The translations under genes were made by a program, and so were the position numbers. The notes under the pieces are model-generated. The model made no database searches. It worked only from the letters and a program-made list of their open reading frames with translations, and had not been told where the DNA came from. From positions 252,121-316,120 of the forward strand of contig JAUZSP010000006.1 of NCBI GenBank assembly GCA_030949385.1: 64,000 nt of DNA. The letters run 5' to 3'. This document shows positions 1-64,000 of this stretch, piece by piece. This DNA is from Gammaproteobacteria bacterium (lineage in GTDB: Bacteria; Pseudomonadota; Gammaproteobacteria; JAUZRS01). Numbering within the stretch: position 1 is the stretch's first letter; every line of letters starts with the position of its first letter.

Positions 1-252
1 CCAAATCACTGTTATTTTAAATATCCACGAGAGGGTGCCAGCGGGGGCAGTCTGTGGGATTACGCCGCCACTGCCTGTCTGTTTCATGAAGTAGGTGCGG
101 TGGCATCAGACATTGAGGGGCAACCGCTGGAGCTGAATCGTTTGGCTACGACCTTTATGAACCATCGTGGGTTATTGTATGTTGGTGATGAGAGCGTGGC
201 TGAGCAGATTATGGGCTTGTATCGGCAAATCATAAACAGTGAGAAAGGTTGA
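1..252 (+). CDS. Inositol monophosphatase family protein (C-terminal part)
   Basis: The window opens inside this gene; 83 codons and the stop are visible in frame 1. The stretch GGSLWDYAATACLFHEVGA carries the W-D-x-A-A motif of the inositol monophosphatase/CysQ superfamily, where the Asp is a metal ligand at the active site. The family is Mg2+-dependent and removes phosphate from inositol phosphates, sugar phosphates or 3'-phosphoadenosine nucleotides; the fragment is too short to choose among these. Its stop overlaps the next start by one base (TGATG), so the two genes were probably translationally coupled. A 3'-phosphoadenosine phosphatase would fit with the sulfation genes further on, but that link is speculative. 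Confidence 0.75.
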   Translation, partial: PNHCYFKYPREGASGGSLWDYAATACLFHEVGAVASDIEGQPLELNRLATTFMNHRGLLYVGDESVAEQIMGLYRQIINSEKG

Positions 253-331
253 TGTCGCTCGAATCTATTGCAACGTTTTTTGTGATTGTTCTTGTGGCCA
301 CGGCAACACCGGGACCGACGATGCTTTCAAC
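252..331 (+). pseudogene. LysE/RhtB-family exporter, N-terminal remnant
   Basis: The ATG overlaps the preceding stop (TGATG). The first roughly 26 codons read as a hydrophobic N-terminus followed by ATPGPTMLS, the P-G-P signature that follows the first membrane helix in LysE/RhtB amino-acid exporters. After about position 330 the frame runs into sequence belonging to a transposase on the other strand and stops soon after. The remaining roughly 180 codons expected for this family are not found downstream of the element, so the gene was interrupted and then lost its 3' part. A protein of this length could not form a transporter. Confidence 0.65.
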
Positions 332-875
332 TCATCATAAACCAACTCGACTTTTTGACACGATCTGTCCAAACCCAACTTGTCAAAAAGTATGTTCATC
401 AAATGTTGGTTGAATTTCTTACGTCGCCACAAAGCAATGGAAATCACCGAAGATTCGGAACTGTTCTCCGAGCATCCAATGCGTACGCCGTTCGACTTTG
501 AAGATCAATACGGCAAATCAACGACAGTTCCAAACCGACCATCGCCTGACCCAAAGCGCCGTTATAAAACCAGCCCAATCCTGCCGTTTTCTGGCCGCTT
601 TTTTTCATAAAGCTGGCATCAATGGCGGCAATTTGATCGTTCTCTTGTGACAGCTCTTGTTGAAGCAGACCTCCGTTGAATTGAGCAAAATCAAACGAAC
701 GCCGAAACCAGCGTGACAGACGTTTTTCATGCAACGAACTGTAACGGCTTAAAGTACGGAAAGTAGCTTTGCCTTGAAAAACCATCAAAGCGGAAAACAG
801 AGCTGCAAGAAAAAGACGTTGCGGTTTTTTAATGCTGGACAGGGAGAGCAAAACAGATTCTACTACGAATTCCAC
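331..875 (-). pseudogene. IS4-like transposase, internally deleted and frameshifted
   Basis: Read on the minus strand, 875 down to 444 encodes an IS4-type N-terminal half: a region beginning near MEFVVESVLLSL, a basic stretch with RLSRWFRRSF, and the first catalytic Asp context AAIDASFMKKSGQKT. The reading then breaks near 445. A second frame (about 447 to 331) continues with WRRKKFNQHLMNILFDKLGLD, which resembles the C-terminal end of such transposases. The middle of a normal protein of about 400 residues, including the later catalytic Asp and Glu region, is missing, so it cannot be active. The element's 3' side abuts the truncated LysE-type gene. The family assignment is by motif recognition only. 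Confidence 0.6.
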
Positions 876-960
876 AGGCGGCCTTCTTTGATTGTCGCTT
901 TTAGAGAATCGTATTTTTTCAGAATCCGCTTGTAGTTCCTACCTTTTTCCCGCTAAAACT
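331..960. mobile_element. Decayed IS4-like insertion sequence
   Basis: The element is inferred from the transposase remnant and from the abrupt end of the LysE-type reading frame near 330. The far edge probably lies between about 900 and 980, past the transposase start, but I could not identify convincing terminal inverted repeats or a target-site duplication, so both ends are approximate. From about 960 to 1064 there is no gene; this stretch leads into the strong ribosome-binding site of the metallopeptidase. Confidence 0.45.
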
Positions 961-1064
961 GTCCGAAGTATTGGAAAATAAAGCAGGTATAAAATTGTTG
1001 TCTACACTGTTTGCTCTCTGGCGAAGAAGTTGCACCTCTCCTTTGAAAAATAGGAGGGGGTGGG

Positions 1065-4000
1065 ATGGATTACAAAGCGGGTTTGTTGTTGGGGTTGTTG
1101 CTGAGCTGTTCTCATCTACAGGCCATGCCGGAGGTATTGTCCATTGATGCCGCACCGTGGGCAGCGGAGTTGCTGGATTCAGCTGCCGTTTTACCCACCG
1201 CGCCGATCAATCAGCGCAGCAAACGCCCGATCAAGGTCAACCACACCCAACTTACCCAACAGTTGAGATCGGCACTCTTTCAACCTTCTGAGCCAAAAAT
1301 AACCCTATTGCAGCAGAGAAGTTTGGCGCGCTTGGCGCAGTTCAGTGGGGGGGTGAATCCGGCGCATTTTAATCCAGACAACGGCACGCCGACGGCGCTG
1401 CGTTTTTTACTGCCTGCGGCAAACAAAACCAACATAAGAAAAAAAGCCAGCGCAGAAACCGTGGCGCGGCGCTTTTTAAACGACTTTCGTGAGCTGTTAA
1501 AACTGTACCAGCCCGAGCAGGAGTTGCTGCTGCTGCGCAGCAGTACCGATGCGCTGGGCAATCGCCACCTGCATTTTCAACAGTTGCATCACGGTGTGCC
1601 GGTGTGGGGTAAGCAGTTGGTGGTGCATCTCGATGCACTGGACCGAGTGTTCTATTTTAACGGTCGTTATCAGCCCTCGTTTGTCACCGCACCCCGCCGC
1701 GTGCAACTCTCTGAGCAAGAGGTGAAAGAGCGTGTTTTGGCTGACCTGAGAATTGTTAAGGCGTGGCAGATTAAGCTTGAACAGGTGATTTACGGCGATA
1801 ACCCCCCCCGTCTGACTTATCGCGTGGATGTGAACCCCACGCTGGACAGTCGTTGGCTTTATTTTGTTGATGCCAGCAGCGGTGAGATTTTGCATCGTTT
1901 AAACAATCTACATGAGGCTGTGCAGCGCAGCAGCGGGGTTGATCTGTTGGGGCGAGCGCAGACCTTCAGCAGTTGGTCACAAGACGGTTTCTCTTACTTG
2001 ATTGATCCGCAGATCCCTCTCAATGATCTGCAACCCGCTGATGACCCGGTTCTCAATGGCCCGAAAAGCAAAGGCGATACCTTTATCTATGATGCTCAGC
2101 AGGGGGATGGCACACAGCTGGAATTTGTCACACAAAACGGGAGTTGGGATCCGGTGGCGGTCAGTGCGATGGTACACACACGGCAGGTGTACGACTATTT
2201 TTTGCAGCAGCACGGGCGGCAGAGCTTGGATGATGAAAATAAAAATTTGCTGGTGGCAATACATTTTGGTGATCGTAAAGACAACGCCTTTTGGAACGGC
2301 AGCATGATGGTCTACGGCGATGGCAATACTCTGTTTGAACCGTTGGCCAAGTGTCTGGATGTGGCGGCACACGAAATGACCCACGGGGTGATCGAAAGCT
2401 CGGCCAATTTGCGTTATGAAAATCAGAGCGGGGCGCTGAACGAATCCTTTGCCGATGTGTTTGCCGCGCTGGTGGATGATAAGGATTGGCTGATTGGTGA
2501 GGACTGCACGTTGGCAGCGCCAAATTACCTGCGCAGTTTGGCCGACCCCCATCTGGGGCGGTTGCGCCAACCGAGCAGCATGGAGGAGTACTTGAATCTG
2601 CCCAATACCCCAGAAGGCGACAACGGCGGGGTACACATCAACAGTGGTATTCCAAATCGTGCTGCGTATTTGATCGCTGAGGCTTTGGGTGGCGATGGGC
2701 GACGTGTGATGGGAGAGATCTATTATCACGCTTTGACTCGCTACTTGACCTCTTCGGCGCAGTTTATTGATGCCCGTCGGGCGTTGATTCAGGCGGCTGT
2801 GGATCTCTACGGCAGCGGTTCGGCTGAGGCGCAAGCGGTGGCTGAGGCGTGGGATCAGGTGGGGGTGTTGGAGGGCAGTTTGAGTTCGGCCAGCGACAAT
2901 CAGCCGCAAGCGGCTCCGCTGGTGGAGGGGGATCAGTTGATGGTCTATTTACGCCCCGAAGACGGCAGCCACGACGGCGGCGTTGATGAGAACTATTTTC
3001 TCTATCTGGATAATCTCAGTGATCCGGCAGCGGCATCGCAGAAGGTGAGTTTGCAGGCGGCCTTTTACAGCAAGGCGGCGCTGTTTACCGATCTGAGCGG
3101 CACTCATGTGTTGTTTGTGGGACAGGATCTGAACCTGTATCGCAGTGATCTGAGTCTGCCGCTTTTTTCGCGCACACGGCGTTTGACCACCGAGGGCAAC
3201 CTCTGGAGTGTGGCGGTCTCGCCTGATGGCCAGTCGATTGCCTACACCACGGCGGCGCTGGATGACAATCGAATTCATCTGCTCTCTTATGCAGGCGGTG
3301 ATGTTGAACAGCGCAGTTTTGCCATTCCACTGCCCAATTATCAGCAGGGTGGCGACAGCTCTTTGGGTTTGGTGCGCTACGCCGATTCGCTCAGTTTTGA
3401 TTACAGTGGCAGCACTCTGCTGTTTGATATGAAGGTCTGTGTGCCGCAGCCGCAGCGCCCCTGTTTGGTGGAGAACGACGGTTCCGGTTACAACTACTGG
3501 TCGATTGGTTTTCTCGATCTGGCACGCTCAACGGCGGAAGTACCGCTGTTTCGGTTTCCCTTTGCTAGCCAAAATCCGTCGATCAGCTTGGGTTATCCGG
3601 TGTTTGCTGCCAACAGCACTTCGGTGATGGCGCTGGATTTGATTGAGCGGGATGCCAATGGGGTGCGTTCGCGGGTGGTGACCATTGATTTTGAAGGGCA
3701 ACGCATCAATACGGTTTATGACTATGTGCGTTTTGGCCGTGATGAGCCTTTTTGGGGGGTGCCGAGTTTTTGGGGTGACGACCTCTCTTTGACTGTGCAG
3801 CAGCCTTTGAACAGTGCAGCAGAGGTCTCTGTTTGCCAAGTGCCTTTGGGTACGGAGAGCAGTGCTTGGGAGGGCGTGACCAGTGGGGTAACGTCGTTGA
3901 ATTCCGCTGCGGTGGCCATGCCGATCATGCATCGTGCTGGGATGCGAGATTTGTCGGCGCGTTTGCAGGCCAGTTCGATGTTGTTGGATTTTGGCGAGGT

Positions 4001-4409
4001 GGCGCTGGGGGCGTTGAAAACACGCTTGGTGACTTTGCACAATGGCGGCAATCGCCCTTTGGATGTGATCTCCATTGAGTTGGATGACGATAATTTTCGC
4101 CATAACGGCAGCAATCTGCGTTTGCAGATTGGCGGCAGTGTCACCTTGGCGATCAATTTTGTGCCGCGCAGCTCGGGGGTGAAAACCTCAACTTTGCGTT
4201 TTATGACCACGGGAGAGCCGTCGGTTCTGTCGGTCTCTTTGAGTGGCAATGTGGTAGCGGTTGAGGGACAGGGAGGGGTCAGTGGTTTTGTGCTATTTGG
4301 CCTCTTATTGATATGGGGGCTTTCTTTGGCTAGACAAGTTGGGCGTGTGCAACGACAATGGGCGCGTTTTGGGAACAGTGGGAAGGGATGTGATTCCAGC
4401 AGAGATTAA
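1065..4409 (+). CDS. Secreted M4 (thermolysin-like) metallopeptidase with beta-propeller and ASH-type C-terminus
   Basis: A 1114-residue exported zinc protease. Residues 1-20 are a signal peptide (cleavage near LQA). Residues about 70-290 look like the FTP/PepSY propeptide of M4 enzymes. The catalytic domain has H436-E437-M-T-H440, the third zinc ligand E460 in ALNESFAD, and the catalytic His524 in GGVHINSG. Residues about 600-940 contain propeller-like repeats such as VSPDGQSIAYTT. Residues about 965-1070 resemble a choice-of-anchor D/ASH immunoglobulin-like domain. The end is Gly-rich, then a membrane helix, then basic residues, reminiscent of GlyGly-CTERM sorting tails. The start is supported by AGGAGG just upstream. 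Most M4 enzymes are about half this length; the extra modules suggest a cell-surface or large-substrate role. Confidence 0.85.
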   Translation: MDYKAGLLLGLLLSCSHLQAMPEVLSIDAAPWAAELLDSAAVLPTAPINQRSKRPIKVNHTQLTQQLRSALFQPSEPKITLLQQRSLARLAQFSGGVNPAHFNPDNGTPTALRFLLPAANKTNIRKKASAETVARRFLNDFRELLKLYQPEQELLLLRSSTDALGNRHLHFQQLHHGVPVWGKQLVVHLDALDRVFYFNGRYQPSFVTAPRRVQLSEQEVKERVLADLRIVKAWQIKLEQVIYGDNPPRLTYRVDVNPTLDSRWLYFVDASSGEILHRLNNLHEAVQRSSGVDLLGRAQTFSSWSQDGFSYLIDPQIPLNDLQPADDPVLNGPKSKGDTFIYDAQQGDGTQLEFVTQNGSWDPVAVSAMVHTRQVYDYFLQQHGRQSLDDENKNLLVAIHFGDRKDNAFWNGSMMVYGDGNTLFEPLAKCLDVAAHEMTHGVIESSANLRYENQSGALNESFADVFAALVDDKDWLIGEDCTLAAPNYLRSLADPHLGRLRQPSSMEEYLNLPNTPEGDNGGVHINSGIPNRAAYLIAEALGGDGRRVMGEIYYHALTRYLTSSAQFIDARRALIQAAVDLYGSGSAEAQAVAEAWDQVGVLEGSLSSASDNQPQAAPLVEGDQLMVYLRPEDGSHDGGVDENYFLYLDNLSDPAAASQKVSLQAAFYSKAALFTDLSGTHVLFVGQDLNLYRSDLSLPLFSRTRRLTTEGNLWSVAVSPDGQSIAYTTAALDDNRIHLLSYAGGDVEQRSFAIPLPNYQQGGDSSLGLVRYADSLSFDYSGSTLLFDMKVCVPQPQRPCLVENDGSGYNYWSIGFLDLARSTAEVPLFRFPFASQNPSISLGYPVFAANSTSVMALDLIERDANGVRSRVVTIDFEGQRINTVYDYVRFGRDEPFWGVPSFWGDDLSLTVQQPLNSAAEVSVCQVPLGTESSAWEGVTSGVTSLNSAAVAMPIMHRAGMRDLSARLQASSMLLDFGEVALGALKTRLVTLHNGGNRPLDVISIELDDDNFRHNGSNLRLQIGGSVTLAINFVPRSSGVKTSTLRFMTTGEPSVLSVSLSGNVVAVEGQGGVSGFVLFGLLLIWGLSLARQVGRVQRQWARFGNSGKGCDSSRD

Positions 4410-5088
4410 AAAAATAGAGGCGGAGTTTAAGCAGCTACAGCAACGCTTGTTGCTTGAGCAGCCGGGTATTGCCGTCGAAGCACAGAAACTGTGGGATCGT
4501 TGGGCAGAGATGTCAGCGCAATTGCCTGCCGTGCCGCGTGCAGCGGATTCGGTGCAGGTGAGCGAACAAGGCGCAGCAATGTTGTTGCTGCTGGGTGAGC
4601 TTTCGTTGTTGCTGGAAAAACGCGGCTTGCAGATGTTTGCTGAGGCGTTTGAGGATCTCTGCTTTCCGTTGGCGCTGTGGCTGGTGAACGCCGGTGCGGA
4701 GCTGCATGAATTGCAGGGGGTGGTGAATGCGTTGGCGCGCTTGGCCAACAGCGTCAGTGATGAGCGAGTGCTGGCGGGTCTGTCGGCCTCCATTGGAGCC
4801 TTGATCCAGCAGGTGACGGCGACGGTCAGCCACGATATGGACAACGCCAATCCGAATCGACCTTGGCGTTTGCTGCTGTTGAATCGGGCTATTATCGCCA
4901 CCCGCAGCCACGATCCGGCTCTGATGAAGGCGGCGTTTGATGCTTTAGTGCATCATTTGCCACTGGATGCGCCGTCGTTTTTCAGCGAGGGGATGCAACA
5001 GATGGTGGCACTGAATTACCCCGAGCGGGTGCGTAAGGTGATGAGTCACTACCACCAGCTTTTTTCTCAGCAGCAGCGTCTGCATTGA
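4390..5088 (+). CDS. Unknown helical protein
   Basis: I do not recognise a family. From the GTG at 4390 the product is 232 residues; ATG 4339 in the same frame is an alternative but would overlap the peptidase gene more deeply. GGAAGGG lies just before the GTG, though the spacing is short. The protein is Leu/Ala/Gln-rich with no signal peptide and no long membrane segment, and looks all-helical: an N-terminal amphipathic stretch (EAEFKQLQQRLLLEQ) suggests a short coiled coil, and the middle resembles helical-repeat proteins. It precedes the DUF971-MoaD gene by 39 bases, so they may be co-transcribed. No function is proposed. Confidence 0.55.
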   Translation: MIPAEIKKIEAEFKQLQQRLLLEQPGIAVEAQKLWDRWAEMSAQLPAVPRAADSVQVSEQGAAMLLLLGELSLLLEKRGLQMFAEAFEDLCFPLALWLVNAGAELHELQGVVNALARLANSVSDERVLAGLSASIGALIQQVTATVSHDMDNANPNRPWRLLLLNRAIIATRSHDPALMKAAFDALVHHLPLDAPSFFSEGMQQMVALNYPERVRKVMSHYHQLFSQQQRLH

Positions 5089-5127
5089 GACTTTTCTTAT
5101 TAAATTGAGTGTTTTAGGTTTTTAGTT

Positions 5128-5751
5128 ATGGCAAATGAAAAATTTTCCCACACCCCCACGGAATTGAAGCTGCATCGGCAGCAGAAAATGCTGGAGGTCA
5201 GTTTTGACGACGACAGCCACTTTGAGCTTTCCTGTGAGTATTTGCGGGTTTTTTCACCCTCCGCTGAAGTGCGCATTATCTTGGGACGGGGCGAGGTGGT
5301 GTTGGGTAAAGAAGATGTGAACATTGAGCGCATCGAACCCGTAGGTGGTTACGCGGTGCAGCTCCATTTTGATGATGGCCACCATACGGGCATCTACTCT
5401 TGGAAGACCTTGTATGAGCTGGGAGAGAAGCAGAGCAAAAATTGGCTGCAATACAAAGTGACTCGTTTGGAAATGCAACAGGCCAAACCGGAAAGTGGCC
5501 TGAAAACCTTGAATATGCTCTATTTTGTTGATTTTGCGACCAAGTTTCGTCGTGAGTCGGAAGAGATCAAGGTGCCTGAAAAGGTCAATACGGTGCAATT
5601 GCTGCTGACCCATCTGTGCAAACGCGGCAAGGTGTGGCAGGAGTGTTTGGGCAAAGGTCTGGTGAAGGTGACGGTCAATCGGCAGTTTGCCAACCCTGAA
5701 ACCACGATCAAAAGCGGCGATGAGATCGCGCTGGTACCTGCGCCAGTGTGA
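5128..5751 (+). CDS. DUF971 domain fused to a MoaD/ThiS-like domain
   Basis: 207 residues. About 10-115 form a DUF971 domain, related to the small N-terminal domain of gamma-butyrobetaine hydroxylase, with the typical GGYAVQLHFDDGHHTGIYSW core. Residues about 127-207 resemble MoaD: a strand with LYFVDFATKF, the helix VQLLLTHLCKRG, and VTVNRQFANP...SGDEIALVPAPV, matching MoaD's N-x-x-x ... DGDEVAFFPPV end. MoaD and ThiS normally end in Gly-Gly, which is adenylated and thiocarboxylated; this protein stops at PAPV, so it cannot carry sulfur that way. Stand-alone DUF971 proteins are about 110-130 residues. The domain may have a binding or regulatory role in molybdopterin or Fe-S metabolism, but that is only a guess. 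Confidence 0.75.
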   Translation: MANEKFSHTPTELKLHRQQKMLEVSFDDDSHFELSCEYLRVFSPSAEVRIILGRGEVVLGKEDVNIERIEPVGGYAVQLHFDDGHHTGIYSWKTLYELGEKQSKNWLQYKVTRLEMQQAKPESGLKTLNMLYFVDFATKFRRESEEIKVPEKVNTVQLLLTHLCKRGKVWQECLGKGLVKVTVNRQFANPETTIKSGDEIALVPAPV

Positions 5752-5758
5752 TAATTTT

Positions 5759-5799
5759 GCAGTCAGCACTACCCAGTGGTGGGCTGAAACTGCTAATAT
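5759..5799 (+). promoter_or_regulatory. Candidate extended -10 promoter of ssb within an imperfect palindrome
   Basis: TGC-TAATAT at 5791-5799 fits an extended -10 element (TGn followed by a -10 hexamer), 45 bases before the ssb ATG. No good -35 is visible. Directly upstream, 5759-5793 is an imperfect inverted repeat: GCAGT pairs with ACTGC and CCCA pairs with TGGG around a short loop. It could be the terminator of the upstream gene or an operator. The call is by eye only. Confidence 0.3.
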
Positions 5800-5843
5800 A
5801 CGGCGCTGCGCCGAGGGGTGCGTTTTTCTATAAGGGGTGAGTG

Positions 5844-6374
5844 ATGGCACGAGGCATTAACAAAGTCATTTTGGTGGGCAATTTGGGCAACGATCCCGAA
5901 GTCAAATACATGCCCAGCGGCAGCGCAGTGGCCAACATTACTCTGGCCACCTCTCGCTCTTGGAAAGACAAACAGACCGGTCAGCAACAGGAAGAGACTG
6001 AGTGGCATCGGGTTAGCTTTTTTGGTCGGTTGGCGGAAGTGGTGGGCGAATACCTGAAAAAAGGCTCGCAGGTCTACATCGAAGGCCGTCTGCGTACCCG
6101 CAAATGGCAGGATAAAGCCACCGGTGCGGATCGTTACAGCACTGAAATCGTTGCCAATGAGATGCAGATGTTGGGCGGTCGCACAGGCGGCAGTGCTGAA
6201 TACCAAGCCCCACAACAGCAGTACGCACCAAGACAGCCACAACAAGCGCCGCAACAGCAGGGAATGCAACAGCAACAAGCGCCGCAACAGCAGCAGCAAC
6301 CTGCGCAGCAGTCGGGTTACGTTGCTCCCAGCGGCGGCATGGATGGCGATTTTGATGACGACATCCCGTTTTAA
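5844..6374 (+). CDS. ssb: Single-stranded DNA-binding protein SSB
   Basis: 176 residues. Binds single-stranded DNA during replication, recombination and repair, usually as a tetramer. The N-terminal OB-fold (about 1-110) starts [15 protein letters not shown] and contains [13 protein letters not shown] and [13 protein letters not shown], standard SSB blocks. Residues about 120-165 are a Gln/Pro-rich flexible linker, and the C-terminus is DFDDDIPF, the acidic tip that recruits partner proteins. An in-frame GTG lies one codon earlier, but AAGGGG at 5832-5837 is better spaced for the ATG at 5844. A strong terminator follows, so ssb probably forms its own transcription unit. Confidence 0.97.
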
Positions 6375-6404
6375 GTGATGGTTTGAGTACGCTGTTTTAT
6401 GAGC

Positions 6405-6433
6405 AAAAAACCCACCGCGTCGTGGGTTTTTTT
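6405..6433 (+). terminator. Rho-independent terminator after ssb
   Basis: AAAAAACCCAC and GTGGGTTTTTTT form an A-flanked stem around CGCGTC, followed by a T run. It lies 30 bases after the ssb stop and separates ssb from the polysaccharide locus. The A tract on the left arm would also allow some termination from the other strand. Confidence 0.85.
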
Positions 6434-6465
6434 CTGTCGATGATTTCTTTTCTCTTTTGGTCTGA

Positions 6466-7482
<1,017 letters not shown>

Positions 7483-7497
7483 CCGAGTTACTCAATT

Positions 7498-8646
7498 ATG
7501 ATCCCTTACGGTCGGCAAGAAATTTTGGCAGAAGACATTGAGGCGGTGGTTGCGGTGTTGCAGTCGGACTTCATCACTCAAGGGCCGGCGGTGGTGCAGT
7601 TTGAGCAGGCCTTGGCCAAGGAGGTGGGCGCCGCGCAGGCGGTGGCCTTTAACAGCGCCACCTCGGCGCTGCATGTGGCCTGTTTGGCACTGGGTTTGGG
7701 TGCGGGGGATTGGCTCTGGACGGTGCCGAACACCTTTGTCGCCTCGGCCAATTGTGCTTTCTACTGTGGCGCTCAGGTGGACTTTGTTGATATTGATCCT
7801 CGTTCGTACAATATGTGCGTCGATGCCTTGGCGGAAAAACTGCGCTGGGCGGAAGGTGCGGGAAAATTGCCCAAGGTGGTGATTCCGGTGCATTTTGCCG
7901 GTCAATCCTGTCAGATGTCTGAGATCAAGGCGCTGGCAGATCAGTACGGGTTTTGCCTGATCGAAGACGCTTCACATGCCATTGGTGGGCGTTATTTGGA
8001 TCAGCCCATTGGTGCGTGTCAATACGCGGACATCACTGTGTTTAGTTTTCATCCGGTGAAAATCATCACCACCGCTGAGGGCGGAGTGGCAACCTGCAAG
8101 AGTAAACAACTGGCCGCTACTCTGGCGCGTTTGCGCAGCCACGGCGTGACTCGTGATCCGAGTGTGATCTCCGCTCAGGATGAGGGCGGTTGGTATTATG
8201 AGCAGATCGAATTGGGCTTTAATTACCGCATGAGCGATCTGCATGCGGCCTTGGGTGTCAGTCAATTGCAGCGTTTATCGGCTTACATTGAGCGCCGCGA
8301 TGAGGTTAAGCAGCGTTACGATGCGCTGCTGTCTGACCTGCCTTTGACCGTGCCGTGGCAGCACCCTGATAGCCATTCGGCGCTGCACCTCTATCCGATT
8401 CAACTGCATGATCCTGCCGAGCGACGGCGGGTGTTTGATGACTTACGACAAGCCGGTATTGGGGTGAATGTGCATTACATCCCCGTGCACACGCAGCCTT
8501 TTTATCAAAAAAGGGGCTTTGCTTGGGGCGATTTTCCGCAAGCAGAAGCCTATTATCAGGGGGCGATTTCTTTACCGATGTTCCCCACTTTGAGCGAGGC
8601 GCAACAGGATGAGGTGGTGGTGGCGCTGCAAAAGGCGTTGACGTGA
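7498..8646 (+). CDS. pseC: UDP-4-amino-4,6-dideoxy-L-altrosamine transaminase, PseC
   Basis: 382 residues, DegT/DnrJ/EryC1/StrS family, PLP-dependent. It aminates C4 of the PseB product with glutamate as donor. Visible family marks: N-terminal YGRQEILAEDIEAV, NSATSALHVACLALG (PLP phosphate site), IEDASHAIGG, and FSFHPVKIITTAEGG, whose Lys forms the Schiff base. It starts 15 bases after pseB and its stop overlaps the pseF start, consistent with an operon. Confidence 0.95.
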   Translation: MIPYGRQEILAEDIEAVVAVLQSDFITQGPAVVQFEQALAKEVGAAQAVAFNSATSALHVACLALGLGAGDWLWTVPNTFVASANCAFYCGAQVDFVDIDPRSYNMCVDALAEKLRWAEGAGKLPKVVIPVHFAGQSCQMSEIKALADQYGFCLIEDASHAIGGRYLDQPIGACQYADITVFSFHPVKIITTAEGGVATCKSKQLAATLARLRSHGVTRDPSVISAQDEGGWYYEQIELGFNYRMSDLHAALGVSQLQRLSAYIERRDEVKQRYDALLSDLPLTVPWQHPDSHSALHLYPIQLHDPAERRRVFDDLRQAGIGVNVHYIPVHTQPFYQKRGFAWGDFPQAEAYYQGAISLPMFPTLSEAQQDEVVVALQKALT

Positions 8647-9332
8647 CGGTCTGTGTGATTCCCGCTCGGGGTGGCAGCAAACGCATTGCTCGGAAAAATC
8701 TGCGCGAGTTTTGTGGCAAACCGATGCTGGTGTGGTCTATTGAAGCGGCGCTAGAGAGCGGTTGTTTTGCGGCGGTGATGCTTTCCACGGAAGATGAAGA
8801 GATTGCTGAGCTTGCTCGTGCGCACGGCGCAGAGGTGCCTTTTGTGCGTCCCGCTGAGTTGGCGGACGATTACGCAACTACGGGAGCGGTGATGGCACAC
8901 GCGGTGGCGTGGTTGGCGGAAAAGAGCCGTGAGGCGCAGGAGGCCTGCTGCCTTTATGCCACCGCGCCGTTTGTGCAAGCGCAGGATCTGCGCGACGGTT
9001 TGCAGCGTTTGCGTGAATCGCAGGCAGAGTATGTTTTTAGCGTCACCGATTACGCCTTTCCCATTCAGCGCGCTTTGCGTTTGCAGGCCGACGGTTCGGT
9101 GGCGATGTTTCAGCCTGAGCAGTTTCAAACACGTTCACAGGATTTGGAGCAGGCGTACCACGATGCGGGGCAGTTTTATTGGGGCAAAAGCGCAGCGTGG
9201 CTGAGTGCAAAGCCGGTGTTTGAATCGGCCTTACCGCTGATTTTGCCCTCTCATCGAGTACAGGACATCGACACGGAAGAGGATTGGCGGCGGGCGGAGT
9301 GGCTGTTTAAAGCGATGTTGGCCAGCCGATGA
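8643..9332 (+). CDS. pseF: Pseudaminic acid cytidylyltransferase, PseF
   Basis: 229 residues with a GTG start overlapping the pseC stop. Activates pseudaminic acid with CTP to CMP-pseudaminic acid, the donor for glycosyltransfer. The N-terminus VIPARGGSKRIARKNLREF is the nucleotide-binding loop of the CMP-sialic acid/CMP-Kdo synthetase family; later SVTDYAFPIQRAL and the C-terminal VQDIDTEEDWRRAEW match PseF enzymes. Its place between pseC and pseG supports PseF rather than NeuA. Confidence 0.93.
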   Translation: MTVCVIPARGGSKRIARKNLREFCGKPMLVWSIEAALESGCFAAVMLSTEDEEIAELARAHGAEVPFVRPAELADDYATTGAVMAHAVAWLAEKSREAQEACCLYATAPFVQAQDLRDGLQRLRESQAEYVFSVTDYAFPIQRALRLQADGSVAMFQPEQFQTRSQDLEQAYHDAGQFYWGKSAAWLSAKPVFESALPLILPSHRVQDIDTEEDWRRAEWLFKAMLASR

Positions 9333-10420
9333 AGGTTGCCTTTCGAGTGGATGCCTCATTGGAGATGGGCAGTGGTCATCTGATGCGCTGTTTGACCTTG
9401 GCCGAGGAGTTGAGAACACAGGGCGCGGATGTACTTTTTGTTTGCCGTGAACATCTTGGTCACATGGCTGAGTTTGTTCGGCAGCGCGGTTTTGAGGTTT
9501 TTCTGTTGCCACGCAATCAGGACGTTGAGTTGAGTCGAGACGATGATTTACCTGCACACGCGCCGTGGTTGGGCTGTGATTGGCAGGTGGATGCACAGCA
9601 GACTCGGCAACAGATTCAGAGCCTTCAGCTTGAGTGGTTGGTGGTAGACCATTATGCCTTGGATGCGCGCTGGGAATCTGAACTGCGCGACTGTTGTCAG
9701 CAGATTATGGTGATTGATGATTTGGCGGATCGGCAGCACGATTGTGATCTGTTGTTGGATCAGACTCTGGGGCGTTTGGCAGTGGAGTACGCTAATTTGG
9801 TACCGTCAGACTGCAAAACAGTGACGGGGTCAGACTACGCGCTGTTGCGACCTGAATTTGCTCAGTGGCGTGAGCGAAGTTTGCAGCGGCGGAAAGCGCC
9901 TGAGTTGCGGCACATTTTGATCAGCTTGGGGGGCGTGGATCAGGACAACGTGACGGGGCAGGTGTTGGCGGCTTTAAAAACAGTCTCTTTAGTCGAAGAG
10001 TGCCAGATTACGGTGGTGATGGGCGCGCAGGCTCCGCATTTGTCTGCGGTGCAGGCTGCGGCAGCGCAGATGCCGTGGTTGACGCAGGTGCGGGTCAATA
10101 TCAGCACGATGGCTGAGGTGATGGCGCAAAGTGATTTGGCCATCGGTGCGGCAGGGAGCAGCTCTTGGGAGCGCTGTTGTTTGGGGCTGCCGACGTTGCT
10201 GCTGGTGTTGGCGGAGAACCAAAAAGTGAGTGCTCAGGCGCAGCAACAGGCGGGGTCGGTGGTGTTGTTGTGCCGCGAGTCTCTGCCTGATGATCTACGA
10301 GAAGCGATGCAGCGAATGGCTGTGACAGACGTGCTGGCGGATTTGAGCGTTAATGCACGGAAGCTGTGTGATGGCTTGGGGGCGCGGCGGGTGGTGTCTT
10401 GTTTATCGGTGGTGGCATAA
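9329..10420 (+). CDS. pseG: UDP-2,4-diacetamido-2,4,6-trideoxy-L-altropyranose hydrolase, PseG
   Basis: 363 residues with a GT-B-like fold. Cleaves UDP from the diacetamido sugar made by PseB, PseC and PseH, releasing the free sugar for PseI. The N-terminus FRVDASLEMGSGHLMRC is characteristic of PseG (the G-S-G-H-x-x-R loop with the catalytic His). LVVDHYALDARWE and GAAGSSSWERCCLGLP are the other two conserved blocks, the latter forming the nucleotide site. The start overlaps the pseF stop by four bases (ATGA). Confidence 0.93.
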   Translation: MKVAFRVDASLEMGSGHLMRCLTLAEELRTQGADVLFVCREHLGHMAEFVRQRGFEVFLLPRNQDVELSRDDDLPAHAPWLGCDWQVDAQQTRQQIQSLQLEWLVVDHYALDARWESELRDCCQQIMVIDDLADRQHDCDLLLDQTLGRLAVEYANLVPSDCKTVTGSDYALLRPEFAQWRERSLQRRKAPELRHILISLGGVDQDNVTGQVLAALKTVSLVEECQITVVMGAQAPHLSAVQAAAAQMPWLTQVRVNISTMAEVMAQSDLAIGAAGSSSWERCCLGLPTLLLVLAENQKVSAQAQQQAGSVVLLCRESLPDDLREAMQRMAVTDVLADLSVNARKLCDGLGARRVVSCLSVVA

Positions 10421-10421
10421 C

Positions 10422-10934
10422 ATGGGTTCACCTTTGCGGATCATGCGGCGTGAGGATCTGTCATCGGTGCTTGAATGGCGCAATCGCCCTGAGGTGCGCA
10501 GCTGTATGTTGACTCAACATGAGATTCGTTGGGATGAGCATTGTGCTTGGTTTGAACGAGCCAGCCGAGATCCGCGCAAGCGCTTGTTTATTTTTGAGCA
10601 GGAGGGTTCTTTGGGCTTTGCCCATTTGAGCTGCATTAATGCCACGGTGGCGGAGTGGGGCTTTTATTTGGCTGCTGGGGCGAAAAAAGGCGCGGGGACG
10701 TTGCTGGGTTTGGCGACCTTGCGTTATGCGTTTGAGACGTTGGCTCTGCACAAGGTTGCAGGACAGGCCTTGGCCGATAACAGCCGTTCAATTGCGTTGC
10801 ATCATAAGCTGGGTTTTCGGCGTGAAGGTGAGTTGCGTGATCATCATTTTGACGGTGAACGGCATTGCACTCTGCTCTGTTTTGGTCTGTTGCAACAGGA
10901 GTGGTGCGAGAAGTGGGTAGGGCAAAATGAATAA
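10422..10934 (+). CDS. pseH: Pseudaminic acid pathway N-acetyltransferase, PseH
   Basis: 170 residues from ATG 10422, just after the pseG stop. The frame is open further upstream, but that part would lie inside pseG. GNAT family: transfers acetyl from acetyl-CoA to the 4-amino group. The N-terminus MRREDLSSVLEWRNRPEVR and the block DNSRSIALHHKLGFRREGE (acetyl-CoA site and C-terminal half) are typical of PseH/RimJ-like enzymes. Overlaps pseI by eight bases. The acetyl donor specificity is inferred from the pathway. Confidence 0.9.
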   Translation: MGSPLRIMRREDLSSVLEWRNRPEVRSCMLTQHEIRWDEHCAWFERASRDPRKRLFIFEQEGSLGFAHLSCINATVAEWGFYLAAGAKKGAGTLLGLATLRYAFETLALHKVAGQALADNSRSIALHHKLGFRREGELRDHHFDGERHCTLLCFGLLQQEWCEKWVGQNE

Positions 10935-11985
10935 ACAGGCGATAAACATTGCGCAACGCCGGATTGCGCGAAACGAACCGCCTTATGTGATTGCTGAACT
11001 GTCGGCGAACCATAACGGCCAGTTAGAAAAGGCCTTGCAGATTATCGAGGTGGCAAAAAGGTCAGGTGCTGATGCGGTGAAGCTGCAAACCTATCGCCCC
11101 GATACCATCACTCTGGATTGTGACTCTGAAGAGTTTCAAATTAAAGGGGGTTTGTGGGATGGGCGTACTTTGTATGAGCTTTATGAAGAAGCGCACATGC
11201 CGTGGGAGTGGCATAAACCGCTGTTTGAGTATGCTCAGAAATTAGGCATTACGATGTTCAGCTCGCCTTTTGATAACAGTGCCGTGGATCTGTTGGAAGA
11301 TCTAAATACACCGGCGTATAAAATTGCTTCTTTTGAGGCAGTGGATCTGCCCTTAATTAAGTACGTCGCTGCAACGGGAAAACCGATGATCATCTCCACC
11401 GGCATGGCCAATGCCGAGGAGATGGCCGAAGCGGTGCAAGCGGCTCGTGATGGCGGCTGTCAGGAACTGGCTTTGCTGCATTGCGTCAGTGGTTATCCCG
11501 CTCCGGCGGGGGATTACAATCTGCGTACGATGGTGGATATGCAGCAGAAATTTGACCTGCCCATTGGTCTTTCTGATCACACCATCGACAATACTACTGC
11601 CATTGCCAGTGTTGCTTTGGGTGCGTGCATTATTGAAAAGCACGTCACCTTGGATCGCAGCGGGGGTGGGCCGGATGACCGTTTTTCTTTGGAGCCAAAA
11701 GAGTTGGCTGCTCTCTGTGAAGGTGCTAAAACAGCATGGTCGGCCTTGGGTAAAGTCAATTACGGTCGGAAATCGAGTGAGCAGGGTAATGTGCAGTTTC
11801 GTCGTTCGCTCTATTTCGTTAAAGATATGCAGGCCGGTGAGGTGATTGCAGCAGAGTGTGTGCGCAGTGTGCGACCTGGATTTGGTTTGGCTCCTAAGTA
11901 TTTGGATGCGATTCTGGGGCGGCGTTTGTTGCACTCTGTTTCAGCTAACACCGCCGTTCGTTTTGAACTGTTGGCCGATGTTTGA
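10927..11985 (+). CDS. pseI: Pseudaminic acid synthase, PseI
   Basis: 352 residues, NeuB family. Condenses 2,4-diacetamido-2,4,6-trideoxy-L-altrose with phosphoenolpyruvate to pseudaminic acid. The TIM-barrel part has VIAELSANHNGQLEKAL, ADAVKLQTYRPDT and MFSSPFDNSAVDLLE. The C-terminal SAF/antifreeze-like domain (about 290-350) has FRRSLYFVKDMQAGEVI and VRSVRPGFGL. N-terminal S-A-N-H-N-G and the context of five other pse genes favour PseI over NeuB or LegI. All six pathway enzymes are therefore contiguous. Confidence 0.95.
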   Translation: MNKQAINIAQRRIARNEPPYVIAELSANHNGQLEKALQIIEVAKRSGADAVKLQTYRPDTITLDCDSEEFQIKGGLWDGRTLYELYEEAHMPWEWHKPLFEYAQKLGITMFSSPFDNSAVDLLEDLNTPAYKIASFEAVDLPLIKYVAATGKPMIISTGMANAEEMAEAVQAARDGGCQELALLHCVSGYPAPAGDYNLRTMVDMQQKFDLPIGLSDHTIDNTTAIASVALGACIIEKHVTLDRSGGGPDDRFSLEPKELAALCEGAKTAWSALGKVNYGRKSSEQGNVQFRRSLYFVKDMQAGEVIAAECVRSVRPGFGLAPKYLDAILGRRLLHSVSANTAVRFELLADV

Positions 11986-11994
11986 TCATACATT

Positions 11995-13326
11995 ATGAAA
12001 ATACTGTTTATTGAGAATCGCTATAAAACTCATTTCTGGAAAGCTCTGGCGGCGGAGCTGCAAGAGCGGGGCTGTGAGGTTCTCTTCTTGATTCAAAACC
12101 ACCGTTTTGAGGTGGAGGGTTTTCCTAATGCGGTGATCCCGTATCCGCGCAAAAAAGAGCGTGTGGATTCGGGGGCTGAGTTTGGGTTTATAGAAACAGC
12201 CGACAGAAGCTGCAACTGTTTTGCAGGTAACAGTCACCACTATCGTTTTTATTATGAAAAAATTTCAGCAGTGATTGCAGAGTATCAGCCTGATTTAGTG
12301 GTGGGTGAAGCGACGGTGTTTCATGAGTTGTTGGCGATTCAGATTTGTCGTGAAGAAGAGATTGTTTACCTTAACCCGAGCAGTTCGAGTTATCCAAAAA
12401 ATCGGTTTTCGTTGTATCAATACGATACCAAGTTGGCTTATAGGGGCAGTGCTGAGACCTGTTCTGATGCGCGTTGTGATGAGCTTATTGAGGCGATTTC
12501 ACAGCGCAAAATTCAACCCGATTATATGTTGAAGCATCAAGTGGATCAGGCGTTTGATGATGATAAAACCTACCCGCAGCCGGGCTCGTGGCGTGATCGC
12601 AATATTATTTTGCAGGCTTACGCTGCTGGGGAGCGTTACAACACCCCGCACCCGTTGCGAAAATTATTGCACGATCGCCGTCTAAGCCAATTAAAAATTG
12701 AGTGGAATGCCTTGGCAGCCGAACGCGCTGATTCTATGGCGGATAAAAAAATCATTTTGTACCCTTTGCAGATGCAGCCGGAAGCCAATCTTGATGTGTG
12801 GGGGCAGAAACACCGCGATCAAGCGGAGTTGGTGGCGATGCTGGCAAAGGCGTTGCCTGATGATTGCTGTTTGTTGGTGAAGGCAAACCCTAAAGTAAAA
12901 TACGAATTGAATGAGGCTCTGTTGGCGCGGGTGCGCGAGAATAAAAACAGTGTGCCGTTGGCATTGGCAGTGAAGATGGAAGAGGTTTTTCCTCAAGCGG
13001 ATTTGATTGTTACCGTGACCGGCACGATTGCCATTGAGGCGGTGTTAAGCGGAAAACCGTTGGCGCTGTTGGGGGAGAGTGTGGTGAAGGGCGGTGCAGG
13101 GGTGATTTGGCTGGATCAAGCTGCGGAGCTGAGTGCGGCTCTGGAACGTTTGGCGGCGGGTTTTCCTACGGCTACGCAAGAGGAGAAACGGGCTTTGATC
13201 CGTCGCCTGCTCAGCAGCAGTTACGCGGGTTTGATCAGTGATCCTTGCCATGCGCCCACCTGTCTTGATGCTGAAAACATAAAACAGGTGGCAACGGTGA
13301 TTCACGCTGCTGTGCAGGGTAAATAA
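11995..13326 (+). CDS. Capsule-type (KpsC/KpsS-like) glycosyltransferase, candidate pseudaminyltransferase
   Basis: 443 residues, starting nine bases after pseI. No signal peptide or membrane helix. The C-terminal half has LLVKANPKVKYELNEALLA and VTVTGTIAIEAVLSGKPLA, the pattern of capsule_synth-type enzymes, which are GT-B folds using CMP-activated keto sugars such as CMP-Kdo. The N-terminus MKILFIENRYKTHFWKALA also fits a GT-B start. Direct placement behind the CMP-pseudaminic acid operon suggests it transfers pseudaminic acid. The family assignment is moderately sure; the donor is inferred from context only. Confidence 0.6.
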   Translation: MKILFIENRYKTHFWKALAAELQERGCEVLFLIQNHRFEVEGFPNAVIPYPRKKERVDSGAEFGFIETADRSCNCFAGNSHHYRFYYEKISAVIAEYQPDLVVGEATVFHELLAIQICREEEIVYLNPSSSSYPKNRFSLYQYDTKLAYRGSAETCSDARCDELIEAISQRKIQPDYMLKHQVDQAFDDDKTYPQPGSWRDRNIILQAYAAGERYNTPHPLRKLLHDRRLSQLKIEWNALAAERADSMADKKIILYPLQMQPEANLDVWGQKHRDQAELVAMLAKALPDDCCLLVKANPKVKYELNEALLARVRENKNSVPLALAVKMEEVFPQADLIVTVTGTIAIEAVLSGKPLALLGESVVKGGAGVIWLDQAAELSAALERLAAGFPTATQEEKRALIRRLLSSSYAGLISDPCHAPTCLDAENIKQVATVIHAAVQGK

Positions 13327-13327
13327 A

Positions 13328-14077
13328 GTGAAACAGAAACTTGCAGCGCTTGTTGCGTTGATTTTACCGCCCTTTTTTTTAAAGAATTATATTCTGTCCC
13401 TGCTGGGTTGGCGGATTAAAGGCCGTGTGCGCATTGGTTTTTCTTACATTGAGGTGAAGTCTGTCTTGCTGGCGGAGGGGGTGGTGATTGGTCATGCTAA
13501 TTTTATTAAAAATGATCTTTTGGTTATGGAAGAATTCGCCTATATTCAACATGTAAATCGCTTGTCTGGTCCGTTTGCGTGTGTGCTTAAAAAAAAGGCG
13601 GGCATTGGTGTATTTAATGTGATTAAGAGGGCTAAAAAACCGCTTGTTTGGGGGCGCTCCATGTTAAAACTTGGGTATTTATCAAAAATCACCTCTCACC
13701 ATGTTGTTGATTGCTGTCGTTCAGTAAGGGTGGGTGATTATTCTATTCTGGCAGGGCGAGGTAGCCAAATGTGGACACACGGCTATCTTCATGCGCCGAC
13801 AGGGGCGGGTCGTTTTCGCCTTGATGGTCGCATCACTATTGGTAATAACGTTTATATTGGTTCTGCTTCTGTGATTAATCCGGGGGTTAAAATTGGCGAT
13901 AAAATCACCCTTGGGGCGCATTCGTCAATTGCAAAGTCACTGTTGCAACCGGGGCTGTATGTCAGCCAAGAATTGCGTTACATTCCTTTGGATTATATGG
14001 CGGTAAAAGCGCGTTATCCCGAAGTGCAGGTTCCTAATTTGGTTGAAACTGTGGTAAATAAAAAGTTACCACATTAA
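13328..14077 (+). CDS. Hexapeptide-repeat (LbetaH) acyltransferase-like protein
   Basis: 249 residues with a GTG start. The C-terminal half (about 140-215) contains left-handed beta-helix repeats: RITIGNNVYIGSASVINPG, VKIGDKITLGAHSSIAK. This fold is used by sugar O- and N-acetyltransferases, usually with acetyl-CoA. The N-terminus has a hydrophobic segment (about 5-25) that may attach it to the membrane. It lies between the glycosyltransferase and the flippase, so it probably acetylates a sugar of the glycan. The substrate is unknown. Confidence 0.7.
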   Translation: MKQKLAALVALILPPFFLKNYILSLLGWRIKGRVRIGFSYIEVKSVLLAEGVVIGHANFIKNDLLVMEEFAYIQHVNRLSGPFACVLKKKAGIGVFNVIKRAKKPLVWGRSMLKLGYLSKITSHHVVDCCRSVRVGDYSILAGRGSQMWTHGYLHAPTGAGRFRLDGRITIGNNVYIGSASVINPGVKIGDKITLGAHSSIAKSLLQPGLYVSQELRYIPLDYMAVKARYPEVQVPNLVETVVNKKLPH

Positions 14078-14078
14078 G

Positions 14079-15371
14079 ATGTGGCAACGTGTTCTTTTAC
14101 ATGCTTCATTGTTTTCTATTTCAAAAGTAGCGGTTTTAATATCGCCTTTTTTTGCTGCTTATTTACTCTCTATTGACGATTATGGTGAACTGGAGCGGGC
14201 TTTGGCAACGGCCTCTCTGTTGGCGGTTTTTCTTTCTATGGGGATGCCTGCCGTTATTGCGTATGCGATTGTCAAGCAAGAGGCTTGGGCGCGTGTGGTT
14301 TCAGCGTTGCGCTATTTGATTTTATTGCTTGCTGTGTTTCTGTTGATGAATTTTGTTGGAAGCTTTTTGTTTGCTTCCCAACTTTCTTTTTCACTGTTGT
14401 TGGTCGTGTCAATGTTAGGCCTGTTTGTAGGGCAGAGTGGCTTAGCGGCGTACATGAAAGCGTCAGGAATGGGCGCGTATGCTTCGGTGGTGGAGAGCAG
14501 TCTTTATCTGGGTTTGCTGTTGTTTCTCTGTTTTTTATGGATTGCGCCAAACCGATATGATTGGATTGTGGTGTTTTACACTCTGCTCTCTGCTGCTATG
14601 TTGTTGGTTTTTGTCTTGTTGCAGTCAAAAATCAAACAACGTTTGCAGAGGGTTCAATATGATCTTAAAGGGGTTTTAAAAGCCGGTTTTCCTATGATGT
14701 TGGCTGGATCCATGTCCATGCTGATGTTGTTTTTTCCTCGGCTTTTTTTGGGTTATTTTGCTTCTTTGTCAGAATTGGCTGAATTTTCCCTACTGTTTCG
14801 TTTGGCTGCCATCGCCATTGTAGTACATCAATTTGTGCTAACCCTATTTTTCAAAAATATCTTTCAGATGAGTTTTGAAAACTTTTCTCGTGTGCTGTTG
14901 TGGGTTCCGTTAGCTGTGTTTTTTGTAGTGGTACTGGGTTTTGGTGTTTTGCATCTTCTGGTAACGCAGGCGGTTTTTGATCTGGGAGAGTATTCGGCGT
15001 TGAATGAGTCTGTGCAGCGTCAAGCCATTATCGCACTCTGCCTCTTTTTTTGGTCTTTGACGGCTCTGTTGGAAGGGGTTCTGTTTCGAGATGAGCAGGC
15101 TAAAAAGCAGTTGTTTGCCGTTGTGTTGGGTCTCTCTTCGATGTTGGTTTTTACGTTTCTTTTGCTGGTGTGGGGAGAGATGGATCAGATCGTTATGGTC
15201 TTATGGGCTTGGTTGCTGGGCTTGATGGTGACGGTGGGGTGGCAAATTCGAACGTTAGAACGGTTGGGAAAAACAGCGAAGAGTGTGCGTTGTTTAAAAT
15301 GGCTCTCGCCCGTGGCGTTATTCATTTTGTTTGTCGGTGTTTCTCTGTCAGATCAAATCAGTGTGGTTTGA
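14079..15371 (+). CDS. wzx: Wzx-type lipid-linked oligosaccharide flippase
   Basis: 430 residues, almost entirely hydrophobic, with about 12 predicted membrane helices. The N-terminus (LLHASLFSISKVAVLISPFF then YLLSIDDYGELE) matches polysaccharide-biosynthesis/MATE-like flippases of the MOP superfamily. The expected role is to flip an undecaprenyl-diphosphate-linked repeat unit across the inner membrane. The WcaJ-like initiating enzyme at 42.4 kb fits this route; a clear Wzy polymerase was not found. The specific flippase assignment is by topology and context. Confidence 0.75.
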   Translation: MWQRVLLHASLFSISKVAVLISPFFAAYLLSIDDYGELERALATASLLAVFLSMGMPAVIAYAIVKQEAWARVVSALRYLILLLAVFLLMNFVGSFLFASQLSFSLLLVVSMLGLFVGQSGLAAYMKASGMGAYASVVESSLYLGLLLFLCFLWIAPNRYDWIVVFYTLLSAAMLLVFVLLQSKIKQRLQRVQYDLKGVLKAGFPMMLAGSMSMLMLFFPRLFLGYFASLSELAEFSLLFRLAAIAIVVHQFVLTLFFKNIFQMSFENFSRVLLWVPLAVFFVVVLGFGVLHLLVTQAVFDLGEYSALNESVQRQAIIALCLFFWSLTALLEGVLFRDEQAKKQLFAVVLGLSSMLVFTFLLLVWGEMDQIVMVLWAWLLGLMVTVGWQIRTLERLGKTAKSVRCLKWLSPVALFILFVGVSLSDQISVV

Positions 15372-15434
15372 TCTGCTGTGTTATATTACCCTCCTTAAAT
15401 TCGTGCGGCGGCGCGATAATGATGATAGGCGTTG

Positions 15435-16559
15435 ATGATGAAGGTGGCTTTGGTTCACGATTGGCTGGTGACGTACGCGGGTGCTGAAAAAGTGCTTGAG
15501 CAGATGCTGCTTTGTTACCCCGATGCGGATGTGTTTAGCTTGATTGACTTTTTGCCGGAAGATGAGCGGGCTTTCTTGCAGGGGAAGTGCGTTAAGACTT
15601 CTTTTTTGCAAAAATTGCCGTGGGCAAAATCAAAATACCGTGCCTATTTGCCCTTGATGCCGCTGGCCATTGAGCAGTTTGACCTGTCTCAATACGATTT
15701 GGTTATCTCCAGTAGCCATGCAGTGGCAAAAGGGGTTCTGACCGGCCCAGATCAATTGCACATCAGCTATGTTCACTCGCCGATTCGTTACGCTTGGGAT
15801 ATGCAACATGAGTATTTAAAACAGTCGGGGCTGGCGACGGGGGTGAGGGGCTTTTTTGTTAAGTGGATGTTGCATAAAATAAGAATCTGGGATTGTCGCA
15901 CCGCCTACGGTGTGGATCACTTTATCGCCAATTCAAAGTTTATTGCGCGGCGCATTGAAAAAGTCTATCGACGTGAGTCGGAGGTGATTTACCCCCCTGT
16001 AGATGTCTCTGCCTTCTCTTATGTTGAAGATAAAGAAGAATTTTATCTAACCGCTTCAAGGCTGGTGCCTTATAAACGGGTGGATTTGGTGGTGGATGCC
16101 TTTGCACAGATGCCGGAGAAACGTCTGATTGTGATTGGCGATGGGCCTGAGATGAAAAAAATTCAAAAAAAGGCCACGGATAACATTAGCGTTTTGGGTT
16201 ATCAGTCTTTTGAGGTTTTGAAAGAGCACATGCAACGCGCTAAGGCGTTTGTCTTTGCCGCTGAGGAAGATTTTGGCATTATGCCCGTGGAGGCACAGGC
16301 CTGTGGAACGCCGGTGATTGCGCTGCAAAAAGGCGGTGCGTGTGAAACGGTGGTGAATGAGCGCACGGGTCTGTTTTTTCAGCAGCAAACGGTTTCTGCA
16401 CTCTGTGATGCGGTGGAAAAATTTGAAAGTCAAGATTGGTCTGGCAATACGGCGTTGTGCCGTGAGCAGGCGTTGCAGTTTTCCGCTGAGCGGTTTAGAG
16501 ATGAGTTTGTGCGGTTTGTTAGTGAAAGATGGCAAGGGTTAGAGCAGCGTGGAGAGTAA
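15435..16559 (+). CDS. Family 4 glycosyltransferase
   Basis: About 374 residues; ATG at 15435 or 15438. GT-B fold: the N-terminus MKVALVHDWLVTYAGAEKVL is the family's Gly-rich donor-acceptor start, and the C-terminal domain has YLTASRLVPYKRVDLVVDAF and FVFAAEEDFGIMPVEAQAC, the E-x7-E type nucleotide-sugar site of GT4 enzymes (mannosyl-/glucosyl-type). Overlaps manC, so GDP-mannose is a plausible donor. Preceded by a 60-base gap after wzx. The sugar transferred is not determined. Confidence 0.85.
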   Translation: MMKVALVHDWLVTYAGAEKVLEQMLLCYPDADVFSLIDFLPEDERAFLQGKCVKTSFLQKLPWAKSKYRAYLPLMPLAIEQFDLSQYDLVISSSHAVAKGVLTGPDQLHISYVHSPIRYAWDMQHEYLKQSGLATGVRGFFVKWMLHKIRIWDCRTAYGVDHFIANSKFIARRIEKVYRRESEVIYPPVDVSAFSYVEDKEEFYLTASRLVPYKRVDLVVDAFAQMPEKRLIVIGDGPEMKKIQKKATDNISVLGYQSFEVLKEHMQRAKAFVFAAEEDFGIMPVEAQACGTPVIALQKGGACETVVNERTGLFFQQQTVSALCDAVEKFESQDWSGNTALCREQALQFSAERFRDEFVRFVSERWQGLEQRGE

Positions 16560-17988
16560 AACGATTTTTTCCAATGTGAAAGCAGTGATTTTAGCCGGTG
16601 GTAGTGGCTCGCGTCTCTGGCCTCATTCACGGGAACATTTACCCAAGCAGTTTCTTAATCTGGCGGGGGATAAAAGTTTATTGGCCTCGACGGTGGAGCG
16701 TTTGCAGCCGTACCTTGACAAAGAAGACGTGTTGATTGTAACAAACGATCAGCAAGCCTCTGGCGAGGCGTATCAGCTGTTGTCGGCTTATCAGACCTTG
16801 CTGGAGCCGGTGGGGCGAAATACCGCCGCTGCCATTGGTTTGGCGGCGCTTTTTTTACGCCAACAAGAGTCTGAATGTGACCCTGTGATGCTGGTTTTAC
16901 CTGCAGATCATCTGATTCAAAATGTGTCTGCGTTTCATGCGGTGTTGAAAAAAAGCGTGTTGGCTGCAAAAGAGGGGGCGTTGGTGACCTTTGGCATTCA
17001 GCCCAGCCGAGCGGACAGCGGTTTTGGTTACATTAAAGCACGGGCGTCAGAGTCGAAGGATGGCCGCTGCTCTGTGGTGAAGTTTGTGGAAAAGCCGGAT
17101 GCCAAAACAGCCCAACGCTATCTGGATGAGGGCGATTATTTTTGGAATTCAGGCATGTTTGTCTGGAAAGCTTCTAGCATATTGGCGCAGATTGAGTGCC
17201 ATTTGCCTGATTTGTTTGCTGTGCTTGAGAAAATTGAGGCCGCTTGGAAAGCAGGGGTGGAGCATCAACAGGCGATCAGTGATCTGTTTCCTTCTATGCC
17301 CAACATTTCCATTGATTGCGGTGTGTTGGAAAAGGTGATTGCAGCAGGTACTCCGCTGTTGGTCTTTCCCTGTGATCTGGCGTGGTCTGATGTGGGCAGT
17401 TGGGACGCCGTGCATGAGATGTTGCCAAAAGATGAAGCTAACAATGTGTTGGTGGGCAATGCGGTGGCCTTGGGCTGCAAAAACAGCTTGATTCACAGCA
17501 GTCACCGTTTGGTTGCGGCGGTGGGGGTGGAGGATCTCTGTGTGGTTGAAACCGCCGATGCTCTGTTGATCTCCAAACGAGGCGAAACGCAGCGCGTACG
17601 TGAGGTGGTGGATGAGTTGAAGCGGCGTAATGCACAAGAACAACGTTTACATTTAACCGTGCGCCGCCCTTGGGGCGAATACACCGTGCTTGAGCAGCGC
17701 CTAGGTTTTAAAATGAAGCGCATTACAGTTGATGAAGGGGCTTCAATCTCTCTGCAGCGCCACCAACACCGTTCGGAGCATTGGGTGGTGGTGTCGGGAA
17801 CGGCCACTGTGACCTGTGATGATGAGGTGAAAATCGTGACCTGCAATCAATCCACCTACATCCCTGTGGGGAGCAAGCATCGCTTGGATAATCGAGGCAA
17901 GATCCCATTGCAATTGATTGAAATTCAGGTGGGTGAATATCTGGAAGAGGATGACATTGAGCGTTTTGATGATCTATATGGACGTTAA
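16549..17988 (+). CDS. manC: Mannose-1-phosphate guanylyltransferase/mannose-6-phosphate isomerase
   Basis: 479 residues from a GTG that overlaps the preceding gene. A bifunctional type II enzyme making GDP-mannose: N-terminal nucleotidyltransferase with LAGGSGSRLWPHSREHLPKQ and FVEKPD, C-terminal cupin isomerase (about 360-479) with VRRPWGEYTVLEQ and HRSEHWVVVSGTA. No phosphomannomutase gene is in this window, so that step must come from elsewhere. Product could feed mannose or other GDP-sugars into the glycan. Confidence 0.93.
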   Translation: MESKTIFSNVKAVILAGGSGSRLWPHSREHLPKQFLNLAGDKSLLASTVERLQPYLDKEDVLIVTNDQQASGEAYQLLSAYQTLLEPVGRNTAAAIGLAALFLRQQESECDPVMLVLPADHLIQNVSAFHAVLKKSVLAAKEGALVTFGIQPSRADSGFGYIKARASESKDGRCSVVKFVEKPDAKTAQRYLDEGDYFWNSGMFVWKASSILAQIECHLPDLFAVLEKIEAAWKAGVEHQQAISDLFPSMPNISIDCGVLEKVIAAGTPLLVFPCDLAWSDVGSWDAVHEMLPKDEANNVLVGNAVALGCKNSLIHSSHRLVAAVGVEDLCVVETADALLISKRGETQRVREVVDELKRRNAQEQRLHLTVRRPWGEYTVLEQRLGFKMKRITVDEGASISLQRHQHRSEHWVVVSGTATVTCDDEVKIVTCNQSTYIPVGSKHRLDNRGKIPLQLIEIQVGEYLEEDDIERFDDLYGR

Positions 17989-18098
17989 GAGTACTTAAGT
18001 TATGTTTTAAAATGGCTTATATTTTTATACATATCGTGTAGAATGTCGCCAATTTTGACCAGCTCCTACTGCTTTAGGGCGAGTGAAGTGTACTATTT

Positions 18099-19186
18099 AT
18101 GCCATTAAGTGACAGACAGACCCTTTTAGTGACGGGAGGAGCCGGTTTTATCGGCGCTAACTTTGTGTTGGAGTACCTTGCACTGACAGAGAACAGTCGA
18201 GTTATCAACCTGGATAAACTGACTTATGCGGGTAATTTAAGCAGCTTGGCGGCTTATTCTTCAGATCCTCGGCATATTTTCATTAAAGGTGATATCGGAG
18301 ATCGCCAGTTGTTGGCCAAGCTACTGGAAGAATATCAGCCGAGTGCGGTGATTAACTTTGCCGCAGAGAGCCATGTGGATCGTTCGATTCATGCACCTGA
18401 GGCCTTTGTGCAGACCAATGTGATGGGCACTTTTAACCTATTGGAATCGGTGCGGGTCTATTGGCAGGCGTTGGGTGAGACAGAGGCGGCTGAATTTCGT
18501 TTTTTACATGTCTCTACTGATGAGGTCTATGGCTCCCTAGATATGCAGGAGCCTGCGTTCACAGAACGGCACCCTTATGCTCCTAACAGCCCCTATTCGG
18601 CTTCTAAAGCGGCCTCGGATCATATGGTGCGTGCGTATCATCACACCTATGGTTTGCCGGTCTTGACCACCAATTGCTCGAATAATTACGGTCCGTTGCA
18701 GTTTCCAGAAAAATTGATTCCACTGATTATTCATAACGCTTTGGCAGGTAAATCAATTCCTATTTACGGTGATGGTCAAAATATTCGAGATTGGCTCTAT
18801 GTAAGTGACCATTGTGCTGCCATTCGAGCGGTGTTGGAAAAGGGGCGCTTGGGTGAGGTGTACAACATTGGGGGGATTATGAAAAAAGCAATTTGGATAT
18901 TGTGCATACGGTGTGTGATATTTTAGATGAATTGCTGCCCGAGTCATCACACAGACCACATAAAAGCCTGATTAAATTTGTCAGTGATCGCCCTGGTCAC
19001 GATCGTCGTTACGCCATTGATCCAACCAAAATTGCTACTGAAATTCAGTGGCAGCCTAAAGAGACCTTTGAGTCGGGTATTCGAAAAACCGTGACTTGGT
19101 ACCTTGAAAATCAGAGTTGGGTGGAGCAAATTGTCTCCGGTGAATACCAAAATTGGTTGGCGGAAAATTACGGAGAGCGAGGGTGA
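18099..19186 (+). pseudogene. rfbB: dTDP-glucose 4,6-dehydratase, frameshifted at a G6 tract
   Basis: Second step of dTDP-rhamnose synthesis. Residues 1-257 are intact RfbB: TGGAGFIGANF, INFAAESHVDRSIH, STDEVYGSL, YSASKAASD. After VYNIGG (about 18875) the frame goes wrong and stops at 18926. The correct C-terminus is found in another frame from about 18876 (DYEKSNLDIVHTVCDILDEL through [13 protein letters not shown]) to 19186. One extra base in the G run at 18870-18875 would restore IGGDYEKSNLDIV exactly. As given the protein lacks about 100 residues and should be inactive. Error, mutation or slippage switch cannot be told apart here. The repaired stop overlaps rfbA. Confidence 0.88.
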
Positions 19187-20067
19187 GCAGAAAAGGGATT
19201 ATCTTAGCGGGTGGCTCTGGTACGCGGCTGTACCCGATCACGCAGGTGGTCTCTAAACAACTGTTGCCGGTCTATGATAAGCCGATGATCTACTATCCGC
19301 TCTCCACCTTAATGTTGGCGGGCATCCGAGATATTTTGATCATCTCTACTCCTGAAGACATTGGCCGTTTTGAGCGGTTATTGGGCAGTGGCGCGCGCTG
19401 GGGGTTGAACATCTGTTATGAGGTTCAACCCTCTCCTGATGGCTTGGCTCAGGCTTTTCTGATTGGCAAAACATTTATCGGTAATGATCCCTCTGCGCTG
19501 ATTCTGGGTGATAATATTTTTCATGGCCATGATTTTACTGAGCTTCTTGTGCCTGCTTCCGAGCAGCAAGAGCACGGCGCTACGGTGTTTGCCTATCAAG
19601 TCAGTGATCCTGAGCGTTACGGTGTGGTTGAGTTTGATAAGACGGGTAAAGTGTTGAGCTTAGAAGAAAAACCAGAGCAAGCAAAATCCAATTACGCCAT
19701 TACTGGGCTCTATTTTTACGATAATCAAGTGGTGGATATTGCTTCAGAGATTAAACCCTCTGCGAGGGGTGAGCTGGAAATCACCGATGTAAACCGTTGT
19801 TATTTAGCGCAGGGTGAGTTGAATGTCTCTGTGATGGGGCGAGGGTATGCTTGGTTGGATACGGGTACCCACAGTTCATTGCTGGAAGCCTCACAGTTTG
19901 TTGAGGTTTTGGAGCGTCGTCAGGGTCTGAAAGTCTCTTGTCCTGAGGAGATTGCATGGCGTATGGGTTATATTGATGATGAGGCGCTGGAAGCGTTGGC
20001 GGTACCTTTGATGAAAAATGGTTATGGGGCGTATTTGATGAAGATTTTATCTTCTGGTCTTTCGTAG
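19183..20067 (+). CDS. rfbA: Glucose-1-phosphate thymidylyltransferase
   Basis: 294 residues from the GTG at 19183, which overlaps the rfbB stop (GTGA). Makes dTDP-glucose, the first step towards dTDP-rhamnose and dTDP-4-amino sugars. Diagnostic N-terminus [19 protein letters not shown], then [29 protein letters not shown] and [19 protein letters not shown]. Its coupling to rfbB and the distant rfbC/rfbD at 40.7-42.2 kb form a split rml set. Confidence 0.95.
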
Positions 20068-20135
20068 GCTTAGCGTGTTTTAATATTGTAATTATACGAT
20101 TTTTTTATTTTTTTCAGGCGTTAGGCTCTTTTATT

Positions 20136-21065
20136 GTGAGATTTTCACTGGCGGTACCGACACTTAATGCTGGAGAATTATGGAAAGATTTTCTACAGGC
20201 TTTATCTGAACAAACGTTACAGCCCGATGAAGTTTTAGTGATTGATTCAGGGTCATGTGATGATACTGTTTCTTTAGCAAAGAAAGCTGGGTGTAATGTT
20301 CATGAAATAAAAAGAGATGAGTTTAATCACGGAAGTACCAGACAACTTGCTGTGGAAATGTTATCAAGTAATGATGTGATTGTTTTTATGACTCAAGACG
20401 TCTTACTTAATTCACCGAAATCATTTGCCATATTGATGGATTCTTTTAAGAAAGATGGATCCAAGTCCATAGGTGCGGTTTGTGGTCGGCAGCTTCCACA
20501 TCACAATGCGAACCTAATAGCTGCGCATTCTAGATTGTATAATTACAAAAATAATTCATCTATTTTTACAAAAAATGATATTTCAAAACTTGGCATGAAA
20601 GCAACGTTTATGTCGGATTCCTTTTCTGCATACCGTGTGGAGGTATTACGTAATGTTGGGGGGTTTGAGAAAAATATAATTGTTTGTGAAGATGCTTTAT
20701 TAGCAGGCAAAATGTTGCTGGCAGGGTATAGTACTGTCTATACTGCTGACTCCACAGTGCGCCATTCCCATAATTTTAAATTGATGGAAGAAGCGCAGAG
20801 GTATTTTGACATTGGGGTCGCTCATTCCAGTCAAGAATGGTTTATAGATACGTTTGGAGAGCCTGAAGGCGAAGGTTTCCGATATATGAAATCAGAGTTT
20901 AATTATCTTGTTAAAAAAAATCCTTTTGTTCTTCCTTCGGCGTTTGTTAGAAATTTTTTAAAGTATATTTTTTATCGGATAGGAAGAAGAGAAAAATACT
21001 TTCCAGTTAAAATTAAAAAAATATTGAGTTATCAAAAATATTTTTGGGAAAATAAAAATGTCTAG
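20136..21065 (+). CDS. Family 2 glycosyltransferase (rhamnosyltransferase-like)
   Basis: 309 residues from a GTG. GT-A fold: [36 protein letters not shown] (nucleotide-binding Asp), [12 protein letters not shown] (DxD-like position TQD) and later the acceptor-side ED pair in [15 protein letters not shown]. The pattern resembles dTDP-rhamnose-dependent GT2 enzymes, and rfbA/rfbB lie just upstream, but the donor is inferred. The sequence is clearly more AT-rich than the genes before it, marking the start of a compositional shift. Overlaps cysC by eight bases. Confidence 0.8.
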
Positions 21066-21681
21066 TGAGGGTATGAAGAGCAGTAACACCGTTTGGCATA
21101 GTGCTACTGTCACAAGAGAGAGAAGAGAGGCACAAAGTGGCCATAAAGGTGTAGTTCTATGGTTTACTGGTTTGTCAGGTTCAGGTAAGTCGACGTTAGC
21201 GCATGCGGTAGAGGAAGAACTTTATCAACGAGATTGTCGTACGTTTGTTTTGGATGGCGATAATGTTCGTCATGGATTATGTGGTGATCTAGGATTTGGA
21301 GAGCATGATCGACAGGAAAATATTCGGCGAGTGGGTGAGAGCACTAAATTATTTGTTGAGGCTGGTGTAATCACTTTAACCGCTTTTATTTCCCCTTTTC
21401 AGGAGGATCGAAATCGAGTGCGTAGTATGTTTCCTCATGGTGAATTTTTGGAAATTTTTTGTTCATGCCCTTTAAGTATCTGTGAAGAGCGCGATGTTAA
21501 GGGTTTGTATCAACGTGCTCGCGCTGGTGAAGTTAAGAACTTTACTGGCATTGATTCACCATATGAAGAGCCTGTGAAGCCAGAATTAATTGTTGATACT
21601 GGAAGCTTGCCTTTAAATGAAAGCGTGAATCAGGTTATGGAATTGCTTGTTTCTCGAGGTATGGTAAAGCACACTTTATAG
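21058..21681 (+). CDS. cysC: Adenylylsulfate (APS) kinase
   Basis: 207 residues. Phosphorylates adenosine 5'-phosphosulfate to PAPS, the sulfate donor of sulfotransferases. Walker A is [27 protein letters not shown] and the lid region [18 protein letters not shown] are typical of APS kinase. It overlaps a glycosyltransferase gene and is not beside ATP sulfurylase or cysteine-biosynthesis genes. With two sulfotransferase domains downstream (36.3-40.7 kb) this suggests dedicated PAPS supply for glycan sulfation. The enzyme call is firm; the purpose is inferred. Confidence 0.95.
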
Positions 21682-21691
21682 CAGTAGTTAT

Positions 21692-23176
21692 ATGAAAAAA
21701 AACTCTCCTCTTCTCCATTCTTTAGATGATTGGTTGTCTTCTCCAGATAAATCATTTGAGTGGCCTTATCAGGCTATGCGTGAAAAAAATTGGCTAGAGG
21801 CAATTTTTCGTTGGTCTGTATTACGAAAAGCATATCCAGAACACCCTGCTGTTTGGTGTCAAGCGTCGGCTGTATATATTGAATTGGGTGAGCTGGATAA
21901 AGCAGAAGAACTTTTAGTTTACGCTCGTCAACATTTTCCAAACAATCCAAATACTTTTGTACAGTCCGCTGATATAAAATGTCGCCAGAAGAAATGGAGA
22001 GAGGCTGATGTTTTATTGAGTCAAGCGCGTGAATTTTTTCCTAATGTAGTTTCGGTTTGGGTAAAATCGGCAGAATACGCATTGCATCAAGGTGATGCTG
22101 ATCAATTTGATGTGTACAGTGAGCAGGTTCGACTGTGTTCACTGAACCAAAATTTGCCAGATCCTTTTATTCAATATGCTGAATTAGCAATGAAAGCCAA
22201 TCAGTGGGAGAAGGCTTTAGGTCGGTGGATGTTATTGCGAAAGAACTTTCCAGACTTACCTGTGGGTTATCTTCGTGCCGCTGAGGCTTCCCGAAAATTA
22301 GGGCGAAGTAAAGAGGCTCGTCAATTGACTTTGGCACAGCAATATGGGACTAACATTTCTGATGATTTTCAAAATAATGAACGTACTTTAATACCGCATG
22401 TTGGCCATACGAATGTGGGTGGATTGATAGAGTTAATATGGACTAAAGCAAAGTTTAACTTACGTTCGGAAGTGCATCGTAATTATCTTAGTTATGGATG
22501 GTGGGTGCTTGAGCCATTAATGTACATGATTGTTTATTATGTTGTATTTGGTCTGCTGTTGAGTCGGGGAGGGCAGGATTACCCCGTTTTTTTGCTGACG
22601 GGCTTGGTTCCCTGGATGTGGTTTATGAAAGCTGTCAGCACGAGTAGTGGTAGTATTTTGTCTGGACAAAATCTTATGCTACAAGTTGGTCTGCCATCTA
22701 TTGTCTTTCCATTGGTAAGCATTCTACAAGCGACGATTAAGCAATTACCTGTATTTATTTTATTATTGGGATTTGTTTGGTTGCAGGGAAATTCTCCCTC
22801 CATTCATTGGTGGGTTTTAATCCCAGTGGTTATTGTTCAGCTGCTTTTAGTGATGGTTAGTGCCTGTGTTGTGGCGGCCGTGATTCCTTTTATACGTGAT
22901 TTATCTTATCTAGTGCCTACTGGGTTAACATTTTTAATGTTTATGTCGGGAATTTTTTACGATTATCGAAATATATCGGAAGAGTGGCAGGATGTATTCT
23001 TACTTAACCCAATGGCTTTTTTACTGAAGTGTTACCGGGAAATATTAATGGATGGCATTTCTCCAGATTTGGTGACTCTAGCGTGGTGGGGAGCTGGTAG
23101 TGTTACGGCTTGTTTTATGTTGTTATTATTGTATCAGAAATTGCGATATATTTTTCCTAGAGTGGTTATGGAGTAA
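21692..23176 (+). CDS. ABC-2 polysaccharide exporter permease with N-terminal TPR domain
   Basis: 494 residues. Residues about 20-225 contain tetratricopeptide-like repeats (AVWCQASAVYIELGELDKAE, FPNVVSVWVKSAEYALHQGD, PVGYLRAAEASRKLGRSKEA). Residues about 265-490 are an ABC-2 type permease with about six membrane helices, including SYGWWVLEPLMYMIVYYVVF and LVPWMWFMKAVSTSSG, close to Wzm/KpsM/TagG exporters. Normal Wzm proteins are about 260 residues with no TPR. The ATPase gene follows two bases after the stop. The TPR module is cytoplasmic by topology and could dock glycosyltransferases or the chain-modifying enzymes onto the exporter. Confidence 0.85.
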   Translation: MKKNSPLLHSLDDWLSSPDKSFEWPYQAMREKNWLEAIFRWSVLRKAYPEHPAVWCQASAVYIELGELDKAEELLVYARQHFPNNPNTFVQSADIKCRQKKWREADVLLSQAREFFPNVVSVWVKSAEYALHQGDADQFDVYSEQVRLCSLNQNLPDPFIQYAELAMKANQWEKALGRWMLLRKNFPDLPVGYLRAAEASRKLGRSKEARQLTLAQQYGTNISDDFQNNERTLIPHVGHTNVGGLIELIWTKAKFNLRSEVHRNYLSYGWWVLEPLMYMIVYYVVFGLLLSRGGQDYPVFLLTGLVPWMWFMKAVSTSSGSILSGQNLMLQVGLPSIVFPLVSILQATIKQLPVFILLLGFVWLQGNSPSIHWWVLIPVVIVQLLLVMVSACVVAAVIPFIRDLSYLVPTGLTFLMFMSGIFYDYRNISEEWQDVFLLNPMAFLLKCYREILMDGISPDLVTLAWWGAGSVTACFMLLLLYQKLRYIFPRVVME

Positions 23177-23178
23177 AG

Positions 23179-23886
23179 ATGGAGCCGGTTATTTCATTGA
23201 AGAATGTGGCGGTAAGATACAAGCGTAGTGGAGGCCTGTTCAGAAAAAAAAATTATTATGAGGCTCTCAAGTCAATAACGTTGGATATTTACTCTGGTGA
23301 ATCGTTAGGTATTCTTGGTCGTAATGGTGCAGGTAAATCAACTTTATTGCGACTTATTTCTGGGGTGATTCGTCCGGATCGTGGAAGCGTTGTTAATCGT
23401 GGTGTTTCTGTTTCTCTATTGGCTCTACAGGCAGGGTTCGATGCTAATTTAAGTGGAAGGGATAATGCAATTATCGGTGGTATGTTACAAGGATGTTCTC
23501 GGGTAGCCGTTGAAAAAGAGTTGGATAAAATTCATGAGTATTCTGAGTTGGGAGATTTTTTCTTTGAGCCGGTAAGAACATACTCGACGGGCATGCGAAC
23601 TCGGTTGGGGTTTTCTATTAGCACGATTATTAGCCCCGATGTGTTGTTGGTAGATGAAGTACTCAGTGTGGGTGATAAAAATTTTAAAGAGAAGGCAGAA
23701 CGTACGATGGTGGCAAAAATGCAATCTCAACAGACCGTGGTTTTAGTGTCACATTCCCATCATCAGATTGCACGTTTGTGTGATCGTGCTGTGTTGATTG
23801 ATGAAGGGGTGAGTGTGATTTCTGGAAGGCCATGTGATGTTCTTAAAATATACGAAGGTCGATTAAATGTTACGGGTAATAGTTGA
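23179..23886 (+). CDS. wzt: Polysaccharide ABC exporter ATPase (Wzt-type, no carbohydrate-binding domain)
   Basis: 235 residues. Walker A GILGRNGAGKSTLL, signature YSTGMRTRLGFS, Walker B DVLLVDEVLSVGD, switch His in LVSHSHHQ. The segment VSVSLLALQAGFDANLSGRDN is the Q-loop region typical of Wzt/TagH/KpsT enzymes. It partners with the TPR-permease directly upstream. Wzt proteins that recognise a capped O-antigen have an extra C-terminal domain of about 150-200 residues; it is absent here. The gene ends ten bases from the convergent acetyltransferase gene, with no obvious terminator between. Confidence 0.9.
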   Translation: MEPVISLKNVAVRYKRSGGLFRKKNYYEALKSITLDIYSGESLGILGRNGAGKSTLLRLISGVIRPDRGSVVNRGVSVSLLALQAGFDANLSGRDNAIIGGMLQGCSRVAVEKELDKIHEYSELGDFFFEPVRTYSTGMRTRLGFSISTIISPDVLLVDEVLSVGDKNFKEKAERTMVAKMQSQQTVVLVSHSHHQIARLCDRAVLIDEGVSVISGRPCDVLKIYEGRLNVTGNS

Positions 23887-23896
23887 TAAATTTTTA

Positions 23897-24628
23897 TCAT
23901 AACCAAAAATGATAAAAATATTCTTCTTTTTGTATGGAATATCCACATTTTTTATAAAGATTACATGCGGGGATATTTGTTCCTTGAGTGACAACTTGTC
24001 CGAATTTATACCGATGTTGGATAAACCAGGATTGAGCTGATCGAACAAGTTTTTCGCCATATTTTTTCCCTCTATGGTCTCTATCTATGGCAACTAAGCC
24101 TATATCACCGACTCCGTTTTTATTTCCTAGTGTAATTATCCCTATTATTTTTGTTTTTTCTTGAATAACAAGGACTTCATCTGAAATTTCCTTTTTTATG
24201 GATTTATTTGCCCATATTTTGTATAAGGCAATAAATTTCTCTCTTGGTATGTTTTTATCTATAGAGAATCTTGAATATTCCCCACTTTGTATTGCTAAGT
24301 TTTCAATATCTTTGGTTGGCATTGATTTGTCGTATGGCTTTATCATATGATAATATTGTTTATTTATGTTTTCTAATTGGTCTAGGTTGATGTTAAATGT
24401 GGTTTTTTTATCTGTAAGTTTTCCATTAAAATTTTTCAAAATACATGGGTTTATTTTGTTAATAGATGAGTAATAGACGAGTTTTTTGTTGTTATTTTTT
24501 AGCTGGATAAGGATTGTTGACAATTCCTCATTGTTTAAATTTATTCTTGTTATTTTAGAAGTTTGTAGTCCAAAAAAATCAGTGTCCCAGTTTAAGTTTT
24601 CATAGTATGTTTTATTTATATTTTTCAT
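23897..24628 (-). CDS. GNAT acetyltransferase, WecD-like
   Basis: 243 residues. The N-terminus NLNWDTDFFGLQTSKI and the region SGEYSRFSIDKNIPREKF resemble dTDP-4-amino-4,6-dideoxygalactose (fucosamine) N-acetyltransferases such as WecD. The GNAT core is GLVAIDRDHRGKKYGEKLV (acetyl-CoA loop) followed by TNIPACNLYKKCGY. It sits one gene from a WecE-type transaminase, so the pair would make dTDP-Fuc4NAc or an isomer from the RfbB product. Start overlaps the upstream glycosyltransferase by 17 bases. The exact sugar is inferred. Confidence 0.75.
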   Translation of the reverse strand: MKNINKTYYENLNWDTDFFGLQTSKITRINLNNEELSTILIQLKNNNKKLVYYSSINKINPCILKNFNGKLTDKKTTFNINLDQLENINKQYYHMIKPYDKSMPTKDIENLAIQSGEYSRFSIDKNIPREKFIALYKIWANKSIKKEISDEVLVIQEKTKIIGIITLGNKNGVGDIGLVAIDRDHRGKKYGEKLVRSAQSWFIQHRYKFGQVVTQGTNIPACNLYKKCGYSIQKEEYFYHFWL

Positions 24629-25562
24629 CTCCTCCCCCCTTTTTTTTAGTATAAATTTTACGGATAATGGTATATGGTCTTTTTTTCGTCTCTAAAAATA
24701 TTTTAGAGAGATATATTCCTATGACACCTAGGGATGACATTGTAAGGCCTCCAAGAAACCATATAGACGCTATGACCGATGTCCACCCTAATAATGGTTT
24801 TAAAAAAAATATCCATTGGATGACTAGGTACGTAATATAGGTTCCAGATAAAAAAGAAATTATAAATCCCAAGTAAAATATGCTGATTAATGGTGCGTTG
24901 CTAAATGAGGTGATGGCATTAACAAGTAAAGAAATTTTTTTATGAATAGTGTATGTGCTTTTACTTGAGCTATGTTTTTTTATTTTTTGTGGCTGTTGGT
25001 CAAACCCTGTAAGATGCCAGAGTCCCATTATAAATACTTCTCGTTCTTTGTGGAGTAATAGTGCATTGACATATCGTTTAGTCATTAAGCGAGCAGTAAC
25101 ACTATTTTCTGTTAGAGACATACCTGTCATTTTATTGAATATGTACCAAAACCACTGTCCACTCCAGCGCTCAAATATACCACCTTTTCTTTGAATCTGT
25201 GAGCCATAAATAACATCACATTGTTGCTTTTCAATTTCATGAAAAAAATTGAGTAACCATTCAGGTTCTTCTTCTAAATCGCTGTCAATTAAAAAAATAA
25301 GCTCCCCTTTAGCATAGGAAAGTCCCGTCATCATGGCTTTGTGGTGACCAAAATTGCGTGATAGATCAATTACAGTTATATGTGGGTCAATTTCAGTAAA
25401 TTCAGATGCGATGTTAAGGCTATTATCTGGTGAGCCATCGTTTACCAGTATGATTTCATAATCATTACCAACGAGCTTCTGAGCTACAATACTAGTGCGT
25501 CGATAAAATTCATCTATATGTATAGATGAATGGTAAAGTGTTGTAACAATGGAGAGCTTCAT
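24612..25562 (-). CDS. Family 2 glycosyltransferase with C-terminal membrane helices (GtrB/DPM1-like)
   Basis: 316 residues. GT-A domain at about 1-220: LSIVTTLYHSSIHIDEFY, IILVNDGSPDNSL, and IFLIDSDLEEEPEW with the DSD metal site. Two membrane helices follow (about 225-285). This layout is that of polyprenyl-phosphate glycosyltransferases such as GtrB and ArnC, which load a sugar onto undecaprenyl phosphate on the cytoplasmic side. A GtrA-type flippase and a polytopic GtrC-like protein lie two to three genes upstream, completing a Gtr-like modification module. Confidence 0.82.
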   Translation of the reverse strand: MKLSIVTTLYHSSIHIDEFYRRTSIVAQKLVGNDYEIILVNDGSPDNSLNIASEFTEIDPHITVIDLSRNFGHHKAMMTGLSYAKGELIFLIDSDLEEEPEWLLNFFHEIEKQQCDVIYGSQIQRKGGIFERWSGQWFWYIFNKMTGMSLTENSVTARLMTKRYVNALLLHKEREVFIMGLWHLTGFDQQPQKIKKHSSSKSTYTIHKKISLLVNAITSFSNAPLISIFYLGFIISFLSGTYITYLVIQWIFFLKPLLGWTSVIASIWFLGGLTMSSLGVIGIYLSKIFLETKKRPYTIIRKIYTKKKGGGDEKYK

Positions 25563-25668
25563 TAAGCTATTATTTCCTTCACTTGTTTCGGTCGAGTAAG
25601 TAAAAAATTGTGTATATTTTATGAATCTTAATGGTGATTAAAATTTTTATAGCTAGTTTTTAAAAAAT

Positions 25669-26811
25669 TTAACTTATAAGATTAAGGGATTTTTTAAGGT
25701 TCAGAATGATATAGTCTTGTTGTTCATTACTTAAGCCAACCCAGAGGGGTAGGCGAATTAATTGTTTAGATAAGGTATTCGTTACGTTAAGAGAGCCATG
25801 TGTGCGGCCATATCTCTTTCCGGCAGGAGATGAATGAAGGGGAACATAGTGAAAAACCGAATTGATACCATTACATTTAAGTTCTTGAAGTATTTTTTGT
25901 CGGTTTATGTTTTTTTCAAGTAAAATATAGTACATATGGGCATTATGTTGACAGGTGCTCGGTATGATAGGACGACGAAGGATGCCATTTTTTTCTAGTG
26001 GTTCCAATAGTTGATGGTAACGCTGCCAAATATTTAGGCGTTCTTGTGTAATTATTTTCGCTTCTTCAATTTGAGCCCATAGAAAGGCAGAAATTAATTC
26101 ACCTGGGAGAAATGAAGAGCCAATATCTTGCCATGTGTATTTATCTATTTCACCACGAAAAAACTGATTTCGGTCTGTTCCTTTTTCACGAATAATTTCA
26201 GATCGTACGCTTAATTCTGGGTTATTGACCAATAATGCTCCGCCTTCTCCAGAAATTATATTTTTAGTCTCATGGAAGCTATAAGTTCCTATATCTCCTA
26301 TACTTCCAAGAGCTCGTCCTTTATAACTTGCCATAACTCCTTGGGCCGCATCTTCTATTACTTTAAGCTTATATTTTTTGGCAATAGATATTATAGTGTC
26401 CATTTCACAGGCTACACCTGCATAATGAACGGGAACAATGGCGCGTGTATTAGGGGTAATAGCAGATTCTATTAGATTTTCATTAATATTAAGGGTGTCT
26501 TCGTGTATATCGATAAATACAGGTACTCCTCCACGAAGTACAAAAGCATTGGCAGTGGATACAAAGGTGTAAGACGGCATGATAATTTCATCACCAGGCT
26601 GAATGTCTAATAATAGGGCTGACATTTCTAGAGCTGCGGTACAAGAATGGGTGAGTAGTGCTTTATTACATCCGGTATTTTTTTTCTAGCCACTTGTGAC
26701 AATGTTGAGTATACGGGCCATCGCCTGATAATTTTCCATTGAAGTGTGATTGAGCAATATAATAAAGCTCTTTGCCTGTCATATAGGGCTTATTGAAAGG
26801 AATATTTTTCA
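25669..26811 (-). pseudogene. wecE: WecE-type 4-amino-4,6-dideoxyhexose transaminase, frameshifted at an A8 tract
   Basis: PLP-dependent transaminase of the DegT family. From ATG 26811 the first 43 codons (MKNIPFNKPYMTGKELYYIA, then GKLSGDGPYTQHCHKWLE) are WecE-like but soon hit a stop. The rest, from about 26677 to 25669, is in another frame: CTAALEMSALLLDIQPGDE, VPVHYAGVACEMD, EDAAQGVMASYKG, SFHETKN (Schiff-base Lys), FHYVPLHSSPAG. Removing one A from the run at 26678-26685 (T8 on the plus strand) gives LEKNTGCNKALLTHSCTAAL, the normal WecE sequence. ATG 26811 overlaps the methyltransferase stop, which supports that start. Unless corrected, the protein would be inactive. Confidence 0.88.
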
Positions 26812-27612
26812 TTTTTTTCTTTGGGCAACGATTAATAAACTTCCGCCAGCTATATTTGGAAGCCAGTTTGATATATGGTTTTCTAGTCTAATTATTGAGA
26901 GTAGTATTTTATTTAGCATAGGATGGATATGAAAGGAGTTATTTCTAATTTTTTCATTTTCTTTATTCCTGTTTAAAATTTTTCTAAGATAAAGTAAGGG
27001 GAGAATGGTAATAAAAAAATATTTAGCTTCTAATACTTCTAAGCCAGATTTATTTATAGTGGCTATTAGTGATGCTTTATTATATCGGCGTTTGTGAGCT
27101 GCTAGTATATCATCTTGTCCCCACAGCCATTGGTGTGCTGGAACGCTAACAAGTAAAATCCCTTCTGGTTTGAGCATTTTTGATACTTGAGTAAGTGCTA
27201 GAACGTCTTTTTCAAAGTGTTCTAGGACATCAAACATACCAATGGCATTGAATTCATTCTGGAATGGCGGGGTGAATAGGTCAAATTGATAGCATTCGGA
27301 TATGCCATTTTTTTTTGCATATCGAAGCCCTGATAGATGGATTTCACCAATAGCTATTTTATAGCCTTCTTTTTGTAGGCCTTGAGCCACATAACCTGTT
27401 CCTGCACCAATTTCAAATATTTGAGATGTTTTTGAAACATATCGAGTAAATGTTGAAATTATTCGTTCTCTTCGCGTAATAAACCAAAAATTTTCTTTTT
27501 CTACTGCATAGAGTTCATCTAAGCCAGATGATGGGTAGTCAGTATGATTTTCACTAACTTCAGGCTTGAAGCAAGTGATACCATCGATTGTGATGCTTTT
27601 TTTGTGATCCAT
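26809..27612 (-). CDS. Class I SAM-dependent methyltransferase
   Basis: 267 residues. The Rossmann SAM-binding motif is IFEIGAGTGYVAQGLQKEG, followed by AIGMFDVLEHFEKDVLALTQ and LLVSVPAHQWLWGQDD, the layout of Methyltransf_11/23-type enzymes common in polysaccharide loci. Position in the transaminase-GT operon, with an ATGA overlap to wecE, suggests it methylates a sugar or the lipid-linked intermediate. The methyl acceptor is unknown. Confidence 0.8.
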   Translation of the reverse strand: MDHKKSITIDGITCFKPEVSENHTDYPSSGLDELYAVEKENFWFITRRERIISTFTRYVSKTSQIFEIGAGTGYVAQGLQKEGYKIAIGEIHLSGLRYAKKNGISECYQFDLFTPPFQNEFNAIGMFDVLEHFEKDVLALTQVSKMLKPEGILLVSVPAHQWLWGQDDILAAHKRRYNKASLIATINKSGLEVLEAKYFFITILPLLYLRKILNRNKENEKIRNNSFHIHPMLNKILLSIIRLENHISNWLPNIAGGSLLIVAQRKK

Positions 27613-27626
27613 AGGATTTTATTTTG

Positions 27627-28040
27627 CTATGTTTGATTGGTTTTTTTTGAAAAGACAAAGTACTTGGACAAGAGAAAAAGAAGTAAGGCTACTATGACAA
27701 TAGCAAATCCTTGACTGAGTGCAGGATTATAGCCGAGTAAGTCAATCATCGCAATAAGAATTAAAAGATTTGCGGTGTAGCCTACAAAGTGTGAGAAAAA
27801 GTAGCGTGTACCTGATGTTTTTATATTTCCTGTGTGAGAAAAAGTCCATTTCCTGTTAGCCCAGTAGCTGAGAGAGGCTCCCGATATGTATAATATAGTC
27901 ATGATGATTTTAGGATCCATGCCAAAAAAAATCCCTGTTAAGTATAAAATAAAAATGACTGTATTACTTATAATGCCAATCAGCCCATATTTAACTATTT
28001 CATGAGTAGGAGGGAGGTGGTGTTTGAATTTTTTTTTCAT
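27627..28040 (-). CDS. GtrA-family membrane protein
   Basis: 137 residues with four predicted membrane helices. The N-terminus EIVKYGLIGIISNTVIFILY and the motif GASLSYWANRKWTFS, followed by a final helix and KYFVFS, are diagnostic of GtrA (PF04138). GtrA proteins are thought to flip undecaprenyl-phosphate-linked sugars for periplasmic transfer. It pairs with the GtrB-like enzyme at 24.6-25.6 kb and the polytopic protein next to it. Confidence 0.9.
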   Translation of the reverse strand: MKKKFKHHLPPTHEIVKYGLIGIISNTVIFILYLTGIFFGMDPKIIMTILYISGASLSYWANRKWTFSHTGNIKTSGTRYFFSHFVGYTANLLILIAMIDLLGYNPALSQGFAIVIVALLLFLLSKYFVFSKKTNQT

Positions 28041-28078
28041 TATATCTACAAATTTTTTTGTTAGGAGGTGGTTTCATC

Positions 28079-29497
28079 TTAATTGTTATATTTTTCAATA
28101 AATCCTTTTTCCATAAATAAATTCATTTTATTCTCTTTGATATATTTTATGGATTTTTTATATGGCTCGGGATAATTGTTGCCTGTCACAAAATATGATG
28201 GACGAGCATTGAAGTCGTTGTTTCCATGGGTAATGATAGTGCTATTTACATTGGATATTCCTTTTCTAATGTATTTTGACATGTTCCAGCCACTTGTGGT
28301 TGCCCATAAATGAGAGCTGATTATGAGAATAATAGCGAAGTTTACTCCAGCCTTTACCTCTATTGACTTATTTTTTATGTATTCTACCCATACCCATATA
28401 ATACCAACTAAGCTGAGTGAATACATACGATAATATCTTGGAATATTTGCAGAGATAGGTTCCTGCATGTCGGGATTGTATCTAAATATCCATCCAGCTA
28501 AGGCTGTCAGTATGCCTAAGATAATTAAGGTGATCGGGGTCTGTGTTTTGAGGTGTATTTTCGATTTATAGTAAATAAAAAATGTTAAAATATAAACTAG
28601 AAGGATTATTGTTCCTCCTACTTCAATGTCTTGATTATTTAAGTCAAATATTTTCTTGTAGTCGGAAATATTCCCCCAGGCAGACATGAGGCCGATTCCG
28701 ATGTATTGTGTTAAATTGACAAAATGTTCTAGGGTTTTATTTATGGTGTCAGCTGTTATGGAATACTGTGTGTTTGATTGTAGGCCTAGTGCTGAATATA
28801 TGAGTTTATTTAAAAAAATTGAAATTAATATTACTGAAGATAATTTTAAATAGATAAAGTCTTTTTTAAGAAGGCTGCTAATAAGAAAGGCTAATATAAT
28901 GGCGGCAGCTACTAGTTTCGCACCATCTCCAAAAAACGTCAGAAATGCTGTGAGCCAAATGATCTGTATAAACGAGTTTCGATAGTTAAATTTTTCTTCT
29001 GATGCTTTGTTTAATTTAATTATCACCAGCAAACTAAAGAGACCTTCAATATATCCGATAGTTACCAGTGACCAGGTGTATACATTGGTGCTTACTAAAC
29101 TCATGATGACGATAGCAGAGGCTATTGAGGCTAGTAGGCCAAGAGAGTGTTTTTCAAATTCTCTGATTAGAATTAGGCTGCTTAGAACTATGAACAATAC
29201 CCCTAACAAACCTTCATAATCCATCCTTAAATTAAATAGCTCTGCGTTGATGATAAAGAGGGTGGCAACAATAGGCTGGGGGTGATGGTCTTTAAATAGG
29301 CTTGATAATGTAAGGGTTCCTTCGTTCCACGGTATTAGATAAATATCTATAAATCGCCAGCCATCTGCCTTTATATAAGGGAGGGTGTTTTGGAATGAAA
29401 ACCAGAATATATTTGCCGCTAATAAAAAAAATATTCCCCAGAATATTTTTTTTTGGATGGCGAGTGGCAAGATACGTATTTTTTTTGAAGGGGTCAT
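28079..29497 (-). CDS. Polytopic membrane protein, possible GtrC-like glycosyltransferase
   Basis: 472 residues with about ten membrane helices. After the first helix a periplasmic loop has YIKADGWRFIDIYLIPWNEG and FKDHHPQPIVATL; acidic/His-rich first loops of this sort occur in GT-C enzymes that use polyprenyl-phosphate sugars. It neighbours gtrA, as serotype-specific GtrC proteins do in phage-type gtr modules. A Wzy polymerase is an alternative, since none is otherwise visible. No definite family motif was recognised. Confidence 0.55.
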   Translation of the reverse strand: MTPSKKIRILPLAIQKKIFWGIFFLLAANIFWFSFQNTLPYIKADGWRFIDIYLIPWNEGTLTLSSLFKDHHPQPIVATLFIINAELFNLRMDYEGLLGVLFIVLSSLILIREFEKHSLGLLASIASAIVIMSLVSTNVYTWSLVTIGYIEGLFSLLVIIKLNKASEEKFNYRNSFIQIIWLTAFLTFFGDGAKLVAAAIILAFLISSLLKKDFIYLKLSSVILISIFLNKLIYSALGLQSNTQYSITADTINKTLEHFVNLTQYIGIGLMSAWGNISDYKKIFDLNNQDIEVGGTIILLVYILTFFIYYKSKIHLKTQTPITLIILGILTALAGWIFRYNPDMQEPISANIPRYYRMYSLSLVGIIWVWVEYIKNKSIEVKAGVNFAIILIISSHLWATTSGWNMSKYIRKGISNVNSTIITHGNNDFNARPSYFVTGNNYPEPYKKSIKYIKENKMNLFMEKGFIEKYNN

Positions 29498-29535
29498 AGA
29501 TTTTTAGTTCTTTCAGCGTTGGTTAAATTGGTTTT

Positions 29536-31518
29536 TTAGGTATGGGGTAAGACTTTGGGGGGGGCATGGGTATGCTTTATGGGTGGAAAACCAATTTTTT
29601 CTAAATCCATATTGTATGTTCTTTTTATAAGGCTTCCTATGTAAATCGCAAATCCTAATGATAAGTGATGTTTGTCATAGGTAAATGGTTCCTTGTTAGC
29701 TTTTGTCTGACAAGTGCTGATTTTTCCTTTGGAGCATAGCATACCCATTTTGTTAATATATAAGTATTTTAAATCTGTTTTATTTATTTTAGGATTTTTG
29801 GTTTCATCTGTTTCTGGCCCATAGGAAACGAACTTTGGGTTTATGCAGGCCTGATATGATTTGAAGTGATTTATTAATTCTGAACAGTCTTTTTTCATGT
29901 TGATGTAACTCCCCATTACTACGAGAGGAAGTTTTTTGTTTATTTTTTTCATGTAAGATATTATTTCCCAGCTTATTTTTTTATTTTGTGAAAATGGGAA
30001 ATTAGAGCTGTAAATTAGACCTGATAAAGAAGAGATGAATTTAGGGCTGTTTAAAATAGAAATTCGTTTCTTGCATGCCCTGTCATTGTTGTCTGAGATG
30101 ATTCCTGAATCCGTTATGTAGGGAGCGCATTTATTTAGTGTTCCAAAGTATATAAGGCTAACATTGGGGTTTTCTTTGTATATATGCTGAAATGCATTGT
30201 ACCCATCAGGCTCATGAGAATTTCCGATAACTAATATTTTCCAAAGTGCGTCTTTATTACAATATTTTTCATCTTGAAGTCGAGTTAAATTACACCCTGA
30301 ATGAAGTAGAGAAAATCGTCGTTTTTTACCTTCATTTATGGCTGTATTGGATAGGGTGATGTCATTGTATCGCCATTCCCAGCCTGATGATGCATTGATT
30401 TGTAATCCTACGGCTGTGATGGCTAGAATGCTAATGAATACAGTGGTAATAAATGGCTTTTGGTTTGTGGTGTGTGATTTTTTTCTAAAGGGTTTTTCTA
30501 TAAAGAAATACATGGCTATAGATATAGACAGTGTTGCTATGAATATAGGAATATATTCTGAATCGTGAATGGTATCAAATTTAAAGTATTCGTAGAACAC
30601 CAGTATTGGCCAATGAGTGAGGTACATTGAGTAGCTTATTAGTCCGATGCCAACGGATATGGGATTTGTTAGAATGTACCCAAAAATTTTTGAATTGGAG
30701 CTTATTATAATTAACATTGCACCAATGCAGGGTACTAAGGCATTGTAATAAGGGAATATAATGTTATCTGTATATCCGAATATAGAATAAGCCACCATAA
30801 AAAGGCCTACTGCCATGCTAATTTCATGATATTTTTGGTTTGAGGGGAGTCGAGCTGCTATGAAAATGGTTAAGGCACCGAGTGTTAGCTCAAAAATACG
30901 AAAGGGAGTTAGATAAAATATAGTGGATTTATAGTCGCTATCGAAATTTCCATTTACCCATATAGCATTGAGGATGAAGCTAAAAAAGCCAATGAAAAGA
31001 AGAGTGTATATTATTTTTGAATGGTTTCGTTGAAAACTTATGCAGAAGACGAGTATAGCAGGCCAAAATAGATAGAATTGTTCTTCCACACTGAGTGACC
31101 AAGTGTGTAAAAGTGGTTTTAAATGAGAGTCTGTATCAAAGTAACCGCTTTCTGTCCAGAATAATATGTTGGATACGGATAATATTGAAGCTGCTAAAGA
31201 TCTTCCAAATGCTGAGAACTGTTCTGGTGAATAAAGTATGGCTGCACAGAGCAAGCTACCGACTAGCGTGGCAAGCAATGCAGGGATGAGTCGGCGCATA
31301 CGTCGGATATAGAATCGTTTAAAATTGAATGTTTCAGTATTTTCTATTTCACTTAAGATAAGTTTTGTTATTAAAAACCCACTGATTACGAAAAAAATAT
31401 CGACACCAACATAGCCACCTGTAAATGCTGTTTGGCCAAAGTGATAAAAAATAACGCTAAGTACTGATATGGCTCTTAGGCCGTCAATATGGCGATGGTA
31501 TGTGTGTGTGGTTGTCAT
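29536..31518 (-). CDS. OafA/YrhL-type acyltransferase with C-terminal SGNH domain
   Basis: 660 residues. Residues 1 to about 360 are an acyltransferase-3 membrane domain with about ten helices; the N-terminus has HIDGLRAISVLSVIFYHFG, then FFVISGFLITKLIL and RRMRRLIPALLATL. Residues about 400-640 are a periplasmic SGNH domain with ILVIGNSHEPDGY near its start and DKHHLSLGFA (the D-x-x-H block) near its end. Such proteins O-acetylate lipopolysaccharide or other surface glycans. The block-I Asp of GDSH is Asn here, which some family members also show. A C8 run lies seven codons before the stop, so slippage there would have little effect. Confidence 0.88.
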   Translation of the reverse strand: MTTTHTYHRHIDGLRAISVLSVIFYHFGQTAFTGGYVGVDIFFVISGFLITKLILSEIENTETFNFKRFYIRRMRRLIPALLATLVGSLLCAAILYSPEQFSAFGRSLAASILSVSNILFWTESGYFDTDSHLKPLLHTWSLSVEEQFYLFWPAILVFCISFQRNHSKIIYTLLFIGFFSFILNAIWVNGNFDSDYKSTIFYLTPFRIFELTLGALTIFIAARLPSNQKYHEISMAVGLFMVAYSIFGYTDNIIFPYYNALVPCIGAMLIIISSNSKIFGYILTNPISVGIGLISYSMYLTHWPILVFYEYFKFDTIHDSEYIPIFIATLSISIAMYFFIEKPFRKKSHTTNQKPFITTVFISILAITAVGLQINASSGWEWRYNDITLSNTAINEGKKRRFSLLHSGCNLTRLQDEKYCNKDALWKILVIGNSHEPDGYNAFQHIYKENPNVSLIYFGTLNKCAPYITDSGIISDNNDRACKKRISILNSPKFISSLSGLIYSSNFPFSQNKKISWEIISYMKKINKKLPLVVMGSYINMKKDCSELINHFKSYQACINPKFVSYGPETDETKNPKINKTDLKYLYINKMGMLCSKGKISTCQTKANKEPFTYDKHHLSLGFAIYIGSLIKRTYNMDLEKIGFPPIKHTHAPPKVLPHT

Positions 31519-31528
31519 ATGTATGCTT

Positions 31529-32074
31529 TTAGTGAAGTAATTGTTGTATTAAGCTTAAATGGTTTGTAGAACATATATTTGGGAAAAGTGGTGTATTTAA
31601 GCTACCTTTTTTATTATAGAGTAAATTTAAGTTGATTTTGGCTGATAATCCTGCTTGTATGTCACTTTGTTTATTTCCGACTAAGAGTGATTTCGATAAA
31701 TCTACATTATATTCACGTTGAGCTTGAAGAATCATTCCTGGATTTGGTTTACGACAGGTAGCATCTTTACGATATTTACCGATGCCATGAGTCGGGTGAT
31801 AGGGGAAAAAATACACTTTTGTAATATCAACACCCTTTCTGGAAAATGCTTCAAGCATCCAGTTTGTGAGCGCCAAAAAATCTGTTTCAGTATAATAGTC
31901 GCGCCCGCTCCCCGCTTGATTATTATGAAAAATTAGGTACCCAAGTTGATTGGCTTTTTGACACAGTGAAAATATTCCATCAATGAACTCAAAGTCTTCT
32001 TTTTTATAAACATAGGCATGATCAATGTTGATAGCACCATTTCGATCAAGAAAAAGAGCAGCTTGAGAGTTCAC
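31529..32074 (-). CDS. GmhB-like HAD phosphatase with lost catalytic and zinc residues
   Basis: 181 residues, clearly homologous along its length to heptose-1,7-bisphosphate 7-phosphatase: NIDHAYVYKKEDFEFIDG, CRKPNPGMILQAQREYN. But key residues differ. The D-x-D-G motif is FLDRNGA, so the second Asp (general acid/base) is Asn. The V-T-N-Q-S-G block is HNNQAG. The V-G-D-K block is LVGNK, losing the Mg2+-binding Asp. Of the zinc ligands expected in CPHH and CDC, three of four appear replaced (FPYH, ATC). The frame is fully open. It therefore looks like a pseudoenzyme or a gene early in decay, in a pathway that would need its activity. Overlaps hddC by four bases. Confidence 0.82.
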   Translation of the reverse strand: MNSQAALFLDRNGAINIDHAYVYKKEDFEFIDGIFSLCQKANQLGYLIFHNNQAGSGRDYYTETDFLALTNWMLEAFSRKGVDITKVYFFPYHPTHGIGKYRKDATCRKPNPGMILQAQREYNVDLSKSLLVGNKQSDIQAGLSAKINLNLLYNKKGSLNTPLFPNICSTNHLSLIQQLLH

Positions 32075-32763
32075 TCTAAAACCTTTGCTAAAAGTGTTTG
32101 AGCCCTTGAGTAATCTTCAGGTATGCCAATATCAATAAATTGACCTTGAGTTATAAAAACTTGAAAGGGTTGATCTAATACTGCTGGTGTCAAAAATTCA
32201 TTCTCTAGAGAAAATTTTTGTCCTAATGGAAAGTGGTCGAGGATGTGTGTGGGTAACAGGTAGCAGCCTGCATTGATGAGTCCTTTTCCGGATTGACCCT
32301 TTTCTAAGAAGCCAATGACATGATTGTTTTTTATTTTTAGACCGCCGTATCGGGATCTGTCTGCTACTTCGCAAGCCACAATGATGGGCTGTTGTGACTT
32401 TTTCCATAGAGACTCAATCTCTACGGCTTCTAAGTCTAAGTAGGTGTCGCCGTTAAAAATAAAAGCATGGTCATTTTTACAATGTGACAGGGCAGATCGT
32501 ATAGCACCGCCTGTTTCTAAGGGCGTGGTTTCAATTTCATAAATAAGCTCTAGGTCGGCAAAGTGATTACCGAAATGATGGCTGATTTTATCTGCCATAT
32601 GACCCAAGGACAAGACAACTCTTTTAAATCCCTTTGATGCAAGGGTCGTAAGTAAAACTTCCAAAAAAGGATGGCCGTTTATAGGAGCCATAGGCTTTGG
32701 CACATCTTGAACGACTTGTTTTAGGCGTGTACCGAATCCACCGGCTAAAACAATGGCTTCCAT
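32071..32763 (-). CDS. hddC: D-glycero-alpha-D-manno-heptose 1-phosphate guanylyltransferase
   Basis: 230 residues. Nucleotidyltransferase with VLAGGFGTRLKQVVQDVPKP, the FNGDTYLDLE metal site, and the C-terminal FIDIGIPEDYSRAQ. This is the pattern of HddC/GmhD-like GDP-heptose synthetases, and the neighbours hddA, gmhA and gmhB-like make the assignment solid. Product would be GDP-D-glycero-alpha-D-manno-heptose. It abuts gmhA with the start and stop touching. Confidence 0.88.
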   Translation of the reverse strand: MEAIVLAGGFGTRLKQVVQDVPKPMAPINGHPFLEVLLTTLASKGFKRVVLSLGHMADKISHHFGNHFADLELIYEIETTPLETGGAIRSALSHCKNDHAFIFNGDTYLDLEAVEIESLWKKSQQPIIVACEVADRSRYGGLKIKNNHVIGFLEKGQSGKGLINAGCYLLPTHILDHFPLGQKFSLENEFLTPAVLDQPFQVFITQGQFIDIGIPEDYSRAQTLLAKVLE

Positions 32764-33347
32764 TAGGCTTGATCCTTAAAAATACTTTTTTCTATTAAGC
32801 CACACAAGATATGTCCTAAAACTAGATGGCCTTCTTGAATGTTGGGGGTTTGTGCTGAAGGGACAGCTAAAATATGATCGCAGAGTATTTCCATTTTTCC
32901 TTGTTTGTTACCGGTTAATCCAACAGATATTACGCCGTATTTTTTTGTTTCTGCAAAGGCATGCAGAATATTGGCAGATTGGCCTGAGGTTGAATAGCCG
33001 ATGAACACATCTCCTGAGCGGGAGTGAGCTTGTATTTGTCGAGAAAAGAGTTTTTCATAACCATAGTCATTGCCTATGGCGGTAAGGATAGATGAGTCAG
33101 TGGTTAATGCTATGGCTGGTAGACCTGGGCGGTCAAAAGCAAAACGGCTGACAAGTTCACCGGCAATGTGTTGAGCGTCGGCAGCACTGCCTCCGTTGCC
33201 AGCGAGCATGATTTTGCCACCATTGTTTAGACATTCAACACATACATGCACTACAGTTTCGAGGCTCGAAATCAGGGCAGTATCGCTGAGAATTTTGGAT
33301 ATGACGCTCTGCGTTTCGGTTATTTGCTCAATGATGTCACGTTGCAT
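32763..33347 (-). CDS. gmhA: Phosphoheptose isomerase
   Basis: 194 residues from ATG 33347, the usual GmhA length. That ATG overlaps the hddA stop (TAATG) and has GGAAAG five bases before it; in-frame ATGs further upstream are less likely. Converts sedoheptulose 7-phosphate to D-glycero-D-manno-heptose 7-phosphate. The SIS domain has MLAGNGGSAADAQHIAGELV, the signature of GmhA, and FIGYSTSGQSANI and EGHLVLGHILCGLIE. First enzyme of the GDP-heptose branch found here. Confidence 0.93.
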   Translation of the reverse strand: MQRDIIEQITETQSVISKILSDTALISSLETVVHVCVECLNNGGKIMLAGNGGSAADAQHIAGELVSRFAFDRPGLPAIALTTDSSILTAIGNDYGYEKLFSRQIQAHSRSGDVFIGYSTSGQSANILHAFAETKKYGVISVGLTGNKQGKMEILCDHILAVPSAQTPNIQEGHLVLGHILCGLIEKSIFKDQA

Positions 33348-34372
33348 TAGACTTTCCATGCTTGTGTGCCGTGTTTTGTGAAGTGGCAATTACTAACTTG
33401 CCCATCAAAGGCGTTGAGGGAGCGAATAACATCCATGCGTTTGTCTGGTGGGGTAAAAAACATCATAAATCCGCCACCACCGGCTCCGGAGACTTTGCCT
33501 GCTAATGCCCCAGATGCAATGGCCGTTTCGTATATTTCATCAATGTGTGAATTAGAGACGCTTCTGGCTGAACGTTTTTTATTTTCCCATCCTTGTTGCA
33601 TTGATTCAACCATGCCATTGAAATCTCCTCTGAGTAGGCACTCTTTCATGAGAAGTGCTTCTTGTTTTATGCCGTGCATGGCATCAATGGCTTTTTGGTC
33701 GCCTGTACTGACATTGCTGCTTTGTTCGGTAATGATTTTTGCTGATTCTCTGGATACTCCGGTGTAAAAGAGCAACAGTGATGCTTCTAGTTCGCAAATA
33801 ATCCAGTGTTTGATTCGGAGGGGATTAACGATGGTTCTTCCTTTTGTGTAAAACTCCATAAAATTAAAGCCGCCAAAAGTGGCAGAGTATTGATCTTGGT
33901 GGCCGCCGTTTAAGCCGCAATCTTCCCGCTCTATTTTGTAGGCCATACGAGCGATTGTGTAGTCATCAAGAGGAAGGTTCAGCAGTTCGGCAAAGGCTCG
34001 AATCATAACTACGACTAGAGTAGAAGATGAACCAAGCCCTGAGCCAGCAGGCGCGTCACAAAATGTACTTAATTCTAAAGGAATGGTTTTTCCGTTGTTG
34101 TAGGTAGTGATGATTTCGTTATACACGGCTTGGTGAAGGTTCATTTTACCATTAATTTCTAAAGGGGCGGTGAGCAGCCGCACGGTTTCCTCTTGTTGAT
34201 CCGTAGAGATGAATTTTATAACGGGTTCAGTTAGAGGGGTGATTACCGCATAGGCGTAGCGATCTATGGTTGCATTGAGAACATACCCGCCATGTTCATC
34301 GCAATAGGGAGAAACATCAGTTCCCCCTCCTGCTAGACCTAAACGCAACGGTGCCCGTGCTCGGATGATCAT
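33347..34372 (-). CDS. hddA: D-glycero-alpha-D-manno-heptose 7-phosphate kinase
   Basis: 341 residues, GHMP kinase family. Phosphorylates heptose 7-phosphate at C1. N-terminal IIRARAPLRLGLAGGGTDVS is the HddA signature; the ATP-binding motif is PAGSGLGSSSTLVVV; the C-terminal GKVSGAGGGGFMMFF is GHMP motif 3. The alpha-anomer (GDP) branch rather than the ADP branch is indicated by pairing with hddC. Translationally coupled to gmhA. Confidence 0.93.
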   Translation of the reverse strand: MIIRARAPLRLGLAGGGTDVSPYCDEHGGYVLNATIDRYAYAVITPLTEPVIKFISTDQQEETVRLLTAPLEINGKMNLHQAVYNEIITTYNNGKTIPLELSTFCDAPAGSGLGSSSTLVVVMIRAFAELLNLPLDDYTIARMAYKIEREDCGLNGGHQDQYSATFGGFNFMEFYTKGRTIVNPLRIKHWIICELEASLLLFYTGVSRESAKIITEQSSNVSTGDQKAIDAMHGIKQEALLMKECLLRGDFNGMVESMQQGWENKKRSARSVSNSHIDEIYETAIASGALAGKVSGAGGGGFMMFFTPPDKRMDVIRSLNAFDGQVSNCHFTKHGTQAWKV

Positions 34373-34387
34373 ATGATTGTTCCTGAG

Positions 34388-35401
34388 TTACCGAGTTAAA
34401 AAGTCTCGGCCTGATTTCACTTGCTCTCTCCAATATTCAAGGAGGTCTTTCATGGTGGTTTCAAAAGGAATTTCAGGCTCCCAGCCGGTCACCGCTTTAA
34501 ATTTATCCGTATTGGGAACTTGTAAGTCAGCATCAATTGGACGTAGGCGCTCTGGGTCTGTTTCGACTTGAATATTTTTTACGGTCGAGAGGGCGATAAG
34601 GCTGTTTAGCATGTCGGCGATGGAGCAGGTGTAGTTGCCGCCAATATTATAATAGGCTCCTGCGATGGGGTTAATGGTCACCAACATGTGATAGGCCTTC
34701 ACAGCATCACGTACGTCGGCAAAGGTTCTTAAAGAATCTAGGTTACCTGTTTTAACAATAGGGGGGATTAGGCCTGCTTCAATCATGGCAATTTGTTTGG
34801 CAAAGGTGGATTCAGCAAACACATCCCCACGGCGTGGACCGGTATGGGTAAACATTCGGGTCGTCATAACCGTCATATTGTAGGCTTCAGCGTAATAACG
34901 GCCAATTAAGTCGGTTCCAACCTTGGAAATGGCGTAAGGAGACGCAGGGTGAAAGGTGCATTCTTCATCAATGGGGAGCTTTTCTTTTGGAACGCGGCCA
35001 AAGACTTCGGATGATGCACAGACGTGAGTTATGGCATCGACGTCATTTTTTCTCAGGGCTTCCAATACGTTGGCTGTGCCTTGTATATTGGTTTCCAGTG
35101 TATCCAGAGGAGAGTCAAAGCTGGTTTTTGGGTAGCTTTGTGCTGCTAAATGAAAGACATAGTCGGGTTTGGACTGTTTAACAGCTTCATGAATTGAATG
35201 GTAATCCCTTAGGTCTCCATAGAGTAGATGAACGCGCTCACCTCTGTTTATTTTTGGCAGTAAGTTGGCGATATTATCCAGAGGGCTTCTCCAGCGACAT
35301 AAACCGTATATTTCCCAATCTGTTTTTTCCAGTAAGTAGTCGGCTAAGTGAGAGCCAACCATGCCGGTGATGCCGGTGATAAGTACCCGTTTTTGAGTCA
35401 T
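34388..35401 (-). CDS. GDP-heptose/GDP-mannose 4,6-dehydratase-like enzyme (DmhA/WcbK type)
   Basis: 337 residues, extended SDR. The NAD(P) motif is ITGITGMVGSHLADYL; catalytic residues lie in CASSEVFG and SPYAISKVGTD (Y-x-x-x-K). MFTHTGPRRGDVFAESTFA and NLDSLRTFADVRDAVKAY match the GDP-mannose dehydratase class. Sitting beside hddA, gmhA and hddC, it most likely dehydrates GDP-D-manno-heptose, the first step to 6-deoxy-D-manno-heptose known from Yersinia and Burkholderia capsules. A GDP-mannose substrate cannot be ruled out, since manC is also in the locus. Confidence 0.78.
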   Translation of the reverse strand: MTQKRVLITGITGMVGSHLADYLLEKTDWEIYGLCRWRSPLDNIANLLPKINRGERVHLLYGDLRDYHSIHEAVKQSKPDYVFHLAAQSYPKTSFDSPLDTLETNIQGTANVLEALRKNDVDAITHVCASSEVFGRVPKEKLPIDEECTFHPASPYAISKVGTDLIGRYYAEAYNMTVMTTRMFTHTGPRRGDVFAESTFAKQIAMIEAGLIPPIVKTGNLDSLRTFADVRDAVKAYHMLVTINPIAGAYYNIGGNYTCSIADMLNSLIALSTVKNIQVETDPERLRPIDADLQVPNTDKFKAVTGWEPEIPFETTMKDLLEYWREQVKSGRDFLTR

Positions 35402-35414
35402 TTTTGCAATCCTC

Positions 35415-36263
35415 TTAGCCTTTTAGTTCTTTTAAATACGCTGTGTCGACATTATACGGTTTTCTGCCGAGATAGTGTGTGAGTTGTTCTATATTCATAA
35501 ATATATTTACAGGGCGGGCACTGTAAAAGTCTGCGGTTGGTTTGGTTATGTTGTATGTCAGGAGGGGGCTGTATTGCCTAGAGAACGCATCTGCTATATC
35601 AATTCTGGATATTGGAGTGGGTCCCCCTATGTTCAAAGTGTGTAACGTTGTTGGCCATTTTTTTGTGAGATTGATGATGACTTCCAGCAAATCACCGATC
35701 CAGACAGCATTTCTTAATAAAGGATGAAATAAATCAGCTGATCGGTTTTTATCTGCACATTCTGATAAGTAGTGTGTAAATTTATCTTGCTTGGATATGA
35801 CGTAGGACAGTCGTAGAGCTAAGAAATTTTGTGTGTCATGAAAGTGTTCCTCAACATTGGCTTTCATTCTTGCATAATCTCCGACGGGAGTAAGTGCTTG
35901 ACTCTCTTTAGCAGGGGATGTGGTTTCTCCATAGACGGTATCGCTTGAGAAAAAAACTACTTTTGCACCTTGAGATAGACAGTGAGAAATTAGTTTTTTT
36001 GTACCGCTGACATTAACAGCATAAGCAAGCTTAGGTTGTTGTTTGCAGATGTCAGGAGAGGATATGGCTGCCGTTAGCAATACCGTATCACCTGAATGGA
36101 TGAATTTTAAATTATCAGTCTTGAAGTCCGCTAAGTTTAGCTGTCGTTTTCCAGATTCATGACGTGATGTCGTTACCACTGTGTTTGGTGGTAGCTTGGC
36201 AACTAAACAACGCCCTATCATGCCGTTGCCACCAATGAGGATGGTTTTTTTTGAGGTGTTCAT
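35415..36263 (-). CDS. RfbD-like NAD(P)-dependent sugar reductase
   Basis: 282 residues. N-terminal ILIGGNGMIGRCLVAKLPP nucleotide-binding motif, VFFSSDTVYGETTSPAKESQ with the S-S-D-x-V-Y-G of RmlD-type enzymes, DYARMKANVEEHF carrying the Y-x-x-x-K pair, and TLHTLNIGGPTPISRIDIAD. It follows the GDP-hexose/heptose dehydratase by 13 bases, so it is the natural candidate for the 4-keto reduction completing GDP-6-deoxyheptose. The dedicated rfbD at 41.3 kb serves the rhamnose pathway instead. Substrate inferred from context. Confidence 0.7.
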   Translation of the reverse strand: MNTSKKTILIGGNGMIGRCLVAKLPPNTVVTTSRHESGKRQLNLADFKTDNLKFIHSGDTVLLTAAISSPDICKQQPKLAYAVNVSGTKKLISHCLSQGAKVVFFSSDTVYGETTSPAKESQALTPVGDYARMKANVEEHFHDTQNFLALRLSYVISKQDKFTHYLSECADKNRSADLFHPLLRNAVWIGDLLEVIINLTKKWPTTLHTLNIGGPTPISRIDIADAFSRQYSPLLTYNITKPTADFYSARPVNIFMNIEQLTHYLGRKPYNVDTAYLKELKG

Positions 36264-36269
36264 GTGATT

Positions 36270-39200
36270 TTACCTCAGCTCATCAAGTAAAGAGATCAGT
36301 TTACGTTGTCCTGTACTGATGGAATATTCGTCATGAACAAATGATAGGCCTGCATCAGACAAAGCGTTCCAAAGGGTCTCATTCTTGAGAAGATCTAAGG
36401 TTTTTTGGGCAAATTCTTGGCTTTCATTGGCAACAAGAACATTGATGTTGTCTTTAAGACCCATGCCTTCGGTTGCTATGGATGTGGCTATGACAGGAAC
36501 TCCGTAGCTGAGGCTGGTGCCAACTTTTCCCTTAATGCCAGCGCCATACCGCAAAGGTACAATGGAAAGAAGGGCGGTGTCGAAATAGTTACTGATGTCT
36601 TCGACAAAGCCGACGACATCAATGCCATCGGCTTTGATATTAAGTAACTCGTCCGGTGGATGGCTGCCGATAATGGTCAGCTTAAGACTGGGGCGTTTTT
36701 CTTTTATCAGTGGCCAGATATCTTCAATAAAATATAGAATGGCATCTACGTTGGGGGTATGGCGGAATCCGCCGATAAAAAGGATGTTTTCCCTTTTTTG
36801 AAAAGGGTTTTTTCGGCCAGGGATGTCCAGAATCAGGGGGATGACCTGAATGTTGGCATCTGAAATTTCCTCAACAAGGATCTCTTTTTCTGTGTTGGAT
36901 AAGACAATCGTCGCGTCAGATTGTTGCATAACGCTTAATTCGAGTTTTTTGGTTTCTTTTGCTTTTTTGAGCAGTGAAGCGGAATTTTCGATTTCAGCTT
37001 GTCGCTCTTCTCTTAGATAATGTAAATCCACTGTATTGAAGACGATGCGTGCATTTGGGCAAAGTTCTTTGACAAGTGCGATGTACTGGGACGCATAAGT
37101 GACTCGATAAAGAAAAACAGTATCGAGGTGTTTGCCAAAGCCCTCTAAGTATTCCTTCACATTGCGATAATAGGGGCTATAAATACACTCGACACCAATC
37201 CGTTGCAGGTTGCTGGTGTAGTGATTTAAATGGGCAAAATTATCTGCTGGTATAAAAGTAACTCGATGTCCAGACTTTACCATGCATTGCATAAAATGAT
37301 AGGCGGTTATGGAGCCTGCGTCTTTGTCAGGTTCGGGGGTTGAGGCATCAATCACAAGGATGCGTAAATCACATTGTCTATCACGCTCTAGGTAGGGTTC
37401 GATGCCGTTAGGTCGATGGGATGAAAGCTGAGCCTGCCAACGCTTAAAGAGTTTTTGGCTGTTGGTGATTTGATATGATTTGATTCCGCTCGTGAGATCG
37501 GTTCCAGAGGAGACTCCTTCGTGATGCACGATGACCGATAGAGGTTGGTAAAGAACACTTTTGCCGTTCGATCTGATTTTTAGGGCAAGGTCGGAATCTT
37601 CGCAATAAGCGGGTTTATAGTGGCAATCAAAGCCGTTAAATTCATCAAAGAGTGCTTTAGGAACCATAATGGCTGCCCCTGATATGTAGTCCACTTCTCG
37701 CATGTAGTTGAATTCAGGGCGTTCAGGGTCACCATTTCGGCCATAATTCCAGGCAGAGCCATCGCTCCACATGATGCCACCTGCTTCTTGCAGTGAGCCA
37801 TCCGGATAGATTAATTTCGAGCCAACCAGTCCAGTATTTGGAAAGCTGATAAAAGTAAGCGCCAACTCATCTAACCACCCGGTTGTCACGGTCGTATCAT
37901 TGTTTAGAAAAAAAACGTAATCACCATGAGCTTTGCTTGCGCCATTATTACAGCTTTCGATAAATCCAGAGTTGATATCATTTTTAATGTAGACTGCTTC
38001 TGGAAAGTTGTGTATCTGTTGGGGTGTCTCATCTGTAGAACAATCATCTACTACGATCACTTCGATCTGGCAGAATGAAGGATGGTTGCGGATGGATTGC
38101 AGGCATTTTTCGGTATAACCCCAGTTGTTGTAGACCGGAATGATAATAGAAACGTTTGTTTTTCTTAGTTTTTTTATATGGTCATCGGGAATAGGAGTGT
38201 TTGTTTTTTCTGGTAAGGGTTGCCATGATTGCCAATGCTTAAATTCACTTGTGCGATTAAATAATTTTGGAAGGAATCTAAATACGGTGTTTCTTAGTGC
38301 AAGTTTGTTTGCGGGTTTTAGAGGAGTTTTGTGATACATGCGTCGCCCAAGATTAATTAGGGTGTTGGAGACTGATAAGGTGGCATGTTTACTTTTTTTC
38401 TTTAATGCACGTAGAGGTCTTGTGATCGACCAGGATTTGCTTGTGTGTAATTTTTTAATGACTTGTTCGAGCTTTAAAATATGTTCTTGATGTCTTTTTG
38501 ATGTGTGTTCTAGATGGTCAATGTGCGCCCTTCCATTAAGTGCTTCCAGTTCTCTTTGAGCTAAGAGCTGTGCGTATGTATTAGCCTTATTTTCTATTTT
38601 TTTCATGCTTTTGTTTAAATTCTTAAGTGTTGTTTCTACATCTTGTAGTTGGCTGCTTGTCTGGAGGTGCAGGTTATCTAGTTCTTTGTTTTCTAGAGTT
38701 TTTTGTTTTAGTTCATGGTTTAGCTTGGTTATTTTGTGTTGTAATTCGGCCTCAGTTTCTTTGAGTTTGGAAGCGTGTTTGGCCTCAGTTTCTTTGAGTT
38801 TGGAAGCGTGTTTGGCCTCAGTTTCTTTGAGTTTGGAAGCGTGTTTGGCCTCAGTTTCTTTGAGTTTGGAAGCGTGTTTGGCCTCAGTTTCTTTGAGTTT
38901 GGAAGCGTGTTTGGCCTCAGTTTCTTTAATCTTTGATTTGATCATGATGTTTTCATTTTTCAAGGCGTTATAGTCTTTGCCTTCTTGTACTGTGATTTTA
39001 TCAGGCTTGTCTTTTTTATTTCTTATTTTTGAATAAGATTGTGAGTGCCATAGGGCAGAATAGAGATTGTCTGTAGAGGCGAGTTCTGATTGGATTAAGT
39101 TAAAGTCATCCTCTATTTTATTGGGCAAGCTATTTTCAAGCGCTGCCTTTTGAAATATTTTACATGTTTTGGTGACTAATTGGGATAGTTTTGGATCATG

Positions 39201-39896
39201 GGTAAGGGTGTTGTCGATAGCATGGTGGTGCCTTAGGGTTGGGTCTATGAATTTATTGATTTTGTTAAGGGTATGTGAAGAAAAATTAAGAGTTAAGTCG
39301 GTTAATGTACGTGAGCATCGAGTTATTTCTTTTTCCCAGTTTAAAAGGAGTTGGTCGTACATAAGGAAGATACGAGGATGTGCGCGGCTCCATTCTTCAG
39401 ATTCGAGAACATGTCTTAACCAAAGCAAGTAACTGTGGTTGGCGGATAGTTCATTGCGTTTTTTTAAAGAGTCGGCTACCTCAATGGGTGATCTTCCCAC
39501 TAAAATGTAATTGTGATTCCATTTGAGCCGCTTTAATATTTTTTGCCAAATGGGTAGTAAGCGGCAAAGCCTTGGATCCTTAATAATTGGTTGTTCTATA
39601 TCAGTGTAGTGTTGTTGAGCAAGTTTATAGAGTTGTTCCTCGAAGGGTTTTATGTCGGCTTGATTCCACCAAGTGTTGGGCAAAGGGTTTGGGTCTTGCC
39701 AAGAGGAGCCGAGTTTTTGGAGTAGTTCATCGTGCACAGCAACAATATCTGTGGGCTCCCAAAAACCGGTAGGATTATCCTCGGCAGGTTGCATAAGGTT
39801 TGTGCCAGGATCTGTGCCAAGAAGATTGAATAGTCGTGTGGATACAGAAGTGCCACTACGGTGCATCCCCAGTATGATTAAAATGGTTTTATTCAT
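36270..39896 (-). CDS. Three-domain sulfotransferase/coiled-coil/GT2/GT4 protein
   Basis: 1208 residues. Residues 1 to about 260 are sulfotransferase-like: IILGMHRSGTSVSTRLFN is the PAPS-binding loop and LVGRSPIEVADSLKKR the 3'-phosphate site. About 320-505 is a long coiled coil with five perfect 11-residue repeats KETEAKHASKL (residues about 324-383). About 580-800 is a GT2 domain: VSIIIPVYNNWGYTEKCL, VVDDCSTDETPQ, FFLNNDTTV. About 843-1208 is a GT4 domain: LRILVIDASTPEPDKDAG, FIGGFRHTPNVDAILYFI, RYGAGIKGKVGTSLSYG. GT2-GT4 fusions of this sort are known; the N-terminal sulfotransferase and repeat spacer are unusual. It could polymerise and sulfate the same chain. There is no membrane segment. 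Confidence 0.85.
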   Translation of the reverse strand: MNKTILIILGMHRSGTSVSTRLFNLLGTDPGTNLMQPAEDNPTGFWEPTDIVAVHDELLQKLGSSWQDPNPLPNTWWNQADIKPFEEQLYKLAQQHYTDIEQPIIKDPRLCRLLPIWQKILKRLKWNHNYILVGRSPIEVADSLKKRNELSANHSYLLWLRHVLESEEWSRAHPRIFLMYDQLLLNWEKEITRCSRTLTDLTLNFSSHTLNKINKFIDPTLRHHHAIDNTLTHDPKLSQLVTKTCKIFQKAALENSLPNKIEDDFNLIQSELASTDNLYSALWHSQSYSKIRNKKDKPDKITVQEGKDYNALKNENIMIKSKIKETEAKHASKLKETEAKHASKLKETEAKHASKLKETEAKHASKLKETEAKHASKLKETEAELQHKITKLNHELKQKTLENKELDNLHLQTSSQLQDVETTLKNLNKSMKKIENKANTYAQLLAQRELEALNGRAHIDHLEHTSKRHQEHILKLEQVIKKLHTSKSWSITRPLRALKKKSKHATLSVSNTLINLGRRMYHKTPLKPANKLALRNTVFRFLPKLFNRTSEFKHWQSWQPLPEKTNTPIPDDHIKKLRKTNVSIIIPVYNNWGYTEKCLQSIRNHPSFCQIEVIVVDDCSTDETPQQIHNFPEAVYIKNDINSGFIESCNNGASKAHGDYVFFLNNDTTVTTGWLDELALTFISFPNTGLVGSKLIYPDGSLQEAGGIMWSDGSAWNYGRNGDPERPEFNYMREVDYISGAAIMVPKALFDEFNGFDCHYKPAYCEDSDLALKIRSNGKSVLYQPLSVIVHHEGVSSGTDLTSGIKSYQITNSQKLFKRWQAQLSSHRPNGIEPYLERDRQCDLRILVIDASTPEPDKDAGSITAYHFMQCMVKSGHRVTFIPADNFAHLNHYTSNLQRIGVECIYSPYYRNVKEYLEGFGKHLDTVFLYRVTYASQYIALVKELCPNARIVFNTVDLHYLREERQAEIENSASLLKKAKETKKLELSVMQQSDATIVLSNTEKEILVEEISDANIQVIPLILDIPGRKNPFQKRENILFIGGFRHTPNVDAILYFIEDIWPLIKEKRPSLKLTIIGSHPPDELLNIKADGIDVVGFVEDISNYFDTALLSIVPLRYGAGIKGKVGTSLSYGVPVIATSIATEGMGLKDNINVLVANESQEFAQKTLDLLKNETLWNALSDAGLSFVHDEYSISTGQRKLISLLDELR
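38748..38927 (-). repeat. 33-bp perfect tandem repeat, five copies plus 15 bases
   Basis: Starting at 38748, 38781, 38814, 38847 and 38880 the same 33 bases recur without a mismatch, followed by the first 15 bases of a sixth copy. The unit is eleven codons, so copy-number changes keep the frame and only lengthen or shorten the coiled-coil spacer of the surrounding protein. Perfect identity implies recent expansion or ongoing homogenisation by slippage. Confidence 0.95.
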
Positions 39897-39915
39897 TTAA
39901 GTTATCAGTTGTTTT

Positions 39916-40725
39916 TTAGGTGTTAAGAAGAAGCTGACAGCGATTTTTAAACTCTTTAAGTTTTTTTTCAAATTCAGGTATTTCTCTGGTTGAGGTTGAT
40001 AGTTTTTTATCGGCTTTATGGTATAACTGAGAGTCTAGTCGGTTATTACTCAGTAAGGCTGTTTTTGCTTCATTGCTGAGCTTATCAAGAAAGGCATGTG
40101 GTGGACAGGTTGGTTGTTTTGATGTGTTTTGTGGTACGTAGGCTAAATCAAGTTTTGGAAAATTGGTTTTTAGGATGTGCTCAAATACAACCATGCTTTC
40201 ATCAAAGCGTTCTACGGTCCCAGTCAGAACATTATCTAGGTTGAGATGTGATAGAGCAGATTCTACAAAATTGTCATCTATGATTCTTGCAGGATTGTTG
40301 ATGTTGTTTAAATATCTGACATGGTGGTTTTTTATAATAGAAGGTACATCATCACGCATGCGCCAGATTATATAGTCAGAAAAATTTAATTCTTTTGCCA
40401 TTTTAGAACCTAGGGAGCTTATAGGTTGTTTTTCTTCAAATTCAAATACTGATTTTACTCGTCTAATAGGTTCACGAAGCAGGATGAGCCACCAGCTTTT
40501 TGATATTTTGTTTGGAGTAAACGGCATGTGATGGCTTGAAATGACCGTGAAGCTCGGGTTATTTTTAATGTACTCATTAAGGTATCCAGCGCCTTGCTTC
40601 TGCATTAAGGCATCTTCTCTGTGATCACAGAAATTTTCCCCGTAGTTACGTTGTAGAGCCCAGTCTAAAGTGGAGCCTGCATTTTTAAATATATGACAAT
40701 GTAAAATTAAATTTTTCTTGTTCAC
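39916..40725 (-). CDS. Sulfotransferase family protein
   Basis: 269 residues. LILHCHIFKNAGSTLDWAL is the 5'-phosphosulfate loop of the carbohydrate sulfotransferase-2 type (H-x-x-K-x-x-G-S-T), and WLILLREPIRRVKSVFEFEE is the 3'-phosphate-binding region with its R-x-x-x-R-x-x-S pattern. Later VLTGTVERFDES fits the family. Soluble; likely transfers sulfate from PAPS to a glycan made by this locus. The start-to-stop gap to the large sulfotransferase-GT gene is 19 bases, so the two are co-transcribed. Confidence 0.85.
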   Translation of the reverse strand: MNKKNLILHCHIFKNAGSTLDWALQRNYGENFCDHREDALMQKQGAGYLNEYIKNNPSFTVISSHHMPFTPNKISKSWWLILLREPIRRVKSVFEFEEKQPISSLGSKMAKELNFSDYIIWRMRDDVPSIIKNHHVRYLNNINNPARIIDDNFVESALSHLNLDNVLTGTVERFDESMVVFEHILKTNFPKLDLAYVPQNTSKQPTCPPHAFLDKLSNEAKTALLSNNRLDSQLYHKADKKLSTSTREIPEFEKKLKEFKNRCQLLLNT

Positions 40726-40747
40726 TTTGGCGGCCTTGGGAGGTATT

Positions 40748-41305
40748 TTATAGTTTAGGTGTTGTTTTTTGGTGAGAAAGAAAAGGTGTGCTTTTTTGAT
40801 CTTTATTGGAAACTAAAGGAGGTGTTTGGATTGGCCATTGGATATTAATGTGAGGGTCATTCCATTGAATTCCTGCTTCCAGTTCAGGGCTATAATAATC
40901 TGTTGTTTTATACAAAAACTCCGCATTTTCCGAAAGAGTCAAAAAGCCATGAGCAAAGCCCTCTGGAATCCAGAGCTGCTTTTTATTCTCAGCTGAAAGC
41001 ACCTCGCCAACCCATTGGCCAAACGTGGGCGAGCTTTTACGAATGTCCACAGCCACATCAAAAACCTCTCCCTGAGTCACACGTACTAATTTTCCTTGTG
41101 CTTTGGGTGGCAGTTGATAATGCAGCCCTCGCAAGACCCCTTTGCTGGATTTTGAGTGATTGTCTTGCACAAACTGGACGTCAAGCCTCGTGGCATCCCG
41201 AAATACTTTTTGGTTAAAGCTTTCAAAGAAAAACCCGCGCTCATCGCCAAAGACTTGTGGCTCAAATAAGATCACATCAGGGATGCTTAATGGAGTGGTC
41301 TTCAT
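40748..41305 (-). CDS. rfbC: dTDP-4-dehydrorhamnose 3,5-epimerase
   Basis: 185 residues, cupin fold. Third step in dTDP-L-rhamnose synthesis. FEPQVFGDERGFFFESFN, FVQDNHSKSSKGVLRGLHYQ (catalytic His), VDIRKSSPTFGQWVG and IPEGFAHGFLTLSE are hallmark RmlC blocks. Transcribed together with rfbD and away from rfbB/rfbA, 20 kb distant. Confidence 0.95.
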   Translation of the reverse strand: MKTTPLSIPDVILFEPQVFGDERGFFFESFNQKVFRDATRLDVQFVQDNHSKSSKGVLRGLHYQLPPKAQGKLVRVTQGEVFDVAVDIRKSSPTFGQWVGEVLSAENKKQLWIPEGFAHGFLTLSENAEFLYKTTDYYSPELEAGIQWNDPHINIQWPIQTPPLVSNKDQKSTPFLSHQKTTPKL

Positions 41306-41339
41306 GATCGTCTGAGTGTGCGGTGTTGTCGAAGCGAGA

Positions 41340-42245
41340 TCATAAGTTTTCTTTTATTACTAATTCGGTGATTAATCGTTTGACGTGAGTTTGCCAGATA
41401 GGCAGAACAATGCCAAAAGTTTCTGTTAATTTTTGTGAGCTGAGTCGTGAATTTTTTGGGCGTGTTGCAGCTTGTGGATATTCATCGCTCTGAATCGGGC
41501 GTATTTTGTCAGGTGTGGTTGAAAGTGTACAGCCGTGTTTTTCAGCTTGGGTGATGACGTATTGAGCGAACTCAAACCAACTGCTCTCACCGGCTGCACT
41601 CAGATGATAGGTGCCGATGATGTTTTTGTTGCTGCCTTTGTCTTGTTGGAGGTGATAGAGACAGAGTGCGGTGATGTCGGCAATCAGCTCGGCGCTGGTG
41701 GGTGCGCCGTATTGATCTTTGATTACCCTGAGTTCGTCGTGCTGTTTGGCCAGTTTCAACATGGTTTTAGCAAAATTATTGCCGCGAGCTGCAAAGACCC
41801 AGCAGGTGCGAAAAATCAGGTGTTGGCAGCCACTTTTTCGTATGGCTTCTTCACCTAATAGCTTGCTTTTTCCATAAACGGATTGGGGGTTGGCTTGGTC
41901 GGTTTCGTTGTAAGTGCCTTCTTTTTCACCATCAAAAACATAGTCAGTGGAGTAGTGGATTAGCCAAGCGTTGAGGTGTTTGGCTTCTTTTGCTAATAGG
42001 GCAACGGCGGTGTGGTTGATTTTTTCAGCCTGCTCTGCTTCGCTCTCTGCTTTATCAACAGCGGTGTAAGCGGCCGCATTGACAATTACATCGGGTTGGT
42101 AATCTCGCAAGGTGGTTCTTAGCTTGTCAAGGTTTGCCAAATTCACATCGGAGCGGTTGCAGATCTTCAGCTCTCCCAAAGGGGCGAGGGAGCGTTGCAG
42201 TTCCCAGCCCACTTGACCGTTTGCGCCGAGCAGTAACATTTTCAT
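41340..42245 (-). CDS. rfbD: dTDP-4-dehydrorhamnose reductase
   Basis: 301 residues from ATG 42245 (MKMLLLGANGQVGWELQ); the frame is open 12 codons further upstream but that part is unlike RmlD. Reduces the 4-keto group to give dTDP-L-rhamnose. STDYVFDGEKEGTYNE, NPQSVYGKSKLLGEE (Y-x-x-x-K) and GAPTSAELIAD are diagnostic. The 190-base region upstream to 42435 separates it from the divergent initiating transferase and must hold both promoters; no strong -35/-10 pair was obvious. Confidence 0.94.
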   Translation of the reverse strand: MKMLLLGANGQVGWELQRSLAPLGELKICNRSDVNLANLDKLRTTLRDYQPDVIVNAAAYTAVDKAESEAEQAEKINHTAVALLAKEAKHLNAWLIHYSTDYVFDGEKEGTYNETDQANPQSVYGKSKLLGEEAIRKSGCQHLIFRTCWVFAARGNNFAKTMLKLAKQHDELRVIKDQYGAPTSAELIADITALCLYHLQQDKGSNKNIIGTYHLSAAGESSWFEFAQYVITQAEKHGCTLSTTPDKIRPIQSDEYPQAATRPKNSRLSSQKLTETFGIVLPIWQTHVKRLITELVIKENL

Positions 42246-42435
42246 TGGTTTTGTTGTTCCACGGAGGCCTTTAACGACCATTAATCGGTGTTTTTTTTAG
42301 CGCAGTATACACATTTTATGCCTGTGACTCCAAAGCGGCCAACTTGGTTAGTCTTTTTTGCGGGATTTTACTGGCTGGCTTTTGGTTGCCGAGTGAGATA
42401 TAAGAGCGTGCATTGATAGGCAGAGGGGTGAAAAT

Positions 42436-43836
42436 GTGCTTAAACGAGGCGTAATACAAGAACATGCCGCATTGCTGGCTTTTTTAATGCGTGTGCTGGA
42501 TCTGACGGCGTTGTTGCTGGCTTTTTTTGCCGCGTATTGGCTCTATTTTTCCACCTTTGAGTTGCAGCCGATCTATTTTTACCCGCTGGTTTTGGGTGCT
42601 GGATTGGCGCTGCTGCTCTTTCCGCTTTTTTCGGTCTACGGCAGTTTGCGTGGTGCGCCGTTTTGGTTGGAGCTACGCAGTCTAAGCTTTGCTCTGCTGG
42701 CGCTGTTTGTCCTGTTGGCGGTGGTGGGGGTGTTGAGTAAAAGCAATCCGCTTTACTCGCGCATCTGGTTTGGTTCTTGGTTTTTGCTCTCGTGGGCTTT
42801 TTTTCTCCTTTATCGTGGTGCGCTGCGCTTGCTGTTGGGCTGGATGCGTCGCCAAGGGTATAACCAGCGTTGTCTGATTGTGCTCGGTTGTGGTCCGGGG
42901 GCTGAAGAGGTGGTGCAGCGCATCAATAAAACGCCTTGGTCTGGGTTTCAGGTGGTGGCGGCTTTTGGTGATCTAGAGCAAGGTGAGCTGAACGGGGTGC
43001 CGATTGCCGGTGGTTATGAGGATGTGGTGGGCTACCTCTCTTCGAATCATGTGGATCAAGTTTGGATTGCGCTGCCTCTGAGCGAAGCCGCAGAGCTGAA
43101 ACGGGTGCTGCATCTGCTACGCCACTCCACGGTGGACATCCGTTATGTGCCGGATCTGTTCGGTTTTAAGCTGCTGAATCAATCCATTTCCGAAGTGGCG
43201 GGGATGCCGGTGTTGGATCTGTCAAAATCCCCCATGAGCGGCATGAATCAGTTTGTGAAAGCAGTGGAAGATCGTCTCTTGGGTTTGCTGATTTTTATTT
43301 TGATCACGCCCTTTCTGCTGTTGATTGCATTAGGGGTGAAGCTCACCTCATCAGGTCCGGTGCTGTTTAAACAGAAACGCCACGGCTGGGATGGGCGTGA
43401 AATTCGGGTCTATAAATTTCGCTCTATGGTGGTGCATCAAGAGGGGGCGGGCGTTGTGACCCAAGCGAAAAAAGGCGATGCGCGCATCACCCCCTTTGGG
43501 GCGTTTTTGCGTCGCACCAGTCTGGATGAGTTGCCGCAGTTTTTTAATGTCTTGCAGGGGCGCATGTCGATTGTCGGACCACGGCCTCATGCCTTGGCGC
43601 ACAACGAAGAGTTCAAGGATAAAATCGAGCAGTACATGCTGCGCCACAAGGTGAAACCAGGCATCACCGGTTGGGCGCAGGTGAACGGCTATCGCGGTGA
43701 AACCGATACCCTCTACAAGATGCAAAAACGGGTGGAATACGATCTGAATTACATTGAAAATTGGTCGTTGTGGCTGGATCTGAAAATTATATTTTTGACC
43801 ATTTTCAAGGGGTTTGTCAATAAAAATGCCTATTGA
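42436..43836 (+). CDS. Undecaprenyl-phosphate sugar phosphotransferase (WcaJ-type)
   Basis: 466 residues from a GTG preceded by GAGGGG. Initiates glycan assembly by moving a sugar 1-phosphate, usually glucose 1-phosphate, onto undecaprenyl phosphate. Four N-terminal helices (about 10-125), a CoA-binding-like Rossmann domain with LIVLGCGPGAEEVVQRI, then one helix (about 275-300) and the catalytic domain: SSGPVLFKQKRHGWDGREI, VYKFRSMVVHQEG, RRTSLDELPQFFNVLQGRMS, GPRPHALAHNE, KPGITGWAQVNGYRG. Together with Wzx this supports a Wzx-dependent route. The sugar specificity is not shown by sequence. Confidence 0.92.
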   Translation: MLKRGVIQEHAALLAFLMRVLDLTALLLAFFAAYWLYFSTFELQPIYFYPLVLGAGLALLLFPLFSVYGSLRGAPFWLELRSLSFALLALFVLLAVVGVLSKSNPLYSRIWFGSWFLLSWAFFLLYRGALRLLLGWMRRQGYNQRCLIVLGCGPGAEEVVQRINKTPWSGFQVVAAFGDLEQGELNGVPIAGGYEDVVGYLSSNHVDQVWIALPLSEAAELKRVLHLLRHSTVDIRYVPDLFGFKLLNQSISEVAGMPVLDLSKSPMSGMNQFVKAVEDRLLGLLIFILITPFLLLIALGVKLTSSGPVLFKQKRHGWDGREIRVYKFRSMVVHQEGAGVVTQAKKGDARITPFGAFLRRTSLDELPQFFNVLQGRMSIVGPRPHALAHNEEFKDKIEQYMLRHKVKPGITGWAQVNGYRGETDTLYKMQKRVEYDLNYIENWSLWLDLKIIFLTIFKGFVNKNAY

Positions 43837-43841
43837 TTTGC

Positions 43842-43875
43842 GTAGGTTGGGTTAGCCTGAAGGGCGTAACCCAAC
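43842..43875. repeat. Palindromic intergenic repeat between convergent genes
   Basis: GTTGGGTTA (43846-43854) and TAACCCAAC (43867-43875) form a hairpin with a GCC/GGC-containing centre. A third partial arm, TCGGGTTACGC, follows at about 43894. It fills the gap between the convergent initiating transferase and metK genes. Such GTTGGGTTACGC-type palindromes are dispersed in many bacterial chromosomes. It may help end transcription from both sides, but there is no T tract. Confidence 0.6.
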
Positions 43876-43907
43876 AGGGTCGGATCTGTTCTGTCGGGTT
43901 ACGCTGC

Positions 43908-45074
43908 TTATAGACCAGCCGCTTCTTTTAACGCCTCTGCCCGGTCGGTGCGCTCCCAACTGAACTGCGGCTCTTCACGACCAAAATGACCGTAGGCGGC
44001 GGTGCTTTTGTAGATTGGACGTATCAGATCCAGCATCTGGGTCAGGCCGTATGGGCGCAGATCGAAATGCGCTCTGACCAACTCCACAATGCGGCTGTCG
44101 TCGATTTTGCCACTGCCAAAAGTATTGATGCTGATGGAGGTGGGTTCCACCACGCCGATGGCGTAGGAGATCTGGATTTCACAGCGTTCCGCCAGACCGG
44201 CGGCGACGATGTTTTTTGCCACATAACGACCGGCATAGGCGGCGGAACGATCCACTTTGGAAGGGTCTTTGCCTGAGAACGCGCCGCCGCCGTGACGTGC
44301 CATGCCACCGTAGGTGTCCACAATGATTTTTCGCCCAGTCAGACCACAATCGCCCACCGGTCCGCCAATGACAAAGTTGCCCGTGGGGTTGATGTGAATC
44401 TTGTCGGCAGGGCATTGAGCCAGCCAGTCGGCGGGCAGAACCGGCTTGATGATCAGCTCCATGACCGCTTCTTGGATGTCTTTTTGCGAGACATCGGGAT
44501 GGTGTTGGGTGGAGAGCACTACCGCGTCGATGCCAACGGGTTGGTCATTTTCATAACGCAGGGTGACTTGGCTTTTGGCGTCGGGGCGCAACCACGGCAG
44601 GGTGCCGCTTTTGCGCTCTTCGGCTTGGCGTTTTACCAGTCGATGGGCGTAGGTGATGGGCGCAGGCATCAGTACGTCGGTCTCGTTGCTGGCGTAGCCG
44701 AACATCAAGCCTTGATCACCGGCACCTTGCTCTTCGGGGGCGGAACGATCCACGCCCATGGCGATGTCGCTGGACTGTTTGCCGATGGCGTTGAGCACCG
44801 CACAGGTGGAGCCATCAAAGCCCATCTCGGAGCTGTTGTAACCGATCTCTAAAATGGTGTTGCGCACGATCTCTTCCAGATCCACCCAAGCGGTGGTGCT
44901 AATCTCGCCTGCGACCATGACCACACCGGTTTTGATTAGGGTTTCACAGGCAACACGGGCATTTTTATCCTGTTCTAGTAGGGCATCCAATATGGCATCG
45001 GAGATTTGATCCGCGATTTTATCTGGGTGGCCTTCGGAGACGGATTCGGAGGTAAAGAGGTAGCTGTTGCTCAT
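43908..45074 (-). CDS. metK: S-adenosylmethionine synthase
   Basis: 388 residues from ATG 45074 ([19 protein letters not shown]); the frame is open further upstream but metK proteins start here. Makes SAM from methionine and [55 protein letters not shown] and [19 protein letters not shown] are the family signatures. AGGAAAT precedes the start. I saw no SAM riboswitch in the 172-base divergent region to miaB. Confidence 0.97.
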
Positions 45075-45246
45075 AGCGGGGTATTTCCTGCCTGTTGTTC
45101 TGGTCGGTAAAAGACGTGTTAAAAGGTCGCCGGTTTGCGCGGCAGGGAGCGATTGTAGAAGAAATGGGCTGTTTTTGCGATTTTTTTTGGCGCACGGTCT
45201 TCTCATGCGTGTAAAATGCTGCGTTTGATCTTTTGTGTGTAGAGTT

Positions 45247-46566
45247 ATGGTGCGTAAAGTATTTATCCAAACCCACGGTTGTCAGATGAACGAGTACGAT
45301 TCGGCTAAAATGCTGGACGTGCTCAACGCTGAACAAAAAACCGAGCTGATCGACGATGCCGCGCAGGCGGACATCTTGTTGCTCAACACCTGTTCGATTC
45401 GTGAAAAGGCGCAAGAGAAGGTCTTCTCGCTGCTCGGACGCTGGCGCAAGCTGAAGCAGAAAAACCCTGATTTGGTGATCGGTGTGGGCGGCTGCGTGGC
45501 CAGTCAAGAGGGTGCTGCGCTGCGTGAACGTGCGCCTTATGTCGATATGGTTTTTGGTCCGCAGACCTTGCACCGTTTGCCAAAGATGGTGAGCGAGGTG
45601 CAAAAAAATCACCGTCCGGTGGTGGATATTTCGTTTCCTGAAATTGAAAAATTTGATCATCTGCCTGAGCCGCGTGCCGAAGGGCCGACGGCTTTTGTGT
45701 CGGTGATGGAGGGGTGCAGTAAATATTGCACCTTCTGTGTGGTGCCCTACACCCGTGGCGAAGAGGTGAGCCGCCCCTTTGATGAGGTGCTGGTGGAGGT
45801 GTCGCAACTGGCGGCGCAAGGGGTGCGGGAGATCAACTTGCTGGGTCAAAACGTCAACGCCTATCGGGGCGTGATGGATGACGGTGAGTTCGCCGACTTG
45901 GCGCTGCTGATCCATTATGTGGCCGCCATCGAGGGCATTGAACGGATTCGTTTCACCACCTCGCATCCGGTGGAGTTCAGCGACAGCTTGATTGAGGCCT
46001 TTCGTGAGGTGCCAGAATTGGTTAGTTTTGTTCACTTGCCGGTGCAGAGCGGCTCGGATCGCATTTTGGCGGCGATGAAACGCGGCCATATGGCGATTGA
46101 GTATAAATCTAAGATTCGTCGTTTGCGCGCTGCTCGCCCTGATGTGACCCTCTCTTCTGATTTTATCATTGGCTTCCCTGGTGAGACCGATGCCGATTTT
46201 GAGGCCACCATGACGTTGATCGAAGAGGTTGGTTTTGACCACTCTTACAGCTTTATTTACAGTGCGCGTCCAGGTACGCCAGCAGCTTCGATGCTGGATG
46301 AAGTGCCGATGGCGGTGAAAAAAGAGCGTCTGGCACGCTTGCAACAGCGCATCAATGAGATGGCGTTGCAGATCAGTCGGCGCATGGTGGGCAGCACGCA
46401 GAAAATTTTGGTGGAAAGGCCATCGAAAAAAGACCCCGCTCAACTGGCGGGGCGCACGGAGAACAATCGGGTGGTGAACTTCAGCGGTGATGCGGCCTTG
46501 ATCGGCCAGTTTGTCACCGTCACCATCACCGAGGCGTTGAACAACTCCCTGCGTGGTGAGCTGTAG
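45247..46566 (+). CDS. miaB: tRNA-2-methylthio-N6-dimethylallyladenosine synthase
   Basis: 439 residues from ATG 45247. Radical SAM enzyme that adds the 2-methylthio group to i6A37 in tRNAs reading UNN codons. N-terminal methylthiotransferase domain with [11 protein letters not shown] and [14 protein letters not shown] and GGCVASQEG (the three Cys of the auxiliary cluster), radical SAM motif [18 protein letters not shown], and a C-terminal TRAM domain (about 375-438). First gene of a run with phoH, ybeY, corC and lnt. Confidence 0.97.
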
Positions 46567-46614
46567 GCGAACCCTGTGTTCGCCTTGATGTGCAAATAGA
46601 CTCTATAACATAAA

Positions 46615-47598
46615 GTGAACCTCCTATTGAACGCTTCCCTTGATACCTTGGATCTGTTGTTGGAACCGGCAGACAACGAACGTTTGGCCAATCTCTCCGG
46701 TGCATTTGATGAACATCTGCGCCAACTGGAGACCCGTTTGGGCTTGGAGATTCACAACCGAGGCTGTCATTTTCAGCTCAAAGGTGATCAACAGGTGGCC
46801 TTGGCCGCAGCTGAGGTGATCAAAGAGCTGTATCGGCAGACCGCTGATGAGAGTTTGACCCCCGAAATGGTGCATCTTTCTTTGCAGGAGTCAGGCATTG
46901 AGGTCTTGCTGGAGGCCGATGAAAGTGCGCATAACGTGGTGGTGCAGACCAAACGCGCTTACATCAACCCTCGTGGTCGTAATCAACAAGAGTATGTGAC
47001 CCGCATTCAACAGAACGACCTCACCTTTGGGGTCGGGCCTGCCGGAACGGGAAAAACCTATCTGGCGGTGGCCTGTGCGGTGGAGGCCTTGGAGGCAGAG
47101 CGGGTACGGCGACTGGTGCTGGTGCGTCCAGCGGTGGAGGCGGGGGAGCGTTTGGGCTTTCTGCCTGGCGACATGACGCAAAAAGTCGATCCCTATCTGC
47201 GCCCTATTTACGATGCTCTTTATGAGATGCTCGGTTTTGAACGGGTGGCCAAATTGATCGAACGCAATGTGATCGAGGTGGCTCCCTTGGCTTACATGCG
47301 AGGGCGGACGTTGAACCACTCTTTTGTGATTATGGACGAAGCGCAAAACACCACCGTGGAGCAGATGAAGATGTTTTTGACCCGCATCGGCTTTGGCTCC
47401 ACGGCGGTGGTGACGGGCGACGTGACTCAGATTGATCTGCCGAAACACGTTTTGTCGGGTCTCAAGCAGGTGAACAACGTTTTGCAGGGCATTGAAGGGG
47501 TTAATTTTATCCAGTTTCAAGCACGGGACGTGGTGCGTCATCCGCTGGTTCAGCGGATCGTCACCGCCTACGAGCGTTTTGAACGCAGCGACCATTGA
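46615..47598 (+). CDS. ybeZ: PhoH-like ATPase (YbeZ)
   Basis: 327 residues from a GTG. Nucleotide-binding protein of the PhoH family: FGVGPAGTGKTYLAVACAV is Walker A, NHSFVIMDEAQNTTVEQMK Walker B. The N-terminal about 100 residues form a KH/ferredoxin-like region typical of YbeZ. It works with the RNase YbeY, encoded next with a one-base overlap, in ribosome and RNA metabolism. TTG or other starts a few codons on are possible. Confidence 0.93.
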   Translation: MNLLLNASLDTLDLLLEPADNERLANLSGAFDEHLRQLETRLGLEIHNRGCHFQLKGDQQVALAAAEVIKELYRQTADESLTPEMVHLSLQESGIEVLLEADESAHNVVVQTKRAYINPRGRNQQEYVTRIQQNDLTFGVGPAGTGKTYLAVACAVEALEAERVRRLVLVRPAVEAGERLGFLPGDMTQKVDPYLRPIYDALYEMLGFERVAKLIERNVIEVAPLAYMRGRTLNHSFVIMDEAQNTTVEQMKMFLTRIGFGSTAVVTGDVTQIDLPKHVLSGLKQVNNVLQGIEGVNFIQFQARDVVRHPLVQRIVTAYERFERSDH

Positions 47599-48065
47599 TG
47601 GGGCTGGAATTTGAACTTCAGCTCGCTTGTGAGGTGAATAATTTGCCCAGTGAGGCGGAGTTTCGTCTTTGGTTGTTGGCGGTTTTGCAGGCGACGCAAA
47701 CGGAGCAGGCGGAACTTTCAATTCGTATTGTCACCGCTGAAGAGAGCCAGAGATTGAACGCCGAGTATCGCGGCAAAGAGAAGCCCACCAATGTTTTGTC
47801 GTTTCCGTGGCAGAGCGATTTTCCGGAATTAGAGGATGAAGCCGATTATCTCGGTGATCTGGCTCTTTGTGCCGAGGTGGTGCAGCGGGAAGCGGCGGAG
47901 CAGAATAAAGCAGAGCGTGCTCACTGGGCGCATTTAAGCATCCACGGTCTGCTGCATCTGTTGGGGTTTGATCACCAAGAGGCGCAGCAAGCGCAGGAGA
48001 TGGAAGCACTAGAGATTTCTATTCTTTCTCAATTGCACTATCCTAACCCCTATGAAGCGTCATAA
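47598..48065 (+). CDS. ybeY: Endoribonuclease YbeY
   Basis: 155 residues from ATG 47598, which overlaps the phoH stop. Zn-dependent single-strand RNase in 16S rRNA maturation and ribosome quality control. LNAEYRGKEKPTNVLSFPW, YLGDLALCAEVVQREA and the zinc motif LSIHGLLHLLGFDHQ (H-x3-H-x5-H) are the family hallmarks. Order phoH-ybeY-corC-lnt matches other gammaproteobacteria. Confidence 0.96.
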   Translation: MGLEFELQLACEVNNLPSEAEFRLWLLAVLQATQTEQAELSIRIVTAEESQRLNAEYRGKEKPTNVLSFPWQSDFPELEDEADYLGDLALCAEVVQREAAEQNKAERAHWAHLSIHGLLHLLGFDHQEAQQAQEMEALEISILSQLHYPNPYEAS

Positions 48066-48095
48066 ACCCGTTTTTCGAGGAGAGCAGAGGCCGTT

Positions 48096-48965
48096 TTGGC
48101 CAACACCATCATGAATGAAGATCCCTCTGAGAGTCGCAATCGCCGCTCTTTTTTAGACCGTTTTATTCAAGTGTTGGGTGGTGAGCCCAAAGACCGAGGC
48201 GAAATCATCGAGATGCTGCGCGACGCTCAGCGCCGTGAGCTGTTTGGCAGCGATGCGCTGGCCATGATCGAAGGTGTGTTTATGGTGGGCGACATGCGGG
48301 TGCGAGACATTATGGTGCCGCGTTCGATGATGGTGGTGGTGGAGCAAGACGCACCGCTGGAGGCGATTTTGCCGTTGGTGATTGGCTCCGGTCATTCGCG
48401 TTTTCCGGTCATCGGTGAGAGTCGTGATCAGGTGTTGGGTATTTTGCTGGCGAAAGATTTTCTGCGTTACTGCGCCGAAGGCGAGCAAGGTGAGTTTCAG
48501 ATCAACGACATTTTGCGCCCAGCGGTCTTTATTCCCGAAAGTAAACGCCTTAATCGTCTCCTGAAAGAGTTTCGCAGCAGCCAAAACCACATGGCGGTGG
48601 TGGTGGATGAATACGGCGGTGTCTCTGGCTTGGTGACCATTGAAGATGTGTTGGAGCAGATCGTGGGTGAAATTGATGATGAACATGATCTGGAAGAGGA
48701 GATCAATATTCGTCCGCACAGCGAGGGGCGTTACACGGTGCAAGCCTTGACCACCATCGAGGAGTTTAATCGCTATTTTGAGTCTGATTTTAGCGATGAG
48801 GAGTTCGACACCATCGGTGGTTTGGTGATGAACCGTCTGGGTCACATGCCCCGTTGCGGTGAGTCGTTGCAGATGGCCAATTTGCATTTTAAAGTGCTGG
48901 GGGCGGATTCACGCCGTGTGCATCTGCTGCAAGTGGTGCGGCAACACGAAGGCCAGTCTGTTTGA
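48096..48965 (+). CDS. corC: CBS-domain CorC/HlyC-type ion homeostasis protein
   Basis: 289 residues from a TTG with AGAGG five bases before it; ATG 48111 is an alternative but lies far from that site. Residues about 70-200 hold two CBS domains (RDIMVPRSMMVVVEQDAPLE, SGHSRFPVIGESRDQ, VDEYGGVSGLVTIEDVLEQI), followed by a CorC_HlyC domain (about 205-285, FDTIGGLVMNRLGHMPRCGE). Associated with Mg2+/Co2+ efflux or membrane homeostasis in related bacteria; exact role in this organism unproven. Overlaps lnt by four bases. Confidence 0.92.
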   Translation: MANTIMNEDPSESRNRRSFLDRFIQVLGGEPKDRGEIIEMLRDAQRRELFGSDALAMIEGVFMVGDMRVRDIMVPRSMMVVVEQDAPLEAILPLVIGSGHSRFPVIGESRDQVLGILLAKDFLRYCAEGEQGEFQINDILRPAVFIPESKRLNRLLKEFRSSQNHMAVVVDEYGGVSGLVTIEDVLEQIVGEIDDEHDLEEEINIRPHSEGRYTVQALTTIEEFNRYFESDFSDEEFDTIGGLVMNRLGHMPRCGESLQMANLHFKVLGADSRRVHLLQVVRQHEGQSV

Positions 48966-50482
48966 CTCTGTCTGGACGTTGGGCGGATCTGTTGGCGTTG
49001 CTGTTGGGGGCGCTGTTGACGCTGGCGTTTGCTCCGTTTGAGGTGCGTCTGTTGGCGGTGCTGATTCCGGCTTTGATGTTGTGGCTGTGGCTGCCTTTGA
49101 AGCCAAAACAAGCGGCGTGGCGTGGTTGGCTGTTTGGGGTTGGGTTGTTTGGCACGGGGGTGTCGTGGGTTTATCACAGCCTGCATCTGTTTGGTGACGC
49201 GGTGGCTCCACTGGCGGCGTTTTTAACCCTGCTGTTTGCGATGTTTTTGGCGCTCTTTTTTGCCTTGCTGGGCTATCTGTTTGCCCGTTTTCCGTTGCCC
49301 TCTGAGGCTAAAGTGGCTCGCCTGTTGTTGCTGGGGCCGGCCTTGTGGGTGTTGATGGAGCTGTTTCGCGGTTGGTTTTTGACTGGCTTCCCTTGGTTGC
49401 TGTTGGGCTACGCGCATCTGGACACACCGCTGGCCGGTTACGCGCCGCTGCTGGGGGTGTTGATGTTGAGCTGGTTGAGTCTGTTTTCGGGGGTGTTGCT
49501 GCTGCTTTTGCTCGGCTCACTCTGGCAGCGGCAAAACAGACGTGCGGCTTCGCTGCTGCTGATGTTGAGCTTGATTTGGGGCGGCGGGCTGCTGCTGGAG
49601 CAGTTTGAGTGGAGCGAGCCGGTGGGTGAGCCGATTCAGGTGGCGCTGTTGCAGGGCAATGTGCCGCAGGATAAAAAATACCGTCGTCAGCGGATGCGCA
49701 GCTCCATTGAGCGTTACATGGAGTTGAGCCGTCAACAGGGCGAGGCGGATCTGATTGTCTGGCCGGAGACGGCGGTGCCGACCTATTTTCGTAACGCCGA
49801 GGCGCTGTTGCAGCCTTTGGTGACGGAGTTGGCGGCAAAAAAACAGGATCTGTTGCTGGGTACGTTTCTTGCCGATGCCGCAGAAAAACGCTATTACAAC
49901 GCTGTTTTGAATCTACTCCATCCTGAAGAACATTATTATAAGCAGCATTTGGTGCCTTTTGGCGAATACATGCCGTTGCGTTTTTTGCTCGATTTTCTCT
50001 CGCGTTTTATCGTCATTCCCATGTCCGATCTGGCTGCGGGTGAGGAACGACAGCCGCCTTTGGCGGTAGCGGGGCATTTTGCGGGGGTGGCGATCTGTTA
50101 TGAGAGCGCTTATGGCGCGGTGGTGGCGGGGGCGCTGCCGCAGGCGGATTTTTTGGTGAACGTCAGTAACGATGCCTGGTTCGGGGACTCCTTGGCACCA
50201 GAGCAGCATTTGGAGATTGTGCGGATGCGGGCGTTGGAGCTGTCTCGGCCACTGGTGCGTGCCACCAATACAGGTATTTCGGCCTTTGTGGATCATAAAG
50301 GTAATTTGTTGCAGCGTGGGCCGATGTTTGTCGAGTGGGTGATGTCGGCTGAGGTGGTCCCCCGTCAGGGGCGCACCGGCTACATGATCTGGGGCAGCAA
50401 ACCGCTGTTGGCGGCGCTGCTGCTGCTTTTGTCTGTGTTGTGGTGGCGTGGAAAAAAAGCACGATTGGCGAAGTCTGTTTAA
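48962..50482 (+). CDS. lnt: Apolipoprotein N-acyltransferase
   Basis: 506 residues from a TTG overlapping the corC stop. Inner-membrane enzyme adding the third acyl chain to the N-terminal Cys of lipoproteins. About seven N-terminal helices, including LLALLLGALLTLAFAPFEVR and LLLGPALWVLMELFRGWFLT; then a nitrilase-like periplasmic domain with the Glu of LIVWPETAVPTYF, a Lys in the KKQDLLLG region or EHYYKQHLVPFGEY, and the catalytic Cys in VAICYESAYGAVV. A final helix follows (about 475-495). Confidence 0.95.
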   Translation: MTLSGRWADLLALLLGALLTLAFAPFEVRLLAVLIPALMLWLWLPLKPKQAAWRGWLFGVGLFGTGVSWVYHSLHLFGDAVAPLAAFLTLLFAMFLALFFALLGYLFARFPLPSEAKVARLLLLGPALWVLMELFRGWFLTGFPWLLLGYAHLDTPLAGYAPLLGVLMLSWLSLFSGVLLLLLLGSLWQRQNRRAASLLLMLSLIWGGGLLLEQFEWSEPVGEPIQVALLQGNVPQDKKYRRQRMRSSIERYMELSRQQGEADLIVWPETAVPTYFRNAEALLQPLVTELAAKKQDLLLGTFLADAAEKRYYNAVLNLLHPEEHYYKQHLVPFGEYMPLRFLLDFLSRFIVIPMSDLAAGEERQPPLAVAGHFAGVAICYESAYGAVVAGALPQADFLVNVSNDAWFGDSLAPEQHLEIVRMRALELSRPLVRATNTGISAFVDHKGNLLQRGPMFVEWVMSAEVVPRQGRTGYMIWGSKPLLAALLLLLSVLWWRGKKARLAKSV

Positions 50483-50490
50483 GACTTCGC
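50468..50490. repeat. Inverted repeat spanning both stop codons of convergent lnt and zinc-ribbon genes
   Basis: GCGAAGTC (50468-50475) and GACTTCGC (50483-50490) are perfect complements around a 7-base loop. The two genes overlap by four bases here, and both proteins end in A-K-S because of the symmetry. No T tract follows on either side, so a classical terminator is uncertain. Confidence 0.7.
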
Positions 50491-50985
50491 GCGATGAAAT
50501 GCGGTTTTATGGCACTTTGGGCAAGGTGGAATGTGGCTGGTTTTATGAAACTGCATGGTTTGACCGCAGTTAAGGCACTCTAAGCTGCCTGGGCTGGTAA
50601 TGTCGCCGGTAAAGTAGTCGTTGCTGTGGCGCGCCTGTTCCGCCAATTTGTCCAGCTCGATTCGGGTTTGATCCGCCAGTGTGCTGAACAGATCCAGCAC
50701 TTTAGCTTCCACCAGTTGTGCGTCAATGCGCAGCCAATCTTTTAACTCTTTGCCGCTGTGCTGGAGGTAGTGCGCCGCATCTTGTGCATCGCGTTTGATG
50801 TAACCGGCGATTTTGCTCGCCTCTTCTTTGCTCAGTTCTCCCAATTCAATGGCGCTGTTCTGCGCTTGTTTCAGTGCCTGCTGCACGGCGGGGAGCTGTT
50901 CTTCGGCATCGTGAATGAGGTGGTTGGCGCGTTCTAACATGCGCTCGTAAGCGTCGATCAAGTGGTTGCTGGATTGATTTTTCAT
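50479..50985 (-). CDS. Zinc-ribbon protein of the YbeL/DUF1451 type
   Basis: 168 residues from ATG 50985; the frame is open eight codons more upstream. The N-terminal 110 residues are helical and charged (YERMLERANHLIHDAEEQ, KDWLRIDAQLVEAKVLDLF). The C-terminus has two Cys pairs, LECLNCGQTMQFHK and PPCPKCHKTAFHRAKS, forming a zinc ribbon. This combination is that of YbeL-type proteins of unknown function, often found near leuS and lnt. Divergent from leuS. Confidence 0.85.
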   Translation of the reverse strand: MKNQSSNHLIDAYERMLERANHLIHDAEEQLPAVQQALKQAQNSAIELGELSKEEASKIAGYIKRDAQDAAHYLQHSGKELKDWLRIDAQLVEAKVLDLFSTLADQTRIELDKLAEQARHSNDYFTGDITSPGSLECLNCGQTMQFHKTSHIPPCPKCHKTAFHRAKS

Positions 50986-51101
50986 GGCGATGGCTCTCCT
51001 GTGTGGCACCCGTTGTGTAGAGATGAGGCGGCTTCTTAAAGTTTAGTCCATTTTATGCGCCATTTTCTCCGTGATTGAGAAGAAATAGTCTCTTTAGTGG
51101 T

Positions 51102-51130
51102 TTGTTCAACAGAGTCAGTCTCGGTATGAT
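51102..51130 (+). promoter_or_regulatory. Candidate sigma-70 promoter of leuS
   Basis: TTGTTC (51102-51107) and TATGAT (51125-51130) are separated by exactly 17 bases and lie 38 bases before the leuS ATG, in the 182-base gap between divergent genes. The -10 matches five of six consensus positions, the -35 three. Not tested by any scoring tool. Confidence 0.4.
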
Positions 51131-51161
51131 TAGCCTCTTTTTTCGATAAAATACGGCTTAA

Positions 51162-53618
<2,457 letters not shown>

Positions 53619-54146
53619 ATGAACTCGGTGCGTTCAACGGCGGGTGTATTGCTGCTGTTTCTACTGGTGGGGTGCGGTTTTCATCTGCGTGGTTTTGATG
53701 CCCGCCGTGCGGCTCTGCCCAGCGAGATGGCGCGTACCTTTTTGCAGGTGTTGCCAGGCAGTTTGATTGCCGATGGGCTACGCCGACGCTTGGTGGACAG
53801 CGGTGTGTTGCTGGTGGAGGAGGCGGAGTTGGCCAGTGCGGTGCTGCGTTTGAGCGGCGAGCGGTTTTCGCGCCGAGTGCTCTCCATTGATGACAGTGGC
53901 AAAGTGGGTGAGTATGAATTGCGTTATCAGGCAACGTTCTCGGTTTATCAGCCACAGTTGCCTGAGACCGTCCCTGTACCGCGACAGACGTTTTCTATCG
54001 AGGCACAAACGTTGTCGGTGGAGCGGGTTTATCAATACGATGTGGCTGGGGTATTGGGAAAAAGTCAGGAGGAGATTTTGCTGCGCGAAGACATGCAGCG
54101 GGATTTGGCGCGGCTGATTTTTTATCGTTTGCAGGCGGCCAAGTAG
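53619..54146 (+). CDS. lptE: LPS-assembly lipoprotein LptE
   Basis: 175 residues. Outer-membrane lipoprotein that plugs and assists LptD in placing lipopolysaccharide at the cell surface. Signal peptide with lipobox LLFLLVGCGFHLRG (Cys about residue 24), then the conserved GFHLRGF start of mature LptE and an alpha/beta fold ending in LREDMQRDLARLIFYRL. Begins at the base after the leuS stop; the leuS-lptE order is typical of gammaproteobacteria. Its stop codon lies inside a palindromic repeat. Confidence 0.93.
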   Translation: MNSVRSTAGVLLLFLLVGCGFHLRGFDARRAALPSEMARTFLQVLPGSLIADGLRRRLVDSGVLLVEEAELASAVLRLSGERFSRRVLSIDDSGKVGEYELRYQATFSVYQPQLPETVPVPRQTFSIEAQTLSVERVYQYDVAGVLGKSQEEILLREDMQRDLARLIFYRLQAAK

Positions 54147-54215
54147 GCTGCAATAACTAACGGGCATTGCACCGGTGGTTTGATGGCGCAATGCCCTGCG
54201 GTTATTGCGCCCTAC
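54143..54215. repeat. Double palindromic repeat between convergent lptE and gltA
   Basis: The outer arms GTAGG-C-TGCAATAAC and GTTATTGCGCCCTAC enclose inner arms GGGCATTGC and GCAATGCCC, giving a long stem over about 73 bases. It fills the space between the two convergent genes and includes the lptE stop. Sequences of the form GTAGGGCGCAATAAC are common dispersed palindromes in gammaproteobacterial chromosomes. Could act as a bidirectional transcription stop or mRNA 3'-end protector. Confidence 0.75.
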
Positions 54216-54222
54216 ATTTTGG

Positions 54223-55521
54223 TTAATCTCGATCTACAACGCTGCGGTAATCTCGGCGTTTATGGCCGGTGTACAACTGGCGTGGTCGGCCAATTTTCTG
54301 TTGTGGGTCGTCCATCATCTCCAGCCAGTGGGCGATCCAGCCGACGGTGCGTGCCATGGCAAAAATCACTGTGAACATGTTCAGCGGAATGCCCATGGCG
54401 CGCAGGATGATGCCGGAGTAAAAATCCACATTGGGGTAAAGGCGGCGCTGGATAAAGTACTCATCTTCTAGGGCGATTTTCTCTAATTTCATCGCCATTT
54501 CAAACAGCGGTTGATTCTCCGCCCCCAGCTCATCGACCAATTCGTGACACATGTTACGGATGATTTTGGCGCGTGGGTCGTGGTTTTTATAGACCCGATG
54601 GCCAAAGCCCATCAAGCGGAAGGGATCTTGTTTGTCCTTGGCCTTTTTGATGTAGTGCTCGATATTTTGACCCGAATTGACCATCTCTTCGAGCATTTTG
54701 ATTACCGCTTCATTGGCTCCACCGTGTGCTGGCCCCCAGAGTGAAGCGATACCGGCGGCGATGCTGGCAAACGGGTTGGCACCTGAGCTGCTGGCGAGGC
54801 GTACTGTGGAGGTGCTGGCGTTTTGTTCGTGATCGGCGTGCAGGATTAGAATCAGATCTAAGGCTTTAACAAAGGTGGGGTTGGCGCGGTACGGCTCTGA
54901 GGGCAGTGAGAACATCATTTGTAAAAAATTTTCTGCATAGCTGAGGTGGTTCTGCGGATAGACAAAGGGCTGGCCGTTGGAATATTTGTAACAGTAGGAG
55001 GCCATGGTGGGCATTTTGGAGATCAAGCGGTGGGCGGAGATTTCGCGGTGGCGCGCTTGCGTGATGTCGGTGGAGTCGTGGTAGAAAGCGGAAAGTGCGC
55101 CGACGGTGCCGACCATAATGGCCATCGGGTGCGCGTCGTGATGAAAACCGGAGTAGAAGTTTTTTAGCCCTTCGTGAACCATGCTGTGGTGTTTGATGAT
55201 GTGGTCAAACTCCGCCAACTGTTCGCTGTTGGGCAACTCACCGTAGAGCAAAAGGTAACAGACTTCGATGTAGCTGCTCTGGGCGGCCAGTTGCTCGATG
55301 GGATAACCGCGATAGAGCAAAATACCCTCTTCGCCGTCGATGTAGGTGATGGCACTGCGGCAACTGGCGGTGCTGGTGAAGCCGGGATCGTAGGTGAAAT
55401 AGCCGCTTTGTTGGTAGAGGTTGCTGATGTCGATGACGGTGGGGCCGTGGGAGCCGGTTTTGAGGGGTAGGGTGGTGGTATTGCCTTCTGCATCACAGAG
55501 GTTGATCTCTTTTTTACTCAT
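54223..55521 (-). CDS. gltA: Citrate synthase
   Basis: 432 residues, type II (hexameric, Gram-negative) citrate synthase. Condenses acetyl-CoA and oxaloacetate. [20 protein letters not shown] and [13 protein letters not shown] contain the first active-site His; [17 protein letters not shown] contains the second; the catalytic Asp lies in [13 protein letters not shown]-terminal [20 protein letters not shown] is the beta domain of this type. ATG 55521; the 165-base upstream gap is shared with the divergent diguanylate cyclase. Confidence 0.97.
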
Positions 55522-55648
55522 AATGAACGCCTTGCCTTGGGGACGGGATGTTGAGTATGAACTTACTTTATAACGGCAGTTCCTTATTGAAAAGTGAATT
55601 GTTTAGATCTTTAATTTTTTTCGGCCAAAAATTGGCATTTTAAGTGCT

Positions 55649-55692
55649 AAATAATGACGAAATAATGACGAAATAATGACGAAATAATGACG
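55649..55692 (+). repeat. Four 11-bp tandem repeats forming chained ATG-ACG-AAA-TAA mini-ORFs
   Basis: AAATAATGACG occurs four times in direct tandem (55649, 55660, 55671, 55682). Each of the first three copies holds ATG ACG AAA TAA, a Met-Thr-Lys-stop frame, and each TAA shares its last A with the next ATG (TAATG). The fourth ATG, 55687, opens the diguanylate cyclase. The 11-base period is also about one helical turn and A-rich, so a bent DNA or protein-binding array is a second reading. No strong Shine-Dalgarno precedes the first ATG. Confidence 0.9.
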
Positions 55693-56706
55693 AAATCAAT
55701 GATATTTGCTGAACAAACGCCTCTTGAGCTGAAACGCCCTGCACAGGTTTTATCTGTGTTGCTGATTGATGACAGCCCCATTGTGGCGGCGACATTGAAA
55801 AAAATGTTGCGAGACTCGGGGTTGTTGCTGCACTGCTGTTTTGAGGCTGATCAAGCGCTCGCTATGATTCGTGGGGTTCGGCCCGCTGTGATTGTTTTGG
55901 ATCTTGTTATGCCGGTGATGAGTGGTCTTGAGTTGCTTGAATTGATTCGCATTGATGCTGTGGGGAGGGACATTCCGGTGGTGGTGCTCTCGGGTCAAAT
56001 TGGCAGCGAAATTAAGGCGAATGCCTTTGCTACGGGAGCCAATGATTTTTTAAGCAAGACACCGGATCGCTTGGAGCTGTTGGCGCGTTTGCGTTATCAC
56101 GGGCGTTCGTATCGTCTTTATCAACAGCGTGAATTAATGTGTGAGGCGTTAAAACAGACGGCAAAGCAGCTGGAAGAGCGCAATCGTGAGTTAAAACGAC
56201 TCTCTAATATTGATGGTTTGACGGGGGTGGCTAATCGTCGTTATTTGGATGAGTCACTTGCTTCGGAGTGGGCGAGAGCCTGTCGCATGGGGTCGGTGTT
56301 GTCGGTGATCATGATTGATATTGATTATTTTAAAGCCTACAACGACGCTTACGGCCATGTGGAAGGGGATCTCTGTTTGCAGCGGGTGGCAAAGGCGTTG
56401 GAGCCGGTGGCCGCACGAGGCGGGGATCTGTTGGCTCGTTATGGGGGAGAGGAGTTTACTCTAATTTTGCCTTTGACCTCGTTGCAGGGGGCGATGAGTT
56501 TGGCAAATAAGTTACGGCAGAAAATTTATGAGCTACGCATTCCACATGTCGGCAGTGAGATCAGTGATCGTCTGAGCATCAGTTTGGGTGTCGCGGCTTT
56601 GACGCCAAAAAATCGTCAGTCCAGTGATCAATTATTGACGCAAGCGGATCAAGCACTTTACATCGCTAAGGGGTTGGGACGGAATCAAGCCGTGGCGTTT
56701 GAATAG
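55687..56706 (+). CDS. Response regulator diguanylate cyclase (REC-GGDEF)
   Basis: 339 residues from ATG 55687; ATG 55699 is an alternative. Residues about 22-145 are a receiver domain: LLIDDSP, phospho-acceptor Asp72 in VIVLDLVMPVMSG, FLSKTPDRLELLARL. A short coiled coil (about 150-175, KQLEERNRELKRLSNIDGLT) leads to the GGDEF domain with RYGGEEFTLILPL at the active site and RGGD five residues before it, the inhibitory c-di-GMP I-site. So it should make c-di-GMP and be feedback-controlled. The kinase partner is not in the window. Biofilm or polysaccharide control is plausible given the nearby glycan locus. Confidence 0.92.
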   Translation: MTKSMIFAEQTPLELKRPAQVLSVLLIDDSPIVAATLKKMLRDSGLLLHCCFEADQALAMIRGVRPAVIVLDLVMPVMSGLELLELIRIDAVGRDIPVVVLSGQIGSEIKANAFATGANDFLSKTPDRLELLARLRYHGRSYRLYQQRELMCEALKQTAKQLEERNRELKRLSNIDGLTGVANRRYLDESLASEWARACRMGSVLSVIMIDIDYFKAYNDAYGHVEGDLCLQRVAKALEPVAARGGDLLARYGGEEFTLILPLTSLQGAMSLANKLRQKIYELRIPHVGSEISDRLSISLGVAALTPKNRQSSDQLLTQADQALYIAKGLGRNQAVAFE

Positions 56707-56769
56707 TGTCTTGCTGAGAGAAGGGAATCTGTTTAGGCTGTTTAAAAAAACGTTTTTGAGGAGTCGTTT

Positions 56770-57234
56770 ATGGAATGGCAACAGGTTCTTGATAATCCTT
56801 TGTTGCAAAATCTGCCTTTCAAAATTGAATTGAATAAGTGGGGGAATATTTTGATGAGTCCCGCGAGCAACAATCATGGCCGTTGGCAGTTTGAAGTGGG
56901 CCTGATGATCAAAGTAAAAAAGCAGTCGGGTGTTGTGATTACGGAGTGTTCCATTGCCACTGCAGAGGGGGTTAAGGTGGCCGATGTTGCTTGGTTATCT
57001 GATGTGTTTGTTGCTAAATACGGGTTTGAAACGCCTTATGAGGTCGCTCCAGAAATTTGCGTAGAAATTGTCAGTCCCTCAAACTCGAAAGAAGAGATGC
57101 AGGAAAAAATTCGTCTCTATTTGAATCAAGGTGCTAAGGAAGTGTGGCTCTGTAACCAAGTCGGCAAGCTGTCATATTACGCTCACAGCGGCGAGTTGCT
57201 GCATTCAGAAGAGGTCGGTGAGTTAATAGGCTAG
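56770..57234 (+). CDS. Uma2-family (DUF820) putative endonuclease
   Basis: 154 residues with GAGGAG just upstream of the ATG. The conserved core is AEGVKVADVAWLSDVFVAKY, then VAPEICVEIVSPSNSKEEMQ (the D...E-x-V/K-like metal site of the PD-(D/E)XK superfamily) and LYLNQGAKEVWLCNQ. Uma2 genes occur as scattered solitary copies, often several per genome, and their function is unclear. No partner gene such as an antitoxin was seen next to it. Confidence 0.8.
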   Translation: MEWQQVLDNPLLQNLPFKIELNKWGNILMSPASNNHGRWQFEVGLMIKVKKQSGVVITECSIATAEGVKVADVAWLSDVFVAKYGFETPYEVAPEICVEIVSPSNSKEEMQEKIRLYLNQGAKEVWLCNQVGKLSYYAHSGELLHSEEVGELIG

Positions 57235-57305
57235 GTCATCGTTCAAAAGTATTTCATTTTTGTGGTTGAGGTAGTCTTTTTACAACATATTTTAGGCTTA
57301 AAAGG

Positions 57306-57311
57306 TATAAT
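57306..57311 (+). promoter_or_regulatory. Candidate -10 element of the RND efflux operon
   Basis: A perfect TATAAT lies in the 200-base gap between the Uma2 gene and the efflux adaptor, 124 bases before the chosen start. No good -35 was found at the right distance, so a regulator may be needed. The rest of the gap shows no gene. Confidence 0.3.
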
Positions 57312-57434
57312 TCCAAGCGATTTGTGGCTTCTTTGTCATGGAATGGTGTTAGAATGGCTCGCCGTCGGATCCGGCAACTCAGTTTCGCGTATGGATGGTT
57401 GTGACTACATAACAACTTGAGGTTCACTCACACA

Positions 57435-58640
57435 ATGTTTCTTGAACGTATTCGTTTGCGCTCCACATGGTTTGCGCTGTTGCTGCTGCTGTCAGCTCAC
57501 CCAGCTCAGGCGATGAAAATTGTCTCGGTAGAAGTCAGTAAAACCGCCAGCGGTGTTACCTTAGGCGGAACCGTTATCCCCTATAAAGAAGTCGCTTTAA
57601 CGGCTCAAAGCCCAGGTAGAATCGAATTTTTGCTTGGCGAAGAAGGTGATCGTGCCAGCCAAAACCAGTTGCTGGTGGCGATTGGTAACGCTGAATTACT
57701 CGCTCAACGTAATGCGGCCTTGGCACAGCTGACTCAGGCTGAAGTGGGTTTGCGTGATGCGCAGATGCACTACTCTAAAGAGCTGTGGTCGCCAAAATCC
57801 GATGACATCAATCAGATGCCCGGCATGGCGGTGCCTTCACTGTTTGATAAGTTCTTTACCCGTAACTGGGGCAGCATGAGCGGCCACGGTAATCCTAATT
57901 TGGATCGTCAGGTTGATCTCTTTTCCCAAGGCACGCAGGTCAGTCAAGCTCAAGCGGGCTTGGCAGCGGCGCGGGCTAATATCGCTGCTTTGGATGCGCG
58001 CTTGCGCGACACCCAATCCATTGCCCCTTTTGATGGGGTGATTTTGAAAAAACTGGTGGAGCTGGGTGACACGGTTCAGCCCGGTCAGGCACTGCTGGTG
58101 TTTGCGCAGACGGAATATTTGCGTATTAAAGCCGAAGTGCCTGCGCGTTTGGTAGCCGGTTTACGTCGTGGCATGTTTGTCCCAGCGCGATTGGATGTGG
58201 GTGATGTGCGTGTGGATGCACGTGTGGCGCAAATCTATCCGCAAGCGGATCAAAAACGGCACACGGTGACGGTCAAATTTGATCTGCCAAAAGGCATTGC
58301 CGGTGGTCCTGGCATGTACGCCGAGGTGACCATTCCTGATCTGAATGCGGCAGAAAAATCTCTGTTGATGGTCTCTAAGCAGGCACTGATTCACCGTGGC
58401 AGTTTGCCTTATGTCTTTGTGATGACCGCTGACGAAGGTGCTTCACTGCGCATTGTGCGAGTGGGCAACGAGGTGGATGCGGACCATGTGGAGGTTCTTG
58501 CCGGTTTGAAAGAGGGCGATAAGGTGGTGGTGAATCCACCTCCTGGCATCACTTCTGGTTGGACTCCAGCCGCAGATAAAAGCGCCTCCGAAGAGACGAA
58601 CTCCGATAAACAAAAAAGCGGTAAAACCTACTTTTACTGA
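57435..58640 (+). CDS. RND efflux periplasmic adaptor (membrane fusion protein)
   Basis: 401 residues from ATG 57435; a TTG lies six codons upstream. Signal peptide FALLLLLSAHPAQA. Lipoyl-like halves flank a helical hairpin: EVALTAQSPGRIEFLLGEEG, NQLLVAIGNAELLAQRNAAL and SIAPFDGVILKKLVELGDTV. The beta-barrel and membrane-proximal domains have VDARVAQIYPQADQKRHTVT and ALIHRGSLPYVFVM. Connects the inner-membrane pump encoded next to an outer-membrane channel, which is not in the window. Confidence 0.9.
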   Translation: MFLERIRLRSTWFALLLLLSAHPAQAMKIVSVEVSKTASGVTLGGTVIPYKEVALTAQSPGRIEFLLGEEGDRASQNQLLVAIGNAELLAQRNAALAQLTQAEVGLRDAQMHYSKELWSPKSDDINQMPGMAVPSLFDKFFTRNWGSMSGHGNPNLDRQVDLFSQGTQVSQAQAGLAAARANIAALDARLRDTQSIAPFDGVILKKLVELGDTVQPGQALLVFAQTEYLRIKAEVPARLVAGLRRGMFVPARLDVGDVRVDARVAQIYPQADQKRHTVTVKFDLPKGIAGGPGMYAEVTIPDLNAAEKSLLMVSKQALIHRGSLPYVFVMTADEGASLRIVRVGNEVDADHVEVLAGLKEGDKVVVNPPPGITSGWTPAADKSASEETNSDKQKSGKTYFY

Positions 58641-58729
58641 GCTTTCGGTGGCCACCTGCGTTGAGCGGGTTCGGCTTTCGGGCACAGTGATTTCGCTGTG
58701 CTAACAAACAACAAACGGTTGATTGGCGC

Positions 58730-61700
58730 ATGACAGACCAACAGCATCCCGACGCTGACAAACACCTCGGTTTAGCCGGTAACATGGCTCGAGCTTTTAT
58801 CCACTCTCCACTCTCTCCTTTGTTGCTGGTGGCCTGTTTGGCCATCGGTGTCTTGGGTTTGATCATGACTCCACGACAGGAAGATCCGCAGATTTCAGTG
58901 CCGATGGTGGACATTTTTGTGCAGTATCCAGGCGCTTCTTCGCAGCAGGTGGCCACTTTGGTGGCCGACCCTCTGGAGCGCTTGATGAGCGAAATTTCGG
59001 GGGTGAAACACGTCTACTCTGTTTCGCAACGTGAATCAGCGATGGTGACGGTGCAGTTCAAAGTGGGTGAGGAGATGGAAAACTCCTTGGTCAAATTGTA
59101 TGACAAACTGGCTTCCAATACCGACCGTATTCCACCGGGGGTGTCTCAACCCTTGGTGAAACCGAAAGGGGTGGACGACACCCCTGTGGTGACCTTGACG
59201 CTGTGGTCAAGTGAATTAGACGATGCCGCCATTCGTTTGCTCTCTTTGGATTTGGTACAGCGCCTTAAAGAGGTCAAAGACACCAGCCAAAGTTTCATTG
59301 TTGGTGGCCGCTCCGAACAATTGCGTGTGGAAGCCTTACCTGAGCGCATGGCGGGCTTTGGTATCAGTTTGGATCAACTGGCCAACACCATTCGCACTGC
59401 CAACAGCAAACGCGGTGTGGGCAGCGTGGAGGCGTGGGATAAAAGCTTCCGTGTTTACACAGGCTCTTTTCTGCGCAATGCACGCGATGTGGAACGCCTT
59501 GTAGTGGCAATCCGTGAGGGTGCGCCAGTTTACGTACGTGATGTGGCTAAGGTCATTCACGGCCCTGAAGAGACCAATCAGTTGGTCAATTATTATTCCG
59601 GTGCGGCTTACAGCGACGCTAACCCTGTGGCCAACGGCGCACCTGCGGTGACCTTGGCGATTGCGAAGAAAAAAGGCAGCAACGGTGTCAGTGTGGCCAA
59701 CGATATTTTGGCTAAAGTGGAGGCGTTGAAAGGCCGCTTAATCCCCGATAACGTACACGTCAGCGTGACTCGAAACTACGGCGAAAGCGCGAATCAAAAA
59801 GTCAATGAGTTGATCTTTAAGCTCTTTATCGCCACGGGCATTGTGACCTTGTTGGTGTGGTGGTTTTTGGGTTCGCGAGCCTCTTTTGTGGTGACCTTGG
59901 TGATTCCTGTGGTGATTTTGGTCACGGTCTTTTTTGCTTGGATTTTGGAGTTCACCATTGATCGGGTCAGCCTGTTTGCGCTGATTTTCTCCATTGGGAT
60001 TTTGGTGGACGATGCCATTGTGGTGGTGGAGAACATCTATCGGCGTTGGTTGATCAAAGGCGAGATGGACACAGAGACCTCTGTGGACGCGGTGCGTGAG
60101 GTGGGCAACCCGACCATTTTGGCCACTTTCACCGTGATTGCGGCGCTGCTGCCGATGGGGTTTGTCAGCGGAATGATGGGGCCGTACATGATGCCGATCC
60201 CCGCTTTGGGGTCGGTGGCGATGATTTTTTCGCTGTTTGCTGCCTTTATTTTTACTCCGTGGTTGGTGATGCGCACCAAACCCTCTATGCAGGCGTTGCG
60301 AAAAGCAGAAGAGAGTGAGCACAAACTCAGTGAACGCTTGGATGGTCTCTATCGTGGTTTGATTTTGCCGCTGGCCACGGATCGTAAAAAAGGCTTTTTG
60401 TTTTTGTTCGGCATTGTGGCTCTGTTTTTCCTCAGTTGTGTCTTCTTTTACACCCACGGGGTGGTGGCAAAAATGCTGCCGCTGGACAACAAACCTGAGT
60501 TTAATGTCACGGTTAATTTCCCTGAGGGCACGGCACTGCCAGTGACGGCCAATTTGGTCACTCAATTGGCGGAAAAGCTGCGCAAAATTGAAGAGGTAAC
60601 GGCGGTGCAGACGTACGTAGGAACCGCCTCACCCTTTAACTTTAACGGTCTGGTGCGTCACTATTATTTGCGTCAGGATTCTTGGCAGGCGGACATTCAG
60701 GTGCAGCTGTTGGACAAGGGCGACCGTGATAAAACCAGCCATGAGATTGCCTTGTTGGCGCGTGAATTGGTGACCCCTCTGGCGAAAGCCTCTGGTGCAA
60801 AGGTGGCGGTGGTTGAAATGCCCCCAGGGCCGCCGGTATTGCAGTCGGTGGTGGCGGAGGTTTATGGTCCGAGTGCGGAGATTCGCCGTAAGGTAGCCGA
60901 GGATTTAACTCAACTGTTTGAGCAGAGTTCGGTGATCACCGATGTAGATAACTTGATGCAAGCGCCGTATGAGATATGGCACTTTGATGTCAATACGGAA
61001 AAAGCGGTGCGCCAAGGCATTACCGTCAATGACATCAACCGTAACTTAGAGATGGCGATGGGCGGTTATCGCTTAGGTGACATCAAGCAGGGCAATGTGA
61101 TGGAGCCAACGCGCATCGTTTTGCAGGTGCCCTTGGCGAATCGTTCGGAGTTTTCTCGTCTGGGCAATCTTTTAATTGCCAATGCTCAAGGTGAAACCGT
61201 ACCGCTCTCGGCTCTGGGTCGTTTTAAGCGTGAGATGCAAGATCCGCTGATTTTCCATAAAGATCTGCGTGACGTTGAGTTTGTTACTGGCGATGTCACC
61301 ACCCGTTTGGCCGCGCCCATTTACGGCATGTTTGAAGTGGATGAACTGCTGAAAGGCTATCTGGCTCCCGATGGGGTTCCGCTGGAGGGCTATTATTTTG
61401 GCCCGCCTAAAGACGGCGATCACTCCTCTTTTGAGTGGACCGGTGAGTGGACGGTAACGTATGAGACCTTCCGTGATATGGGCATTGCCTTTGGGGTGGC
61501 CATTTTGTTGATCTACATGCTGGTGGTGTGGGAGTTTGGTAACTTCACTCTGCCTGCGATTGTGATCTCGCCCATTCCTTTGACTTTGATCGGCATTATT
61601 CCGGGTCATTGGCTCTTTGATGCGGAGTTTACCGCCACCTCCATGATCGGTTTTATCGCCTTGGCGGGCATCATTGTGCGTAATTCGATTTTGCTGGTGG

Positions 61701-62149
61701 ACTTTACCCGTGAGCAGGTGCGCGAGGGCATTGAGGTAACCGAAGCGATTATTAACTCTTGTAAAGCCAGAACGCGCCCCATTGTGATTACCGCAGCGGC
61801 GTTGATGGGCGGTTCGGTGGTGATTCTTTCTGATCCGATTTTCCAAGGCATGGCGATTTCGCTCTTTTTTGGTATTTTGGTTGCGACTTTGTTGACCTTG
61901 GTGGTGATTCCTCTGGGTTGCATGAGCGCAAGCCGTTCCTTTGGTGGTCACTGTCCTTCTCATGACCCTTACAGTGATGTCGTAGAGGAAGAGCATGTGG
62001 TCGTTGTCTCTGAAAAAACACCTCTGTTGTTGAGCCTTTGGTCAGGGTTGATTTCTGCGGTGATGTTTTTGGTGACGGTGATCACGTCCGATTTATCGTT
62101 TGATTTTAATGTTGCTGCCGAGTCGTTCGCCTGCGGAGCCGGAGGTTAA
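58730..62149 (+). CDS. RND efflux pump permease, possibly frameshifted near the 3' end
   Basis: 1139 residues with 12 core membrane helices and two large periplasmic loops. N-terminus FIHSPLSPLLLVACLAIGVL; TM4 carries the proton-relay Asp pair in SIGILVDDAIVVVENIYRR (about residue 427); repeats such as FEVDELLKGYLAPDG; last helices IVRNSILLVDFTREQVREG and FFGILVATLLTLVVIPLG. It belongs to the HAE1/AcrB-like group. About 75 residues follow helix 12, including another hydrophobic segment (LSLWSGLISAVMFLVTV). One missing base near 62083-62085 would continue the frame into the Lys-rich ORF below as ITRPIYRLILMLLPSR. As written it stops at 62149. Substrate unknown. Confidence 0.88.
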   Translation: MTDQQHPDADKHLGLAGNMARAFIHSPLSPLLLVACLAIGVLGLIMTPRQEDPQISVPMVDIFVQYPGASSQQVATLVADPLERLMSEISGVKHVYSVSQRESAMVTVQFKVGEEMENSLVKLYDKLASNTDRIPPGVSQPLVKPKGVDDTPVVTLTLWSSELDDAAIRLLSLDLVQRLKEVKDTSQSFIVGGRSEQLRVEALPERMAGFGISLDQLANTIRTANSKRGVGSVEAWDKSFRVYTGSFLRNARDVERLVVAIREGAPVYVRDVAKVIHGPEETNQLVNYYSGAAYSDANPVANGAPAVTLAIAKKKGSNGVSVANDILAKVEALKGRLIPDNVHVSVTRNYGESANQKVNELIFKLFIATGIVTLLVWWFLGSRASFVVTLVIPVVILVTVFFAWILEFTIDRVSLFALIFSIGILVDDAIVVVENIYRRWLIKGEMDTETSVDAVREVGNPTILATFTVIAALLPMGFVSGMMGPYMMPIPALGSVAMIFSLFAAFIFTPWLVMRTKPSMQALRKAEESEHKLSERLDGLYRGLILPLATDRKKGFLFLFGIVALFFLSCVFFYTHGVVAKMLPLDNKPEFNVTVNFPEGTALPVTANLVTQLAEKLRKIEEVTAVQTYVGTASPFNFNGLVRHYYLRQDSWQADIQVQLLDKGDRDKTSHEIALLARELVTPLAKASGAKVAVVEMPPGPPVLQSVVAEVYGPSAEIRRKVAEDLTQLFEQSSVITDVDNLMQAPYEIWHFDVNTEKAVRQGITVNDINRNLEMAMGGYRLGDIKQGNVMEPTRIVLQVPLANRSEFSRLGNLLIANAQGETVPLSALGRFKREMQDPLIFHKDLRDVEFVTGDVTTRLAAPIYGMFEVDELLKGYLAPDGVPLEGYYFGPPKDGDHSSFEWTGEWTVTYETFRDMGIAFGVAILLIYMLVVWEFGNFTLPAIVISPIPLTLIGIIPGHWLFDAEFTATSMIGFIALAGIIVRNSILLVDFTREQVREGIEVTEAIINSCKARTRPIVITAAALMGGSVVILSDPIFQGMAISLFFGILVATLLTLVVIPLGCMSASRSFGGHCPSHDPYSDVVEEEHVVVVSEKTPLLLSLWSGLISAVMFLVTVITSDLSFDFNVAAESFACGAGG

Positions 62150-62420
62150 ACCAGCCCCTGTGTCTGAACAAGCGGTGACAGACGTGGCAGTGCCTGAGGT
62201 GGTCGTAGAGCCTGAAGCGGTTGTGGCAAAGAAAAAAGTGGCTAAAAAACGTGCCAAACGGGTGGCTAAAAAGGGGGCAATAAAAACCTCAGACGCTGAG
62301 ACAACAGAAAAAACCGTTGTCAAAAAACAGTCTAAAAAAGTGGCCAGCAAAAAGCCAGTGGCGAAGAAAAAAGCCTCGGCTCGGCGTGGGATTAAATTGA
62401 AACCGTTAGATGACGAATAA
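62100..62420 (+). CDS. Lys/Ala-rich basic ORF, either separate or the true tail of the RND pump
   Basis: 106 codons from a TTG (or ATG 62109). After a short hydrophobic start and a Pro/Glu/Val-rich stretch (about 10-40), residues about 43-100 are full of Lys-Lys and Ala-Lys pairs (KKKVAKKRAKRVAKK, KKASARRGIK), like histone H1-type or AlgP-type tails. No Shine-Dalgarno precedes it and it overlaps the pump gene by 50 bases. The hydrophobic start reads naturally as a continuation of the pump's extra segment, so I slightly favour a frameshift over a free gene. Confidence 0.45.
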   Translation: MILMLLPSRSPAEPEVKPAPVSEQAVTDVAVPEVVVEPEAVVAKKKVAKKRAKRVAKKGAIKTSDAETTEKTVVKKQSKKVASKKPVAKKKASARRGIKLKPLDDE

Positions 62421-62465
62421 CATCGTTGCAGGCAACTCGGTTTTGGGTATTTTGAAAGGTTATTT

Positions 62466-62813
62466 ATGATTGCACGATACAGCGGTTTTATTTTTTTGTT
62501 GGCGTTATTGATGAGCAGTGGTGGCGCTGTGGCATCGGAATACCCTCCCTTGAGTGGTCAATGGGCTGCGATGAGCGACCGTGCTGTTGATTACAATAAT
62601 CCTTGGCGTACACGAGCAGCGGTGCCTGCTTCAGAAGCGCAGTTTGTCCAGCCCAGTGGCAATCCTTGGTTAAAAGGCGGGCGAACTCAGCAGACGGTTG
62701 ATGTCTATCCCCAGCAAGGACAAGCACCACAGATGATGCCTGTTTTACCGCAACGGCATGGAATGAAGGCTTGGAGTTCTCCTCAGAGTTTTCCTTTTGG
62801 TTGGATGCCTTGA
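62466..62813 (+). CDS. Small exported protein of unknown function
   Basis: 115 residues with a clear signal peptide (YSGFIFLLALLMSSGGAVAS). The mature part is short, rich in Pro, Gln, Trp and Ser, with an NPWR and an NPWLKGG segment and MMPVLPQRHG. No family recognised; it looks unstructured. It lies between the efflux genes and another exported protein gene, probably in one operon. No function proposed. Confidence 0.6.
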   Translation: MIARYSGFIFLLALLMSSGGAVASEYPPLSGQWAAMSDRAVDYNNPWRTRAAVPASEAQFVQPSGNPWLKGGRTQQTVDVYPQQGQAPQMMPVLPQRHGMKAWSSPQSFPFGWMP

Positions 62814-62817
62814 GGTG

Positions 62818-63579
62818 GTGATTGGTGCGGGGCGAGTTACGCTTTGGCTGTTGTTGCTCTGTTTTTCCTTGCCCAGTTTGGCGGTTTCATTTTCCGCAGA
62901 TGCTTTACAGAGTGCGCCTCAGGGTGAGCAGGTTTACGGCAAACTTTATATGGCGGATGGCAAAATTCGTTTTGAGTTGGTGGAAAACAAACAGCGTTTG
63001 ATTCAGATTAGCAACCCAGCCTTGGGTAAAAGTTGGATTGTTGATCCCGCCTTGAAAACCTATTGGTTGCAAGGTGAGTCGATCAGCGCACCGACAGCAC
63101 AGATCAATAAAATAAATATGAAAGCCTTTTGTGCGAAAAAAAGTCGTCGTTGTACGTTGCTTGGCACTGAAAAAATATCCGGTCGTAAGGCGCAGAAGTG
63201 GCAAGTGCTGAGCGGTGACAAAGAGAATGAAGAGCGCAGCTTGATTTGGGTGGATAAAAAAGCCAGTTTACCGCTTAAGCAGCGGTTGGCGGATGGCTCC
63301 AGTAGCACCTTGATCATGGAAGGTCAGCGGGTCATTAACGGTCGTAAAAGTGAAAAGTGGCAGTACCGTTCGATTGACGCTGACGGTCATCAACACGTTG
63401 TCAGTCAGTGGTACGACCCTTTGATTAAGATGGCCATCCGCGAAGAGTATCCGGGTGGTTTTGTTCGAGAATTGCGTAATATTGTGCTTGCGGATCAAGA
63501 TGCTTCCCTCTTTTTGCCTCCTGAAGGTTATCGTGAAGTGTCCATTTCTGGAGGCACTTCCTTTAAAAAAAGCAGGTAG
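62818..63579 (+). CDS. Exported protein of unknown function, possibly LolA/DUF4412-like
   Basis: About 253 residues from a GTG at 62818 (another GTG lies at 62815). Signal peptide LWLLLLCFSLPSLAVSFSAD. The mature protein is beta-rich with repeats of the form YMADGKIRFELVENKQRLI and GRKAQKWQVLSGDKE / GRKSEKWQYRSIDADG, and ends LPPEGYREVSISGG. This resembles LolA-like or DUF4412 beta-sheet proteins that bind hydrophobic molecules, but I could not confirm the family. It is followed after two bases by the ParA-type gene. Confidence 0.65.
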   Translation: MIGAGRVTLWLLLLCFSLPSLAVSFSADALQSAPQGEQVYGKLYMADGKIRFELVENKQRLIQISNPALGKSWIVDPALKTYWLQGESISAPTAQINKINMKAFCAKKSRRCTLLGTEKISGRKAQKWQVLSGDKENEERSLIWVDKKASLPLKQRLADGSSSTLIMEGQRVINGRKSEKWQYRSIDADGHQHVVSQWYDPLIKMAIREEYPGGFVRELRNIVLADQDASLFLPPEGYREVSISGGTSFKKSR

Positions 63580-63581
63580 AG

Positions 63582-64000
63582 ATGATGATTACATTGATTG
63601 GTAATCTAAAAGGCGGTACAGGAAAAAGTACGGTGGCGTTTAATCTGGCCGTTTGGTTGCAAACGTCTGGCAAAGAGGTGCGTCTGTTTGATTTTGATCC
63701 ACAAAAAACCTTAACCGATGTGGTGGATGTGCGTCTGGATGAGGCTTATGAACCTCGGTTACAGGTGAGTGACTCGGTAGCAGAGTTGCAAGCGGTGGCT
63801 AAGCAAGGTGGAGATATTGAGGTGTTGGTGGATGTGGGGGTCTCTGATATGGAGGCCTTGACCACCGCTATTGCATTGGCCGACCGTATTGTGGTGCCGG
63901 TGCAGCCGAGTCAGGCCGATGTCTGGTCAACTCAACGTTTCCTCTCGATTGTGCGCAAACACGTCACGGATAAAAAACCGCCTCTGCTGGGGTTTATCAA
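63582..64000 (+). CDS. ParA/MinD-family ATPase (partial, runs off the window)
   Basis: About 139 codons visible, ATG 63582 or 63585. Deviant Walker A NLKGGTGKSTVAFNLAVWL with the signature Lys, LFDFDPQKTLTDVVDVR (switch I region) and VVPVQPSQADVWSTQRF. These proteins form ATP-dependent gradients that place plasmids, chemoreceptors or protein complexes. No parB or parS-like repeats lie upstream, and the gene ends an efflux/exported-protein cluster, so a role in positioning the cargo of this cluster is possible. The C-terminus and any partner lie outside. Confidence 0.85.
   Translation, partial: MMITLIGNLKGGTGKSTVAFNLAVWLQTSGKEVRLFDFDPQKTLTDVVDVRLDEAYEPRLQVSDSVAELQAVAKQGGDIEVLVDVGVSDMEALTTAIALADRIVVPVQPSQADVWSTQRFLSIVRKHVTDKKPPLLGFI

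Follow-up and report, generated by a model that had tools for sequence, protein, structure and literature searches.

A DUF971 domain and a MoaD-type domain are fused in a single open reading frame at positions 5128-5751 (forward strand) of the window, that is, of the whole 64,000-nucleotide stretch of gammaproteobacterial DNA analysed here. The encoded protein ends in VPAPV, directly followed by the stop codons TGA and TAA. The coordinates and the domain order of the original prediction, with DUF971 first and a MoaD-like domain second, were borne out by ORF reading and Pfam. The features of the locus, with the basis of each assignment in parentheses, are the following:

4339..5088, forward strand: upstream ORF of 249 aa, no Pfam match, possibly co-transcribed with the fusion (ORF reading)
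5128..5751, forward strand: DUF971-MoaD-like fusion gene, 207 aa (ORF reading)
5167..5415, forward strand: DUF971 / GBBH-like_N domain (PF06155), residues 14-96 (Pfam, fold matches)
5416..5505, forward strand: helix and linker, residues 97-126, with low model confidence around residue 120 (AlphaFold2 model)
5506..5748, forward strand: MoaD-type beta-grasp domain, residues 127-207 (Pfam, NCBIfam, AlphaFold2, Foldseek, VIA-align)
5737..5748, forward strand: PAPV, the final four residues, where MoaD continues to Gly-Gly (sequence, VIA-align)
5841..6374, forward strand: gene for a single-strand DNA-binding protein (SSB), downstream of the fusion (ORF reading)

The 249-aa upstream ORF was found only in the source and same-genus loci among 57 fusion loci, and a promoter and terminator scan gave nothing useful. 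Elsewhere in the window, ORFs inspected by eye included one of 1114 aa that looks like a secreted metalloprotease of the thermolysin type (1065-4409) and a long run of sugar-modification and surface polysaccharide genes (6475-42281), the first part of which (6475-11985) reads like a pathway of the pseudaminic- or legionaminic-acid type.

Both halves of the protein were recognised by profile searches. PF06155 matched residues 14-96 (E 2.8e-27, 95.7 bits relative to a Pfam cut-off of 22.8) over positions 2-85 of its 85, so that the DUF971 domain is complete, and ThiS (PF02597) matched residues 141-205 (E 1.5e-8, 35.5 bits, cut-off 22.5). An AlphaFold2 model of the protein, built on a 28-row alignment with only 5 rows in the MoaD part, had a mean pLDDT of 82.7 and a pTM of 0.54, the latter making the relative placement of the two domains unreliable. 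Residues 125-204 of the model follow the MoaD order of elements (strand-helix-strand-helix-helix-strand-strand-strand), and residues 127-207 aligned with residues 1-79 of the 81 in Escherichia coli MoaD (1nvi_D/1fm0_D; Z 12.5/12.4, rmsd 1.8-1.9, VIA-align). The window protein therefore ends two residues short, right before Gly80-Gly81, and the beta-grasp fold expected past residue 127 is present in the model. In the Foldseek ranking, the DUF971 structures 2l6n, 2l6p and 3luu came first, followed by MoaD 1fm0_D of E. coli molybdopterin synthase (E 2.2e-5); the DUF971 part aligned with 2l6n, 3luu and 2l6p at Z 13.0-13.5, with 38-50% identity to the solved members. RnfH was represented by a weak Foldseek match (8ahx chain H, E 0.016), with no RnfH profile among the Pfam and NCBIfam matches. 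The model of a second fusion, from an Escarpia symbiont (L036), contained the same beta-grasp elements, with confidence dropping in its proline-rich tail. The C-terminal domain shares with MoaD (TIGR01682) its fold, its order of strands and helices and a sequence match at 1e-10 (42.3 bits), but it lies under the equivalog cut-off of 66.15, stands behind DUF971 rather than beside moaE, and lacks Gly-Gly.

A contig scan gave 43 relatives, including four fusions (L034-L037), of which one is truncated on its 5' side. In the family around the Escarpia symbiont, genome searches with a six-row profile detected full-length fusions in 53 of 96 genomes; across the class the figure was 21 of 369, and among 398 genomes sampled from the phylum the source genome's own fusion was the sole match at E 1e-50. 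Fifteen further regions were fetched, one of which (L254) gave no fusion ORF. After removal of L178 and L179, which had the same contig coordinates as L144 and L165, 73 distinct fusions were retained; three of these lack the 5' part at contig ends (L037, L169, L195) and one is broken (L173), with the C-terminus present in all. In a Sedimenticola genome, two contig ends (L074 4194-4457 and L037 1-546) hold overlapping fusion-type pieces, which may be two copies or a single gene divided by the assembly. A literature search, with most subscription papers outside its reach, found no title or abstract on a DUF971-MoaD fusion.

Ubiquitin's ancestor is considered a relative of MoaD and ThiS, whose Gly-Gly tail is the reactive end. 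None of the 73 fusions ends in Gly-Gly, nor does any contain GG within its last 15 residues, and the absence of Gly-Gly is a fixed, family-wide trait of the DUF971-MoaD fusions and no local truncation. Tails in the larger group mostly read VPxSPxPP and beyond, while others are short (PAPV, PAPK, PKPM, PVPR). As a control, all 30 stand-alone MoaD/ThiS proteins from fusion-bearing genomes ended in GG; these were matches with a locus and mostly top-scoring, a choice that may favour complete tails, and other stand-alone matches, including a few partial ones within larger frames, were left out of the control. The source genome itself encodes a separate MoaD (tail PPVTGG) adjoining MoaE, both on another contig than the fusion, which has no moaE beside it, as well as a ThiS ending in GG. 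Gly-Gly is required for the known adenylation and thiocarboxylation of MoaD and ThiS, an established mechanism also described in PMC1779556, and the tails, together with the alignment to MoaD 1-79, support the earlier expectation that a domain stopping at PAPV could not be thiocarboxylated. That the fusion still serves as a carrier or modifier, after processing of the tail or with another terminal residue, is very improbable: two fusions do end in Ala-Gly (L127, L194), but tail length and last residue vary and GG is missing near every end, and within the source genus the last codon has changed freely, from GTG in the window to AAG in genome G001 (Val to Lys). A frameshift or a tail lost downstream was considered and rejected, as alignment of the window with the same-genus DNA revealed no in-frame GG past the stop, and the sequence right after the stop differs.

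Wherever dS allowed an estimate, purifying selection was evident in both halves of the fusion. Between the window and the same-genus gene (G001) there were 22 synonymous and 3 non-synonymous differences, of which 12 and 2, respectively, fell in the MoaD part, whose two non-synonymous changes are both in the last codon. Across 12 further pairs, dN/dS never exceeded 0.21 for either half where dS was finite. The MoaD parts of the 73 fusions formed one clade relative to 18 stand-alone MoaD proteins (support 0.979, and 0.973 with the tail cut off). In the DUF971 tree, which took in 69 of the 73 fusions (four with short DUF971 parts were omitted), 68 grouped in one clade with a support of only 0.625. 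The single MoaD clade and the purifying selection point to one old fusion that lost its carrier chemistry, rather than to decay. Although one fusion (L173) has its frame broken by a stop, a decaying gene, a frameshift or an assembly artefact is hardly credible as a general explanation, given the strength of the selection, the intact genes in many genomes and the lack of the GG tail in all. Trees and tails would be best explained by a single event in which a gammaproteobacterial DUF971 protein acquired a MoaD domain at its C-terminus, the Gly-Gly tail probably having been lost ahead of the family's spread.

The recurrence of the same Gly-Gly-less arrangement in many related bacteria suggests that the fold has been recruited to some task other than sulfur transport, and the data are best read as such a non-carrier use of the ubiquitin-like fold. 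It agrees with the scaffold use proposed in the original prediction, the fold being kept under selection while Gly-Gly is absent family-wide. We infer that the MoaD-type domain would act by binding, having been retained for docking while taking no part in sulfur chemistry, and put the probability of this role at roughly 0.6. Two positions are nearly fixed, F133 (73 of 73 fusions) and F187 (72 of 73), and by our own mapping they align with two residues of E. coli MoaD, Phe7 and Leu59, that belong to its hydrophobic patch for docking to MoaE and MoeB; no paper with these residues appeared among the literature matches listed. The surface may thus have outlasted the reactive end. The same two aromatic positions, with the MoaD fold, could also be read as those of a decoy that regulates molybdenum cofactor synthesis by docking on MoaE or MoeB like MoaD and blocking them for want of Gly-Gly. 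MoaE was found in 65 of the 73 fusion-bearing genomes, but the other eight gave no MoaE match (some may be incomplete genomes), one of these eight (G043, 96% complete) also lacking a stand-alone MoaD match, and no fusion was noticed beside moa genes, so that a decoy function seems unlikely.

Beta-grasp domains of ThiS/MoaD-like or TGS-like type are known outside sulfur transfer from PMC1779556, which describes a ubiquitin-like domain fused to Mut7-C RNase, and RnfH, closest to TGS and not to MoaD. The present fusion would resemble both in using a beta-grasp outside sulfur transfer, differs from them in its partner domain, and would add a further variant. With the MoaD fold kept under selection and the tail dropped in every fusion read, it offers a clear example of a carrier that has taken on another function, probably as a binding module.

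As to the DUF971 half, this domain forms part of HCF101 Fe-S proteins, for which PMC7980591 discusses a CxCxxC motif as a possible metal site and terms the role of the domain elusive; the fusion to a MoaD-type domain provides a handle on it. In the window protein, the corresponding position reads SPSAEV (residues 43-48), and none of 57 aligned fusions has Cys at the first two positions of the motif, an SPAAEV-like sequence taking its place. The link to cofactor or Fe-S proteins suggested earlier for DUF971 thus found no support in the fusions, and a metal or Fe-S role through the CxCxxC site appears unlikely from the residues present. A metal or Fe-S scaffold built on the DUF971 domain is rated as quite improbable: HCF101 and an A-type Fe-S carrier adjoining the fusion in one locus (G043) would speak for it, but CxCxxC is absent, and Cys36, present in 65 of the 73 fusions, cannot by itself make that site. 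A zinc-binding N-terminal domain was sought in PMC12067446 and not found there. A DUF971 protein, AUB81090.1, is listed in a table of differentially expressed Thiodictyon proteins in PMC6413534.

Gene neighbourhoods differed widely between fusion loci, and a conserved operon around the fusion was rejected; clustering of flanking ORFs (four of the 57 loci left out) revealed no neighbour common to most loci. Recurring neighbours, in 11 to 14 of the 57 loci each, were a TauD-family dioxygenase, a radical SAM protein, a response regulator and a sensor kinase. The TauD gene lay upstream of the fusion, within about 330 bases and on the same strand, in 14 loci, and the radical SAM gene lay upstream in 13. 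Of 40 loci with a stand-alone DUF971 gene, 36 had hslUV or ubiE/ubiJ/ubiB close by, whereas hslUV/ubiE/ubiJ/ubiB queries matched just one of the 73 fusion loci; the fusion thus differs from stand-alone DUF971 both in its added MoaD-type domain and in lying away from this context.

The TauD adjacency is the best contextual clue to a candidate partner, though it is absent from the window, where the fusion has no neighbouring TauD, the TauD relative of the source genome lying on another contig. Gamma-butyrobetaine hydroxylase (3n6w) and TmpA (6npb) carry an N-terminal domain with the DUF971 fold (Z 9.7 and 9.2, respectively), but with the dioxygenase in the same chain, which for the fusion is at most a neighbouring gene; the TauD protein beside the Escarpia symbiont fusion has no GBBH-like_N domain of its own. 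With DUF971 having the fold of this N-terminal domain, and a TauD without DUF971 often just upstream, such a dioxygenase or its complex would be the likeliest single partner, an assignment that we regard as tentative. Spelled out, the fusion may serve a TauD-family dioxygenase as an accessory or regulatory subunit, the two together corresponding to a gamma-butyrobetaine hydroxylase split so that DUF971 is supplied in trans, perhaps in the metabolism of quinones. This proposal is a special case of the docking reading, with which its probability overlaps, and it is conceivable rather than probable. The occurrence of TauD with UbiU/UbiV and/or UbiT in some genomes, and the ubi context of stand-alone DUF971, are consistent with it. 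Against it, adjacency is confined to a minority of loci and TauD is frequent without the fusion: in a sample of 37 fusion-bearing genomes (18 of them picked from those without adjacent TauD) and 43 fusion-free ones, TauD matches were obtained in 34 and 31, respectively (Fisher p 0.042, uncorrected for kinship). Among 20 other TauD regions, a fusion was nearby in only one, about 9.6 kb off, while UbiU/UbiV and UbiT-like genes accompanied TauD in three and UbiT alone in one more. In favour of a TauD link, the adjacency recurred in several parts of the fusion tree, with 9 parsimony changes relative to a shuffled mean of 13. In the most far-reaching version, which is doubtful, 'blank' MoaD domains, chemically silenced once and then conserved, would provide the docking half of a DUF971 subunit that gammaproteobacterial TauD-family dioxygenases use in detachable form, and oxygen-dependent hydroxylation would be tied to the neighbourhood of the UbiUVT quinone genes.

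Several further arrangements were observed in the TauD and fusion regions. A TauD gene directly follows UbiU-UbiV, with UbiT-like genes near, at L232 9858-12627, L237 2839-5899 and L241 3170-5977, so that an oxygen-dependent enzyme family adjoins oxygen-independent ubiquinone genes; the words 'TauD' and 'dioxygenase' are absent from the main text of PMC6747719. In two genomes (L228 6002-7140 and L229 5832-6946), TauD is immediately preceded by the gene of a canonical MoaD with a Gly-Gly end, while MoaE is on another contig. In two loci (L249, L251), genes resembling aprB and aprA lie close to the fusion, the L249 protein having an APS-reductase match and the other labels being given by eye. 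Beside the TauD gene of the source genome (L230 7605-11553), genes reading by eye like dsrA, dsrB, dsrE, dsrF, dsrH and dsrC were present, which suggests that the source organism is a sulfur oxidiser.

Follow-up and report, generated by a model that had tools for sequence, protein, structure and literature searches.

Locus and Gene Architecture

The window, the whole 64,000-nucleotide stretch of gammaproteobacterial DNA analyzed here, carries on its minus strand an uninterrupted and complete open reading frame of 1208 codons (positions 36270-39896), which joins a sulfotransferase, a coiled coil and two glycosyltransferase (GT) domains in one chain. The features of this gene are listed below.

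36270..39896, minus strand: whole gene, 1208 aa, in the order sulfotransferase, coiled coil, basic linker, GT2, GT4
39132..39896, minus strand: PAPS sulfotransferase domain, residues 1-255 (model pLDDT 86; structural matches)
39846..39869, minus strand: 5'-phosphosulfate loop GMHRSGTS, residues 10-17 (near-invariant in 12 aligned members)
39468..39494, minus strand: 3'-phosphate motif R135-x-P137 ... S143 (R135, P137, V140 and S143 invariant)
38442..38999, minus strand: coiled coil, about residues 300-485, proposed ruler (proline-free over 306-480; helix 442-485; repeat array)
38748..38927, minus strand: 33-bp tandem repeat, 5.5 exact copies, unit LKETEAKHASK
38217..38441, minus strand: basic amphipathic helical linker, residues 486-560, net charge +16, proposed membrane contact
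37407..38171, minus strand: GT2 (GT-A) domain, residues 576-830, with DDCS (617-620), NNDT (665-668) and EDSD (766-769)
36273..37370, minus strand: GT4 (GT-B) domain, residues 843-1208

A sequence-only reading of the window had proposed this arrangement in a single open frame, leaving the strand unstated, and each part of it is borne out by the profile searches, structure predictions and repeat analysis described here. Chance fusion or assembly error was rejected because the same domain order recurs in 11 other genomes among the best 80 matches.

The N-Terminal Sulfotransferase Domain

Judged by its motifs, conserved residues and predicted fold, the N-terminal domain is a PAPS sulfotransferase. 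It contains the motifs GMHRSGTS (residues 10-17) and RSPIEVADSL (residues 135-144), and in an alignment with 11 homologs GMHRSGTS, K106-D107-P108-R109, R135, P137 and S143 vary little or not at all. When each part of the protein was searched against Pfam, as the sequence-only reading had suggested, the GT domains scored over their cut-offs, whereas Sulfotransfer_3 gave the window protein 12.4 bits against a cut-off of 27. The homologous domain of the relative L107 does pass this cut-off (28.4 bits), and two sulfotransferase-coiled-coil proteins of more distant kinship also exceed it (33.0 and 29.1 bits). A sequence-profile search against the PDB returned sulfotransferases as top matches (E about 1e-3), and the AlphaFold2 model of the domain (pLDDT 86, pTM 0.86) ranked sulfotransferases first in Foldseek, with kinases behind at weaker scores. 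All 50 of the 50 matches listed by VIA-align for this model were sulfotransferases (Z 15.8 to 9.7), the best being tyrosylprotein sulfotransferase 1 (5wri_A; Z 15.8, rmsd 3.8, 212 residues aligned). The assignment therefore holds despite the low Pfam score, since homologs pass, the motifs are near-invariant and the model matches sulfotransferases. An unrelated P-loop kinase, named earlier as the finding that would speak against this domain, is out, with the profile search, Foldseek and VIA-align all favoring sulfotransferases.

The Glycosyltransferase Half and the Coiled Coil

The C-terminal half is recognized well over cut-off as GT2 (PF00535, residues 583-708, E 4e-27) and GT4 (PF13692, residues 1036-1172, E 7e-22). 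Structure prediction, run separately on the N-domain and on residues 441-1208, gave for the latter a model (pLDDT 88.7) with a long helix (442-485) that forms the end of the coiled coil, short helices, a GT-A and a GT-B fold, and GT motifs of catalytic type are kept in 29 aligned members. Jointly, the two domains would constitute a polymerase. Between them and the coiled coil, the model places short basic helices at residues 486-560 with a net charge of +16, starting at the motif SKSWSITRPLR, and we propose that this linker touches the inner membrane.

The coiled coil is repeat-built, as had been suggested. An array with a 33-bp period (5.5 copies, 100% matches, positions 38748-38927) encodes the 11-residue unit LKETEAKHASK and sits inside a segment, residues 306-480, with zero prolines. 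Hydrophobic periodicity has peaks at 3.5 and 3.7 but its highest at 2.8, so the periodicity is no proof of a coiled coil. Across the family, tandem repeats occur in the linker of 20 of 70 proteins; in the remainder of these proteins, a threefold larger amount of sequence, they occur in 10 of 70. The repeats outside the linker are mostly short two-copy matches. Long linker arrays have periods of 21, 33, 54, 63, 84 or 105 bp, equivalent to 7n, 11 or 18 residues, and among relatives between 217 and 696 residues separate the sulfotransferase from GT2. The rod is thus lengthened by duplication of repeats, in unit sizes that keep the coiled coil in phase. The variable spacer proposed earlier fits this repeat-driven variation in linker length across relatives.

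Sulfate Supply, Export, and Sugar Genes

The surroundings of the fusion gene include genes for sulfate activation, polysaccharide export and nucleotide-sugar synthesis, as follows.

39916..40725, minus strand: second, separate sulfotransferase (Sulfotransfer_2), directly upstream of the fusion gene; at L107 a homolog lies directly after the large gene
21058..21681, plus strand: APS kinase (CysC), which makes PAPS (TIGR00455, 269.5 bits)
21692..23176, plus strand: ABC-2 exporter permease (Wzm-like) with an N-terminal TPR part
23179..23886, plus strand: ABC exporter ATPase (Wzt-like), 235 aa, ABC domain only
31529..35401, minus strand: GDP-heptose supply, comprising HAD phosphatase (gmhB-like), hddC-, gmhA-, hddA-like and GDP-mannose-dehydratase-like genes
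35415..36263, minus strand: RmlD-like reductase, possibly for 6-deoxyheptose
40748..42281, minus strand: rmlC and rmlD (dTDP-rhamnose)
18099..20067, plus strand: rmlB- and rmlA-like genes

The APS kinase, Wzm-like and Wzt-like genes lie 12-15 kb from the fusion gene. The genome encodes an ATP sulfurylase (Sat) and two APS kinases, and a search of it found no PF01507 match, that is, neither a CysH/PAPS reductase nor a CysD; at 98% completeness this absence from the genome is likely, not certain, and PAPS would therefore be made without evident assimilatory use. No APS kinase was found within the examined flanks of the other fusion members, and one scores over cut-off somewhere in 10 of their 11 genomes.

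GDP-heptose genes recur beside related fusions. At L051, L058, L068 and L072 an hddA-like gene directly follows the fusion gene, with gmhA and hddC also following at the last three, and such genes are found at 4 of 11 sulfotransferase loci vs. 7 of 69 others (p 0.04), a weak association that ignores kinship. Wzt genes lie near the fusion gene, on the same contig, in the window and at L058, L068, L093 and L107. The cap-reading domain Wzt_C (PF14524) is present in six of seven Wzt genes near relatives, and also at the L058 and L068 loci, but is absent from the Wzt of the window and from those of L093 and L107, two relatives whose fusion proteins have the domain order of the window protein. Cap-coupled export is therefore unsupported at the window locus.

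Recurrence and Module Swapping

The GT2-GT4 part was used to scan about 85,000 species-level genomes, and the best 80 loci were analyzed as a floor rather than a census. The number of genomes with the same domain order, a count that the sequence-only reading had called for, is at least 11 besides the window among these best 80 matches, from Gammaproteobacteria, Alphaproteobacteria and Verrucomicrobia. The sulfotransferase hosts at these loci are Thiomargarita, Thiocapsa, Lysobacteraceae/Rhodanobacteraceae, Xanthobacteraceae, Hyphomonadaceae and Verrucomicrobiota. When the N-terminal modules of the best 80 loci were clustered, 11 sulfotransferases including that of the window were obtained along with one truncated copy (L113), in addition to 5 of methyltransferase type, 29 with another large module and smaller groups. 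Of 398 genomes of the phylum, 41 were found to carry this sulfotransferase family. The fusion gene is absent from the one other genome of the genus compared, and no relative was found in the viral contigs searched.

The tree of the GT2-GT4 part (29 proteins) indicates repeated assembly. The sulfotransferase label changes at least seven times on well-supported branches and a single origin appears in 0 of 200 bootstrap trees; the sulfotransferase has thus been acquired or lost on seven or more occasions, and a single ancient fusion is out. The sister proteins L042 (sulfotransferase) and L053 (methyltransferase) illustrate such a swap, being 67% identical over the 1111 aligned columns that run from the coiled coil to the end of the protein, with unrelated sequence before the coiled coil. 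Distances of the sulfotransferase and GT parts do correlate (Mantel r 0.73), a value probably driven by close pairs to which we give no weight. The sulfotransferase also occurs in other company. It is at the N-terminus in 15 of 20 large open reading frames examined, some sulfotransferase-coiled-coil proteins carry WbsX, RgpF or further GT modules instead, and P0006, L141, L151 and L162 are WbdD-like proteins in which sulfotransferase, coiled coil and an SWRxTxPLR motif come with no GT.

Comparison With Known Systems

In characterized ABC-dependent systems a terminator sits at the end of a coiled coil distal to the polymerizing GTs, with the coiled coil acting as a ruler, and terminator, coiled coil and GTs may be combined in one chain, as in Klebsiella pneumoniae O12 WbbB and O7 ORF6 (PMC11231755). 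The window protein has this format, a modifier, a coiled coil and two GT modules in one chain with an ABC exporter in the locus. WbbB (K. pneumoniae O12/Raoultella terrigena) and O7 ORF6 share with it the N-terminal modifier, the coiled coil, the two C-terminal GTs and the ABC-transporter locus, however, in place of a sulfotransferase they carry a Kdo transferase (GT99) or a methyltransferase-kinase as terminator (PMC11231755). Additionally, O7 ORF6 has two GT2 modules where the window protein has GT2 and GT4; the comparison made here is one of domain layout. WsaE of the Geobacillus S-layer glycan, a methyltransferase-GT-GT protein that adds a methyl cap, is similar in its N-terminal modifier and two GTs, its ABC exporter and its rhamnose genes, but differs in having a methyltransferase and two rhamnosyltransferases and in serving a Gram-positive S-layer glycan (PMC2943079).

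The sulfotransferase-coiled-coil relatives that lack GTs are similar in plan to WbdD (E. coli O9a/K. pneumoniae O3), which has a terminator, a coiled-coil ruler and then a membrane-proximal amphipathic region, a layout that the window protein would share. WbdD is a kinase-methyltransferase with a separate polymerase, WbdA, whereas the window protein holds sulfotransferase and GTs in one chain. In the WbdD prototype the cap is read by Wzt, which has a cap-reading domain for this; the window Wzt is without one, and the locus is not classed as a prototype capping system because of this.

Sulfate as a Proposed Chain Cap and the Alternatives

By analogy with WbbB, ORF6 and WsaE, we consider it somewhat probable that the protein works as these do, with sulfate as the cap and the coiled coil as the ruler. 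With the basic linker keeping them close to the inner membrane, GT2 and GT4 would add sugars to a lipid-linked chain, probably one that contains rhamnose and (6-deoxy-)manno-heptose. Only when this chain has grown long enough to reach the sulfotransferase, at the distal tip of the coiled coil, would its non-reducing end be sulfated, upon which growth would halt and the product would leave through the ABC exporter. The copy number of the coiled-coil repeat would in this way set chain length. Terminal sulfation, the growth stop, length measurement and the choice of sugars are all steps that we infer. The sequence-only reading had proposed more broadly that the protein polymerizes and sulfates a chain in one complex, which fits the domains and the APS kinase in the locus; we find a cap with control over length more probable than sulfation of the chain at large, though, because the N-terminal tip is the terminator slot in characterized systems and because sulfotransferase and methyltransferase replace one another there.

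The main rival, which we regard as unlikely but by no means negligible, is in-chain sulfation, in which a sugar in every repeat receives sulfate, the coiled coil provides reach or oligomerization, and there is neither cap nor length control. The sulfated capsule of Vibrio sp. KMM 8419 offers a precedent, with cysC and sulfotransferases in an ABC-exporter locus with rhamnose genes and sulfation proposed on the repeat-unit rhamnose, but its sulfotransferases are described as separate genes (PMC11641403). The lack of a cap-reading domain in the Wzt proteins of the window, L093 and L107 also suits this rival, whereas the slot that the sulfotransferase shares with methyltransferases, which act as terminators in related architectures, and the variation of linker length by repeat expansion, which fits a ruler, count against it. 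So does the adjoining second sulfotransferase, a separate enzyme present for in-chain work; the same neighbor also weighs against the cap reading, as sulfate may be added within the chain too.

It is improbable that the protein builds a Wzx/Wzy-type repeat unit, an oligosaccharide made and sulfated inside, flipped, and polymerized outside the cytoplasm. Candidate parts for such a pathway are a Wzx-like flippase (14079-15371), a sugar-phosphate transferase (42436-43836) and a 472-aa multi-TM protein assigned to no family (28079-29497), yet the flippase gene sits beside genes for pseudaminic acid, toward the opposite end of the window, no Wzy was identified, and ABC exporter genes adjoin the APS kinase here and lie near the fusion gene in four relatives. 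Very improbable indeed is a sulfotransferase tip that is enzymatically dead and retained for docking, for which one could cite the low Pfam score and an N-domain identity of 26-35% to relatives of the same architecture, but against which stand intact, near-invariant PAPS-binding motifs and an APS kinase in the locus, making PAPS for which no assimilatory use was found.

Novelty and Biological Meaning

The possibility that the same fusion was already well described, raised with the original observation, applies in part. The format of terminator, coiled coil and GT is described, and a sulfotransferase terminator was not found in the open-access literature searched, a scope outside which the 2019 termination census falls. 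The abstract of that census of termination chemistries, by Mann et al. 2019, reportedly announces new predicted chemistries, which may already include sulfotransferase terminators. The format is known; in what we have read, there is no description of the sulfotransferase variant, of its repeated independent assembly or of the exact-repeat ruler.

If the sulfotransferase is a terminator, sulfate would join the short list of known chain-ending groups, which comprises methyl, methylphosphate and Kdo. It would then be possible to predict from the DNA how long a surface polysaccharide grows, with the number of coiled-coil repeats as the free parameter, and to make sulfated glycans of defined length. 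More tentatively still, and with a good deal of doubt, we suggest that sulfate is a true terminating cap in bacterial ABC-dependent glycans and that a strain may lengthen or shorten its surface glycan by gaining or losing exact 33-bp repeats. The exchange of sulfotransferase and methyltransferase on much the same polymerase would provide ready-made pairs for seeing how cap chemistry, ruler and polymerase combine.

Partners of the sulfotransferase tip and a related fusion

The same sulfotransferase tip is combined with many further glycosyltransferase partners at other loci: two fusion proteins (L166, L168) pair it with RgpF plus a HAD hydrolase domain, and three (L169, L171, L174) with WbsX. 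A plasmid-encoded protein of Pseudodesulfovibrio profundus (L037:5798-9427) carries a methyltransferase-like N-terminal part followed by a coiled coil, GT2 and GT4, and its coiled coil is built of nine nearly exact 54-bp repeats.

Export and neighboring genes

The window also encodes the following features:
1065-4409 (+), thermolysin-like M4 peptidase whose C-terminus carries an ASH/HYDIN-type Ig domain
6475-11985 (+), pseudaminic acid pathway (pseB, C, F, G, a GNAT, I)
21692-23176 (+), Wzm-like ABC-2 permease with an N-terminal TPR region of ~200 residues
27627-29497 (-), GtrA-like protein and an adjoining 472-aa multi-TM protein

The TPR region of the permease is possibly a substitute docking module in a locus whose Wzt is without the cap-reading domain. 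The ORFs matching this permease at three loci of relatives (L053, L131, L133) are ~265-300 aa long, leaving no room for such a region. Downstream of the pseudaminic acid genes lie a capsule-synthesis-like gene and then a Wzx-like flippase. The 472-aa protein had no family matches, and together with the GtrA-like protein it perhaps forms a pair for periplasmic side-chain glycosylation.

Sulfate activation

The source genome encodes ATP sulfurylase and two APS kinases, while PF01507 (PAPS reductase, CysD) had no match anywhere in it, and therefore PAPS appears to be made in this organism for sulfation only.
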